Source of the DNA: Eutreptiella sp. 'Long Island Sound 2002'
Taxonomy: Eukaryota; Euglenozoa; Euglenophyceae; Eutreptiales; Eutreptiaceae
Reading direction: 5' to 3'
Assembly: GCA_964036045.1 (NCBI GenBank)
Contig: OZ038383.1
Span: 89,997,086-90,061,085 of the forward strand
DNA: 64,000 bases
Shown here: one piece after another, positions 1-64,000 of the stretch
Layout: each line of letters begins with the position of its first letter
Numbering within the stretch: the first letter of the stretch is position 1
Made by a program: the position numbers and the translations under genes
Notes under the pieces: model-generated
Seen by the model: the letters and a program-made list of their open reading frames with translations, nothing else
Told to the model about the DNA's origin: nothing
Databases searched by the model: none

Positions 1-160
1 TCTGATTTTGCCCACCGCTCTGCAGCGGCGGGGATCCCCGATACGACAGGGGTGAGGTAGCCACCTTGCCCACTTGTGGGCCACTTCTGATTTCGTTCCC
101 CGCTCTGCAGCAGCGGGGATCCCCGATACGGCAGGGGTGAGGTAGCCATTTTGCCCACAA
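1..160. repeat. 85-bp tandem repeat, two units
   Basis: Two imperfect copies start at 1 and 86. Each has CCGCTCTGCAGC, then GGGGATCCCCGATACG, then CAGGGGTGAGGTAGCCA, and ends near TTGCCCAC. The first copy starts at the window edge, so the array may extend to the left. Confidence 0.8.
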
Positions 161-173
161 AGAAGACGAATTT

Positions 174-461
174 TTGGGGACCGCCCCGGACACCAAAGGA
201 ATGGAGGATAGCGATCCTACTTATGCTTGTTCCCTGGAATCCTGGCTGCGTTGTCATGGTTCTGACCGAAATCGAGCTTATGTCACATGCTCCAATGGAC
301 ACACCGTGCATATTGCACAACTTGTCAATGAGTATTTCAACGGCAACGTTGAACATGCGTCAACCGATCGGCTGCGGCGCACGGCACAAACCGCCCGGTT
401 TGGTCAAACCCCCACGAATGTAAACAATGTTGCAATTGCAGTTGCAATGTTGCAATTTTGA
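174..461 (+). pseudogene. unassigned 95-codon open stretch upstream of zinc-finger gene
   Basis: This open stretch is in the same frame as the zinc-finger protein that begins at 537, but two TGA codons (459-464) and further stops separate them. It has mixed composition with several Cys and His. I recognise no family. It may be an upstream exon or decayed N-terminal part of the 537-1682 gene, or chance. Confidence 0.2.
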
Positions 462-536
462 TGAGGACGCGGTCACAGTGGGTGCTATCTTTCCTGTTCT
501 GTGACCTTCATATAGGGCTCACACCGGACGTGTTCC

Positions 537-1682
537 GTGGGCACATTTAGTTTTTCATGGTGCACCGTTGACGGTGCACGGGTTTATGGTACCACAAAGG
601 AGGCGCTTGCGACGGGACATGCCATCCCCGTAACGGGTCAATTTTTGCCTTTTGTCGCCATGACCACCGATCCAACCTTGTTGCGGTGGACGGGGCGGTT
701 TGGTCTGGAATGTGAGTTTCGGAATGGGCATGTGGTTTTTTTGGATGCCCAAATGGATGCCGATGGTCGTTGGCTGATTCCAGTGGGCACCCTGTCTGCC
801 TTTGTGAAAACTGCACTGGTACCCAATTGTCCTCAGTTGCGTGAAGAGCCATACGCTGGTGTGGCACATACTAGCGTGCGGCCCGCATAAGCAACAGAAT
901 TTTGTTTGTTTTGTGGAGTGGCCGTTGCTTTGGCAAGGATGCGTCATCATGTGGCAGTGCACTTGCAGAAAGGAGAGGTGGCAACGGACCCAAGGATGCA
1001 TGGTCAGGCCCAACCTTGTGGTTTTTGTGGACGCACAACAGGCACGTGTACCACAAGTATTGTGGGCAAGAAAATCAGTAGCACATGCCCGTGTGTGGGC
1101 CCATTGAAGCTCGCAATGGCCACGCGCAAAAAAGAAAACACGCCCCGTGAATGTAATATTCCCGGGTGCAGTGCCACCCCGTGGGTTTTGAACATCAAAA
1201 CTCCCTTGGCTCGGTGCCATCCAACCGTGCCACCCAACACCGTTGATTTGACGGAATGGGTTGTAGTTGGGCAGGACGATGAGAAAAAAAAGGGGCGAGC
1301 CAAAAAAATCCCCATGGTGATGAAGCCCAAGATCACTTTGAAAGTGGCAAAGGCGGTGGACAACGAGAGTGCGTCCTTCTCCGAAGCCTCTCTTGGACGC
1401 TCCGATTGGGGCTGGAAACCGGAGGAGGATGCAAGCTCTGTGGAATCTAGGTCTTCCGCAGATAACGATTCGTCTAGTGGTAACGAGAGTGCCGCAACTT
1501 CCGAGGATGGCAATAGCTCCTCTTCTTCCTCATCTTCTTCCTCTTCCACCTCTTCTTCCGGGGTGGAAGTTGTCCCGCAAAAGAAAGCCGTTCCTGGCAA
1601 GGGCACAAAGCGGCCCATCGGCGCTACCAAGCAAAATGCGAAGAAGCGTTGCACGGTGAAGACGTCAGGGCGGAAGAAGTAG
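537..1682 (+). pseudogene. zinc-finger, Ser-rich nuclear-type protein (in-frame TAA)
   Basis: One frame runs 537-1682, broken only by TAA at 888-890. After the stop come CLFCG followed by RMRHHVAVH (a C2H2-like finger), then PCGFCGR and a Cys/His-rich stretch (CPC, CNIPGC, CHP). From memory this CPFCG/PCGFCGR arrangement occurs in uncharacterised, often repeat-associated fungal proteins; that link is unverified. The C-terminal third has an acidic/Ser segment, a run of about 12 Ser (1515-1560) and a Lys/Arg-rich end that resembles a nuclear localisation signal. The start is uncertain because 537 is GTG. Readthrough, a missed intron or a nonsense mutation could explain the TAA. Confidence 0.5.
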
Positions 1683-1695
1683 GCGGAGCTACATG

Positions 1696-1718
1696 CACAC
1701 ACACACACACACACACAC
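1696..1718. repeat. (CA)n microsatellite
   Basis: An uninterrupted CA dinucleotide run just after the zinc-finger gene's stop codon. A shorter (CA)n lies near 1890-1905. Confidence 0.95.
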
Positions 1719-1936
1719 GTCACAAACGGATACCTCCCGCACCCCCTACACCTCCTCGCTCTCCCTCTCCTTCCCTTGTAGTTGCATGCACACTAGGACT
1801 GGAAGGCCCACACAATGGCGCGGTGAGGGAGGCCTGGCCAGCCATAGCCTTAAGGGCCTCCCGAGTTGCGTCCGCCGACCAGCACATTCACACACACACA
1901 CCCCTTCTTTTAGGCCCTCCCCTTGACGCATTTCCC

Positions 1937-2053
1937 ACCCCATGGTGTATTTCTAACCCCATGATGCATTCCGAACCCCATGACGGACCTTGATGCGGGC
2001 CAACCCCCATGCTGCAATTCTAACCCCATGGTGTACTTCGAACCCCATGACCG
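1937..2053. repeat. about 20-bp minisatellite, AACCCCATGRTG-type
   Basis: Six variants of ACCCCATG followed by about 10 variable bases start near 1937, 1955, 1974, 2002, 2022 and 2041. Spacing is 18-28 bp. No coding potential is evident. Confidence 0.75.
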
Positions 2054-2215
2054 CCTCGGAGACCCACAGTCCCGAGGTTTCTCGTACCCACGGCCGGAAA
2101 TACCCAAGCCGATGAAACCGTACCATAGACGTTGGTAGGGGCGGTGCGAATTGTCGGATCACACCTGGGCCGCATACCCAACTGTTCGGAGGTGCCCGAC
2201 ACTATGTTCTTCATT

Positions 2216-2343
2216 GGGGGGGGGGGGGTTTGGGGGGCTGGGGGGCCGTTTCCGCGGACAATGCCCCCGCGCAGCGAAAAACCCCCTTAAACCCCCCCCC
2301 AAAACCCCCCCCTTTTTTAAATTTGGCTCTGGGGGGGGTTTTA
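2216..2343. other. G-run / C-run cluster (G-quadruplex-prone)
   Basis: A run of 13 G at 2216-2228 is followed by further G6 blocks. Then come C8-C9 blocks at about 2285-2312 and a G8 run near 2329. The G and C tracts could pair as a hairpin, or each could form a quadruplex or i-motif. No gene is visible. Confidence 0.7.
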
Positions 2344-2485
2344 AGCATGATATCCGATTTCCGAGAATCCCGGCCCCCCTGGTTGCGGCACTTTCGCGAC
2401 TGGGCTTATCTGATGCTTGGCATGTTGCATATCCCCATGACGATAACCTTATGCGTGAGGCAGCGGAGGGGACCCGTCCCCAGGC

Positions 2486-2893
2486 ATGGATTTGGGGATA
2501 CCCCGGGAGAAGGCAGCGGAGCCAGAGGTTGAACAGAGCAAGCGTGATTTGGGACTGAGACACATTGACCGAATTCTCTTGTCTGTGGTATTGCAGCAAT
2601 ATTTAAAAGGTATCTACACCAAGTTTTTGGGTCTTTCAGATCACAAATGTGTCATCTTAACCCTCACGGCTCGTAAGCATTCCTGTGGGGCCGGTGGAAG
2701 TGTCCAGTGCATTTTTTGGAGGATGACGCAGTCTGTCAGTCTTTACAATAGGACCTTTCTTCACTACCCTCAGATGAGCATGGGTGAAGTCGAGCCCAGC
2801 ACTGTGCTGCGCGCACGGCACGACAGTATGTGTTCTTTCACTCCGGGGTGGGGGTGGCAGAGGTTGCCAGCTACGTTCAAGCGTCGTTGTTAG
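2486..2893 (+). pseudogene. LINE-A endonuclease, C-terminal fragment
   Basis: The translation contains RHIDRILLS followed about 30 residues later by SDHKCVIL. These match the last two motifs of APE-type LINE endonucleases (R-x-D-x-hydrophobic and SDH). The N-terminal catalytic half (N, E, and GDFN motifs) is absent. The frame is lost at a G-rich stretch, and the downstream reverse transcriptase continues in another frame. Confidence 0.65.
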
Positions 2894-4968
2894 ACTATGA
2901 CTGCCCACAGGGACGCAAGTTGCTGTCACACTATGGGTATACACTGACCAATCCAGCTGACCAATGCCGCATGCTGGTAAGCCTCATGGCGCTGCAGACA
3001 ACATCGCGTTGTAATAAAATAGTGCTTGAAAAATTGCAGTCACAGCTGGCATCAGACCCACCAACGGTTCGGGCCAGGGGACACCGAAAACAGGAAATTT
3101 ATCGTTTGATGAGAGAGGTGCAGCATAGACGGCACATGGCAAGTTTGCGTACCCAGCAGGGGCATGTGCTGCGTGATAGGCAGGACATAGCGGCCCACGT
3201 AGCGGCATATTGGAGCTCAGGGATGCAGTCAGGTGATAAAAGTGTAGAAGACATTGAATCTTACCTTGTTTCCAAAGGACTGCATTATAGGTTAGCCAAG
3301 TATACGCCCCTGCTCTTTAAGGAACTTTCAGAAGACCTGGTTCATGCGGGTCTTGAACGATTGAAAAATGGGCCAGTGCTTGGTCTTGATGGTATCCCTG
3401 CCTGTTTGTACCAAAAATTCCCTGACATTTTTGTGCCCAGAATGCATGACACCATGCGAGCACTTTTGGTAGGGGCACCGTTGTCTGATGATTGGTCCGT
3501 GGCGCTGATTACTTCGAGTCCCAAAGTGGCGGGTACCCCAATGGTGGATCAATTGCTCCCCATTTCCATTCTGAATGTCCTTCTGAAATGGATCACCACT
3601 ACAATGCTGTTGCAAATAGAAGACCTGCTTCAGCAAGTTGTGCCGCAGGAACAAAAAGGCTGTTTGAGAGGTCAGCAGTTGACGGACCATTTATGGCATG
3701 CGGCGGGTGCGTGGCTTGATATGACGCGCGGTTTCGTGCTCACAATTGATTTTAGGAAAGCGTATGATAGTGTAACGTTTAATTACCTCGACGCGGTGTT
3801 GCGTGTTATGCAGTTACCCAGCTCCTATGTTTCACTTATACTCATGGTCATGTCATCCCCAAGATTGTTTGTGGTCAATGGTGCCGTCGTGCATAATGTA
3901 GTGCATCACCCTTCCTCGGGTATTCCACAAGGCGACCCCTTGAGCCCGGCCCTGTTTGTACTAGTGGTTTCGCAGGTCATTTTGGCACTGAAACGGTCGG
4001 TGCCAGATGTCATTGTCATAATGTATGTTGATGATTTACTCTTGTATTTTCCTGGAACCTGTGAGGCCTGCTTAGCCGTCCTTTGTGAAGTTATTTCAGT
4101 TGTGTTGGAATTTGGGCAGTATTCAGGATTGCACATGAAGGTGGGCAAAAGCAAAACCATGCTCAAATCACTGGACCCGGCTGTCTTTGCAGGGCTGGGG
4201 TTTAAGCTGGTAAAAATTTTCAGGTACTTGGGTGTAATGATAGGGCACTGCACAGGTGAAGAGGGTTTTGCGTTTTTGCTCTCCCGAGCGCTTCAACGGG
4301 CTCACCTAGTGGCTCAATTGCCCCTGACGATGCACGAGCGATGTGAACTTTTGCAGATATGGGTGCGTTCCATGTTTGAGCTTACAGCGAGGGTTTATGC
4401 GCCGCTAGCTTCCGTAATTCAGCAATTGCGTGACGTGTATTGTACAGCACTCAAGTTGGACAGTTGGGGGGTGGTCCTGCCGATTTTGGCCCATTCGTTC
4501 TCTAAAGGTGGATATCAACTAATTATGCTGCATGTGTATTTGTTATGGCAGCACGCACACTGTTTTGTGCATGACGCGCCCCAGCAGGTGGCACTTCCGC
4601 CGATCATGGTCACGGCTTTCCAATCCTGGTGCCAGCAGGTTGGTTTCCACCCGAATCCTGACGATTTTTTTTTGTTGCATGTAGGTATGGTGCAGTGGCG
4701 ATCCATGCCCAGTTTGGGCCTGCATGCCAAGTCTTTTTCAAAGGTTCGTAAAGGCTTGCCTGTAATCATGTCCCCCGGTTATGATGTGTCCTCCATGCCG
4801 CTCTGCCATAATGCTTTGCTTGCGGATGTGCACTCCAATACATATTACTCGGCGCGCCTTGCACAGGATGGCGTTTTGTTCGTGTCTCATGCCTTTACGC
4901 GTCAGCAACTCAACTCTACCGTGGTTGTGCCACCTGTGGCGTCTACAGTGTACTGCCGTGCATTTTAA
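2830..4968 (+). pseudogene. LINE-A reverse transcriptase domain
   Basis: A 712-codon open stretch encodes a non-LTR reverse transcriptase, which would copy the element RNA onto nicked target DNA. Motifs in order: the GLDGIP block near 3380, DFRKAYDSV (catalytic Asp; about 3746-3774), GIPQGDPLSP (about 3919-3950), and YVDD (4024-4035) with both catalytic Asp. The thumb motif FRYLGVMIG is near 4222. The first ATG is not the true start, because the endonuclease joins in another frame upstream. The frame ends at TAA 4966-4968 and the zinc-knuckle region continues in the same frame after it. The catalytic residues are intact, but the copy cannot make a full ORF2 without bypassing breaks. Confidence 0.88.
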
Positions 4969-6712
4969 CTTGCGACCCAGGCCAAGGCAAGGAGTGTGCC
5001 GGCTGCTTTTACCTCGGTGTATGACATGTGGAGAAAGTGGACTTCCAGGCCTATGCCGCTTCTTTTGAACTCCCTAGTACTCATGGAGCCTCGACAACCT
5101 GAAGCTGTCTGGACCAAGTTGCGTCAGGCCACCATGCCACCTGCTTTGTTTGAATTTGCACATCAAGCCCTTTGGCGTAAGCTACGCACACTCCCCAGGC
5201 TCCAGCCTTGGCTGCATGAACCGGGGCTATGCCCCATCTGTAATACCCCGGAAACACATGAACATGTATTGACAGAGTGCAAGTATCTCAAAATAGCGGT
5301 CAAAGTTATCTCGCAGTGTTTTGCTGACTACCGCCATGGGGACGACACACTCTCACTGCCCCAACTGACGAATTCGCCACCGGATGTCCTGCTGTCTGCG
5401 CCGGTGGGGCCGGTTGTATGGTTTGCACGCTGGGCATCTTGGCAGGTGCGGTGCATAGTCCGGAGTAGTCGGGATACAGTTCTGCCACATACCTTGTGGT
5501 CACACTTCCTGTCCAGGTGGGTCTTTATGATCCGCTGTGTCGCCTCTTTTCATGATCAACAGTATAAGGCACACTTGCATTACTTTTTACACGCATTGGA
5601 ATCCTTGGAGGATAATGGTACGTTGAAACACCCCTTGGCACTGGTGGAACTTTCGCAGCCCCTCACGAAGGCACAGATCAAGGCCAAAAAACGAAAAGCG
5701 AACAAGGAGGACAAGCTACAACAGGAGCTCCAGCGGTTGAACTGGTTTTTATCGCAGGGGTACGTACTGGTGTACACAGATGGGTCGTCTAAGAGGTATG
5801 ATCTGGTCGGCTGGGTGGGAGGATTTGGTATTTTTGTCGGCAGCCCCCATTCGGTTCGTTGTGCCCTGCCTATCCCGAGGGAGTTTCGACGGACCAACGA
5901 TGGTGCAGAACTGTAGGCTGTGTACCATGCTCTGACTGATGTATTGCCTCGGCTGGCTGCCAACAAGGTCCTGATTGTTACTGATTCAGAGTATGTCTAC
6001 AAAGAGGTGTTGGGAGGGGGGGCAGAAGTGGAGACGGCATGGGTGGAGGGGATCCGATGGCCCAGTTGCGGATGCATCCCTATGGAAACGTGTGTTAACG
6101 CCGTTGGAATGTGTTCGCTGTGAGCTGAAGTGGCTGCACGTGCCGTCACACATGGGAATTTTTGGTAACGAACAGGCCAATGACCTTGCCGAGCAAGGAA
6201 GGCGGGCCAATACCCTGCTCCCCCTGCATGCAACGGAACTTATTCCTTCTCCTGTGGTCGTTCTTGACAGTCCAGAATGTGTGGCTCGGCGTCCATTTCA
6301 GTTTTCAACAGCCAGTCCTTTGGAAAGTGTGCAGTGTGGTTTTGATTTTTCTAAGGCGCGAGCATCACTGATGAGTGGTGTAAGACGTAAGCTAGAATTT
6401 GAAGTTAAGAGAAGCTCGGTTGATCAGGGGCCTGCGGCCCTGTTATCTGTTGCGACTGATTCTACACATATGTCACTGGATGGCCCTCAGGTTCCTTGTA
6501 ACGCTGATGTGCCGAGCTCAGTGGAAGAGATGCAGCAGACTGCCACAGCCATGTGTTTGGGTGAACCTGCCACACCACAGAAAGCGGGTGTACCAGTTTA
6601 TACTGTGGATACTCCGGTAGCTGAAGATTTTGACTTACAGTCCAATAGTGACACGGAATCTGTGTGCTCAATGAAATCAGTTATATACCTCTCATCTGAC
6701 ATGGAATGCTGA
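4969..6712 (+). pseudogene. LINE-A C-terminal region: zinc knuckle, RNase H, Ser-rich tail
   Basis: In frame with the RT after TAA 4966 there is a CCHC knuckle, CPICNTPETHEHVLTEC (5230-5280), typical of LINE ORF2 C-termini. RNase H follows: TDGS (about 5776), GAEL at a TAG (5914-5916), VTDSEY (about 5972), then WLHVPSHMGIFGNEQAND (about 6130). The last motif is in the +1 frame relative to the earlier ones, so an indel lies within 6010-6050, probably in the G7 run 6016-6022. The TAG occupies the place where related LINE-D (58.2 kb) has Gln. The tail is Ser/Thr-rich and contains VDTPVA (about 6604), also found in LINE-C. Confidence 0.8.
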
Positions 6713-6856
6713 GCGGTCTCCATATTATACACGTTGTATGTTTGTGCACAGCCCCCCTCCAGCTTTACTACCAACACACTACGATTGTGTTTTGTTTGAG
6801 CAGCGCGTGGATTGCCTTTATCGCAGCCATAAGCCACAATAAGCGACATGACATGA

Positions 6857-6960
6857 AGAGGCGGCGCCTTGCGACGCCATGCAGAGAACACAGATGAGAT
6901 GGCGCCTCACGGCGCCATGTCAGTATGCAGTCATGTGGCGGCGCCTTGCGGCACCATGTT
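6857..6960 (+). other. three GGCGCC hairpins in LINE-A 3' region
   Basis: Three near-repeated inverted repeats: 6857-6882, 6898-6921 (ATGGCGCC, loop TCAC, GGCGCCAT, perfect) and 6935-6960. They lie between the LINE-A stop and its probable 3' end. In some LINEs a 3' stem-loop is recognised by the RT; that role here is inference. Confidence 0.6.
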
Positions 6961-6990
6961 GTGTATTTAGTCGCCTTTGGCTCGTTGTAT

Positions 6991-7257
6991 CAATCCTTTT
7001 TGTATCATACACACGGACTAATTCAGATTGAATGATTCGTGAGGCCTTGGAGGGCGCCGCAGGGGAGCACGCCGCCTCGGGGCTGGCCCAGGGGACGGAA
7101 TGTAATGAAACATGCGGGGGGAGTGGATAGAGGCGGTGTTCTTTAACACCTCCGACCCCACCGCACCCACGATTGTGATGCCCAGCGCCTTGGCATTAGT
7201 GCGGCAACCCTTGGGGCATCCCAGCCCCTCGCGCACCCCTCTAGTGCCCTCCTCCCC
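6991..7257. other. GC-rich spacer, no gene seen
   Basis: From the end of LINE-A into GC-rich low-complexity sequence. There is no conserved motif or clear repeat boundary. Confidence 0.4.
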
Positions 7258-8379
7258 TTGCAAGGGGAGTTGCTGGAGCTATTGCAGGAGGAGGACGACA
7301 TCCGCCACTGCATCACCCACCACAGGGAGGCACTTATGGAGCTACATCGCTACTCTCTCTTTCATTTGCTCAGCCAGGTCCTCAGTGCGTCGCAGAGAGC
7401 CCCCCCCCGTCGCCGGTGGCAAAGATGGACTTCCCGGCCTTCAGCCTGCCAGATTTTGTTTCCCCGGGCTGATGTTGAGCCACCCCTGCAGATGTTCGCC
7501 CCTTCGGAAGGATGGGGAAGCACGCCTGCCCCCAACCGCTTGCCAGCACCCGGCCCCTGCCCCCCCCCCCCCCACTGCGGCGGGAGGGGGGGGGGCGTGC
7601 TAGCGCCGGCGCCATATTTGGGAGCCGCGGCACGTGCCACCCTGCCAGGCCTTTCTGCGCTAACCCCCTTCACTAATCCCCAGCCAACCCCGCTAATTGG
7701 GTTCACTGAGGGAGGGGTCCGGGGACGGGGCACAGGAAACGGAGGAGCCCTGCCCCAAGGCAGGTTAGCCCCCCTCCCCCGCCTGGAGACGGCCAACCTG
7801 GGGCTGGTCAGGCAGATTTTGCCGGCCCAGAGCTTGGGAAGTGGGGGGGGGGGTGGGGATCACAATCACCCCCCCCCCCCCGGAGGCGAGCACACTCCAG
7901 CCACTACACGTGGCACCGACCGCCAGCCCGTGGGTGGCACAGGGAGTAACGCAGGGCAGCCCAGCTCCCCTCCCCCGCGTGTGTGCGGCCAGCCCAGGGC
8001 AAACCTAGGCAGATTTTTCTCGCCCACAGCTAGGGAAGTTTGGGGCGGGGGGGCAGATTCACCACCTCCCTACAGTGGGCGCAACCCGGCCACTACGCGG
8101 GGCGGCCACCCGGCGGTTGGTTCAGGGACTAATGCGGGGCAACTCAGCCCCCCTCCCCCCGCGTATGCGGCCAGCCTAGGGCTGGCCCAGGCAGATTTTG
8201 CTAGCCCAGAGGTGATGGGAGATCAGAGCCAGGGTGGCCACGCGCGCGTGCAGCTGAGAGAGCCCGGCCTTCTCAGCATCCACCGGGGCAGGGCGACCGA
8301 TGAGCCCGCAGGGCTAGGCAGTGAGGGTTGGAGGGCGCCAGTCACAGCGCACGAGAGGGCGAGCCTGGAAGTGACTTAG
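7258..8379 (+). other. Pro/Gly-rich long open frame of doubtful coding status
   Basis: A 373-codon open frame made largely of Pro, Gly, Ala and Ser, containing long C and G homopolymers and the 7771-8220 minisatellite. High GC suppresses stop codons, so the length is weak evidence of coding. The first about 60 codons (Leu/Glu/His-rich) look more protein-like than the rest. I recognise no domain. Confidence 0.25.
7771..8220. repeat. about 190-bp imperfect tandem repeat, three units
   Basis: Blocks beginning CCCCTCCCCC start near 7771, 7967 and 8151. They continue through a GGCCAGCC-like stretch and GGCAGATTTT, then CCCAGAG or similar. Spacing is 196 and 184 bp. Confidence 0.65.
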
Positions 8380-9197
8380 TCCCTGCCAGCTCGTCCCTCC
8401 TGGCCGCTGTGCAGGCGCAGGCACGAAGCTTGTAGCGGAGGCCACAGGCGCTTGAACTCGACTCAGCCCACCTCCCCGCTCCCTGACCTCTGTACAGAGG
8501 GGAGTGGACATTAATTGACGAATGCCCAAAGTTGCTGTTGTTTAGGCTATTTTTTAAAAAGGATTGAGCCGGTGTTTTCCTGCTTCATGCATTGCACTTG
8601 CTTGCTGTTGGCTGGCAGCCTGTTTGCATAAAGAAAGTTGGAAATAGTGTAGAATACAAAAGGGTGCAAACCGCAAGCATTTGCTTCTTTCTAGAATGCA
8701 GCACCCCCTGCCCGTCCCCCTGGGTGTTCATGGGTTTGTGGCCTTGTCCAACGACCCGCATGTGGATGTTGTCACAGCGCACTCTTGAGCATCTTGCTTT
8801 TCCCAAGTGTTGGATCATCAGAAGCACACGTATGAGACAGAGCAATTGTCTCTTTTTTGTGCGGTGCATGACGTGTCAGTGGTGCACGAGGCTCACACCT
8901 GGCTACACCTCCCAATGGGTTGCACTCTGGCAGCCCAGAATCAATTTCAACAAGGACTTTTCCCCCTGCTACAACACCCAACCCCCTTCATTTTTTGCCA
9001 CATCATGATCTGACAGGCTTGTCCAACGGGACCCATCGTACCATGCCTTTGCGGTTCAGCCACTGTTGGTGGAGAGGGGGGATGGTGTTTTAGCGCTATC
9101 ATGAAAGACTTCTCTTTGAATGAGGTGCATCCTGACAAGCAGTGTGACGCAATGACACAGCAATGCATTCTGTGGCATCGTTGAACTGGACCAGTGG
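8380..9197. other. no feature recognised
   Basis: Mixed-composition DNA. Short open stretches on both strands carry no motif that I recognise. I see no repeats or promoter-like elements. Confidence 0.4.
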
Positions 9198-10001
9198 ATG
9201 CCAGAGAAATTGCCCATGGCCACTGCATTCAACTACAGGGGGCACTTGCACAGGCACATGAACGCCGCTGCAATACTACCGCGCATCCATTTCTCTGTGT
9301 CTACAGTGGCACCACACCTGGCACTGGTGCCTATGTCAGGACTGGTGATGCCCAACCCCAGACCATCCCCCTCCACTGATGCATCTCAGCTCTCCCCCTT
9401 TGCAGCATCTGTGCCTGCCACTCCAGGGGCTGTGTCTTCCTGCACCCTCAGCGTTCTGCAGTTGCCTTCTGCCCACGCAACCCCTGATCATGACGAGGCT
9501 CCTTTGGTCGTCCCAATTCCTATTCTTTTTGCCCAGCCAGTCCTCACAGTGCATGTTGGCCTCAGCACGCCAACAGTGCCCTCGAATGCCCCACCCACGC
9601 CTCTTTACCCCTGCCACGTCAGCCTCCCCTCATCACCCTCACCCTGCCATGTGGCGCCCTTGAGTCTCAGGTCCGGTTTTGAGGGTGCCTCAATTGCGGC
9701 CCAGCCCCATGCATGGACTCTCTGTTACACCCCACTCCTGACCTCTGCCCCGCACGCCCAACTTCACCGTGTTCCTGCACACGTGCCCCCTGAGGAGCAT
9801 CCCAAGGGGGTGCCTACAGCCCAGAGCCTTCCTGCCTCACAGCCCCAGAAAGTGCAGTACGCCCAGGTACCCAACGCCCCTGAAATGCAGAGCGTCAATC
9901 CACTCACAGAGGCTGAATTCTTGGACCCCATAGCCAATGCAGCGTTCTGTACAATGACGTTCTGTGCCCAAAAGAAGGTACATTTGGAATCAGCAGGGTG
10001 A
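9198..10001 (+). CDS. hypothetical Pro/Ser/Ala-rich protein
   Basis: A 267-codon open frame starting at ATG. It is rich in Pro, Ser, Ala and Val with no homopolymer and no obvious internal repeat, so it is less trivially explained by composition than the 7.3-8.4 kb frame. There is no transmembrane segment, zinc motif or catalytic signature. It could be a disordered protein, an exon or chance; I cannot assign a function. Confidence 0.25.
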   Translation: MPEKLPMATAFNYRGHLHRHMNAAAILPRIHFSVSTVAPHLALVPMSGLVMPNPRPSPSTDASQLSPFAASVPATPGAVSSCTLSVLQLPSAHATPDHDEAPLVVPIPILFAQPVLTVHVGLSTPTVPSNAPPTPLYPCHVSLPSSPSPCHVAPLSLRSGFEGASIAAQPHAWTLCYTPLLTSAPHAQLHRVPAHVPPEEHPKGVPTAQSLPASQPQKVQYAQVPNAPEMQSVNPLTEAEFLDPIANAAFCTMTFCAQKKVHLESAG

Positions 10002-10495
10002 TACTGCCTGCCCTCGAATACCCAGGCAGTGTATCACGCTGGGACTCCTGCTGTGGGATGCACTAAGGCAGGGCATATGGGTATGGGATGGCAGCAATCA
10101 ACAAATATGCTTATGGCAACCCTGTCTCAGCATACCCTCCTTCCCCAAGCTATGCCTTGTCCAAGCAACATAAGATGAACCAACTCAAAAGACTGTTTCA
10201 ATTTAAATGATGATGCATGATGCATGCATGGTGTCCTTTATCCCAAAGTCACAAAAGGTCTAATCTAAAGCCACAAAAGATCTAATGCAAGACCACATAA
10301 CACGTGCAATGTACATTCTGGGTTCAATGTCTCTCACAGAAAGTCGGGGGGCTTGGCGGGGGGGGGCGGAGGCGAATCTTGAATTTTCGACAGGGGGTAT
10401 AGTTTGACCAAACTACCCCGTTTTTCCGAGGGGGCTAAAATTTTTTGTTAAACCCGTTCCGCGCATTTGTCGTATCTCCGCCTCCCACAGCTCAT
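10002..10495. other. no gene seen; G-tract at about 10,346-10,370
   Basis: Contains ATGATGCATGATGCATGCATG (10,208-10,228), and a G-rich tract with GGGGGGCTTGGCGGGGGGGG. Otherwise nothing recognisable. Confidence 0.4.
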
Positions 10496-10625
10496 AGGGG
10501 GAGCCTTAAGCGCAGTGCGCGTGCAGTGCGCGCGCAGTGCAACTATTTGGGCATCCGGCTGTACTAGAGACCCATACTTTGAGATACTAGGGGCCCCTAG
10601 GGGCATCATGGTGACCCCTAGCGGA
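10496..10625 (+). repeat. dispersed repeat R1, copy 1
   Basis: Core AAGCGCAGTGCGCGTGCAGT, then GCAACTATTTGGGCATCCGG, then ACCCATACTTTGAGATACTA and GGCATCATGGT. The same order recurs at 34,998-35,140, and in reverse at 12,236-12,315 and 25,790-25,908. Confidence 0.8.
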
Positions 10626-10797
10626 GGTTTTGACTTCTGATTTTGTCCCCCTTTTTTTGGGTGTGCCAAAGGTGATTGAGTAGATCTTGCGGTTCGGCAA
10701 GGGTAACCACTTACCAAGGGATGAGGAAAGTGTAATTATCCAGGATGGGCTTGACGGTTTCCCAATTCTTGTACCCCTTGCCGCTTGCCGGCATATC

Positions 10798-11195
10798 AGG
10801 AATTTTTTACTTTTTAGTTTGATGCTTGCCGCAGGTCCCAGTGTTCCAATTTCTGCACCCCGCAGCCCTTGCTAGTATACCACAAATTTTTGATTTTTAG
10901 TCTGATGCTTGCCATAGGTCTCAGTGTCCCCATTACTGTAGCCGTGGATTAGCCTTGGAGTGACGCCACTAGGGAATTCAGTGATCAAGGCCTGCACATC
11001 ACACATCAGATTAAGAATTAACAATTCCTGGTATGCTAGCAATGGCAGCAGGGTGCAGAAATTGGGGCACTGGGACCTGTGGCAAGCATCAGACTAAAAA
11101 TTAAGAATTTGCCCTGCGCCGGCAAGGGGTAGGGGGTGCAGAAATTGGAACATCGGGACCTATGGCAAGCATCAGACTGAAAATTTAAAATTGGG
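10798..11195. repeat. R2 repeat: two tandem units facing two inverted units
   Basis: About 85-bp units at 10,798-10,935 carry TTTTAGTYTGATGCTTGCC and then GGTCYCAGTGT. Their reverse complements are at 11,038-11,195 (GGCAAGCATCAGACTRAAAA after GGGTGCAGAAATTGG). The arrangement is a large inverted repeat with about 100 bp between arms. A partial copy lies at about 11,655-11,685, and GGGTGCAGAAATTGGGACAC recurs near 25,156. Confidence 0.75.
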
Positions 11196-11887
11196 TCAAT
11201 GCTGAAAAATATCCCTTTTCTCAGCGGCCAGGTTTGAAATGTGCAAAAAGTATCCAAACTGACCCCTTTTTTGAGTGGGCTGAAAAGTTTCGTTAAGACC
11301 CCATGTACGAAATTTCAGATCCCCCCCCCCCCTAGGCTTGGCACCATTGGGCATTCTGGCTCTTGGCCCAGAAATCTTGGACATTACACAAGAGTAGAGG
11401 GCTTGGGTACTTTGGCAACCTAGGACCTACGCATCTTGAGCACAAAGGCATGGGAGGACATATCCCTTAGGGACATTCACAACCTGCCAACTTTGTGCAC
11501 ATTTTTTTTGGGATGTTTTACAAGTTTTGCTTCAATGTGCAGACATGTCATCCCATTTGGGGGGGGGGGGGGTATGTGTATGTATTTTGAAATCTGTGAG
11601 AAACAGCCATTTCAGAAATGTATGGTTTGGGGGGGAGTAGGTGATCACGGGACCAATAGTAAGCATCACACTGAAAATTAAAGTTCTATGGTTTCGCCCG
11701 GCGCGCTACCTTTCTATTAACTATCCCCACTTCAGCCCGAGATTTGCCCTCTGATGGAGAAAGCCCCCCAAATAGACCATGATGGACTGCGGATCTTCCC
11801 TACAAAGCACATTGCATAATTAGACAATAGCTGTGAATTCAACAACTCCAAATGTCATTTGTATTGTACTTAACAAACGGTACGTTG
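11196..11887. other. no gene seen; C10 and G13 tracts
   Basis: Contains a C-run near 11,322 and a G-run near 11,560. No motif-bearing open frame and no recognised repeat apart from a partial R2 end near 11,660. Confidence 0.4.
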
Positions 11888-12110
11888 CCTTTACCTTTCC
11901 CATAGATTTTGCTATGGTAATGAGTCCCCAAGCCGCAAGCGGTTTGGACGGCGTTTCTGCCTCACGCCACAAGAACGAAGTGCAAACTCAGTATTCGCTA
12001 CATTACCCCTGCCTTCTCGGGGTCCCCATGGTGGGGAGAAATCAATATGGCTACATTACCCCTGCTTTCTTGGGGTCCCCATGGTGGGGAGAAATCAACT
12101 TAGTAAGGAG
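11888..12110 (+). repeat. R3 dispersed repeat, copy 1, with internal 53-bp duplication
   Basis: Begins GCCTTTACCTTTCCCATAGA and runs through GAGTCCCCAAGCCGCAAGCG to a block containing GGTCCCCATGGTGGGGAGAA. The last block is present twice (11,997-12,049 and 12,050-12,102). The second family member at 25,919-26,090 has it once. GGTCCCCATGGTGGGGA contains an inverted repeat (TCCCCATGGTGGGGA). Confidence 0.85.
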
Positions 12111-12235
12111 TGGTTGTGGTGGAAACGAGAAAAAAAGGGAAGAAATTGGTGAAACTGCTTGAGAATCCAAATATACCATATCCCGAATGTGAAAGAAGCA
12201 TCAAAATACCCGTTGTCAAGCAACAATAATGGCCA

Positions 12236-12315
12236 TAGTATCACAAAGTATGGGGTTCTAGGACGGCTAGACGTCCAAATAGTTGCACTGCGCGCGCACT
12301 GCGCTTAGTGCACCC
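12236..12315 (-). repeat. dispersed repeat R1, reverse copy
   Basis: Reverse complement of the R1 core: CAAAGTATGGG, then CGTCCAAATAGTTGCACTGC, then GCGCGCACTGCGCTTAGTGC. It ends about 75 bp before the hAT element. Confidence 0.75.
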
Positions 12316-12388
12316 CCTAAAAGGTCACCGGTGGGGCACGGGTCAAAAAAGATGCCCGGAGAGTGCCCGGCGCGCGCTTGGCACACCA

Positions 12389-12396
12389 ACGCTCCC
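12389..12396. repeat. hAT target-site duplication, left (ACGCTCCC)
   Basis: Identical to the 8 bp at 24,521-24,528, directly outside the inverted termini. Eight base pairs is the standard hAT duplication length. Confidence 0.85.
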
Positions 12397-12421
12397 CAGG
12401 CTCTAATTAACTGCTATTCAA
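12397..12421 (+). repeat. hAT left terminal inverted repeat
   Basis: CAGGCTCTAATTAACTGCTA and following bases match the reverse complement of 24,496-24,520, with the first two bases CA and GCTCTAATTAA identical. Confidence 0.8.
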
Positions 12422-12435
12422 GTCGCTAGTCAAAT

Positions 12436-12535
12436 TCAAAATAAACGCGTTTATGCGTTTATTTTTCAAAAAACGCCCGTTTTGGGGCGAGAATCGCTGT
12501 TTATTGATGTTTATTGATGTTTATTGGTGTTTTCA
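12436..12535. repeat. hAT left subterminal repeats
   Basis: AATAAACGCGTTTATGCGTT includes a short palindrome. TGTTTATTGA or TGTTTATTGG follows at 12,499, 12,509 and 12,519 (10-bp spacing). The reverse motif AATAAAC recurs in the right subterminal array. Such repeats are usual transposase binding sites in hAT elements. Confidence 0.6.
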
Positions 12536-12925
12536 CATATTGTTGCATGCATTGGGGAAGGTTTTGGGTTGCCTTGTTGTGCCATTCGCTTGCAAGTTGT
12601 CATTTCCGGTAGGTGTCATTTAAATTTAAATAATCATAAACGCCATCTCGTTCGCTTACAACAAAGAGGTTAGGGAAATGTGCCTCTTGACACTTTGTGA
12701 CGGATTGCATTTGTACATCCACATTAGAACAACAAGCTTCAACAGAAAATAAACAAAGTTCTCGCTTCTAATTCACCCCATGTCCGTGCGCACTACCATA
12801 AATAGATAGACAAAGCCTGAACTTTGCTGTTTCCTATGTTTGTCCATTGTGCCAGAAGAATTATCATCTCTCATCTTCTTGTTTGTTCACCCTTCAGACC
12901 CTCTTTTCCTATCTCGCATCTCGGG

Positions 12926-13531
12926 ATGGGTGGTGATGTATGGATGCGCCGCCTCGGTCCGGTCGCTCCCGAGGGTGCCGATTGGATGCATTTCGGCAAT
13001 GCCGCGGCTGCCCTCCGGTACCTACACTCCCCCGACGGTGGGTCATTGACGAAGTTGGCCCACACCCAAGTCATGCGCGCCGCCAAGTCGGATGGCACGC
13101 GCGATGGCTGGGCCTTCACCCTCAAGAAGCCGGCGTCTAGTTCAGGCGCATCGGCTGCCCCACCTCCGTCGTCCTCACGTGCCACCCCCTCCCTAAGTCC
13201 TTTTCTTCTTGTTCCGGTAAGGTGTGCATGTTGTGGTGCAAGCATTTGTGGCACCAAGTATTCTTGTCAGAGGTGCCACAAGGTGGTTGATGAGGCGTGC
13301 ATGACCATGGTTGGATCAACCGTGCATTGCTTCTCGTGCACCTGCGGTGCCTGTGGACAGGAAGTGTCCACGCCTGATGTGGAATGCCACACGTGTCATT
13401 TCCGCGTGTGTCCAGGGTGCACCACAGATGGTATTTGCACCTCCTGTGTTGAGAGGTGCCGGCCGTCTGACCCCCCTCCCCCAAGAAACGGCAGTTCAGA
13501 AGGGAGTGGCTTCTTACCCGGTCTTGGCTAA
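12926..13531 (+). CDS. Cys-rich zinc-finger accessory protein of the hAT element
   Basis: The open frame runs 12,824-13,531; I prefer ATG 12,926, which avoids a hydrophobic N-terminus lacking any family match. The N-terminal half (about 70 residues) is globular and unrecognised, followed by a Ser/Ala/Pro linker. The C-terminal third has regularly spaced CxxC pairs (CACC, CQRC, CGAC, CHTC, CPGC, CTSC), resembling tandem treble-clef/B-box/PHD-like zinc binding. It sits between the left terminus and the transposase in the same direction. It might bind DNA or the transposase, or be a captured host exon; neither is shown. It could also be spliced to the transposase, but the next gene has its own good ATG. 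Confidence 0.5.
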   Translation: MGGDVWMRRLGPVAPEGADWMHFGNAAAALRYLHSPDGGSLTKLAHTQVMRAAKSDGTRDGWAFTLKKPASSSGASAAPPPSSSRATPSLSPFLLVPVRCACCGASICGTKYSCQRCHKVVDEACMTMVGSTVHCFSCTCGACGQEVSTPDVECHTCHFRVCPGCTTDGICTSCVERCRPSDPPPPRNGSSEGSGFLPGLG

Positions 13532-13554
13532 GGTAGGAGGCTACTAAGGAGAAG

Positions 13555-14133
13555 ATGTGGTGCATTGCATGTCAACAGTACCCTCAACTTGGCCACTCTA
13601 TTCCCTTCGTGCAAGGTACTTCAAACTTCATGTTGTGCACCCTTAAGCATCACCAGCGGTCGGGCTCACACGCTGTGTCCTTGGCCTTGTGGCAATCACG
13701 TGGTCGGGTGACGTCGGTCATTAAAACCTTGCCCCCTCATGTGCTACAGGGCATCCTGGCCCTATTCAGGACCGTGTAAAGGATTGTGCACCGCGCTGGT
13801 CCCCTCAGTCATGTGGAAGGGGATGCCGAGCTCGTGTCACTCAATGGAGGCCCAATTATCCCAAGTCATCGTTCACCCTTCTCGGCTAGGGAGGTGCTGC
13901 GCTTTATTTCCCAACCATTTCGCATTTCCCAGGGTCTAGTAATCAAGGAGTCTTCTTTTTTCTCCATCGCATCAGACTCGTGCACAGACCGTGCAGCAAA
14001 GAAAGAACAGCTTTTTTATGTTCGTGCCGTCGTTGATGGAGTGATGGCTACCAATTATTTCTCTTGCCAACCCCTCCCCTCCGGCACCGCTCCAGGAATA
14101 GTTACTGCATTGAAACGGGCAATGGCCCATGCA
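13555..14133 (+). pseudogene. hAT transposase, N-terminal part (TTF finger, first catalytic Asp)
   Basis: Starts at ATG 13,555 with a TTF/BED-like finger: WCIAC, then about 30 residues later LKHHQRSGSH. A stop, TAA 13,777-13,779, interrupts the frame. Then FFSIASDSCTDRAAKKEQLF (about 13,960-14,020) resembles the first catalytic Asp block of the TTF/ZMYM-associated (DUF4371-like) hAT group. The coding sequence is cut after the codons for AMAHA by LINE-B; those five codons are the duplicated target site and reappear in frame at 22,582. Insertion of LINE-B therefore did not itself change the reading frame. Confidence 0.75.
14119..14133. repeat. LINE-B target-site duplication, left (GCAATGGCCCATGCA)
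   Basis: Perfect 15-bp match with 22,582-22,596. Length and position fit target-primed reverse transcription. Confidence 0.92.
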
Positions 14134-14290
14134 TCCCGCCACCACCACCACCGCCTCCTGGACCCCCTACGTCAGTTCCTTACCGCCGCAACTCCCATAT
14201 TCCGGTGGTACAATGTGTCGACGTGGAGCGCACCCGGGCCCCGCATCCCCCACGCTACCCGGGTCCCCAGGACACCGGGGCCTCGAGTCC

Positions 14291-16523
14291 ATGGAATTAG
14301 ACCCCATGGAACTCCAGTTCACGCCGACAAGAGATCCCTCTGAAGGTATCGAGGGCGCAGAGCCAACGGAGTTGTATCCTCTAGAGATATGCGCAGCCTT
14401 GGATGGCTGCCCATCACTTGGGCCACTGGACCCCTATCGGCTCGACCGCCCGTGCAGTGCGTTGTATAACGCGGCATTTAAGGAGGCCATGGGCGATATT
14501 CGCCAGTACCGCTTCCCCAACGAGGTGTCGTGGGTCGTGGCGGCGGTCACCGCTCATCTCGACGAGTGTGTGTACCTTCGGGCCCCGCCCGACATGACAC
14601 TCACCAAACCCACCGACCCTGGTTGGTTAGGGCTCATCTTCCAAGGACACGTCAAGCTCAATGCGGAGAGGTGGGACCACCGCATCATCGCGGTGGAATC
14701 CTTACTTCCGGAGTCGCACCCAGCAATCTTGGGTGGCGGACACTGAGGTCACCTTCTTGGCAATACCCGTGCCGGTGGCACAACGCATCACTGAAGAATC
14801 GGCCGCGTACGCCGCTGACACGTCTGACATGCTGCGCACCATGGTCCATGGCCAGCTGGAGTCTATCATCCAAGTGCAGTCACACGACCAAGCCATGGAA
14901 GACGGAGCACCTCAGTCCCCCATGTATGTGACCCGCCCCGCTGTAGCGGGGGCGGAGGAAGAAGAATTGAAGCAGGCGGAACCAGCGCTGGGGAGTTACC
15001 TCCTGCAACTTAGGCGGCTCCAGAGGGGCATGCGGTCGTACTTGACTTCCAGGCCGGAGCGCAAAGTCACGAATTGCCACCACCGCATTTTGAACTCCAC
15101 GGGTGAGGTATTCTTTGACACGCGACGCACGCAACTGGACCACAGGGTCGCAGAGGACATCCTCGCCCATTATGACGTCACAGTGGAATACGGCAGCGAC
15201 GGCATCCACACCGTATTCCACAACGCCACGCCAATGCATGCACAACGGTGCATCCTACACACCGAGGTCACCCAAAATCTGGATCCCTACTACGGGGAAC
15301 TCACCAATCGGACCGGAGTCCTCGTCCTCCCGGATGAACAAGGGACAAAAAAGGGATTCATGGAGGCACAAAACAGGCCCAACGCAACGCCTGTGGTGTG
15401 GGGCGGTACGGAGGACGACGCCATCCGGGAAATGGTGGATGTACTGGCCCAAGGGCAAAAAGCGCATGCGCGTAAGCGTCTACTCATGGTGTACGTGGCC
15501 AACAAAAACCGGGACTCGGCCATTGCCACACTGCGTCTAGAGCAAGTCGAAAGACCCTCGCTTCGTGCATCCAACAGATATCTGGCCGGGGTCACAAAGT
15601 GGACGGGCACGGTGAACGCAAAGTACGATGGGTGGACAGGTGATGAAACCTTTGCCCCCGGATTTTCTGAACCGCTCCCCCTCATGGGCGTCTTGTTGGA
15701 TAACTCGGCCGAGTGGCGACCTGTGGAGGCCGTTGAGAGTCGTGAGTTGGATGTGCAAAACATGGACCACGATGATTTGTACGGGAACATACAAGACGGC
15801 GGGAAGTTCGCCATTGAGGAGGACACGGATACGGTTGTCTTGGAGTTCCCGGAAGCCATGAAAGTCAACACGCTCCATCGCATGTTCAAGTTCCTCAACG
15901 AAACAGACATGGAGGTCCAAACCAGTATTGCCATGCTGCTACCCTCTAATAGCTTCCCGTTCATGGGGGCTATGGAGGCTCGCGCGTGGCGGTCTCAATC
16001 CACGGCATACGAGGTTCGCCTCCCAAGGCGACTCGTGGCCAAGGCCACGCGAGTGGTGGCCGAGGCAGCGGAGGCTAGATACAAACAAGATGACCAGCTA
16101 GTGGGCCCCTTCATCATCAACGAATCGGCACGCGAGCTCTGGATTGTACGTCAGCGCTTTCGGGTGGAAAAAGAGGACAAAATCTCCTCTTACGAGGATA
16201 TTATACGGGACTTCCGCCAGAATCACCAGTTGATTCAGGGCACACTCATGGAGCATGTTGTGGGGACGAAGCCCGTCGACAATTATCGGTTGATGGTGCA
16301 GTTCAAGACGACCCTAGACCGCTTGACACTCGCCTCTGTGTTGAAACAAATCAACCATTACGAAGCGCAAAACGTGCTCACCAACGACATGATGTCGGGA
16401 GGGGTGTCACGGAGTAAATGGGGCTACGCGGCAGTCAAGGCACGAGCCTTGCTCCCGAACCCCGACCGCTCGCACGCTACGGAGATCTTTTGGGGAGCAT
16501 CGCTGGGAGTCTCCGAGTATTAA
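14291..16523 (+). pseudogene. LINE-B ORF1, main part
   Basis: ATG 14,291 opens an acidic N-terminus in one frame. Near 14,725-14,745 coding passes to another frame (FLAIPVPV and onward), indicating a one-base indel. The following 600 codons are globular with no zinc knuckle, RRM or esterase signature that I recognise. ORF1 proteins of LINEs usually coat the RNA; that role is inferred from position only. The frame stops at TAA 16,521-16,523 but resumes at once in the same frame. Confidence 0.6.
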
Positions 16524-17144
16524 TTGCGAGTGACCGTCGCCAGTTTTGGTCGGTACTTGACGTTGGCCGAGGAGCCTAGCTTCTACATGGAACCCACTTA
16601 CATGCATTATGTGAGGGCCACCTACGAAAACCCTCAAAGTGCGGGTTTTGCGGCAGGGCAGTTCCGTAAGGTTAAAGCTGGGGTCCTCCAATGTACCACG
16701 GGCGACTCTACCCAGGATGCTCTCATCCGGGACCGCATCGATTTCATGTTGTTGGATGTGGTCCCGGACTCCTCTCAGGTCCGCCTTCCACATCGCCTCC
16801 AGTACGCTGCGAAGTTCGTGGGAGCCAAGGAGGCCATGGCAAAGCTGCATGATGAGCACCTCAAGACGAAACGTCTCCACGAACCCGCCATGGACACGCA
16901 AGAGAAAATGATGCAATGGGATACAAAGGACCCTCTCCTCCAGCCGAAGCGTGCCAAAACGGAAGCCCAGGACGCCCGTCTCCGCATGGACACGCGCCGA
17001 CCTACGGCCTCCACCGCCAGCGACCTTAAGATCAAGACCAGTGCCTCCAAGCCACAGCTGGCTGCCCCGGCACGTAAACCAACTGTAAAGCCCAAACCGC
17101 CCACGCCCGCACGGCGGGGTGTACCCAAACCAGCACGCAAGTGA
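16524..17144 (+). pseudogene. LINE-B ORF1, C-terminal basic part
   Basis: Same frame as the preceding ORF1 segment after TAA 16,521. The first about 110 codons are globular. The end is Lys/Arg/Pro-rich (KPTVKPKPPTPARRG and similar), suited to nucleic-acid binding. TGA 17,142-17,144 may be the genuine ORF1 terminator, because a hydrophobic leader and the 2A motif follow. Confidence 0.55.
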
Positions 17145-17225
17145 CCCCGGTCTGGGGGCACGCTGGGATTCTACCTGTGGGTCTTGTGCCTCCTCGTCTG
17201 CCTGGAGGGTTGTGTTAGCCACGTC

Positions 17226-18410
17226 ATGCGGCACTCACTACTCCTCGATATTCATGGGCTCGTCATGGTGGGGGCAGGACACGGGATTACATGGTACGTG
17301 GGACCGTCACGGGTGAGGCGCCGTTCGCCCCGACGCACATGGTGGGCCCATGGCATGAGATGGGAACACCGTGGGGCGCACATTTACCGGGTCTGGGACA
17401 GGGGGCGGCCTTTCAGTTGGCTTGTATATAAGACGTATCTACGGGGGCACCTGGGCCCCTACAAGCCGTGGGAAGCCCTTCTACTGTTGCTTGGGGGAGA
17501 CATCGAGCTCAACCCCGGGCCTTCAAGTGGTCAATGGGCTGCCGTGTATACCGCACTGAACAAGGGAGTGGTCAAGTCTGCTACCGGTTGCACGCAACCA
17601 AGTGGCGATGGCCTCCGGTGGGCGTCCTTCAATATTGGGGGCCCCACGGTTGATTGGGACCGATGGGTCACCATCGTACAGCTCTTGTCTGATATGCGCC
17701 TCGACATTGTCGGCTTACAAGAAGTTAAGCCTACCTTCCCCAACATAGAGGCGGCAACAACATTAACCTTTCCCGAGTGGCAGATCTACTATCACCCACA
17801 CCCGTCCGGGACCGTCAATGGGGTGGCGTTCCTGGTCCGCAACACGATGGACCACTTCGTGCTCAAGGACGGCAATCAACGTGCCTCGCTTTTTGCAGAC
17901 CCAGACGGGACCTTTCTCGGACTTACTTTGCAGCTCCCCAACAAGCCACGGCTACGGGTCCTGAACTACTATGGACTCCAAACTGCAGCCACCAAGAAGA
18001 GGCAAGATGCCTTTGTTGAGACACACCAATACGATGTACTCATGGGCGACTTCAACGACTCTATTTGGACCAACACCCCAAGTCGGTTTTGGCACGATGA
18101 CCTTCTGAGCCGCCGTCTATACGACCCGCTGCACGAACTATGCTCCGATGGGTCTGTACAGGCGGGACACACCAGAGGGTGCCACCGCCTGGATGCCATC
18201 CTGGTCTCTTCGCGGTGCTGGGGGAATGTTAGCCCCATGACATACCATACTGTCGCCATGCCCACCTCCGACCACCGGCTCGTCCTAATGACTACAGGTC
18301 TCACCTCCACGGACTGTGAGTCCTTTATCAAAGCCACGCACCCTGCCAAGAAGTGGAATGTGCGGCAAGAGCGAGCCGCCGTGCAGGAGACACAACGCAT
18401 ACTCGCCTAG
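17226..18410 (+). pseudogene. LINE-B ORF2, part 1: 2A-like leader and APE endonuclease
   Basis: ATG 17,226 is the first in-frame ATG after the ORF1 stop. The leader contains hydrophobic and Arg-rich segments and ends in EALLLLLGGDIELNPGP (residues about 83-99). Endonuclease motifs in order: FNIGG (residue 135), LQEVKP (17,716), GDFND (18,044), HRLDAIL (18,184) and SDHRLV (18,268). These are the Asn, Glu, Asp/Asn, Asp and His positions of APE-type nucleases that nick the target. TAG 18,408-18,410 separates it from the RT in the same frame. LINE ORF2 normally carries EN and RT in one protein, so this stop is unexpected. Confidence 0.85.
17493..17522 (+). other. 2A-like ribosome-skipping motif (GGDIELNPGP)
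   Basis: Matches the 2A core D-[VI]-E-x-N-P-G-P exactly, preceded by five Leu, as in many functional 2A sequences. In known 2As the last Gly-Pro bond is not formed and translation continues. Here separation would release a leader of about 98 residues from the endonuclease. Confidence 0.8.
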
Positions 18411-18422
18411 CAAGACACCCCA

Positions 18423-21044
18423 ATGGACGCAGTATCACGCGCTGATGCGGTCCTCAAAGCGGTGGCGCAGGCCGTCATTGGACAGGGGAAGCGCACCAAG
18501 CGGACCCGTCTCAAAACTAACACACAACAGTGGCACAAACACTTCCAAGTGGTCAAGAAGCGCATCGCGCAGGAACTGCGCGAAGTGGCCAACAAGCGCC
18601 TCTATACCATGCGTCATGCTGCCCTCCGCAAGGATGGGGTATTCTTCCGCTTGACCAAAAATTGGACCCGCGGACCATTGAAGCCCACGCAAAAGCAACC
18701 CAGTCCGGACCTGGCGCGCGCTTTGCTGGCCAACTTCAGTGGCAACCCCCCCTATGACATGGCGGCCATTGAAGCACTCATCCCACAACTCATCCCACAG
18801 GGGCACATGACTGACGACCCACCAAGCTTCGATGAGTTCAAAAGGGCATGTATGGGCAAGCGCAAGAAAGCCGTGGGCCCTGATGGGGTTCCGCACCGCT
18901 TGCTGGGCATGCTGCCAGACGATACACTGCACACATTGTATGAGGGGGTGCTAGAAGTATGGAGACCAGGAGACATCCCGCAGCATTGGCTGCGGTCTGA
19001 GGTGGTGTTGATGTACAAGAAAGGGGATCCTGACCGCCCCGAGAATTATCGACCCATTGCCGTGACCAACAGTATATATCGTGTTATCATGAAGTTGTAC
19101 AGGCCCCGCCTGCAGCGCCTTGTGGACCGGGTTGCTAGCCCCGAGCAGTATGGGTCAAGGCCTTTGCACACCGCAACTGAGCAAGCTGCAAACTTAGTCA
19201 ACTCCCTCCACGAGCACGAAATGGAGGGCCGGGAGCCTTTTGTGGTTGTGTTGGATGTTGCCAAAGCCTTCCCGTCCACAATCCATGAAGCCATTTTCTC
19301 CATCCTGAACCATGCCGGGCTCCCGCCGAACTATGTGAACACCTTCCGCACGATCTATGCACACACTGACACATACACGGACATACAAGGAGAACAGATA
19401 TACTTCAAGCCCACGCGGGGCGTCAAAGAAGGATGCCCCTGCTCCCCGCTCTTGTTCGCTATTGTATATGAGTTGTTGATCAAGCGTTTGATCGCCAAGT
19501 ACCCGGACACATTCGTTTATGTTGACGATATTGCCATCATTGTCAAAGATCATTCTGAATTGGAACGACTCCTCACCGACCTCTCCGCTTGGGGGTCCCA
19601 GATTGGGATTCAGTTCAATCCTAACAAGACAGAAGTGTATCACTTCCACAGACCGCAGTCCTCGGGCGCTACCTCAGGGGGTGCCCAGCAGGCAAAGCAC
19701 ATCTGGTGGGGACAACATCGCCTCGACTTCAAGGATCCCATGTTCACCTACTTGGGCCACACCATCGCCGGTGTAGGGTATAGGGGCAAGGCTAGGGATG
19801 CGCTCTTCGCCGCGCTGCAAGCTCAGGTAGCCGCATACACCATCCTCCCGTTGACAAGCTTTGAGCGGGCACAAATGGTCAATTCCGTACTCATCCCCAG
19901 GTGGGTGTATAAGAGTCTCTTTATGTGGGATGTGTGTTGGGGCAACCGCATGGAGACCGCCTTCGAAGAGTTTGTCCTTCAGGCTCCCCGCGTGGAAAAG
20001 TACTTGCAGTACCGCCTCTACACGGACGTCACCGAAGGGGGACTGGGCCTCCACAGTGCGTCCTGGGCCGGTTTATGCGCCCTTATTCAGCTAGTCCAAC
20101 GGGCCTTGCGAGTTCCACACAGGCCTATGACGAGGCGCACCAACTCGGGTCATCTCCCACACATGGTGGAGAAGTACCGCAAAATCCTGCTGTCCTTTGG
20201 TATGGAAATGGGGCTCCTCCCACGCACCGGCCAATCAATAGGTCGAAAGGCACCCAAACGGGCCCACGATGACCTCGAGTCACTCTTCGATGATGAGGAC
20301 TCCGACGATTGCAGGTTTGAGTCGCTTGTACCCCACCAGTACCTCCAATCCCTGCGTCCCAAGAGCGGCACTAGTCCCGTGCAACCCAACGTTGAGCAGT
20401 CAGGCCGTGCCTGGCACCAACAGGGGCAACCCACGGGGTCAACGTGGTACAGTGACGGCAGCCTGTTGGAAGGGCGTGCTGGCACAGGGGTGGTCAACGG
20501 ACCTATGCGCATCCAAGCGAGAGTACCGGGCCCGCAGACGATTTATAGGGCAGAAATGTACGGCATATGGATCGCGGCGTGCCTAGCCCAACCGGGGGAC
20601 TCCATCGTGCTTGACAACCGGGCTGCGGCTCGATGCGTCTCCAAGCCACCCAGCCCACAATCGTCCGACTATGATTTGCACGACGCAGCGTACCAGCTTA
20701 TCTCCACCAAGGCACTCCAAGTACGTTGGGCACGTGGGCATCGGGACCCTAAAAAGGCGCATAGTTTGCAAGATTATCAGGACAGGATTGGCAACGAATT
20801 AGCCGACCTCGCAGCCCGAGCGGGCAGTACCATGCACCCTTGCCGTGGTCTGGGCAGCACATCACCCGCGGATATACTCTTGAACGGCCATGTAATGCCG
20901 TCCCCTGCCCGTAAGTGGATCATCAAATCACGCCCCCAGAAGCTGGTACACGAGGCGCATTGGACGTCATGGCTGCCTTTGCGCGCGGTCAACCGAGATA
21001 AGTGGGGTCCATGGCTGTGGGGGACACTGCGATTGCCGGGTTAG
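18423..21044 (+). pseudogene. LINE-B ORF2, part 2: reverse transcriptase and RNase H
   Basis: 873 codons after TAG 18,408, same frame. RT motifs: AVGPDGVPHRL, YRPIAVTNSIYR, LDVAKAF (residue 277, catalytic Asp), GVKEGCPCSPLLFAIV, and YVDD (366-369). RNase H: YSDGS (676-680), RAEMYG, VLDNRAA, RWARGH and GNELADLAARAG, so the D-E-D-D set and the His region are present. A Ser/Asp-rich linker (about 615-640) joins the two. ATG 18,423 is simply the first Met after the stop. TAG 21,042-21,044 cuts off the zinc knuckle that starts a few codons later. Confidence 0.9.
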
Positions 21045-22355
21045 GGGGCACCCTGGGAAACCGGGCCGGTGCTGTGCCCACGGTGTGGACAGCGCCATGG
21101 CCTTGCAGTGCAGGAGTGCCTCTTGTCATGCCCCTCCGAATCCCGGTTTTGGGACATTTGGACCGACGCATGGGAGACATGGAAACCAGAGGCAACCAAG
21201 TGGCGACGAACTGCGTCCGCAGACGAACTGCGCATGTGCACCCGCTTGCAGTTCCTACACTCCCTTCAACGATCCTTCCTTCCAGTCCAGGCGCACTGGA
21301 GGGTGGTAGTTGCCACATGGCACTTCCACGTATTCCAGCGATTGCAGGCGTGGGTCGTTGACAAGCTGCAGCACGCCCCAACTTTCGTCAGCAACAAGCG
21401 GCCCACGCACATTGTCCCACCTGTTGCTGGGGCCCTGCCGCAGGTAGCTAAACCTACGGCCCGCAACATTTGGAACCACGTGAGAGGCGTACTGTCGATC
21501 CCGCCGCCATCAGAGCCACGTTTCACAGATACTGCGCCCACGGTGGAGGAACTTCGGTGGCAATTGACACAAGCGGTCACCACTGCCGAGCGCACGTGGG
21601 TCTTGGAGGCCATGGCCCGGCACCACCATGTAGCACCGCCGCGCAAACGGCCCAGAGAACCGTCGCCGCCACCGGCACAGGCTCCGGCCTCACCGCCGCG
21701 CGAGCCTCGTGAAATTCATGCCGGACCCTTCCTGGAACAGGCCAGGCGTCTCATGCTACACGCCCAAATGCAGGCCGCACGACTCTGCCTGGAAGAGGTG
21801 GCGCAGGCACTCGCCCAGCAAGCCGTCACACAAAAGTCCCTCTTCTTGGCACACCACCACGAGCACTTGTGCCGGCAAGCGTACTTCCTCTACAAGGAAC
21901 ATACGACGCGGTGGTATGTAGAAGCGCAACAGGCGGTCTACCACTTGTCCTGGATGGCGGATTCTCGCCGACTACGCTTCCGCCAGTGGCGAACACCTGT
22001 CCTCCCCGAGGCGCGGTCCACGGCGTCGCGCAAGCTCGCCGTGGCATCCTCGTGTTGGGAGCAGGCACATGTTTCGCTGTCCACCGGCATCAAAGCGGAA
22101 GAAGCATCCGAACGGCGGCATATGTCCCAAGTGCACGCGGTGACCCTTACGGCCTTACGGCGGACGACTTTGTCGGACCCCCGATGGGACATCCGGGGGG
22201 CCACCGCACAGCGCATGAAGCGCTTGCGGGACGAGAACCCACCCGAGACACACAAGAAACGGAGGACAGAGGCGCCGGAGGTTCCTAGTGATCTCCAGGA
22301 TATGGAAATCCCGTTGGAGGACATGGGCGATGTCATAGTCTTGACTGGATTGTAA
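21045..22355 (+). pseudogene. LINE-B ORF2, part 3: zinc knuckle and coiled C-terminus
   Basis: Continues the RT frame after TAG 21,042. LCPRCGQRH and CLLSCPSESRFW (about 21,072-21,150) form the CxxC...C zinc knuckle usual at LINE ORF2 C-termini. Then come a Trp-rich segment, a basic stretch (RKRPREP), a long Ala/Gln/Glu-rich probable helical region and a second basic cluster (KKRRTE). The end is acidic, and TAA 22,353-22,355 is the likely true terminator. Confidence 0.7.
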
Positions 22356-22581
22356 CACCCCGAGAGGTCCGGGAGGACGCGCATACCCGTGCAAACGGGG
22401 CGACAGGGGTGGGGCAAGGCGCAGGACTCGTTCCTCCCGCCATCCCGCCGCAGCCGTCTTGGTGAGGGTAGGTCATACCAAACCCATACCCAAAGTCGGC
22501 CCTGTCACTGACCCATGACCTGCTATGTGTACTCTCAATGGACACTTGGTGGAACTTCGGTCACGAGTTAAAAAATTAAAA

Positions 22582-22596
22582 GCAATGGCCCATGCA
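22582..22596. repeat. LINE-B target-site duplication, right
   Basis: Identical to 14,119-14,133, directly after the A-rich LINE-B tail. Confidence 0.92.
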
Positions 22597-23777
22597 GACG
22601 TGGATCTTGATGTTTGGATCCGTAAGCTCTTTTTCTACTGTGGGGATGGGGCCAGTGTGGATCAGGGCGAATGTGGTGGGATTATCTGCATCATCGGCGA
22701 CTTACAGAAGGAGATCGCAGGCTATGATGTGGTGGTGCCATATCACGCATCGTGTCACAGATGCGAGTTGGCCTTTAAGGCCGCCATCGCCTCCGACCAT
22801 GCGTTTCTTGATCTGCTTGCTGACACGTTTGAGTGTGCTGCGCTCTTTTGGAATAATGCTCCCTCTAGGCTCAAGACATTGCATGCATTGGCTCTCGCCC
22901 TCGATGCCGCATTCTTGAAATTAGGGGTTCTGCACACTCGTCGCTGGTGTGCTTTTGCAGCAGATGCCTTGCGCCGTATGAAGCGGTGCTATGTGATTGT
23001 TGTCCTTGGTTTGCGTGAGGTACACCTGAGCAAGGCAGTCCACAAAGAACAAAGAGATGCTTTGCTTTTTGCACTCACGAACGAGGTGTTTCTATGTGGT
23101 CTGTTTTTTATGCTGGATGTTGTGCAGGCTTCAGCCCTAATGTCCCAGGGAATCCAGGTGACGAAGAGGTGCTCTGCTCCGATTGATCGCAGTGTGGAGG
23201 CATGCGTTGCTGAGTTGGACAAAGTAGCGCGATGGGAAGGTGATAAGTGCTAGCATTCAATGCCGCTCTGGTTTCTCACGAGGGCTCCCATACACGGTTT
23301 TATGGTGTCCCCTTGCACAACAGCACCGGGCGCACAGAATTCATGTCGCAGGCAAGTGATTTTGTGGCGAGGGCACGTGATGAGTTGTTGTCACGCTTTG
23401 TGAATACCCACCCTGTTGCTAAGGCGACAAGCTTCTTGGATTTTTTCGGCTGGCCATGGCATGATAGTGTTGCGCTGGCCTCGCATGCAACGGATTGCAT
23501 CACCACCATCCGTGACCATTTTCAGCCAGCGTTGCCCCCTTTGCCCTGTGCCGTGGACCAATTTATTCAGATTAAGATGAGGTTGCTTGCAGACATGCGT
23601 GTCGGGAAGTTGCCGTGTGACCTTTCGGTGACTCCTACCCCTGTTTTTACTGTTTCTGCATTGCATGAGGTGTTTTCACAGGTGTGGTGCATGGTGCTGA
23701 ATTGGCATAAATCTGTGTATGGGGACGGCGAGTCCATGCGTGGCGCCAGAGGACAACGTTATCAATGTGGACGATGA
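22597..23777 (+). pseudogene. hAT transposase, C-terminal part
   Basis: Resumes the frame left at 14,133. KLFFYCGDGASVDQGECGG is the second catalytic Asp block of TTF-type hAT transposases, and HASCHRCELAFKAA and FWNNAPSRLKTL fit the following conserved blocks. The frame ends at TAG 23,251-23,253. Coding then continues in another frame from about 23,247 (LAFNAALVSHEG onward) to TGA 23,777, so a frameshift is present. A typical hATC dimerisation motif is not obvious in the last 170 codons. An Asp/Glu-rich stretch follows in other frames (23,765-23,940). Confidence 0.75.
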
Positions 23778-24132
23778 CGAACAAGACGAGGAGGAGGACG
23801 ACAGGGACGAGGGTGGTGAAGGGGAGGACGGGCAGGAGGAAGAGGAGGGTGAGGGGGAGAGGCGCTTCTGCCTCGGGCAGGAGCACGACAGCAGGGCTGT
23901 CAGGGAGCGGGAGGGGAGTGAGTGGCCACCGGACTTCTAAAGCAACTGCAGTGGGGCAGTGGAGCCCGCGCACATAAACAAATACAAAGATGTTCCGCAT
24001 GTTTATGTTGTGCTCTTGTTTCATGTGCACGGTATGGATTACAGGAAGTGATGAGCCAATATTATTATTCAGATGCAAGCGCAAACAGCGGGGGAAAAAA
24101 AAACAAGGCACGGCGGAAAAATCATTTCAGTG

Positions 24133-24213
24133 GAATGAAGGTCCCAAAAATAAACGTTTGAATGAAGGTCCCAAAATTAAACATTTGAATGAAGCTCCCA
24201 TAAATAAACAAGG
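24133..24213. repeat. hAT right subterminal 27-bp tandem repeat
   Basis: Three units start at 24,133, 24,160 and 24,187 (GAATGAAGGTCCCAAAAATA type), each carrying a TAAAC motif. A degenerate fourth follows to about 24,240. Confidence 0.75.
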
Positions 24214-24495
24214 ATTGGGAACATCCAAAAATAAACAGCATGGGATTCGTTTTGTACCAAAGTTGAAGGCATACAGACATATCTAATCATGTAGTAGAGA
24301 ATTATACAGACCTCAATGGTACCAGCCACATGGAACAAAGTTGTGTCCTATGAACCTGCAAGGAAAGGAATGGGTAGAAGGAGGCAAGCAGCTGCAAAAT
24401 GATCATTTTTGCAAATAATTTGTTTAAAAAAACGGTAAAAAAACAACAAATTTTCACCAAAATAAACAAGTTACTAGTCACTAGTCAAATGGCCT

Positions 24496-24520
24496 TTGGA
24501 TAGTGTTTAATTAGAGCTTG
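24496..24520 (-). repeat. hAT right terminal inverted repeat
   Basis: Reads TTTAATTAGAGCTTG at its outer end, the reverse complement of CAAGCTCTAATTAAA. It pairs with 12,397-12,421. Confidence 0.8.
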
Positions 24521-24528
24521 ACGCTCCC
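24521..24528. repeat. hAT target-site duplication, right (ACGCTCCC)
   Basis: Identical to 12,389-12,396. Confidence 0.85.
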
Positions 24529-24593
24529 CCTTTGCAGTGCCCTATGGCCTTCGGCAAGGCACCTTGAAGGGAGGCTGACAGTCACCCAATCAG

Positions 24594-24680
24594 CTAGTCA
24601 GTCAGGCAAGGAGTCATTAGTCAGTCAGGCAAGCAGTTAGTCAGGCAGTCGGTCAAGCAGGTAGGCAAACTGGCGGGCAA
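24594..24680. repeat. AGTCAGTCAGGCAAG short tandem repeat
   Basis: Variants of TAGTCAGTCAGGCAAGSAG repeat four to five times with irregular spacing, directly outside the hAT right end. Confidence 0.7.
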
Positions 24681-24756
24681 AAAGACACAGTTTGGCTGCT
24701 TTTCAGTCACGGACTACATCTACAAACAATGGGGAACCTCAGGTGCACGGATCAAT

Positions 24757-24826
24757 CGGTGATCCAGTAGTAGAACGCTTCACACCCGAGACGTCGTCGG
24801 TTCGAGTCCCAGCTGGCGATCGTCAG
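24757..24826 (+). ncRNA. tRNA-like pol III promoter (A box and B box), possible SINE head
   Basis: TGATCCAGTAGTAGAACG resembles an A box, and GGTTCGAGTCCC about 36 bp later is a perfect B box. Outer bases ATCG and CGAT could begin an acceptor stem, but the anticodon and T stems do not fold cleanly. I favour a tRNA-derived SINE or decayed tRNA over a functional tRNA. Confidence 0.4.
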
Positions 24827-25155
24827 CGCGATCTATCGACCAAATACCTTTTTTGCCCAACCGTGGTTCAAATCCTTGCCAGCACAAATTTATGACCTCC
24901 CCCCCGCCCCCCCCCCCAAGAAAAAGTGAGATTCAGTTTCAGGGGGATAGAGGCCTCGAAATCAAAAAATCCCATTGGGTGATCCTTTTGCCAAGCATGA
25001 TAATGATTTTTCAACGGGGTTAGACATGCAGTATTATGCCTTCGGGTATGCTACGCGAACGACCCCCAAAAAGGGGGGCGTGGGGGTCTGAGCTTGAACT
25101 TGATCTCACAACCTCTCTTCGAGGTGATTTTGTGGTATGTCAAAAAGGGCTGTAG

Positions 25156-25325
25156 GGTGCAGAAATTGGGACACTATGGGGGAATCTTTGCACTGCACGC
25201 GCACTGCGTGCTACTTTTAGACTATGTTCCCCCCGAAGAGCCCCTAGACACGCCCCTTGGAAACGCCCCTAGAATTAGGTGACCCAAAGTGCCCCAGCTC
25301 AAGAAAGTTGCAAACTACCTTCGCT
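25156..25325 (+). repeat. R1/R2-derived dispersed repeat, copy at 25.2 kb
   Basis: Starts with the R2 phrase GGGTGCAGAAATTGGGACAC. Next are GCACTGCACGCGCACTGCG and CTACTTTTAGACTATGTTC, then GAAGAGCCCCTAGACACGCC and ATTAGGTGACCCAAAGTGCC. The last part recurs at 26,100-26,240 and 35,900-36,005. Confidence 0.8.
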
Positions 25326-25727
25326 TCACATAACACACATCATGCACATCTAGAAAAGCCATGAACGGCGTATTGGTTGCCCCCCTGAACATCCTCTAAT
25401 CTGGAGGGGGAGGCGGCCGCGGGTACCTCCTGTCGGAATTATATCGAAACCTTTGTCGACATAATACGACGACCGTTGTGGCGACAGCCCCGCGGAGGCG
25501 ATTTCCGCTACGAGATCATTGGGAGTTAAACTACTCACCCTCCGGCGGGTCTTTCGCTTCACCAGCAACATCAACCCTCGTAAGTTGAGGCGACCAGCCG
25601 GACGAGAATTTGATGCCGAATTCGAATGCAACTTGGCTTGGAATCACAGGCATAGCACAATTCAAAGAGATGGGTAGTATCCTGCACAAAGACATGGTCC
25701 AAATAGCCCTTGCAAATACCAACAAAG
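25326..25727. other. no feature recognised
   Basis: Mixed sequence. A minus-strand open stretch (25,350-25,631) shows no motif, and I see no internal repeat. Confidence 0.35.
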
Positions 25728-25789
25728 TGTGAAGAAGGGTGGAAATGGGTGAAATTGGGTGAAATTCCGAAAATGCTATATCCCCAAGG

Positions 25790-25908
25790 TGGAAAAAGCA
25801 TCAAAACCTACGCAACAGGGTAACGATGATGCCCCTATGATCTCAAAGCATGGGTCTCCAGTACGGCCGGACGCCCAAATAGTTGCACTGCGCGCGCAAT
25901 GCGTTTGA
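25790..25908 (-). repeat. dispersed repeat R1, reverse copy 2
   Basis: AAGCATCAAAACCTACGCAA, then GATCTCAAAGCATGGGTCTC, then CCAAATAGTTGCACTGCGCG. It parallels 12,190-12,310 and the reverse of 34,998-35,140. Confidence 0.8.
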
Positions 25909-25918
25909 GGCTGCCCCT

Positions 25919-26090
25919 TTGCCTTTACCTTTCCCATAGATTTCGCTATGGTAATGAGTCCCCAAGCCGCAAGCGGTTTGGACGGTGTTTCTGCCTCATG
26001 TCACAAGAACGAAGCGCCAACTCAGTATTCGCTACATCACCCCTGCCTTCTCGGGGTCCCCATGGTGGGGAGAAATCAATATGGCCACAT
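25919..26090 (+). repeat. R3 dispersed repeat, copy 2
   Basis: Matches 11,888-12,058 closely (about 90 percent or more by eye) from GCCTTTACCTTTCCCATAGA to GGGGAGAAATCAATATGGC, but has one instead of two 53-bp end blocks. Confidence 0.88.
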
Positions 26091-26099
26091 TTGGGGGAA

Positions 26100-26240
26100 T
26101 CTTTGCGCTACTTTTAGACTATGTTCTCCCCGAAGAGCCCCCAAGCACACCCCTTGGAAAGGCCCTGAGAATTAGGTGACCCAAACTGCCCCAGCTCAAG
26201 AAAGTTGCAAACTACCTACGCTTAACATAACACACACATG
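26100..26240 (+). repeat. R1-tail dispersed repeat, copy 2
   Basis: GGGAATCTTTGCGCTACTTT through GAAGAGCCCCCAAGCACACC to AAGAAAGTTGCAAACTACCT matches 25,190-25,325. Confidence 0.85.
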
Positions 26241-26279
26241 TTCCTTACGATGCACCAATGCCACATGCGTGGTTTCGGT

Positions 26280-26580
26280 TGTCAGGAAGGGGCTCTCTCC
26301 TTTCTCTTGCGGTTAGAATCGGATGGGGGTTGAGATTGTGTAGCCACAGGGGGTTGCGAGGACTGAGAGGGTTGAGGGATATTGGAGCTGGACGAAGCCA
26401 CATCGGCCCTAGGGGGCGCCGCAACACAAAAAGCATTGCCGCATTGCCCCTTTTCTAGGACCTGCTGCGCATGTTTTGCTTATTTCTTGGCCTCTCTCTC
26501 TCTTTTCTCACGGCGCAAGCGGTCAATCGCAGGCTGCAGTGTTGGCGCTTCACCGCCGCCGTCAGAGAATCGTTGGCCAT
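26280..26580 (-). pseudogene. decayed minus-strand gene fragment, coiled plus Ser/Pro/Gln plus basic tail
   Basis: Reading the minus strand from 26,580: a Lys/Arg/Glu-rich helical segment (DRLRREKREREAKK), an in-frame TAA, then a Ser/Pro/Gln-rich stretch and NRKRKER, a likely nuclear localisation signal. It lies just downstream of the 26,644-27,537 minus-strand gene and may be its last exon. No family is recognised. Confidence 0.35.
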
Positions 26581-26643
26581 TTTAGCAAAGAGCTATACAT
26601 TGAACGGGGCACCTGAACAATGCACTGCACCATAGAATCACGT

Positions 26644-27537
26644 TTATTTTGAATCATCATTGTCATCCGCATTGCCTTTTTCTGGAAGGGCTGGCAACTC
26701 ATTGGGGCAGACATCACCCTGTTTGTGGATAGGGGCACATTTCTTCAATTTTCCCCAATCCTGCAACCTCCTTGCCTTCACTGGCACCCACCCTTCGTTA
26801 AGAGGCATAGCCCACATGCCCTCGCTTGTGAGGTAGACATTTCGTTGTTTGATCAACTGGACCTTGCGCTAGGGGATGGCCTCACTGTACCTGGTTTTCA
26901 ACCATACATAGCCAGGATGGCACCAGAGGTTCACTGGGTCAAGTGTGCTGCCAAAGTCCAGCCACTTAATTTTTTCGTCACCGATCAAAACAGGTTTCTA
27001 TTGATTGTGTGTAAGGCCGCTTGAGGACGTGTATGCACCTGCTAGCCCCTTATGTATATTCCAAAAATCAGTGCGCTTCAGGATTCTGAATTTCCTCGCA
27101 ACGCACTGCTTGTTTCGCACAGTGTGCTTGATTCTTGCAAACATCAATGTCAATGCACGTCCATGCACGTGGCGAAAAACTTCTGCCGTGAAGCCTTGGT
27201 GGGTTTGTGTCTTTCCATCCTGAAAGTGTGCTGCAAAAGCAGTGGGGACATGCATTTGATCGCGGACGGCACCGATGGTCCGCAAATGTTTTTCATATTG
27301 CCCATTCTTTAGGCCCAAGACTGCATTGCACATCACATCCAACAATGGCTTTGATTTGACTATGTCGCAATGGTCAGTAGAGACATCAACATTATCATCA
27401 ATCAACCTTTGCAAGGCTTGCATGGCGAAACAAGAAAGAAAGCAGCGAATAGCCGATTGGACAATATTAGGGTTGAAAAAACGATACTTTGCAGGAAGAG
27501 CACATGCTCTATTGGGCTTTGCACCGAATACATGCAA
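26644..27537 (-). pseudogene. decayed minus-strand gene of unknown family, two in-frame TAGs
   Basis: A single minus-strand frame of 298 codons runs from 27,537 to TAA 26,644-26,646, interrupted only by TAG at 26,998-27,000 and TAG at 26,869-26,871. Motifs I can describe but not assign: FGAKPNRACALPAKYRF near the start, then KIKWLDFGSTLDPVNLWCHPGYVWLK and a Lys/Trp-rich C-terminus. An upstream in-frame TAA at the 5' end means that the true start is missing or lies in another exon. Absence of frameshifts over 0.9 kb argues for recent function. Confidence 0.45.
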
Positions 27538-27685
27538 AAGAGTAGGTTACCCCGTTGTATACATGTAGTTTGTGACTGGTATTTCACTTAGCCCGCTTTA
27601 CAAGGAGGTTGGGCATCGCCACTCCACACAGATGAGGAGCCCCAGGCGTCCCCGATCGTCAGTCTGTTCTCTTCCACCCTCTCCA

Positions 27686-27688
27686 TTA
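27686..27688. repeat. TTA target duplication, left
   Basis: TTA precedes the left inverted repeat and also follows the right one (33,992-33,994). A 3-bp TWA target is typical of PIF/Harbinger and 3 bp of several other superfamilies. Confidence 0.7.
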
Positions 27689-27717
27689 GGCGGCCGAAAC
27701 AGGTACGCTTTTGCACC
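27689..27717 (+). repeat. left terminal inverted repeat of the 6.3-kb transposon
   Basis: Starts GGCGGCCGAAACAGGTACGC. Against the reverse complement of 33,963-33,991 the differences are at positions 11, 12 and 26. Confidence 0.88.
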
Positions 27718-27953
27718 GCTCTTTTTTTAAAAAAAAGACCGAGAAATGATGTGGGTTATTTCAGTGAATTACCGTAATTTTTTGCACCTGATTTTTCTTG
27801 GGTTATTTTTCAGTAAAAAAAGGTACTTTTTTCGTGACCTTGCAACAAATTGGGCTCCTTTGTACTGCTGCGTATGATGGTATCGCAATATGGAAGGGAA
27901 ACCCACTGTGCGTCGCGGCACGTGTTGGTTATTACGCCTTTTTTCTGCAACAG

Positions 27954-28136
27954 ATTGCGAGGCCTCGCAATACAATGATTCGATTTCATTTGTTTTACTA
28001 GAGTCGAACTCATGCAGAGTTCGCATAAGGGTAATTACGACAAATAACACTCTTCTTCGAATGCGAGGCCTCGCATTCCGTTTCGGAATGTTCCCAAAAG
28101 GTGTAGTTTCGCGAATCGAAATGCGAGGCCTCGCAA
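27954..28136. repeat. left subterminal palindromes (3)
   Basis: Perfect TGCGAGGCCTCGCA cores at 27,956-27,969, 28,062-28,075 and 28,122-28,135. The first extends to an 18-bp and the second to a 20-bp perfect palindrome. They lie 270-450 bp inside the left terminus and upstream of gene A, so they could serve as transposase or regulatory sites. Confidence 0.9.
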
Positions 28137-28539
28137 TAATGGAACAGGAAACAATAAAATGGACAGATCCACCAACTACACAGCATGTGCATTCCCTTTA
28201 ATGCGGCGCTACTGTATGGGCGCCCATACAGCTCCCGCCGGCATCTCTACTTTTCATACTGTGGTCACCGTTGGCTTCACCGCCCAACAGCGATGGTCGC
28301 GGTTCGCAACTGGGTACCGCAAGTGTGATAAACAAGAGAAATGTGGGACCAGTTGACCGTTACCAGTAAACGATAATGCGCACGCGCGGCGCAGTTGCGT
28401 GCAAAGATCAATATGCGCGTGTCGCGTGTGCAGCGCTGTGCTGGCAAGAAATTTTATTTACCTGTAGCGTTAAAGGAGCCTGTTTTTTGTGGAATTGTAT
28501 AATAAAATGCACATTTTTGATTTTTTGAGATGATTGTTC

Positions 28540-30529
28540 ATGCCACGTAACGTTGCGCATCGAGCGAAGAGAGAGCTGGAACGGTTTGTCAGGCGATTGC
28601 GAGCTTTCTGTGCAACGGAACATGGGTATACCACTGCTGAATCACTATGGGCTGCCGTTGAAAAGAACAAGAGAGGAGCTGTTTTCTTTCTTTTTTGATT
28701 TTTGCGCTTGTTACGAGTGAACCGGAAAACACGGCACTCACTACTGAGGTTGAAAGGCAGACCAGAGAGCCGAGCGGCTAATCACTTCAAGGAGGAGTTC
28801 TTCAACTTGTGCAAAATCTTGCGCTTGCGCTGCACACCCCAGCACCAGGACGAGGACGCCCCGGGTTTTGCCTCCATCGGTCGGCAGAACAGGCGCCGGT
28901 TGCGCAGGACAGGACTGCTGCGGGTGCGAGAGGAAACTATGAAGGAACGGTCTGCGGGAAAGATGCTTGAGACATGGCGATGGATAGAGAACCGGCAGGT
29001 TTGCGTGTGCATCGACAATTCTTACATTAAGCAGTATGGAACGCATCCAATGATCCAGGATCAGTCACAAAATTGCACGGCCCTTTGCGTCGTTGAGATT
29101 CCGTGCAGGTTGCCGTATTTTGGAGGACACCCAAACATAGATTTGCTCATCGGCAGCATCGGCAGTGTGGCTGCAGCGCTTGTGAGAATGGAACAGAGCT
29201 TTCATGGGATCGTGACAGATCTGGGCCTGCTTGCGGACAGACCTGCAGCACTACCGAGCATCAGGGCGCCCCTTGACATCGTGCGAGATCCAGTACCGAA
29301 TCCTGGTTGGAAACCGCTGCTGCTGAGTACGCATCAGGTATCCTCGTACATGGGCCTGGTCGAGGTGTTGGACTACATTGCATCCCTGTCGAACCACACG
29401 CACGCCATTGTACCCATCCTCGTTGATGAGAACATACACAAAAGATGCCCCAAGTTGCTCTACTGCGACCGAACGCAACGGTGGAACTGGCACGAAAAAC
29501 TGAAGAAGACTCCTATCTTGTACGGCTGTTGGCATCCCTATAAATACCTTGTGACAAACGTGTGGCGCCGCTTTCATTCGCTGTTTGTGTACTTCCGCTT
29601 TGGCCCATTAGGAGTGGGGAAAACAGTAGGGTCGTTCCCGAAGCTTAGAGTCATGGAGAGAACTATTGCCGGCATCCTCAAAGGAGCGCCGCATTTCTTG
29701 CGGCAGTTGCGGCGGAAAGCGTGCAGGTTACAGGCTGGTGCCGATCACGGTGGGTCGGCGATGGATCGACTGAAGAGTGAAGTATGTAAAGCAATGGTGA
29801 ACCTTGTGCAGGACTGGTTACCGCTTGTCCTCTGCTGTGGATTTCTCGTGAGACAATGCAACTGGTCTGGACGGCACCCAGGATCCGCCATCGATGCCCA
29901 AAATGTTTTGCGACTGGTGTTCGTGCTTTTGACAGAACTCGGCAGGGCTGCAGCTGATCATGTTGTGTATGTGAGGACCATCGGTGTTGCGTTGTTGCAT
30001 TGCAAGGCGTTCAGCAGCGGCCTGCCAGGGTTGTGCTATGGTGAGGAGTTTGGCGAAGTCATGCTCAGTCGACTTGGGTCCATGAAGGATCGACACACTT
30101 GGGCTATCACACCGAGCGACGTGGAAGATTTGTTTGTCCAGATCTGCCCTGCGAGAATTAACAGACGCCTGCTGGTTAGTGGTTTGTCCGCCGACATTGA
30201 AACCGAGATCCGACAGCGCTTGCATTCGTATGTTACTGACGACCGCCTGAGAATTCGGTACTGTCCTTGGCAGTCGGGTACCTCGACCATGGAGAGGCAC
30301 TGGGAGACGGAACCAGATCTTTAGTCCGACCCTTACAGCGAGCCGGACGTGGACACATACAGGACTGTGTTGACCGATGTTTTGCGTACATTTCTGCGGC
30401 AGCCCCGGAAATTTCTCACCTGCCGTAATACGGTTGATGGACAACAAGGTTCCTCTGCGGTCTGATGCGCAGCGCACGAACATTCTGGACACAATCTGGG
30501 CCTTTACACATGAATGGAATGGTTTTTAG
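28540..30529 (+). pseudogene. gene A: transposase-like protein of unknown superfamily
   Basis: ATG 28,540 opens a basic, helical N-terminus (AKRELERFVRRLRAF). TGA 28,696-28,698 interrupts it, and the same frame then runs 540 codons (28,702-30,324). Acidic residues in conserved-looking contexts: CVCIDNSYIKQYG, GIVTDLGLL, PILVDENIHKRCPKLLYCDR and TPSDVEDLF. GCWHPYKYLVTNVWRRFHSL is the most distinctive block. These could hold a DDE/D triad, but I cannot assign it. TAG 30,322 is followed by coding-like sequence, then a one-base frameshift near 30,400 and DNKVPLRSDAQRTNIL to TAG 30,527-30,529. There is no zinc finger. The role as transposase is inferred from size, position and element structure. 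Confidence 0.55.
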
Positions 30530-30597
30530 GTTGATTCCCATCTCCGTTGTTCTTGTTGCCTGCACGCCGGTGCTTTTGCTCACTACTGCGTGTTCGG

Positions 30598-30732
30598 AAT
30601 GCGAGCCCTCGTAATCGTCTTTTCAATGAGTGTGTTTTTGACTATATGTTGTTACCCTAATGCGAGGCCTCGCAATACGAAGTAGGTAATTGCCGACAAA
30701 TACCTATAACGTCGATTGCAAGCCCTCGCAAT
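30598..30732. repeat. inter-genic palindromes (1 perfect, 2 degenerate)
   Basis: Degenerate copy 30,598-30,615, perfect core 30,661-30,674, degenerate copy 30,715-30,732. They are spaced about 57-60 bp apart, between the end of gene A and the start of gene B, where a terminator or promoter would lie. Confidence 0.85.
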
Positions 30733-31480
30733 CAAAGGATAAAGATGTACAGTTTTCTCCCTTTTTACAGGGCTATTTCAACATGGCAGAGAGTTTGATG
30801 CCAAGAAAAGAGGCCAGAGCATCACCAGACACCTCACAAGTACCATCCACGCAGGAAACGGTGCCATAGGAGTTCTTGAGGTTCTACAAGAAGCCTTTGC
30901 AGGTGGAGGTCGCCGTCGGGAGCCTTCTGATCGACAAGAAGAAGAAGTACGGCCAGATCCGGAAGTATCAACAGAAGCGAGTGGACGAGGTTAAGAGAAG
31001 TCTTATGGCCAACCCACCTGAGGAGCCCGTGACCGTGACTGCATGGCAATCACCATGTACGTAACCTGGTCGCAGCGGTGATGTTTCATGTGCATACTCC
31101 CCAAAACCGTTTTTGGGTCTCCAACCGACGATTGGATCGTCATTGCAAAGCAGCACTGCGTCTGTGCGCTGAAAGAACTCCGAAACGAACGTCTTGAGAA
31201 GGGCCTCGACCTACCGCAGTGGATGCAAGTAGTGAAGGTCAACCCGCTGAAAACGGAGACCTGGGCTACCCGAGTATGAATCGCCGCGCGGAAGCAGGCC
31301 ATCGACCTCGACATCTCCGCCGTGCCACCGTCGGAAGCAGCTGACAACTTCCTTATGCATTTGCGAGATTCGCCGGCTGGGCCTGACGAGACTGCCACAG
31401 AACACATTCACCGAACCATCCCGAAAGCCGCGAGCGGAAGTGCTTGGATTCCACCACAGGTTTCTGATGATGAACTCCAA

Positions 31481-31547
31481 GTATGTTCCATTGTCGAGTG
31501 CGAGGCCTCGCAATCCTAATATGGCTACTCATCCTCCTCCTGTCCAG
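31481..31547 (+). other. intron in gene B (67 nt) carrying a palindrome
   Basis: GTATGT at the 5' end, CTGTCCAG at the 3' end, phase 0 on both sides. The perfect palindrome core is at 31,499-31,512. Confidence 0.8.
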
Positions 31548-31842
31548 ACTCATTCAGTCAAGGCGTTTGGACCGTTCTTCACTTGGGTGTACCATACGAA
31601 GGACGCAGCGGTGACGTCGCTGGATAATTTCGAGAAGATGGACACGCCGGTGACAATGAACCAACCGAAGTTCTTGCAGGGTATGTACGAGCCATCGCTC
31701 CTACAACGGGTCGCGGCCGACATGTCGAGACCAAAAACGAACATCAAGGAAATCCAGGACCGGGCCTCTGCTTACCAGAAGCAGCAGTGGATCAATTGGC
31801 ATTGGGGAGCCGCGCCGGACAGCGTCATCCATCCGACCCGAA

Positions 31843-31912
31843 GTATGTTCCCCTGACAAGCAAGTATGCAAACACGCAAACAAGGTAAACGCAACCTTTC
31901 ACACGTTTACAG
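31843..31912 (+). other. intron in gene B (70 nt)
   Basis: GTATGT to TTTACAG. Splicing joins phase 1 ends (A plus AG) and restores the open frame. No palindrome inside. Confidence 0.8.
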
Positions 31913-32553
31913 AGGCCAGTCCGGCAGAGAAGGTACCGTTGCATGACTGGGATGTCCTTTGGTTTCGGATCCCTTTGGGGGCTTGGCAATGGAAAGCCGA
32001 GGCTCCGTCGCCGAAATGGGAAACGCTCAGCGAGGCGCGGTTCTGGACGGCGATGGGAAACACTCATCCAAAGCATGGGTCATCAATGGATCTTGGTCGC
32101 CTGCGTGCACGACTGGCATCGCCCTTGACGGAAGTCAAGTCCACGGAGTCCGGAAAAGTGGACGTGGTGAACATTGAGGTCACTAGAAAGGTGGTCAAAA
32201 TGCTGTGCGCCGCCTACAAAGATCCGCAAGATCCCCTGAAGTTTTTGGAGGCTCTGGACACCGACATGATCATTATGAATGCAAATCTGGCGGACGGTGC
32301 TGATCCTGTGAGTCCCGTTGTGATGGCCAAGTTGATTGACAACCCTGAAACTGTGCTTGTGATCTACGGCGAGGTGGAGCGTGTTTGGGACGCCCTGCAA
32401 ACAGTTCTTGAGACGCCTGGAATTGCGGAGAACGATTACTGGTATGAAAAAGTGCAAGTGTGTTACTGGCTACCTGGCACATGCAAGATAGGAAAAGGCG
32501 GAATTCAAGTAAAAGCACTAGTTCTGCTGGCCGGTGTGAAGATCAGGAAAAAG

Positions 32554-32621
32554 GTATGTAAAACGCTTTTGGATTGGAAGGCCTCGCAATGCCTTTGCCA
32601 TCTGGCTACTCCTCACTACAG
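32554..32621 (+). other. intron in gene B (68 nt) carrying a degenerate palindrome
   Basis: GTATGT to CTCACTACAG, phase 0. ATTGGAAGGCCTCGCAAT at 32,573-32,590 differs from the perfect palindrome at two positions. Confidence 0.8.
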
Positions 32622-33390
32622 ATCCCACCATACATCGGTTTGGGTCACCGCGAACGTGATGTCCCAGGGTTCACGCCCCTTGTGCTTTATACGTGGATGG
32701 CAACGCTGATGCGGACCAAAGACCGCACGGAGAACGTCATGATCTTCGATCGCGATGTGCACATGCCGGCGAAAGTGGCAGCGTTGGATGATCCTCCGCA
32801 AATTTGTTCTCTGCAATTGACCAAACAGAAGCGGTCGGATTGGGCACGGAGCTACCATCACGAGGTGACGCAGCGTGTGCAGGCGGGAATGGACCACACC
32901 AGGTTGGCGCAGTGCGAGCTCTGGATCCAGTTCGGCATGCCAATGCGGGTTGAGGACGAGCACGTGGGGTATGCGCGTCTCGAGGTGTCCACGGCAGAGG
33001 AACCAAGTCAGCATGCCCATGAAGAAGTTGCAGACGAAGACTTGGAGGATTTTGGGGACAATGACGATAGACCGCCGTTGACAGGATCTGATCGGCGATC
33101 TCCTCGAAAGTCAACGCAGGTTGGGGCGTTCCAGGCTGGCGATGCAGATGAGGACGAGCCGAGGGCGAGTCAGGCGCCGAAGCCCCAAAAGCCAAAGACC
33201 CAGGCGGCAGCTGAGCCGAAGCAGACGACACTGACGCAGCCCCAGGGAGTGAAGAGCACGCTGAGCCTTCCGGATCCCGGAACAGCAGTGGGCTCGACGT
33301 CGAGGAGTAAGATGTTGGCAGCGGGATTGAAGAAGAAGAAGAAGCCCTAAAGGGCGTCACAGTCCTATTTTTCGTGATATGTCGTCTCGC

Positions 33391-33656
33391 AATGCGAGGC
33401 CTCGCATTCCATATTAGGCGATTCGCCATTTCAGCTCTGTTTTCAGAAGCGTCATCTTGAGACGACGATTATACTGACCCTAAGGCAGCAGACAGTATTG
33501 CGAGGCCTCGCATTCCGAAAGCCTCACGTGTTGACGCAGGGAATGTATTGATATTCTGCATTGTGTTTCTGCTTGTTTCTGAATGATGTGAAGCTGTGTG
33601 TAATTGCAGTGAATTACGTTGTTTCATGCCTCGTATTGCGAGGCCTCGCAATACGA
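33391..33656. repeat. right subterminal palindromes (3)
   Basis: Perfect cores at 33,393-33,406, 33,499-33,512 and 33,637-33,650. The last extends to a 26-bp perfect palindrome (33,631-33,656). The first two are 106 bp apart, the same spacing as the first two on the left. Confidence 0.9.
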
Positions 33657-33962
33657 ATAGGAAAATGGTACCCTTTTACAACATTTTGGAAACCACCGGC
33701 GTAAAAAGTGCATTTTCAAGCCCGGAGAAAAAAGCATGGAGAGGAGAACAACAAAAAGCAAGGTTTTCTAGTTCAAAAACCCCCAAAATGTGGTGCATTT
33801 TACAGAAAAGTGGGTAAAATAGCAAAAATTGTGAGACCTTTTTTGGAGGAAAATTATGCATTTTTGTGGGTGATTGGGCCAAAAAACTCAGTAGTCAAAT
33901 TTTGTGGTAGAAAAAAGTAGGAAAATCGGGCAAATTACCTATACCAAATTTGCAAGCACCCT

Positions 33963-33991
33963 GGTACAAAAGCGTACCTACTTCGGCCGCC
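33963..33991 (-). repeat. right terminal inverted repeat of the 6.3-kb transposon
   Basis: Ends CTACTTCGGCCGCC, followed by the TTA duplication (33,992-33,994). Confidence 0.88.
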
Positions 33992-33994
33992 TTA

Positions 33995-34997
33995 GTCTCC
34001 GGCTAGAACATTGAAGGTGCGGACACAATTGACGGTTGGGGACGGAGGCAAGTGTGTAGGTGTGGTCACAACAACTTAGGGTGGTGGCCTTGGACCAAAT
34101 GCGCCAAGCTACAAGCACCCAACTACACCACACTTTCAACAGACAGCCTAAACCTCCGAGCCGGCATTGTTGCTTTGCAATCGAGACATATTAGCCACAA
34201 CTGAGCCAAAAAAAGTTTTCTCCTGTGTTACCAGGTGGTTGGTGGTACGACCTCACGGTCGCATGCAAAATTTGTCTCGTTGGAAAAATTGCCACCCATA
34301 CCACCCTCGGGGACCGACGCGAGGGGCCTCCAATATACTGTTGGGGCCACCCCCCCGATACCCAGGGGAGGGGGGGGTGACTCCACAGGTCCTAGGACGC
34401 CAACTACCCCCCCCCCCCCCGGGGGGGGCCTCCAGCAAGCAGTTAGTTGCAAAGGGCCTCCGGCCAACAGTTAGTTGCCACAGGCACCCAAAGGAGTCCA
34501 TGGGCGCCAAAGGCGCCCGACGCTCCATGGGCATCAAAGCCGCCCAAAGGAAAATTTTGTCCACTTTGCACCCCAATACTATTCTTAAACCCAACCTTGA
34601 CCCTAACACCCACCCCAAGCCTGAGCCTAGTCCTAACTCTACCCCTCCTATCCCTAAGCCTAGCTGTGGCCCGAACCCTATCCGGGATGGAATATTGGGA
34701 CCGAGCTCTTGGGGGAAGGAACATTGTCTAGGAGATTTCAGCGACAAATGAGGTACGCACTAGAAATTGGATGAGATATAGCCCTCTAGGCGGGTGAAAA
34801 GGGATGTACTCGTGGGTACTATGTGTTTCATTCCATCTATACGGCTCGTACTATAGAGTACACCCAGTTATGCAGTACCGGGGGCGCATCACATGGCTGC
34901 TATGTTGTGTGTTGCAATTAGTAACTCAGCTAGCTTTTTACCATTTTTGTTGTGTCCTTTTACGGCTTGCAGCAATACTACTACATTGCAATACATG
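33995..34997. other. no gene; homopolymers and degenerate CCCTAA-like tract
   Basis: A long C-run followed by a G-run lies near 34,408-34,428, flanked by repeated phrases GGGCCTCC...CAACAGTTAGTTGC. At 34,586-34,690 many CCCTAA, CCTAAC and CCCAAG words occur with loose spacing, suggesting a decayed simple repeat. Open frames here follow from composition. Confidence 0.5.
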
Positions 34998-35140
34998 GTA
35001 CTTAATGGAGGCGCATTAAGCGCAGTGCGCGTGCAGTGCGCGCCCGGTGCAACTCTTTGGGTGTTTGGCCGTCGTAGACACCCATACTTTGTGCTACTCT
35101 GGGCATCATGGTTGTTTGATAGTAGGTTTTGATGCATTGG
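34998..35140 (+). repeat. dispersed repeat R1, copy 3
   Basis: GGAGGCGCATTAAGCGCAGT, then GCAACTCTTTGGGTGTTTGG, then GACACCCATACTTTGTGCTA and TAGGTTTTGATGCATTGGGG, in the same order as copy 1. Confidence 0.82.
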
Positions 35141-35889
35141 GGATCTGGCATTTTTGGATCCTCACCCTGTTTCACCCATTTCTACTTTTTTGCACACCTC
35201 CCCCCCCCCCATTTCCACCGCATGTACTATTTTTTCTCGATGATTGATATGGTGATACACTTTGAGGGTGTTTGCTACAGGACATCATACATCCCTCCTC
35301 ATTTCTCAGGCCCACTTTCTCCATGGATCTCAGTATTGGGGATAGGTTGTTCTACACCCGCTCCAATGGCCTGCGACCTCCTGCCACGGTGGTTGGGACA
35401 ACAAGTAAACACACAAGGCCGGACAACGTAGGAATCCATACGTCAACAGTAGAGCGCAGCACTACAGTATGACGCTTGAAGGACATCGTGGCCTATTCCA
35501 CTGGCAGCAGTAGAATCATTGTGGATATTCTCTTGCAGGCCTACAATAGCTCAAAATGTAAAGAAATGTGTGCAGGGGGTCTTGTAGAGCAATCAAAGAG
35601 TGGCCATGACCCGGGAAGTCCTGTACGTGACACGTATGAGGCATGAAACGGTGTTTTTTTTTTGGGTGGAAGAAATGATGAAAAAGGGAAACGGGAAATC
35701 TTGTACCCGGTGGTCTAGTGCAGTGGTATGCATGGTGGACCGTCAATTATGGCGTACGTTCAATCCGCATTATCGTTGACATGGTCACCACGTGCATATC
35801 GCACCGGGACATGGTCCCCCACTAAAGAGGCATATACCCGAGTAATTCGGGGAACACTAGGGGCATAGTCCATAGTTTTATAGTCATAC
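35141..35889. other. no gene recognised
   Basis: A phrase CCCTGTTTCACCCATTTCTA near 35,165 recurs near 62,230, so a short dispersed repeat is present. Two GTAG motif sites (about 35,450 and 35,500) belong to the motif described in the findings. Confidence 0.4.
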
Positions 35890-36005
35890 AACATGTGTCC
35901 GGGGAATCCCTGAACTGCGCGCGCATTGCGCGCTACTTTTAGACTATTTCCCCCCCGAAGAGCCCCTAGGCAAGCCACTTGGAAACACCCTTAGAATTAG
36001 GCGAC
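35890..36005 (+). repeat. R1-tail dispersed repeat, copy 3
   Basis: GGGGAATCCCTGAACTGCGC, then TTGCGCGCTACTTTTAGACT, then CCGAAGAGCCCCTAGGCAAG and ATTAGGCGACCCAA. It matches the 25.2 and 26.1 kb copies. Confidence 0.82.
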
Positions 36006-36710
36006 CCAATGGACTGGAGGGGACCTTGAGGGGGACCTTCCCGGTTCTTGTGGCAGTGGTGAAGGACCAGGGACCTTTGGGGGGGAACTTGACTGTGTGT
36101 TGGGCGGCAGAGATGAAGGGCAGTTAGGTGGCGAGTCGGAACTTAGTATGGCAAAGGAGATGGACTCCATCTTGCATCGCCGATTCACCACTCTCAACCC
36201 ATCTTGGTAGCATTCCAAGTGGAGGAGTCCGTCTTCAACTGCTGCATTTTGCGTTGCACTACTTTCATGTTATACCCTGGTGCCCTTCCCAACATGGGCC
36301 TTGTCGATGTATGGTTCCCGTCCCATTGTACACACTTGCCCTCTTGTGTTCTTATGAGCATACACCAAAGACTGTTGTCACAAGTATTTGTATGGCGTCC
36401 TGTGCATTAGTATCCTGTTTGGCAAACGTTGGAACATCGATCAATGTCCACCCTGTCGGGGTACCGGTCTACTCCTAGCAATGGACTGCAGAGCGATATG
36501 TTGAGTCCTATCAGTAGTGCATATAGTAGGTACATCTGTGGCACTCTATCAACATGCGACACATTCTGTATGCTGGTGTACCACTCCCGGGCCACCTAGC
36601 CACAAGGTCAGACTTGTTCTGGTGCTGACGGTAGAACCTCCGCTCACGCTGTGGTTTTCTGCTAGACACCGATCTCCTGCACCCCGTCCTCCAGTGCTAT
36701 TGACTTAGAC

Positions 36711-36941
36711 ATGTGGCGTAGTCTCCCTAACATGGAGACCACCTATCAATCCGCTGAGGATCTATGTGGCGATGCTGTTGACGGCGGGCCGGTAACATTC
36801 CTGGTGGACCTGTGCCTGCAGCTGCACATCAACCCCAAGACCCGCCGGCAGAACTCTTTGAACAACTTGAAGGAGGACGGGGAAGACCAAGGGCCGAAGC
36901 AGTGGTTACGGAGGTTGATAACAACCATCTTTATGCTATAA
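36711..36941 (+). pseudogene. unassigned exon-like fragment
   Basis: 76 codons from ATG 36,711 with no low complexity (LHINPKTRRQNSLNNLKEDG). Preceded by TTGACTTAG, a plausible 3' splice site. May belong to the multi-exon gene suggested for 36.7-51.2 kb. Confidence 0.3.
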
Positions 36942-37272
36942 CGTACCGTGCTTAAGCTTAGTCATCTAGATACTGCCCGTGCAAGCCTTCCTCAAGACAC
37001 TCAAGGGTTAGCAAACAGGTTCGTGTGCAGCTTGCTGCCTGCAATTTGCCGTCAAGCCGTCGAGCGCCTGTGGCGACCCGGGTAGATATTAGTGAGTAGG
37101 AGGTGCTACGTGTATTGCAACATAGGCGGGGAACACTTGTTGCCTAGGTAGATCAGTTCAACACAGCCCGGTACTCCGAAAACCCGGCCACTCCACGCCC
37201 CATATCATCGTCAACAACGCCATTCGCACTTATACGTGCAGGTACAACGGGCACCGTCCCTCCTCAAAACCC

Positions 37273-37649
37273 ATGTGGGGACGCACAAGGTGCTTTATCG
37301 CTGCCGTAAAGGACGGCCTTGCATCCTATAGGTCCATAACATGCTTAGCCAAATCACTACATAGGGAGTCATGCATGGGGTGCCACACAAAATGTTACCT
37401 CAAACGCAAGGACGTTGAGGTTACTCCATGGTACCCTTTACGTATTGGCGATCAGCCTATCTCCCCAACTTTTGCGTTTCAGCATGCCATGTACGGCGTG
37501 CTTCGGTTGGCAAACAACTGTTCGGCACTAGTCTTACCGATGTTATGCGACATCACGATATAGTACAGCCCCTTGACAATGTTGTACTGCTAGTGGATGC
37601 AACCACCCCCACTGCGCCATGTGTATGGCTCCGTTTGTTCTTTGCTTAG
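37273..37649 (+). pseudogene. unassigned fragment with CxxCxxxC
   Basis: Frame 37,273-37,563 includes CMGCHTKCYLKRKDVEV and ISPTFAFQHAMYGVLRLAN. A one-base shift near 37,515 leads to TDVMRHHDIVQPLDNVVLLV to 37,649. No family recognised. The quality of both halves suggests one protein with a frameshift. Confidence 0.35.
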
Positions 37650-38161
37650 TATATGGCATCCATATTAGTACTGTGTTGATCACACATGTAGTGCTTTTGT
37701 TCCATTCATGGTGCCACTTGAATACGAATGGTTCCTTCACAACCTAGCGGCATGACAACGGTATGTGTATCCTTCCCTTGTTGTGAATTTACCTATTTAT
37801 TTCTCCACACCAGGTATACGTGCTCACTTACGTTCTACTGTTGGCCGTAGAATCCTTAAAGATAAGTTGTGAGGAGGGATATATTGACTTGTTTTCCAAT
37901 ATGCCGCAGCCTTACTTAGTCTTGGTATTATGGTGTCTGATTGTTCGTGGTACCACCGGACACCCTGTACCGGTGAAGCAGCCATGCGGTGCTTGCAAGT
38001 TTCTCTTTACTTGATTCACAAGTTGAACCCATAGCATAGAGACGGTTTTTTCAAGCGATCTTTGCACTGAGCACCAGGACTGTGGTCCGCATACCACCCT
38101 TCCCTTCCTCTGCCTCTGCCTTCGTGGAGGAGAAGGGGGGGAACCCTCGTCCCTATCCCAT

Positions 38162-38947
38162 TTGGCACGGGTAGTGGGCGAGGACACCAGCATTACCAAC
38201 GTTGACGACTACCACAACGCTTTTGTTACCTTACGCCACCGGCAGCCCGGTGCTCAGAAGCCCCTAACAAGCCCCCACATCACCCGCGAGTCGGTACGAG
38301 CTGTGAGCATGCATGTTACAGGGTTGCTGGCATGCATTCATGCTGGTACTGTGCCGTTTGTAAAAAAAGAAAACTACTCGGCCACGGCCGGGTGCCCAGG
38401 ATGCCAATACCCTGCAGGCTACTATGCAGTGGCCAGAGTACCCTGGCTTTCCACCTTGTTTCAACACCCCGGTTTGCGATGCAACCTTGCTGTATGGTGT
38501 GCACCGTTTGCTGGACGTGTTGTTTTTTAGTGAGACAAAGGTAGAAAGCCAACCTAGGTTTGATGCAGCGAGGGCGCATCCACCTCGCGACGTGGCTGAG
38601 GTGCCTGTGCACTTCGCGCTCCGCGAGTTCAAGCAGCGGTTCATGAACTTCATGAACTGCCCAATTCGGGTATACATGCCCACACCTCTTCCCCGCTGAT
38701 GGGGATGTTGTGGGGGATCCAGCCGCCCCGCGACGCGCCGGCAGGGGGGGGGGTCCATGTCCCGCCCCAAGTTGTACCCGGGCCTGTTGCGGCAGAGCCT
38801 GCACTACGGAACCCTGTGTGTCCGATTGTGGATTGTGATGATGCCACTAGCATTGATGCATCATCATCCGATGTATTGAGCCTGACGTCTGCTGTTGTGG
38901 AAAGTGACAGGTCGGACGGGGTTCGGATAGTGACTGGTATCGATTAG
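38162..38947 (+). pseudogene. unassigned gene fragment, frameshifted
   Basis: Coding-like stretches at 38,162-38,400, 38,424-38,699 (LLYGVHRLLDVLFFSETKVE, HFALREFKQRFMNFMNCPIR) and 38,760-38,947 lie in different frames. The last shift is at the G10 run near 38,745. The C-terminal segment is Asp/Ser-rich and ends at TAG 38,945. No domain recognised. Confidence 0.35.
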
Positions 38948-39637
38948 CCCCCCGAATTTGCTGCCAGCAATAGAAGACACCGATTGTGCTCGGTCCCCCC
39001 TTGTAAATGCATGGCATGCGTACATGGTGCCGGTGTGCGTTGCTTTCGTGTGTGATGTGCATGGAGTTTGCAGAGTGTTTTACGGCAAACAGTAGAAGGT
39101 GCTTTGGGCGAGTGTGTGCGCCAATGTCCGTTGCGTCGTGCAACGTCCCTTTCGTACAACACCAGTTCGGCATGGAGTGGTTATGCGTCCCGCAGGAAGT
39201 GACCGCCTGATGTTGTACGGTCACCAATAAAGTGTGCTACGAAGTAACAAGCACAAAACAGATTTTCGGCTCTGAGATGTAGGATCCTGTCCGGCTTATC
39301 AGTCTTGAGAACCGTGCTGCAGCGAAACGCTGCAGGCCTCTGTTGCGGCACAAGCAACCAACACTGTGCATTTCTATTCTCGGAAGCCGTGCTTGTGGTT
39401 GTTGTGTGTGGATGCATGTGATACACAGAAGCTTGAATCTGCAGGGTCGAGCCACGTAGGGGAGAGGCCAAATGACTGCATGCAGCAATGTGCCAAAACA
39501 TAGTCTCTACAGTGCCAACCTTGCCTGTAACTTAGGCCATTTCGCCCTTCTTTTTTATTTCTTTGCGCATCTACCCATGAGACCGGTTGTAGTGAAATGG
39601 TTGCTTATGATGGCAGTGGCGGGGGTGCCTAGGATAC

Positions 39638-40112
39638 ATGGCCGCCTCCAGAAGCAGCCCCCCCCTCAGAGACTTCCCGTGCCCCAAATGTTCCGTTGCT
39701 TGCTCTGCCGCGGACCTCTCCGACGACGAAATGGAGGAAGTGCACATCGATCCACCACCGGACCCTGGCAGTGGCATTGGAGAGGACGGGGATGCGGAGC
39801 CAGCTGGCTACAACCATGAGGAAGTCGAGGAGGAGCATGTGGATGACGAGGAAGAGACGGACGTTGGAGGTGAAGAGACAGTGGACCCAATGCAGCATTG
39901 GACGGACGCAGAGGCCAAAGCAGCTCTGACATACGTCCGCAAATGGATTACATGGCAGGGGTACGCACCACTATAGCAGCTGTTGTGGCGTGGAGCACGA
40001 TGCCGTGGACAATCACCTCCATTGATTAGCATACAAATGGACAAGATGCAGGCAAGCGTGCGACTCAGAGGCCGCGTGGCGGAGGTGCAGGTGTACTTAC
40101 TTGACGTGCAAG
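39638..40112 (+). CDS. acidic protein with CPKC motif, two exons
   Basis: Exon 1 (ATG 39,638 to 39,960) encodes FPCPKCSVAC, a long Asp/Glu-rich stretch and AALTYVRKWITWQG. A 69-nt intron 39,961-40,029 (GTACGC to TTGATTAG) joins in phase to exon 2 (40,030-about 40,112), which reads IQMDKMQASVRLRGRVAEVQ. Another 5' site (GTATTT) may follow. Function unknown; without splicing the frame stops at 39,976. Confidence 0.4.
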
Positions 40113-40179
40113 GTATTTGCACTTGCAGTGCAGCATTGTCGTTTACCTTGTACTACTTGTAGTAGAAATCAATTCCGTT

Positions 40180-40275
40180 CGACTGTCTGGCTCACATGCT
40201 GGACAATTGTTTTCCTCTGGGTCCCCTTGGGACATGCCACCTTTTGTTGTGTATAGGGTCTTTTACCTTTATGAG
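40180..40275. repeat. 96-bp direct repeat, copy 1
   Basis: CGACTGTCTGGCTCACATGC to CTTTTACCTTTATGAG; one mismatch by eye against 42,195-42,290. Confidence 0.92.
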
Positions 40276-40305
40276 TTTATAGGTTTTTTACCTTTATGGG
40301 GTCAC

Positions 40306-41014
40306 GTGTCTCTGAACATGGTGGAGTGCACGTTGGATGCGCTGCTGTTGGACGTCGTGCACATGCTGCGGCCCAAGGCCGAGGGAAAGGTTCTGGAGTT
40401 TGCTGCCGAGCACGACGGGGCCGTATCTGCCCTGATCCAAATGGACAAGACGAAGCTGCAGCAGATCCTCATCAACCTTGTCGCCAACGCCATCAAGTTC
40501 ACCTCTGAGGGAAACGTGAGGCTGCAGGTCGCGCGCGGCGGCACTGACCACCTGCAGTTTGCAGTGGTTGATACGGGGCGCGGGATTGAGGAAGAGGAGA
40601 AGGCGGCAGTGTTCCAGGCGTTCCAGTAGACACAGAGCGGGGTCCAGAGCCAGGAGGGCACGGGTCTGGGGGATGGCGCTGAGCCGGAAGTTTGGGGCGG
40701 TGCTCAGAGGACAGCTGCATGTAGAAAGTGCCGTGGGCCTAGGCTCCAGCTTCATGTTCAAAATCTGGCTGGACGCAGAGCCTGCACAGGACTGATGTGT
40801 GGGCCAGCACGCGCCTGACGGCGTGCCAGACCTTGCGGATGCGGCAGGCCGCAGGATCGTGGTCGTGGAGAAGTGCGATGAGGTACCGAACCAGAAGACA
40901 AGGACAACGCCCATGCAGTGCTGCTGGAAGAAATTCAGGTCTGATGGGAGTTTGTGGGGTTGCACAAGCATCCTGTTTGGGCACAGGAGTCCGAGAGCCA
41001 TGGTTGCAGGGTAG
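40306..41014 (+). pseudogene. hybrid histidine kinase fragment (HATPase plus receiver start)
   Basis: HATPase_c motifs: N box LINLVANAIKFT, G1 VVDTGRGI, F box VFQAFQ, G2 GTGLG, then SRKFGAVLRGQLHVESAVGLGSSFMFKIW. A receiver-like start follows: RRIVVVEKCDEVPNQK. These kinases phosphorylate a His and pass phosphate to the receiver Asp. The DHp His region is absent upstream. Breaks: TAG 40,627-40,629 (where Gln is usual before T-x-S-G), a frameshift at the G-run near 40,670, and TGA 40,793. The receiver's phospho-acceptor part is lost. It lies between two 96-bp direct repeats. Confidence 0.8.
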
Positions 41015-42144
41015 CCCCCGTGTTCGCTGTCGGTCTCGACTTCTCCGTCTGCATCAACTGGTACTTCTCCGGGGACAGTGACTCGTGGAGGGTGTTGTTT
41101 CATTGACTGATTTCGCCCCGGTCAGAGGCCCCACCCGTCAGGACCATCCCCAGGCCGCCAAGACCTCGGCCAGGCTGAACTGCCCTTACATGTGGCCCTG
41201 CCTCTTTCCAGACAACCAAGGAGTGGAAGGAGTCTTCCTTGGGTATGCACCATGTGCAGGTTGCACTTCTGATCGTCTTTTTCAGTTGGACGGCGCTACT
41301 GAGCCTGTGGTCATGTCTGCCGTTGGACAACGGCATGCCAGCGGCTTGCCGCCAGCCCACTGTTACGAGGCTTACTGGCAGATTGACCTGTCGTGGTCGG
41401 CCGCAGTAATGTGAGGTGGGATGCCAGCCATCTTCTCTTTTGCATCTGAACGGTTAAAATTTGCAGCGTGTTGTTGCCAGATGTCTGCATATAGCATTTC
41501 TGTCTGCTCCCTGCACGTGCAAGTTTCTTCGCTGTAGCGGTATTTATGGGCCCAGGCTCAGTCTTGTCAGGCTTGGGGTCTAGTTTTGGCGCTGTGCGAG
41601 GGGGTGGGCATCGGTGACAGGGCGCACCCTGCAGCACCTCAAAGAATCACAACAGTGGGCATTCCGCCGGCTGTGGGGTTGCGCCCGGTAGTGATGCCTG
41701 TCTCCCTGAAGTGCTGCAGTGCAGCGGATTTCTTTGGGCTGTGTCCCCGTGCCTCTTTGTTTAGCTGTTGGTTTTTGGGCGTTTTCAGTAGTTGTTTCTG
41801 TCTCTGCGGCCAGGCCCCAGGTTGTTAGCTTGTGCCGCTCGAACACCGCCCTCGGTGTGCGGCCTTTGCGTGGTTTACCGCAAGCATCTGGCGTAGTATG
41901 CAGCTGGTCTGCAAAACGCGCCCCTTGCGAGCGTCCGCTTTTGCTATAGCTGGGGCAGCGGTTAGTATTGCACGATAGGTGTGCAGCTGACGGGTGGGCT
42001 GTGTGGCGCAGAGGGTCGGTGTTTGTATGCGTCAGGGCGGGAAACAAGGGGGGGGGGTCGCACACGTGAGGGTAAGCCCTAGGCCCTAAGGTTTTGGCTA
42101 CCCTATGCCCGCCAAGACGGTGTGAGGTTGTGGGAATATATACC
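41015..42144. other. no gene recognised
   Basis: Short open stretches on both strands without motifs. It lies between the kinase remnant and the second 96-bp repeat, so it is probably part of the same duplicated or inserted segment. Confidence 0.4.
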
Positions 42145-42447
42145 GCTGGCTGTTCCCGCAATACTCTTGGTGCTTGTGCTGCCGGCATGGGAAACGACTG
42201 TCTGGCTCACATGCTGGACAGTTGTTTTCCTCTGGGTCCCCTTGGGACATGCCACCTTTTGTTGTGTATAGGGTCTTTTACCTTTATGAGTGCCCACCCA
42301 AACACTACCCGCCCAGTTCCTATTGTTCAGACCCTTTGGGTTTGAGAGCTCATGTGGATGGACTAATTGCCCTTTGGGGCTTTGACTGAGTGTCGGCTGG
42401 CTGTTCCCGCAATACTCTTGGTGCTTGTGCTGCCGGCATGGGAAACG
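42145..42447. repeat. 52-bp direct repeats flanking the second 96-bp repeat
   Basis: GCTGGCTGTTCCCGCAATAC to GGCATGGGAAACG occurs at 42,145-42,196 and 42,396-42,447. Between them lies the second 96-bp copy (42,195-42,290). Confidence 0.9.
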
Positions 42448-42747
42448 GTGCACACTTGATGGGAGGCGGCCAACAGTGGCTAGTACCAATTGTTTGCAAA
42501 CAGTAAAAAGATGCGCTTTGTTTGTCCACAGACTCTAGGTACTTTCCCATTGCAGGTCAGCCCATTTTTGTCGGCGTACGTGAGATCATCAACTAGAAGA
42601 CGGCACCAGTGGCGCACGGGGGCGCAGGGTTTGATGAAGCACACCCGCCGAAGCCCTACACACAAACACATGCCGTGGTGATGAAACCAGACACTCCCAC
42701 GGCTGTTGCGAAGATGGTAGGAGGCCTCCACTAGCGAGCCCACCGGA

Positions 42748-43250
42748 GTCATGAGGAGACCACCCTCAGCGAGCTCATTGGAAGCGTGGCAGAACTGTGC
42801 CAGCAAACAGGAGGGAAGAGCCAGAATAGGGTGTCACTTGATGGAGACCAAATGTGGAACATCCTTCAAGATCTGGGTTCGGAGTACAAGGATTATGAGA
42901 CACCAAAAAAAACGGTATGTTCTACTACCAGCAATAGAAAGTTTCATGGTGCCCTGTGCGTTGTATGGACACCGTGGCGATGTGACCCCGGATGTTGAAC
43001 CAAAAAGGTGCATTAACATTCTTGTTGTCGGAGCAACACGTGGCAGTGACGCAGTGGCTGGGAGTCGCAAACGCTGTTGGGATCATGTATGGCTATCCCA
43101 ATCTGCTCGATTGACGAGTCAAGGGTCCTAGCTCGAGCACTGTTCAAAGAGTTCGCGGGGGGCATGCAGTACTACTACTGCAAGGAGGTCATGGAGTGGT
43201 GGACGGATCTATTGAGGAAAAGTCACGGTGAGCACAATGAAAAGTAAATT
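42748..43250 (+). pseudogene. coding-like segments of array unit 1, first half
   Basis: TTLSELIGSVAELCQQTGGK to LGSEYKDYETPKK runs up to the A8/A9 run and a GTATGT. A second stretch reads EQHVAVTQWLGVANAVGIMYGYPNL, and a third in another frame reads DESRVLARALFKEFAGG and YYYCKEVMEWWTDLLRK. All five units carry equivalents. No family recognised. Frame changes between segments reflect introns or indels already present before amplification. Confidence 0.35.
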
Positions 43251-43324
43251 GGAGAAGTTGCGCCAGCTATAGCGCATCTACACCCATGTATACCACTCAG
43301 ACCAGCCAATTCGTGACTCGCAAC

Positions 43325-43389
43325 GTATGTATATAGAACATGCATGGGCAATGCGCTGTCTTGTACACCGCTTTTAATGCTAACGGTAG
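43325..43389 (+). other. putative 65-nt intron in the repeat unit
   Basis: GTATGTATATAG to GCTAACGGTAG, with a branch-like CTAAC just before the 3' end. Present in all five units (TAACAGTAG in units 2-5). Size agrees with introns in the transposon at 31-32.6 kb. Confidence 0.5.
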
Positions 43390-43529
43390 AACTTAGTTCC
43401 CAGTGATCTTTCTGACCATTTCGATGCGACAGGCCTCGTGCATACAAATGCAGGAGCCTTTTACTGCCGGCGGTAGAACACTGTGTCCAATTGGAACCCT
43501 GTTGTCCTATTTTCTTCGGCACTCAGAGC

Positions 43530-44141
43530 CCCGTGAAACGTCTCATGGCGTTGGACAACCGGTTCTGGAGTTGGGGACTGCGAGGACGGGCAGCAACACT
43601 CTGGAGAGTGGAACGATTATAGGTGAAGGCAAAGGATTTACCGAAGGCCAACTTCTGGACCCAAGCAGCACACCAGGGGTTGAGCAAGCGTGTGATGGCA
43701 AACATGATTGCACAAGGTACGGTGAGCACGGTTGCCGCGCATGATGGAGTGGTCGAGGTGGTGGTGAACAACAAGATGCGGACAACGCGATATTGCGAGG
43801 ACAAGATGGGAACGCTAAGTGCTGCCCACTTGGTATAAATTGAGCTCGGGCCGGAGGAACCGATGGACACGATCCCTGTGGTGCTAGAAGGTAAGTCGGT
43901 GGCTCATGGGACCCCCTGCAATGTGTATGGAGTGACCGCAAGGGAGCACGCAACAACCCTACAGAAGAGGCCGCGTGTATTTGCCACGTGGCAACAGACC
44001 GAGATTGCGGTGTACAGTACAAGGGAAACGGATATGGTTTCGAAGGCCAGCCGGACTAAGTTCACATGTAGTGTTCTATACAGTGTGTTGCTGCAACCGA
44101 AGAAGTTCATCCTGCATCCTCCCCTCCATACATGGTTTTGA
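43530..44141 (+). pseudogene. coding-like segment of array unit 1, second half
   Basis: One frame runs from about 43,540 (LMALDNRFWSWGLRGRAATL) through VKAKDLPKANFWTQAAHQGL and MDTIPVVLEGKSVAHGTPCN to TGA 44,139-44,141. It is interrupted by TAG 43,620-43,622 and TAA 43,836-43,838; both stops are conserved in all units. About 200 codons without a frameshift suggests real ancestry. Unknown family, no transmembrane or zinc motif. Confidence 0.4.
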
Positions 44142-47100
44142 GATCATCAACTAGAAGACGGCACCAGTGGCGCACGGGGGCGCAGGGTTTGATGAAGCAG
44201 ACCCGCCGAAGCCCTACACACAAACACATGCCGTGGTGATGAAACCAGACACTCCCACGGCTGTTGCGAAGATGGTAGGAGGCCTCCACTAGCGAGCCCA
44301 CCGGAGTCATGAGGAGACCACCCTCAGCGAGCTCATTGGAAGCGTGGCAGAACTGTGCCAGCAAACAGGAGGGAAGAGCCAGAATAGGGTGTCACTTGAT
44401 GGAGACCAAATGTGGAACATCCTTCAAGATCTGGGTTCGGAGTACAAGGATTATGAGACACCAAAAAAAAACGGTATGTTCTACTACCAGCAATAGAAAG
44501 TTTCATGGTGCCCTGTGCGTTGTATGGACACCGTGGCGATGTGACCCCGGATGTTGAACCAAAAAGGTGCATTAACATTCTTGTTGTCGGAGCAACACGT
44601 GGCAGTGACGCAGTGGCTGGGAGTCGCAAACGTTGTTGGGATCATGTATGGCTATCCCAATCTGCTCGATTGACGAGTCAAGGGTCCTAGCTCGAGCACT
44701 GTTCAAAAAGTTCGCGGGGTGGATGCGGTACTACTACTGCAAGGAGGTCATGGAGTGGTGGACGGATCTATTGAGGAAAAGTCACGGTGAGCACAATGAA
44801 ACGTAAATTGGAGAAGTTGCGCCAGCTATAGCGCATCTACACCCATGTATACCACTCAGACCAGCCAATTCGTGACTCGCAACGTATGTATATAGAACAT
44901 GCATGGGCAATCCGCTGTCTTGTACACCGCTTTTAATGCTAACAGTAGAACTTAGTTCCCAGTGATCTTTCTGACCATTTCGATGCGACAGGCCTCGTGC
45001 ATACAAATGCAGGTGCCTTTTACTGCCGGCGGTAGAACACTGTGTCCAATGGGAACCCTGTTGTCCTATTTTCTTCGGCACTCAGAGCCCCGTGAAACGT
45101 CTCATGGCGTTGGACAACCGGTTCTGGAGTTGGGGACTGCGAGGACGGGCAGCAACACTCTGGAGAGTGGAACGATTATAGGTGAAGGCAAAGGATTTAC
45201 CGAAGGCCAACTTCTGGACCCAAGCAGCACACCAGGGGTTGAGCAAGCGTGTGATGGCAAACATGATTGCACAAGGTACGGTGAGCACGGTTGCCGCGCA
45301 TGATGGAGTGGTCGAGGTGGTGGTGAACAACAAGATGCGGACAACGCGATATTGCAAGGACAAGATGGGAACGCTAAGTGCTGCCCACTTGGTATAAATT
45401 GAGCTTGGGCTGGAGGAACCGATGGACACGATCCCTGTGGTGCTAGAAGGTAAGTCGGTGGCTCATGGGACCCCCTGCAATGTGTATGGAGTGACCGCAA
45501 GGGAGCACGCAACAACCCTTCAGAAGAGGCCGCGTGTATTTGCCACGTGGCAACAGACCGAGATTGCGGTGTACGGTACAAGGGAAACGGATATGGTTTC
45601 GAAGGCCAACCGGACTAAGTTCACATGTAGTGTTCTATACAGTGTGTTGCTGCAACCGAAGAAGTCCATCCTGCATCCTCCCCTCCATACATGGTTTTGA
45701 GATCATCAACTAGAAGACGGCACCAGTGGCGCACGGGGGCGCAGGGTTTGATGAAGCAGACCCGCCGAAGCCCTACACACAAACACATGCCGTGGTGATG
45801 AAACCAGACACTCCCACGGCTTTTGCGAAGATGGTAGGAGGCCTCCACTAGCGAGCCCACCGGAGTCATGAGGAGACCACCCTCAGCGAGCTCATTGGAA
45901 GCGTGGCAGAGCTGTCCCAGCAAACAGGAGGGAAGAGCCAGAATAGGGTGTCACTTGATGGAGACCAAATGTGGAACATCCTTCAAGATCTGGGTTCGGA
46001 GTACAAGGATTATGAGACACCAAAAAAAAACGGTATGTTCTACTACCAGCAATAGAAAGTTTCATGGTGCCCTGTGCGTTGTATGGACACCGTGGCGATG
46101 TGACCCCGGATGTTGAACCAAAAAGGTGCATTAACATTCTTGCTGTCGGAGCAACACGTGGCAGTGACGCGGTGGCTGGGAGTCGCAAACGTTGTTGGGA
46201 TCATGTATGGCTATCCCAATCTGCTCGATTGACGAGTCAAGGGTCCTAGCTCGAGCACTGTTCAAAGAGTTCGCGGGGGGCATGCAGTACTACTACTGCA
46301 AGGAGGTCATGGAGTGGTGGACGGATCTATTGAAGAAAAGGTCACGGTGAGCACAATGAAACGTAAATTGGAGAAGTTGCGCCAGCTATAGCGCATCTAC
46401 ACCCATGTATACCACCCAGACCAGCCAATTCGTGACTCGCAACGTATGTATATAGAACATGCATGGGCAATGCGCTGTCTTGTACACCGCTTTTAATGCT
46501 AACAGTAGAACTTAGTTCCGAGTGATCTTTCTGACCATTTCGATGCGACAGGCCTCGTGCATACAAATGCAGGTGCCTTTTACTGCCGGCGGTAGAACAC
46601 TGTGTCCAATTGGAACCCTGTTGTCCTATTTTCTTCGGCACTCAGAGCCCCGTGAAACGTCTCATGGCGTTGGACAACCGGTTCTGGAGTTGGGGACTGC
46701 GAGGACGGGCAGCAACACTCTGGAGAGTGGAACGATTATAGGTGAAGGCAAAGGATTTACCGAAGGCCAACTTCTGGACCCAAGCAGCACACCAGGGGTT
46801 GAGCAAGCGTGTGATGGCAAACATGATTGCACAAGGTACGGTGAGCACGGTTGCCGCACATGATGGAGTGGTCGAGGTGGTGGTGAACAACAAGATGCGG
46901 ACAACGCGATATTGCAAGGACAAGATGGGAACGCTAAGTGCTGCCCACTTGGTATAAATTGCGCTTGGGCTGGAGGAACCGATGGACACGATCCCTGTGG
47001 TGCTAGAAGGTAAGTCGGTGGCTCATGGGACCCCCTGCAATGTGTATGGAGTGACCGCAAGGGAGCACGCAACAACCCTTCAGAAGAGGCCGCGTGTATT

Positions 47101-50100
47101 TGCCACGTGGCAACAGACCGAGATTGCGGTGTACAATACAAGGGAAACGGATATGGTTTCGAAGGCCAGCCGGACTAAGTTCACATGTAGTGTTCTATAC
47201 AGTGTGTTGCTGCAACCGAAGAAGTTCATCCTGCATCCTCCCCTCCATACATGGTTTTGAGATCATCAACTAGAAGACGGCACCAGTGGCGCACGGGGGC
47301 GCAGGGTTTGATGAAGCAGACCCGCCGAAGCCCTACACACAAACACATGCCGTGGTGATGAAACCAGACACTCCCACGGCTTTTGCGAAGATGGTAGGAG
47401 GCCTCCACTAGCGAGCCCACCGGAGTCATGAGGAGACCACCCTCAGCGAGCTCATTGGAAGCGTGGCAGAGCTGTCCCAGCAAACAGGAGGGAAGAGCCA
47501 GAATAGGGTGTCACTTGATGGAGACCAAATGTGGAACATCCTTCAAGATCTGGGTTCGGAGTACAAGGATTATGAGACACCAAAAAAAACGGTATGTTCT
47601 ACTACCAGCAATAGAAAGTTTCATGGTGCCCTGTGCGTTGTATGGACACCGTGGCGATGTGACCCCGGATGTTGAACCAAAAAGGTGCATTAACATTCTT
47701 GTTGTCGGAGCAACACGTGGCAGTGACGCAGTGGCTGGGAGTCGCAAACGTTGTTGGGATCATGTATGGCTATCCCAATCTGCTCGATTGACGAGTCAAG
47801 GGTCCTAGCTCGAGCACTGTTCAAAGAGTTCGCGGGGGGCATGCAGTACTACTACTGCAAGGAGGTCATGGAGTGGTGGACGGATCTATTGAGGAAAAGT
47901 CACGGTGAGCACAATGAAACGTAAATTGGAGAAGTTGCGCCAGCTATAGCGCATCTACACCCATGTATACCACTCAGACCAGCCAATTCGTGACTCGCAA
48001 CGTATGTATATAGAACATGCATGGGCAATCCGCTGTCTTGTACACCGCTTTTAATGCTAACAGTAGAACTTAGTTCCGAGTGATCTTTCTGACCATTTCG
48101 ATGCGACAGGCCTCGTGCATACAAATGCAGGTGCCTTTTGCTGCCGGCGGTAGAACACTGTGTCCAATTGGAACCCTGTTGTCCTATTTTCTTCGGCACT
48201 CACAGCCCCGTGAAACGTCTCATGGCGTTGGACAACCGGTTCTGGAGTTGGGGACTGCGAGGACGGGCAGCAACACTCTAGAGAGTGGAACGATTATAGG
48301 TGAAGGCAAAGGATTTACCGAAGGCCAACTTCTGGACCCAAGCAGCACACCAGGGGTTGAGCAAGCGTGTGATGGCAAACATGATTGCACAAGGTACGGT
48401 GAGCACGGTTGCCGCACATGATGGAGTGGTCGAGGTGGTGGTGAACAACAAGATGCGGACAACGCGATATTGCAAGGACAAGATGGGAACGCTAAGTGCT
48501 GCCCACTTGGTATAAATTGCGCTTGGGCTGGAGGAACCGATGGACACGATCCCTGTGGTGCTAGAAGGTAAGTCGGTGGCTCATGGGACCCCCTGCAATG
48601 TGTATGGAGTGACCGCAAGGGAGCACGCAACAACCCTTCAGAAGAGGCCGCGTGTATTTGCCACGTGGCAACAGACCGAGATTGCGGTGTACAATACAAG
48701 GGAAACGGATATGGTTTCGAAGGCCAGCCGGACTAAGTTCACATGTAGTGTTCTATACAGTGTGTTGCTGCAACCGAAGAAGTTCATCCTGCATCCTCCC
48801 CTCCATACATGGTTTTGAGATCATCAACTAGAAGACGGCACCAGTGGCGCACGGGGGCGCAGGGTTTGATGAAGCAGACCCGCCGAAGCCCTACACACAA
48901 ACACATGCCGTGGTGATGAAACCAGACACTCCCACGGCTTTTGCGAAGATGGTAGGAGGCCTCCACTAGCGAGCCCACCGGAGTCATGAGGAGACCACCC
49001 TCAGCGAGCTCATTGGAAGCGTGGCAGAGCTGTCCCAGCAAACAGGAGGGAAGAGCCAGAATAGGGTGTCACTTGATGGAGACCAAATGTGGAACATCCT
49101 TCAAGATCTGGGTTCGGAGTACAAGGATTATGAGACACCAAAAAAAACGGTATGTTCTACTACCAGCAATAGAAAGTTTCATGGTGCCCTGTGCGTTGTA
49201 TGGACAGCGTGGCGATGTGACCCCGGATGTTGAACCAAAAAGGTGCATTAACATTCTTGCTGTCGGAGCAACACGTGGCAGTGACGCAGTGGCTGGGAGT
49301 CGCAAACGTTGTTGGGATCATGTATGGCTATCCCAATCTGCTCGATTGACGAGTCAAGGGTCCTAGCTCGAGCACTGTTCAAAGAGTTCGCGGGGGGCAT
49401 GCAGTACTACTACTGCAAGGAGGTCATGGAGTGGTGGACGGATCTATTGAGGAAAAGTCACGGTGAGCACAATGAAACGTAAATTGGAGAAGTTGCGCCA
49501 GCTATAGCGCATCTACACCCATGTATACCACTCAGACCAGCCAATTCGTGACTCGCAACGTATGTATATAGAACATGCATGGGCAATGCGCTGTCTTGTA
49601 CACCGCTTTTAATGCTAACAGTAGAACTTAGTTCCGAGTGATCTTTCTGACCATTTCGATGCGACAGGCCTCGTGCATACAAATGCAGGTGCCTTTTACT
49701 GCCGGCGGTAGAACACTGTGTCCAATTGGAACCCTGTTGTCCTATTTTCTTCGGCACTCAGAGCCCCGTGAAACGTCTCATGGCGTTGGACAACCGGTTC
49801 TGGAGTTGGGGACTGCGAGGACGGGCAGCAACACTCTGGAGAGTGGAACGATTATAGGTGAAGGCAAAGGATTTACCGAAGGCCAACTTCTGGACCCAAG
49901 CAGCACACCAGGGGTTGAGCAAGCGTGTGATGGCAAACATGATTGCACAAGGTACGGTGAGCACGGTTGCCGCACATGATGGAGTGGTCGAGGTGGTGGT
50001 GAACAACAAGATGCGGACAACGCGATATTGCAAGGACAAGATGGGAACGCTAAGTGCTGCCCACTTGGTATAAATTGAGCTTGGGCTGGAGGAACCGATG

Positions 50101-50374
50101 GACACGATCCCTGTGGTGCTAGGAGGTAAGTCGGTGGCTCATGGGACCCCCTGCAATGTGTATGGAGTGACCGCAAGGGAGCACGCAACAACCCTTCATA
50201 AGAGGCCGCGTGTATTTGCCACGTGGCAACAGACCGAGATTGCGGTGTACAGTACAAGGGAAACAGATATGGTTTCGAAGGCCAGCCGGACTAAGTTCAC
50301 ATGTAGTGTTCTATACAGTGTGTTGCTGCAACCGAAGAAGTTCATCCTGCATCCTCCCCTCCATACATGGTTTT

Positions 50375-51190
50375 GAATTACCCATGAAGCACCTCGAGGT
50401 TCCATTGCTGGTATGAACTTCTAGTCCCACCAATGCATGTGCCAGCACATCCCGCACAGCCCATGCTGTTGGTGTTCCCCGCGTCCTGCCGTTCAGCGCA
50501 ACAAATTTTGAAGACAGTGTCAGCCTTTCTCGTGTACTCTATGGAGTGGAGCATCCCCTTTCGGGATTGCACGGGCCTGCCACCCAACAGGATGTAAAAG
50601 GTAACGTCAGAGGACGTGACCACCACACGAAACGCACTGCCACCGGACTTTAAACCTTAATTGTCGTTGTTTGCCAACGGCACCCTGGTGACCCCGGCTG
50701 CGGTAAAGGCCCTAGACAAGCGCTTCGAGGAGACAACGAAATAGGCAAAGAAATTAGACAAGCAGGTAATGAAGCATGAGGTAAAGGAGGAGGCCAAGCA
50801 AGCTGCCACGGCAGCAAGTGCCCTAAAGGCAGGCGGCAAGAGGACCAGCGCTTTCCCTTGCCTGCCCCGGATGACAACCCTCGGCACGACACCATAGGGC
50901 CCGTTGCGGCTGGTACTCCAAAGAGGAAGGCCTCACAGTCCAAGGCTAGCCCCACAGCCAAGCCGTCTGCCAGTCTGCCCCTGTTCTAGAGGCCGTAGCT
51001 GAAAGTGGAGGGGTTCAGCGAAACACCCGCGGAGTGAAGAGGACAAGGCGTGCTGTTGGTACGCAAGAGAAAGCACCGAAAGGCCCGGCAACACGCTGCA
51101 ACAGTTCCACCTCTGCAGCCACCAAGATCCCTACTGCACAGGACATGGAGAAGTTTTTGAGAAGAGCGGGGGTAAGGGGAAGAAGAAGTA
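50375..51190 (+). pseudogene. probable gene tail after the array, Lys/Ala-rich C-terminus
   Basis: Beyond unit 5, coding-like stretches continue. A possible intron starts at GTATGA (50,412) and ends near TTCAG (about 50,496). It is followed by ATNFEDSVSLSRVLYGVEHP, then from 50,668 FANGTLVTPAAVKALDKRF, a TAG at 50,742-50,744, and a Lys/Glu/Ala helix. The end is Lys/Ser/Ala-rich and basic. This resembles a nuclear protein C-terminus. Frames change several times. Confidence 0.35.
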
Positions 51191-52600
51191 ATCACAGAGT
51201 CTGATGCATGCTAGTGTTGGCAGTAGACCCCCCCCCACCCCTATGGATACTGGTTGCTGCCTAGCATTGCGATGAGGTGGTGTCCTAGTTGTGGTGCAAA
51301 CTGCGGTGCTTTGCACTGAGCCCTTGATGCCTGTCAGTGTGCAGCAATGTTCTATGGCTGGCATTAAATGAAAAGTTGTGTATGCTTGCCACGTCTGTTA
51401 CCTAGTTTGCAACACCCTTGTACAGGCACTAACCTTGATGTCCCAGACTTTCCGCGCTTATTCCCGACATTAGCAATGGAACTGACACTAGCGGACAGAA
51501 TTTGGTGCTCCTTGTGGGTACATGCAGGTTTTTGTGGACTGGTGGTACGAGGCTTCACGGCCTCGCTGCCACAGTGACAGGTGACCTTCATCCAAGATTC
51601 ATCGCCAGAGCCTGCTCTTTTGCGAGTCAAAGGCTTCTGCGGTGCATCGGGAGAGGGAACAGCACGTGGTTTGAATTTATTTCGGAACAGGGTAGCTACC
51701 GATTCACAAAAAGAGGCAGCAGGCGACACACAAACCGTCCTAAACGGACGAAGATCACAGACATATCGTCAATGCAGCAAGCAAACCTCGGTTTTTCAAA
51801 TCGCACTCTTCAAAAACTTCCCAATCTACCCCATATACCCCTCCCCACCGGAAAACTCACGGGGCATCAATGAGGCAACAAGTGGAGAGCTCGCCAAAAC
51901 GCACAAACATGGCAGAAAGCGTTCGGTCGCCGACAAATGTGGTAGAAGCATTTAGGCTTTGGTTTCTCGTCACACACACATGTATCTATAGTCACATTAG
52001 CACCACAAGAAATTACACGTCCCGACGACTTTTTTTACACACATTTACTCCCACCAAAAACGAAAACTACATGGCTAGACACTTTTTTTACACGTGTTTA
52101 CCGCAAAACAAAATTACACCACCTTAACGCAAAAAAAGTTGCCACAAAGAGCAGTTGTTAGATCAAGCGCAAGTGCGTGCGTCGTATACCCCCCTTTCCG
52201 GGAGGTTGTTCGCATAGCATACCCAAGGCACGGTATTGGATGTTCAACCCCCGTAAAATCATTATTTTGAACAACAGAAGGCAAGCATGCGCAATAGTGT
52301 GTCTGGATGCCGTGAACCCTAAAGTTCATTCTTGAGTCTGTGCACATTCCTAATATTTTGTTACGAAAAAGGGGGTAAGTGGGAGCCATAATGGAGCAAC
52401 ACAGATTTGGCACAGCGTCCATGGCCTAGCGGTAGCATTGCATGTCGTGAGGGCATTCAATACTGTAGCCGCGCAGTCCGATCATATGGCAGCAGTGGTG
52501 CTGGTTGCCCCATTAGCAGTCACAAAGCACTCCACGATTCGGCCTACCATTGCAGCCGCTAGGATTTCAGGAGTCTAACACTAGCGCGGAATGGATTTTT
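51191..52600. other. mostly unassigned; minus-strand Lys/Ser-rich open stretch 51,364-51,729
   Basis: The 121-codon minus-strand frame is Lys/Arg/Ser/Pro-rich with CHCG; it could be an exon end, but no family is seen. Around 52,420 a TGGCCTAGCGGTAGC phrase resembles a pol III A box, but a proper B box is missing. The AT-richer part 51,960-52,130 holds nothing recognisable. Confidence 0.35.
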
Positions 52601-53532
52601 GAGAACCGAGAGCACCTATCATGATGCAAGAGGAGGGACACAATGCCGTCCGGACCAGGGAGACGGGCGGTGAAATGAATTGCCGCACCAAGCATTGGAA
52701 TAATGGACACCTCGTGATCAACAGCGGCCTAGCGTCGCCCACTATGCGGAAACTATCAGTAGCGGGAGAAGCAGTGTTTCATAGAATTGGTCCCCCCCCA
52801 TTACTGGGATAGGCTTACCGGGTCTTCGTGGGGCTGTTTGAGGAGTCCAAGGCAGCGGTTCAGAAGGAGGAACTCCTATCCATTCTGCCCCGCTCACAAG
52901 CACAAGGAGAAACACGTCACCTGACTACTCTGACAACTACAAGAGAGAAGGACAGCCGGGGCCTTGCAGAAGTCCAAGCGGGGTCCACTTGTCAGCGACC
53001 GCTTGGGGCAGTGCTCGGGCGTTAAAAGATTTTTTGGCTAATAGTGAAGAGGGCCACAAGAGCGTTGGGGGCAACGGTAATTTGATACCTCCAACGCTGC
53101 CTAGAGAGGCGGAAGTTGATTGGGGTGTTGTGGAAAGAGCTAGATGAGCACCTGGTCGCGGAGGCTCCGAAGAGTTTCGACCCGTTGGCAGCTCTCGGAC
53201 AACATGTGTGTATTCGAGCATTTCATCATCCCTTGAAACTCTTTGCTGTGCATGATGGCGCACGTTCACGAGCTAAGTTATGCAGGCCGCATGTTATAGC
53301 ATTGCGCGTCCGGATTAACTAGATGAATCCCGAATTCGGTTGGTAATCTCGACCCTTCCGAATGTGAAGGCGAAGTGGGTCATAGCGTTTTGAAGGCATG
53401 CATGGATGACTTAATACGGGCGGTCGTGCGGTCAGAACAAAAGGGTTTCCCTTCAACCAGAAAACGTACGACCACGTTCTATTGATGCATGGCCTGACAT
53501 CCTAGCCGGTTGCAAGCACTTGAATATCAATA

Positions 53533-54240
53533 GATTTTGGTAAGGCATTTGATAGCACGAGCCGTTTACTAAGAAAGAAGTTCTTGGAGAAGTTGCGGAT
53601 CTGGATGGAGTGGACATCAGTGATTTTGCCCTTCCTAAAGACAGAGATTGGGTTCTCATTGAGATCAAGAATCCAAGCGATTGAGATGCTTCCGAGCTTA
53701 GGAATCAAGCAAGGAGACACACTGTCCCCGACGCCATTCTCTCTCCTAAAGGCAATCCTAGTCCACAACATGACAACAACTCATGTGGAACTATTGTTTC
53801 TATGCGGGCGACATGTCAATCTTCATCACGGCCTCCCTTGGTCACTAAGGCACTAACGCTGCTGTGAGTGAAATTGGTGCCGCATGGTTTCTCCCACATC
53901 TCATGATACTACTTGATCATGGACAAGTGCATACCAATCCCGCAAGACCGGGATGATCCGTAGTCTTCGCCCTTGAGGCCCTGCCAAATAAGAATGCCGA
54001 GCAAGGTAAAGTATCTAGGCCCGTGGCTAGGCGCCCGCTCTTTGAAGTGCCAGTATGCACACACCATGGGGTGGTTGCAGTCTAAGTTGCTCTTCCCCAC
54101 CAGTTACCACTGAGCAGGGAAGAGAAGGTGAAAGCAATCACTGTGTGGGTCTTGGCCGCCTTGTTCCATGTGGCGTAGCGTTCATGCTGCCACATGCTGT
54201 ATTGTCCAAGGTGGACCACGACATCTCGATGGCGTTAGAG
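53533..54240 (+). pseudogene. LINE-C reverse transcriptase remnant
   Basis: DFGKAFDST (53,533), GIKQGDTLSP (53,701-53,730), then in another frame YAGDMSIFI (53,801) where YADD is expected, so the first Asp of the catalytic pair has become Gly. The thumb motif VKYLGPWLG (about 54,008) is in a third frame. Confidence 0.75.
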
Positions 54241-55351
54241 GCAGAGACTTAGGGACTTTTGCTCCTACAGTTAACGCAACCAAAAACAAATGAGGGTGCC
54301 GGGCGATCAGGGGTATAGACTACCTTCACTAGGTACGATCCAAGCACTATGTGAGAGTGGTAAAGGCAAGGGGGGCGGCCTATTCGAATTCTAGACCCAC
54401 CCCCATTAAGACCCCCAAAGTATGCGCACGCGTCATTCTCCATTTTGAGATTCTGGGGGAAAGTGTCGGGGCCAAAGGCGCCGCAACTTTTTTCTTTGTG
54501 CTTTCCTAAGGGCGTATTTTATTTCAACCTGTCTATACTCAAAATACTCAAAATTGTGTGGAGAATGCAAAGCTGGGTGAAAACCCCAGAAGAAATTTTG
54601 ACTCCCGACCTGACCTCTGGGTTGGACTTTGGCTTATGGGAGTTTGAGCTAATGGGCAAATCTTTTTTCTGAATTGTTTTTATTCCCAGTTGTGTACGTT
54701 CAACATGACCAGCGTGTCATGGGGATCATTTTCAAGTATGTATGTTTGGGTACCCACGGACCGCCCCCACCCCACCCCGGGGACCCCGGCGGTCAAGCGG
54801 CCGATCCACCAACCCCCCCCCCCCTTGCCTCCAGAACCCTGAATTTTTTCGCTCCAGGTTGGGGTCTTGAATTTGAGCAGACTGCCCCCCTTGGGTAAAG
54901 GACCAATCGGAAGTAGTTTAGCATTAACTGGTAAGTAGACAGTTCGAGAGATGGGTGGACAAGGGGAGGCGACCACCTCTCCTCACCACACCAGAGCTAA
55001 GATACATCAGCTCGCATGTGCAAGCGACACCAACGATGCCTATGCCCCTTACCTCTGCCTGTTCTTACTTATGTTTGGGGCGCACAACGCTAGGAGCCCG
55101 GATGAAGTTGGGAGAGGTCCGTAGCATACCCCTCGGGTGCAGCTGCTTGTTCCACGGTAATTTTGGAAGAGCTTATTACTCACTGAAGTTGGTGAGGCTG
55201 GACTACTTCACTGCCGGGGATTGCCTATTCCCGGATGGATTCATCCGTCCAATATGTGTGGATAAACTACTGAGGAGTGGAGAGGCGTATGCGATAGTTA
55301 GCCGCAACACTTTGCAGAAGCACTCAAGGACTCAAGTGACTTTCGGGCGCC

Positions 55352-55837
55352 TTGGAGGTGCCTATCTCCGGCGACGGAGTGGAGCTTAAAGATGGTCCTG
55401 CAGTTGAAGGCGGAGTGTGTGAAGCTGGAGCTAGACAACCGCCACAGGTATGGAAGGCGCTCATGCACCTGAGGGCCCCATGGTATTTAAAAGACTTCAT
55501 GAGGACAACCTTGTGGAGAAAACTAACTGTGTCGGCGTGTCTACACACCACGCAATTACCGTTTGTACTCCGGCCTCAATGCTCTCCATGCGGCGCCACA
55601 GAGGACCATAAGCACGCGACGAAAACCTACAAAGGGCTCGAATTTCCCTTTGCGCTCAGCCAAATGGTCTGGGCCCCCATGGTGGAGGATGAAAGGTGGA
55701 TGGAGCCATCGAGGCTTCGTCGTAAGTCTCCGGTGCGGACGCTGCGGTTAGCACAAGGCCTCTTCTGGTGGACGGCCTTGTACCCTCGGTGGTTGAACAT
55801 ATGTGATGTCATGGAGAGTAGAGAAAAGGCCCCATGA
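55352..55837 (+). pseudogene. LINE-C zinc-knuckle region
   Basis: 161 codons: TTLWRKLTV, then CSPCGATEDHKHA (CxxC...H.H, with the final Cys replaced by Tyr in KTYKG), then Trp-rich sequence. It corresponds to 5,110-5,330 of LINE-A. Confidence 0.6.
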
Positions 55838-57239
55838 CGGAACTGCTCAAGTGGCCGCATGGGGCATTGGGCCTCTAGGGCAACACTCACCAGCCAATGT
55901 TCCCGGGAATATGGCGCAAGGGGACGCAGGGATGGGTCGCAGGTATTCTTAGGGGGTGCCTGCGGGCATAGACAGTAATGAGCATCGACCGGTCCGTTTC
56001 AGCAAGCAGATAGTCGGGGATCTGAGTAAGTGCATCCCGGCGTCATACATCCGGGCATGTGTGTTTGCGAATCAAAATGGCTTTGACGGCAGCGCCCCAC
56101 TTACCATCTGAATCTAGATTTTGGAGAAATCTCCCTTGAACAGGGCATTGCCAACCCAGCACGTGACACCTCGTTTGCCAAGGCTTGAAGAAGCACGCAT
56201 TCTAATAGCGGAGGTCATCCCGTCCGCTGTGACAGTGTGGGTGATGGTGAGCAACAGGTTCATTCCCGACTTGACATCAACACACCTTCACAGGTGGAGC
56301 GCATCCGGTTGCATGATGTCCAGCGAAGCTAGGCCAATGCTGGAACAAATCAAGTGGGCGATGGGCAAAATGGCAGCTCTGGCTTGCCGGTAAATGGTGC
56401 CAACAGTGGATTGGGATTAGGACGTAGTGGCCAAAAGGCGGAGGAAGTTCTTCTCAACTGTGGGGACCTCCACCTTTAGTGGATGTACCAAGCATGCCTC
56501 AGATGGGCACGCAAGATTTCGAGGAATTTGGGTGTGCCTTGGAGGACCAACAAGGGCAGCCATCCTCAGCAAGCAATTCAGTGGTAGAGCCGATGCAGCA
56601 GCGAAGACGGCTCCTACATTGCACGCCTAAGGCACCCTTTGATTTCCATGAGTCAGTCAGTGACGGTGAGTCTATTATAAAGTGGAACACTTCCGACACT
56701 AGCAATGCTATAATAATGGTGGACACACCAGTGGCGGGATATGGGTTCGGCTCATATTCCTCGTTCACATCACCAGAGCACCATGTGGTGCCAATCAAGC
56801 GGCGGTCGTTTGTGCGGCCGACACGGAGGAGACTGCGATTTTCTATCTCGGCATCTAATGATTCTAACACCTCATAAGGACACAGGCTTACGCCTACACA
56901 GAGCCCGAACGGAGAATATATTGTCGTCAAGTGTCAAGGCGGTTGGTTGGCGGCGGGGTGGTGTGGCATTTCATTTTCTGCGCTACGGGGGGGGCTGTTG
57001 TTTAGTGCCTTGTGCCAAAGAACTCTCGGATCTTGAGCGCTTCTCTTTGCCTTTGCCGTGGCTCGGCGGTCGGTCAACAACCAGCATGTTCGGAACCAGG
57101 GGCAAGCAAAACAACTCAAACCATGTGGGTGTCCACAGCAAGGGTGATAACACTCTGGCCTGATGTTGCAAGCTGCAAGGAAGGACACGAGCCTAGCTTC
57201 TTGGGTGGGGGTAGAATATGGGATGAGGATTAGGCTGCC

Positions 57240-58500
57240 TACTAGGTGTGACGGCTTGAGGTTGCAAACCGTACCGTGCAGTGGTGCCGGCAGTGGAGTC
57301 TATCCACACAGGGGATGCTCAGTGGCGCACGGAGGCGCCATGTGATCTGGGTAAGTGGCAAGAGGCGTGTAAGTCCCGATCCTTTTTGCGGGAGCTTTTG
57401 CGTGCAGCGTCCAGTCTTGTTCAGCCAGCAGCGGCGGTAGTGTGGCAGCGGTTTGATAAACCTCGTGTTCCCAGCCTGGATTATCATTTCATCCGGCGGG
57501 CGTTCGTGGAGAAAGTTGACAGCTGCGGGGCGGGTGTGCTCCATGACCAAAAATGATTGGCGCCCTTTTGAGCCGATGGTGGAATCACACCGGCACTTCT
57601 TTTAGGACTGCATTTTTACCGATTTTGTGTGGCCGGCCTTAGAGCACACACATGGGCAGGTGGAGTTGGATGGGGGTTGCACGAGTGGGGTAGTTTCCAG
57701 TGGCGCATCAGATTCAGAGCAGGGGCTGTTGTGTTGGGCGGGTTTGTCAGCGGCCTGGGTCCCCAGGTGCCAAACGCCATTTGTAGGGACAATTTTTACT
57801 GTGTTTGAATTCAGGTCTGCATGGCTGTATGAATCGTAGGTGTGGCGGTCACAACATAGCCCAACGCTGCCGCGAAGTGAGCTGCGCCCAATTATGGGTA
57901 ATTTGCGGCACTGCAAGAAAACGGGTAAACTCGGCTTGAGGTGGCATGCACACGAGGGGCCGAGGCCCCTCCTCTCAATGACAGCAACCCAATGCCCGGA
58001 GTGGGAATGTGCAAAGTATGCTCGACACATTGAAGACACGATATCATGATTGGGGCAGCAACAGTGGGGTGGGGGGTGGGGGGGCTAGGATGTAGTGTTC
58101 ACGGATGATTCCTCCAAGCAAGTGCGTGGGTTGGAGCAAGCAGGCACTGTTGGATACTAAGGGGCGGGGGACCAGAGGAACTTCGCATTCCCCCAAGACC
58201 TCCTCGAACCACAGACTAATGGGCAGGCCGAAATACAAGCAGTGTTGTATGCAATGCAAACACAATAGGGGGCACGCCCACTGGCGATGGTAACTGATTC
58301 TGGATTTTGCTTTCACGCGGTCACTAAGCATATTCCTCATTGGGAGCAGTGCATCTAGCTGGCGGTTTCGCATTCGGATTTGTGGGTCAGTGCTGGAGCA
58401 GTTGGGGGCAGAGGCGAGGGAATTTAAGTTCTTCTAGGTCCCGTCACATGTCCCTATTGAGGGTAACAAAGGGTCTTGTCTCGTGCCAGGAACACAATAC
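57240..58500 (+). mobile_element. LINE-D: ORF2 C-terminal fragment with RNase H
   Basis: 57,350-57,660: a frame with WQEACKSRSFLRELL, VWQRFDKPRVPSLDYHF, then VESHRHFF, TAG (57,603), DCIFTDFVWP, matching a LINE zinc-knuckle region that has lost its first Cys pair. RNase H follows at about 58,090-58,460: FTDDSSK, AEIQAVLYAM, VTDSGF, and KFF, TAG (58,435), VPSHVPIEGNKG. Frameshifts separate the parts. AEIQAV shows Gln at the position of the LINE-A TAG. No RT is present, so it is a 5'-truncated or broken copy. Confidence 0.6.
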
Positions 58501-59351
58501 GTTCATGGTCGCCGCTGCTTGCGCGGCTGTGTATTGCACTCTGCGGACCCTTCCCCCGCCATTTCTGAGGCCACTGTCCACTAAATGTCTGGCTCTGGTC
58601 CCAAGAACCTGTGTAAAAACTCCTCGTATGGGTCACGACTTCCCTCAGACGATTTGTTGCTCAGGGACCCCTCCTCCCCTTCCACCACAAAGGACACTCT
58701 TGACATAAGCCATGAAGAGGACTTAGGCAACGGTGTGAGTTCCCTTGCGCCCCTCCCACCCTCCCCCACCGTCTCCTCTTCTGCCTACATATTGAATTTC
58801 CGCCGCTTATGGAGCGGGGCCAGATTGTACTCATGCAGGAGGCGCCCCCCCTTCGCTCGTCAGTCTGCCCGCCGAGACCAGAAATGCCTGTAAGCTTGGG
58901 GCATCTGGTGGCAGGTTTCCTAGCTATGGAAGCCAAAATGGTGCAGTGTGCACCAACTAGCCCCCCCCCCCCCTGCAAAATCAACAACAAGAGGAGCTAC
59001 TAGGGATTAGATACACGACAGGTATGGTGCACAGATTTGGGTGGCACCCAAGGAATTTGGTAGGTGCTAAGCTGGCGGCCTTGTGGAGCTCAAAAAGAAA
59101 CATTGGCAGCCACATCACGTGCAGTTACACAAAATACAATTTTATGGGGGTTGTGCAACCTCTTGTGGTGGATAGGCACTAGATCTACCCCTTCTAGGCG
59201 CCATCTGAGTTGATGCCATCTGATGGCACTTCAAGAGATGACATCCTAAACAATGTCCATCACAGATGTAGTGATTCCAGCCAAAGAATGACCTTAGCAT
59301 TTGTATGCACGTGGGAATGGTAAAAGTATGAGCCTCCCCTCGGTGAGGCGC
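58501..59351. other. no gene recognised
   Basis: A 102-codon Ser/Pro-rich frame (58,585-58,893) may be the LINE-D tail. A C-run lies near 58,961. Nothing else is supported. Confidence 0.35.
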
Positions 59352-59649
59352 AGCAGGTGATGGAGCATGTCTATTTGATATTGTGTTGTGCTTTCGCCAA
59401 GGGCAGGACAGGCGGAAATTCAGGGATTCAGGGTGGGGATTCCCCAAAATTTCCCCCCATGGCCAATGATTTCTTTTGCAGAAACTTTTACAGATTTGGG
59501 TGCGGGCATTGCCTACCCCTGGCACCCTGGAGTACATTACTGAGATATATTGCACTACTGGTAATGGTGCCCAGTGCTGATTTCCCCTTGTACTGCCCTT
59601 AGCAAAAACACAACTGGATGTCAAACACACGTGCTCCATCACCTGCAGG
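59352..59649. repeat. about 52-bp inverted repeat with about 190-bp centre (MITE-like)
   Basis: Arm 1 (59,352-59,403, CAGGTGATGGAGCATGTCTA and on to GCCAAGGG) matches the reverse complement of 59,596-59,649 with several mismatches. No target duplication is obvious. The minus-strand frame 59,142-59,813 spans it and is probably not a gene. Confidence 0.6.
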
Positions 59650-61954
59650 TGTACCGGTGGTGTTTGCAATAAGTTCTGAGTGTCGGTTGAGTGTGTGAAG
59701 CAACTGATAGGATGACACATAGGGACCACAAACATTGAATAGCTGGTTTTGACGGGCATACGGGCCACTGACTTGGTGCAGCTAAGTAATGATGCTATTC
59801 TGCCATAGTGCACAGAACTGTATTATTGTATTCAGCCTACTTGTGACAGTGCCCAGTGCTGTTCTATTGGTTGTCCTGCTTCTTTCAACTTTTGAAGGAC
59901 ATTTCTTGCGGCGCCTTCTGCTGTACTTTGCTGATATCATTTTCAGTAGTTGTTTGTATTTGTTTTACTTATGTTTTTTATGGCGCCAACACAGTAGATA
60001 TACATGTAGAGATGTAGAGATGTATAGATGTAGATGTACATTTGGAGAATGTGTGAAGATGTCGGAGATCCGTCAAGTGTTGGGGAAACAGTTAAGTGTT
60101 GTGACCTGACACAGCAAACTGGTTGGGATGCAGGAAATGTGGGGGATGCAATGAGTGCTGGGATGGCAGTGAGTGTTGGAGTACAAAGAAGGTTTGGGGA
60201 TGCCAGCAAGTGTGGGAGTGGCATTAAAGAGGTGGCACAATGTGATTCAGTTTGTGTCACATGTTGAGAAAGCGTTGAGAGTGTGGTGTGTCCATTAGAC
60301 GATATCCACCTGTTGCCTGCAGTGCCTGGGACAACCACTTGCCGTTGTTTCAGGCCGCCAATGAAGAAAGCATGGCGGCCAACAAGCAGGCACAGCTCGA
60401 GCGCCGCAGTGCACGGAAGAGGCGGTGGTTGGCGTCTTTCAGAGGGACCTCGTGGGGAGCTGCTGCAGATGGAGGAGCTGGCAAAGGCCCACAGCCGCAT
60501 GCAGAGGATGAACCGGACTCAGACATGAATGCGAGCCCTGCCCCTGGCTGATGCTCTGGCTACATCCCAAAGGTCAGCCCCAGGCCAAGGTCTGGCTCAA
60601 GTCAGAGCCCCGAGCACAGCAGCCCTGCGACTCGCCCAAACAACAATTTTCCCTACAGCATGAACCACCGCCCCATTTCGGACCCCAAACGGTGCTGCAA
60701 ACAGAATTTGTTGCGCCTCATTGCACAATTTCTCCGCCTATAGCTTCGCCCGCAGCCATTTGTACCGTGCTACTGCTGGGGAGCACATTCACGTGGAGCT
60801 GTTGGCTTTCCAAAGGCCGTGCGTGACGAATATCCGAAAAAGTGATATCATTGGGGCTGCAACTAGTCACACTCCACCCTCGCAAATGTCGAACCCATGG
60901 AAAATCCAACAGGAGCCCCATTTCCATAAAACTAACCAACGAACCTCAAGGAGCATGGCGACGTGCACGTGCTGCTTTCCGTTCCTTGGTTTTTTGGATC
61001 CGAGGAGGAGTGTTTCGGGAGACAAGTTCAGGCTCTTCGCCCAGGAGCCTGGTGGGACTGGCATTCCGCTGCGAAATTGATTGTGAAACATTTCAAAGGG
61101 CCAGATTCCTGGGGCCCTTCTACTGTGCATATGGGGACCTCCGCTCTTTGACTTTGATGGCTACTGACCTCACAAGTGGATACCACGTGGTGCCCTGGTT
61201 CTCACAAAAATGTGACACATTGGTGTTTTCTTCCTCAATGGACAGCAGTCGCTGAAGCTCAAGGTTGTTGAGAGGAATGACGCACGAGCAGAAGCTTGGC
61301 TTGTATGTTTTTTCTTCGTTTGCTGCTGCTGTCTCAATACAAGACTGCATTTATTTTTTTGGCAAAGTGCAGAGTTGTCAAGTAGTGTGCGTGAATACCC
61401 CCAATTTTTTGCCATCAAAACTGCCTTTTTTACCCCCCCCTGCCCCCCTGTTTCCAAAAAAAGAACCCAAGGACCAAACCCCCTGAAAACGCACCAACAA
61501 TCCCGCTCTCATCTTTCAACCTACCTCCACATGAAAATTTTTACCAAAGACTAGCCATTTTTGAGGAGAATCCGAGACTGGATTGCATGCTTGCTAGCCC
61601 CGTGTGCTTGAACAAGAGCATGCATGCGGTCTTATGGTACTCCCCCTTGGATATTCCATCCACCATTGGGTTGGACAATGAAAACATCATTTTTGAGCTT
61701 TTCAGCGAGAGGATCATCCAGGTCATCTCTGCACAAGACGCCATTTGCTCAAACTGCCCGGAGTGAAGAGAATTTGGGTGCGTGTTGCGACCATAACCCA
61801 TGTCCTTGTTCAGGGGCGGGCCTAGCTCACCTCTCTGCTCCAACATTGTTGCAGGTGCAGTAAAGGGCCTGAAGTGCATACTCCTGATGGAACACTGCGG
61901 TTCTGTATTTTTTTTAAGATGCGGATTATTTTTTTTTAGAGGTTATATTTTTTC
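59650..61954. other. unassigned; small open stretches only
   Basis: 60,360-60,551 encodes a Lys/Arg/Ala-rich stretch (NKQAQLERRSARKRRW) then an acidic end, possibly a nuclear protein exon. 60,000-60,050 has GTAGA/TAGATG simple repeats. 60,950-61,080 and 61,541-61,879 have open stretches without motifs. No gene is supported. Confidence 0.35.
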
Positions 61955-62085
61955 TTGGCCAAAAAAAATATTCCGCGCTAAAAAAAATATTTTGCGCTAA
62001 AAAAATATTCCGCGCTAAAAAAAAATACTCAGACATTTTTTTTCCAGCGCGCAGTATTTTTTTTTAGCGCAAATGCCGCAAATTT
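61955..62085. repeat. AT-rich tandem repeat with GCGC cores
   Basis: A8TATTCCGCGCT-type units of about 18-19 bp (three to four copies, 61,962-62,030), followed by the inverse form (TTTTTTTTAGCGC) near 62,060-62,075. The whole can form a long A/T stem. Confidence 0.75.
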
Positions 62086-62700
62086 TAGAAGTGGTCAAAA
62101 AAGTGTTATGGGCGATTCCCTAGGCACCTGTGGGGGACGTGGTGTGTGCGGGGACCCCATGACAGCACGGGTGATGAAGCAAGCTTGATTTTGACCCCCC
62201 CCCCTCCCCCCTCAGCTTGGATTTACACCCTGGTTTCACCCATTTCTACCTTTTTTCGCATTCCCACCACATCCACTCTTTTTCTGGGTTGATTGCTCCC
62301 CACCCACAGGGGACGCTGACCTGTGAGGCTTGCCACCAACCCCCCGCCCACCCCTCTAGACACCCTCTGGAGGGCCAGATTAGCAAGACGAGGCGCTATA
62401 CAAATGTTGTTTGTTGCCCAGACATGTTAAATGCAATCGTCAACCCGCGGACAAGGGGCCCCTGGCGCGGGATGCTGCCACCCACATTGAGCATTGTGTC
62501 CGATCCATCTACTCTCCAAGCGGAGCTGCTAGCCTTGCTACGCTAGCGGTGCCCCACTCAGCAATGAGTGTGGGCGAAGTGTGGAACCGCGTGACCACCA
62601 GCGTTTGGTGGCCGTGTGGAAACCCGGGAGTGGAATTGCGGTACACAATGTGAAATGTGGGGTGTTCCACTTGTTTGTTTGTTTCACAACCCCATATTGG
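62086..62700. other. no gene recognised
   Basis: Contains the phrase CCCTGGTTTCACCCATTTCT also near 35,165. Otherwise no motif or repeat. Confidence 0.35.
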
Positions 62701-62712
62701 TCAGTATTGTTG

Positions 62713-62797
62713 CGCCCCTTGAGTTGGGGTTAGGGATTCACAATCCACGCTTTGTTGCGGGGCCCCTTGAGTTGGGGTTAGGGACTCGCAATGCACG
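62713..62797. repeat. 50-bp direct repeat, two units
   Basis: CCCCTTGAGTTGGGGTTAGG starts at 62,713 and 62,763. The two copies share about 35 bp, ending CAATCCACG or CAATGCACG. Confidence 0.85.
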
Positions 62798-62917
62798 TAG
62801 TACCATGATCAACCGTAGTACCGTTTTTGCGTTGCATTGCTTTGTGTTGCCATGTGTGCCGATTAAGATGCAAGGGGTTGGTTTACTGGGCTTTACCTTA
62901 GGCTACTCAACCACAGG

Positions 62918-63168
62918 GGTCTTCCTTCGCTGGGGACCTATGCAGAGAGTTCATCGCAAAGGATCACAGGTACTATCTGAATGTTGTAAAGTAGGGTACT
63001 CAGCCACCTTGGCCAGAGCCCATGTGCACAGACTCATCTGCTCAGAGAACAGGAGTCTTCCTTCGCTGGGGGACCTATGCAGAGAGGTCATTTGAACGGA
63101 TCATACATAATGCCTGAATTTTGTGAAGTAGGGTACTCAGCCACCTTGGCCAGAGCCCATGGGCACAA
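62918..63168. repeat. about 115-bp direct repeat, two units
   Basis: GTCTTCCTTCGCTGGGG, then CCTATGCAGAGAG, then GTAGGGTACTCAGCCACCTT to GCCAGAGCCCATG, at 62,918-63,033 and 63,052-63,168. The inner part differs. Confidence 0.85.
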
Positions 63169-63556
63169 TTTCAAGGGTTGGGGTAAGGTGCTCGCAGTGG
63201 AGGGCTCTGAGTGCACGATCAAGTGGCAGACAGAAAAGAAAGCCAGTTCCCATTCTATTACAGATGTGTTTCTTACTGCTTTTCATAGCATTCCGAGTTC
63301 GAATAGTGCATCAGAGGCCCCTTTGTATCCAGCCAAGCTTTTTCTGCTCATTTCTTCTGAAGTACCACGTGCCACCCACGTGGCTGTGCTGCAGTGTCTG
63401 ACAGCCATAATTATCAACTCCTTACAACCCTGCATCCCAGCACAAAATTTCGTGCATTTTCTGCGGCTTTCGCAGTCTGCCCAGTCAGTCCCAAGTTCCA
63501 GATTCCTTGCCTCAGACTATTATTCGGTGCACAAAGACGAGTGGTTTTGCCTCTGA
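63077..63556 (+). CDS. hypothetical protein, possible small beta-barrel segment
   Basis: 159 codons from ATG. GWGKVLAVEGSECTIKWQTE followed by SITDVF resembles a Tudor/chromo-type strand pattern by eye only. The first 35 codons lie in the 115-bp repeat. The middle is hydrophobic and Ala/Leu-rich. Could be an exon; no confident family. Confidence 0.25.
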   Translation: MQRGHLNGSYIMPEFCEVGYSATLARAHGHNFKGWGKVLAVEGSECTIKWQTEKKASSHSITDVFLTAFHSIPSSNSASEAPLYPAKLFLLISSEVPRATHVAVLQCLTAIIINSLQPCIPAQNFVHFLRLSQSAQSVPSSRFLASDYYSVHKDEWFCL

Positions 63557-64000
63557 GAGGTGGTTTTCAACCACTACTCAGTTGGTGCACAATTTTGCCC
63601 GTAATTTCATGCTCAAGTGTTGCTGTTTCCAAATGTCTTCAGATGGTGGGTCAACATAGGCCGACCAGGGTGCACACAGGGAGGGATGCTGGTTGTGTAT
63701 TTGTTTGTTTCATGGCACTCCAGCCCTTGTCCACAACGAAGGCGTCTTGTGCATCAGTTGCACAGTGACAGGTTCCTACGCCATCAAGTGGGTTGCATTA
63801 TCCATCATCCTCGCGTAATCTAAAGTGTACTGCAACAGCACGTTTGGAAAGTGCATCTGGCATCAGGCAATCTTGTGGGGAGTGGTGTCATGCTGGGCGT
63901 CATGTTGTCCCTAGATGCAACGAACAGTGTGAATCAGTGGTTTCTATTGCATGTTTCTTGTAGGGCCAGGGCAGGTACTTCGGGGTTTATTTTTTTTTAA
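63557..64000. other. no gene recognised
   Basis: Mixed sequence to the window edge, with short open stretches without motifs. Confidence 0.35.

Follow-up and report, generated by a model that had tools for sequence, protein, structure and literature searches.

In PIF/Harbinger transposons the target duplication is 3 bp long (TWA/TTA), and membership is recognized by a DDE_Tnp_4-type transposase together with a Myb-like partner. Transib and RAG-like elements duplicate 5 bp of target. The terminal inverted repeats (TIRs) of Transib end in CAC and Ginger elements end in TGT, while ProtoRAG carries two genes in an orientation that differs from that of the element described here. Repeated sites inside an element are also familiar: in other superfamilies (hAT, CACTA), either the transposase or a protein of the element recognizes the subterminal repeats, and bacterial ParB reads the repeated palindromes of parS. 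Accessory genes that may act on the element's own DNA have been described in algae, where the 21.5-kb Sola1-1_Ec32 carries ParB and DNA methyltransferase genes on the strand opposite its Sola-1 transposase (PMC12477816).

We analyzed a 64,000-nucleotide window of the genome of Eutreptiella sp. 'Long Island Sound 2002' (contig OZ038383.1, positions 89,997,086 to 90,061,085). The window contains an element that shares with TIR-bearing DDE cut-and-paste transposons its TIRs, a target duplication of fixed length, insert-free sites, multiple copies and acidic residues that are invariant in its putative transposase. It differs from them in having no Pfam transposase match, in its ends (CTTAG[G/A]CG) and in a second gene accompanied by palindrome arrays, which recur in four families.

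Element boundaries and target site

The limits of the element were set by comparing 21 copies (20 fetched plus the one in the window), which provided 14 5' ends and 19 3' ends. A sequence-only reading had placed the element at 27689..33991 and had taken the TTA on both outer sides as its target duplication. In other copies, the repeat reads CTTAGGCGGCCG..., and the TTA of the window copy is the outer part of this repeat. CTTA precedes the 5' end in 12/14 cases (the exceptions are the window copy, with ATTA, and L015, with TTTA), and TAAG, TAAA or TGAG follows the 3' end in 18/19, with TTA at this position in the window copy only. We therefore assign CTTA/TAAG to the TIR as its outer part. Immediately beyond this, 10 of the 12 two-ended copies carry an exact 5-bp duplication (the exceptions are L013 and L016; the 9/21 copies without one end were left out of this count). 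This places the element at 27685..33995 on the forward strand (6311 bp), extending it by 4 bp on either side relative to the earlier proposal.

The window copy sits inserted within another high-copy repeat and is flanked by the duplication TCTCC (27680..27684 and 33996..34000), as established from flank comparison and uninterrupted sites. Its 5' TIR (33 bp, 27685..27717, forward strand) reads ATTAGGCGG..., the copy's own 5' end being ATTAGGCG, and in most other copies the 5' TIR reads CTTAGGCGG.... The 3' TIR (33 bp, 33963..33995, reverse strand) matches it at 28/33 positions, so the proposed inverted repeats were borne out, and copies elsewhere in the genome do end at these TIRs. When the two flanks were joined with a single TCTCC, they matched 40 scored places (302 candidates), each match spanning 197–201 bases, which indicates that those places lack an insert. 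Four of the 40 were aligned, and TCTCC was single in all four, in place of the empty TTA sites that had been anticipated. Thus, the element itself was correctly recognized, and its ends and target site had been misread. The best explanation is that the window holds a dead (decayed) DNA transposon of the cut-and-paste type, with two genes.

Two genes under protein-level constraint

Gene A, the putative transposase, is broken in the window copy. It starts at 28540 on the forward strand, and 28540..30417 matches residues 1–625 of the 657-amino-acid homolog encoded by the unbroken copy L012, with one TGA and one TAG within the match; the remainder extends to about 30525. The 540-codon gene reported from the sequence corresponds to an open frame of 541 codons (28699–30321), which is part of this longer gene. 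Gene B lies on the same strand and has five inferred exons encoding about 765 amino acids, with limits drawn from splice signals and other copies: 30783..31056, 31125..31480, 31548..31842, 31913..32553 and 32622..33350, the last with an acidic/basic low-complexity tail and the stop codon. The proposal of a spliced second gene agrees with the GT..AG introns present here. Gene B is also broken in the window copy, with premature stops in exons 1 and 2 and an intron-1 acceptor that reads AA instead of AG.

Across the 12 two-ended copies, mean pairwise differences at codon positions 1, 2 and 3 were.056,.046 and.083 for gene A and.044,.048 and.077 for gene B, with.083 in noncoding DNA. Both genes evolved under protein-level constraint.

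It is highly probable that gene A encodes the transposase, and its predicted fold is probably RNase-H-like DDE. Positions that are invariant across six gene A proteins include W156, D158, N159, D295, W330, H331, K334, R437, C439, W441 and E501, so that D158, D295 and E501 are invariant as DDE catalytic acids might be. By motif, the candidate catalytic residues are D158 (WxDN), D295 (PLlvDmkiH) and a later glutamate, either E372 or E501/E502/E505; P0004 and P0012 have D in place of E372, and P0006 has A. Two AlphaFold models built from shallow alignments had mean pLDDT of 31.5 and 37.3, too poor for fold comparison or a check of the RNase-H fold.

The sequence-only reading had found no known superfamily signature in gene A, and neither Pfam nor PDB searches gave a meaningful match. 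With hmmscan (12 A1 and 6 A5 members), there was no RAG1, integrase or transposase-family match to gene A, as seen through HMMER filters that drop weak matches. Pfam scans of both genes at E ≤ 10 gave single chance-level rows only (Polyoma_agno, 0.076; Dermcidin, 0.27; Lactamase_B_3, 0.072), a further scan at E ≤ 1 gave none, and the rows of PDB sequence searches (E = 0.059 or weaker) were taken as chance. Protein searches, in which a candidate was scored only if it had exact words in common with the query (two of them with a ceiling of about 8000 candidates) and which may miss distant relatives, identified a metagenomic relative of gene A, P0016 (31% identity over 500 positions), and at least one relative of gene B among the matches listed. 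Gene B matched phage records once, at chance level (E = 6). A viral or bacterial origin was rejected, as no relative was found in viral_contigs or genome_contigs at the sensitivity of pattern scans.

Related families in the same genome

Within the same 2.28-Gb genome, P0016 had 68 scored matches (7770 candidates) at 33–37% identity, and 55 of the 68 were stop-free within the match. Four families were read: the window family, F1, F2 (without its 3' end) and F3. The 5' ends begin CTTAG[G/A]CG in all four (the window copy itself deviates), and 5-bp duplications were found in the three families with both ends reached, including TTGTG in one copy of F1, and TATTG and TATGA in two copies of F3. The end motif is imperfect in some copies: on the reverse strand, F1 has CTTAGTCG at its 3' end, and L032 has an altered 3' end.

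All four families carry gene A and have a gene B homolog downstream, its splicing deduced by reading the DNA, as well as family-specific dispersed palindromes. Using tblastn against single loci with composition correction off, gene B of F3 matched that of F1 (E = 7e-29) and F2 (E = 9e-13), and gene B of the window family matched that of F1 (E = 2e-7), F3 (E = 1e-4) and F2 (E = 0.002).

A conserved palindrome array

The strongest feature of the element, absent from the sequence-only reading, is a conserved array of 11 palindromes with the 14-bp core TGCGAGGCCTCGCA. Three lie between the 5' TIR and gene A (27956..28135, at 27956, 28062 and 28122), three between the two genes (30600..30730, at 30600, 30661 and 30717), one within intron 2 of gene B (31499..31512), one within its intron 4 (32575..32588) and three between gene B and the 3' TIR (33393..33650, at 33393, 33499 and 33637). 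In the window family, the mean pairwise difference of the palindromes is.042, half the noncoding rate (.083), and 0/10,000 random sets of noncoding 14-mers were as low, as were 0/10,000 in a GC-rich control. The array is under constraint in this family. Allowing up to 2 mismatches, there are 11 sites in the window family, 14 in F3, 20 in F1 and 13 in F2, and the four family-specific palindromes share the frame CGA-N4-TCG. That each examined family has its own set suggests a built-in self-recognition system.

On our best reading, a protein of the element would bind the palindromes; gene B is the favored source of this protein, at about even odds. Gene B is a putative accessory DNA-binding protein, with the dispersed palindromes as its most likely target. 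Alternatively, the palindromes could serve gene A or a host protein as sites of binding or regulation, with gene B acting otherwise, for example in chromatin or methylation control. The subterminal repeats of hAT and CACTA offer a precedent, and the palindromes do adjoin both element ends; however, they also lie between the genes and, in two families, within inferred gene B introns, a placement not usually expected of the end sites of a transposase. We consider this alternative quite possible, if short of probable.

Gene B compared with ParB and methyltransferase accessory proteins

Like the accessory proteins of Sola1-1_Ec32 (PMC12477816), gene B is borne by a transposon and may bind the element's own DNA. 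It differs from them in lying on the same strand as gene A, in its five inferred exons and in having no detectable ParB or methyltransferase domain. Could gene B nevertheless be of this kind, binding and methylating element DNA? Three families have the segment GGQH, where the window family reads AKQH, and this is a lead in that direction. At E ≤ 10, no Pfam ParB or methyltransferase match was found in any gene B sequence scanned. When gene B was aligned by hhalign with three bacterial ParB sequences (contigs of this assembly), the probability was 0.2%, 7/100 column-shuffled controls scored as high or higher, and the reversed control scored 7.44 versus 6.81; the aligned stretch does not include the GGQH segment. 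A genome-wide PF02195 search, read exon by exon with the candidate region split by intron 1, gave 9 matches, of which 0 were at element loci. The earlier suggestion of a "possibly ParB-like" partner is thus a resemblance of motifs, and ParB homology is unsupported; the likeness to bacterial ParB/parS is one of working, in that the gene B protein may recognize palindromes present as repeats, with homology undetectable by hhalign. A methyltransferase-like C-terminus was likewise read from motifs, and Pfam gives it no support. Overall, we consider a gene B of the ParB/methyltransferase kind unlikely.

Relation to named superfamilies

The 5-bp duplication and the presence of two genes would also fit a divergent member of a known group with this duplication length, either Transib/RAG-like or Ginger, and the term "5-bp TSD" occurs in papers on Ginger and ProtoRAG. 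Against this, the 5' ends are CTTAG[G/A]CG rather than the CAC or TGT of these groups, and the hmmscan searches described above, with their filtering of weak matches, returned neither RAG1 nor an integrase. We therefore judge such membership improbable.

PIF/Harbinger or another 3-bp TTA affiliation, which the sequence-only reading had favored because TTA flanks the 29-bp repeat on both sides in the window copy, is rejected with near certainty: TTA follows 1/19 3' repeats, the duplication is 5 bp (10/12 two-ended copies, with 40 insert-free matches), and neither a DDE_Tnp_4-type transposase nor a Myb-like partner was found at E ≤ 10 in the members scanned.

The two-gene architecture was proposed as new, and Pfam scans detected no named superfamily. 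We are strongly inclined to regard the element as a transposon of a so far unnamed superfamily.

Discussion

A working scheme can be proposed for this element, and together with the transposon and superfamily assignments we consider it likely as a whole. Gene A would make its cuts at the CTTAG ends, and insertion would follow with a 5-bp stagger. The gene B protein would recognize the dispersed palindromes through the frame CGA-N4-TCG and might thereby mark the DNA of its element, or bridge it, so as to direct gene A to the element ends; alternatively, gene B may regulate the element. More tentatively, gene B could represent a new palindrome-reading family, in which every family pairs a gene B of its own with a matching CGA-N4-TCG array that extends even into the gene B introns. 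Such a system, comparable in its working to bacterial parS arrays, would provide self-recognition on eukaryotic transposon DNA, coating or bridging the element and thereby restricting mobilization or marking to its own family.

A superfamily with its own type of transposase, a recurring partner gene and family-specific palindromes would add a branch to the classification of eukaryotic transposons. As four families carry four related yet distinct sites, the matching of protein to site is directly testable, making this genome a natural experiment on how elements recognize their own DNA.

Ends, copies and target site of the element

The window carries a decayed copy of a two-gene DNA transposon and lies on contig C6 of a 2.28-Gb genome. 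The sequence-only reading had placed this element at 27689–33991 with 29-bp terminal inverted repeats (TIRs) and a TTA duplication; the element is real, its true limits are 27685–33995 (6311 bp) and its TIR is longer, matching at 28/33 positions in the window copy. A genome search with the element yielded at least 38 matching rows (26 of 2024 candidates scored, a lower bound), at least ten of them full-length: the window copy and nine others at 90–93% identity. For the comparison of ends, 20 copies were fetched with their flanks. Outside GGCGGCCG, CTTA was present at 12/14 5′ ends and TAAG, TAAA or TGAG at 18/19 3′ ends; among these 19, only the window copy had TTAG outside the 3′ repeat. As these bases recur in most copies, the repeat is longer, beginning CTTAGGCGGCCGAAACAGGTACGCTTTTG, and the outer bases of the window copy have changed. 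Directly outside the longer repeat lies a duplication of 5 bp, exact in 10 of the 12 two-ended copies (TCTCC in the window, and TGGAC, TGTCT, CATTT, TTGTT, CTCTT, AAAAC, TCATT, TAACA and TCAAT) and lacking in L013 and L016.

When the window flanks were joined with a single TCTCC, at least 40 scored places matched at 84–87% identity (302 candidates). Each spans 197–201 bases and is therefore free of the insert, and the four of the 40 that were aligned all contain one TCTCC. The proposed check of collecting copies and examining their ends and empty sites was thus borne out, with copies ending at the repeats, insert-free sites found and a 5-bp duplication in place of TTA: the element was mobilized by its TIRs with duplication of 5 bp. 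The sequence hosting it is another high-copy repeat (flanks 27580–27684 and 34001–34096).

Window GC is 53%. On the forward strand, 14631–22352 holds five open frames in a row, all in one reading frame and each parted from the next by a single stop codon, with Exo_endo_phos at 17145–18407 and RVT_1 plus a weak RNase_H at 18411–21041; the stretch resembles a non-LTR retrotransposon interrupted by in-frame stop codons. Also on the forward strand, 2788–4965 holds another reverse-transcriptase frame (RVT_1, E 2.6e-24). On the reverse strand, 43546–50290 contains five 170-codon open frames whose ~1559-base spacing suggests tandemly arrayed units of ~1.56 kb; units 1 and 2 align gap-free at 83% identity. 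This array escapes Tandem Repeats Finder when run with periods of ≤500.

Constraint on both genes

Gene A, the putative transposase gene, starts at 28540. The window copy has one TGA and one TAG within its match to an unbroken homologue, and in copy L012 the frame is unbroken (657 aa). Gene B starts downstream at 30783, with five exons inferred. As read from the copy alignment, introns 1–4 have donor GT in 12, 12, 12 and 11 of 12 copies and acceptor AG in 9, 12, 12 and 12. Copy L011 encodes 765 aa with no internal stop; the window gene B has two internal stops and has lost its intron-1 acceptor. Differences at codon positions 1/2/3 were.056/.046/.083 for gene A and.044/.048/.077 for gene B, with position 3 of both genes equal or close to noncoding DNA (.083). 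Both genes were therefore under protein-level constraint.

Related families and protein identity

Protein searches of public data found close relatives (66–93% identity) and one distant relative of gene A, P0016, on a 2260-base metagenome contig (31% identity over 500 positions). P0016 matches at least 68 scored places in the same genome at 33–37% identity (7770 candidates), and 55 of the 68 rows, counted by reading, have no stop within the match. Three families were read among these matches: F1 (L029–L031, L042), F2 (L034, L035, L047) and F3 (L032, L033). Their 5′ ends all start CTTAG[G/A]CG; duplications are TATTG and TATGA in F3 and TTGTG in F1 (one copy, the sole one read to both ends). 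Gene B homologues lie downstream in all three; the similarity between ours and F2 is slight (E 0.002), but F3 and F2 match at E 9e-13. Together with ours, these families would make up one superfamily.

Neither gene matched Pfam at E≤10 beyond three isolated rows at chance level (Polyoma_agno 0.076, Dermcidin 0.27, Lactamase_B_3 0.072), and PDB sequence searches gave rows only at E 0.059 or weaker. Positions invariant in six gene A proteins include W156, D158, N159, D295, W330, H331, K334, R437, C439, W441 and E501; E372, E502 and E505 are invariant in a five-protein comparison. D158 and D295 fit as candidates for the first and second acids of a DDE triad. In another comparison, E372, a candidate for the third, gives way to D in two rows and to A in one.

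In gene B, GQxR, QH and AG positions are common to the four families, the QH segment being GGQH in three and AKQH in ours. The suggestion of a possibly ParB-like partner was not upheld: the QH segment is ParB-like to the eye only, and profile-profile comparison (hhalign) with three ParB sequences failed, controls scoring as high. PMC12477816 reports that an Ectocarpus Sola-1 transposon encodes an accessory protein combining ParB-like and DNA-methyltransferase parts, with counterparts in green and red algae; it cites Iyer 2011 and Petroll 2025. Typical bacterial ParB genes (L036–L041) occur in our assembly on high-numbered contigs (C1696, C1801, C1228, C1262, C953, C2055), perhaps symbiont or contaminant sequence. 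No prior description of such an element was recognised among the titles and abstract openings listed by searches of the open literature.

Family-specific palindromes

Each of the four families has its own palindrome: TGCGAGGCCTCGCA in ours (11 sites, 9 exact, in copy L012), GCCGAAATTTCGGC in F3 (14 sites, 13 exact), ATCGAAATTTCGAT in F1 (20 sites, 15 exact) and TCCGAAATTTCGGA in F2 (13 sites, of which 4 are exact, within the initial 6.7 kb; palindromes continue to 8.6 kb, short of the 3′ end). Perfect 12-bp palindromes number 12, 15, 18 and 10, respectively, against means of 1.5–1.8 and maxima of 5–8 in 200 shuffles of two-base blocks per family. At one mismatch no core occurs in another family, save two F3-type cores in F2; the palindromes are family-specific, with CGA-N4-TCG common to all four. 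One F3 site lies inside gene A, and none does in the other families. Neighbouring palindromes in F3 (L033) are spaced at ~70 bp, at element offsets 208, 279, 349, 420 and 489; 2884, 2955 and 3023; and 6013 and 6084.

All eleven window sites of TGCGAGGCCTCGCA at ≤2 mismatches fall within the element: three clusters flank or separate the genes, the remaining sites occupy gene B introns 2 and 4, and exons contain none; in F3, too, two palindromes lie within inferred gene B introns. The 12-bp core at ≤1 mismatch has eight window matches, all in the element (shuffle mean 0.15). Across 12 copies the palindrome sites differ by.042, random noncoding sets by.082 on average, and 0/10,000 such sets were as low (likewise 0/10,000 for a GC-rich control). 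The palindromes of our family, the sole family measured, are under constraint. Their being read by gene A or a host factor is less likely than their being read by gene B; in the mechanism we propose, gene A would cut and join DNA and gene B would read the palindromes.
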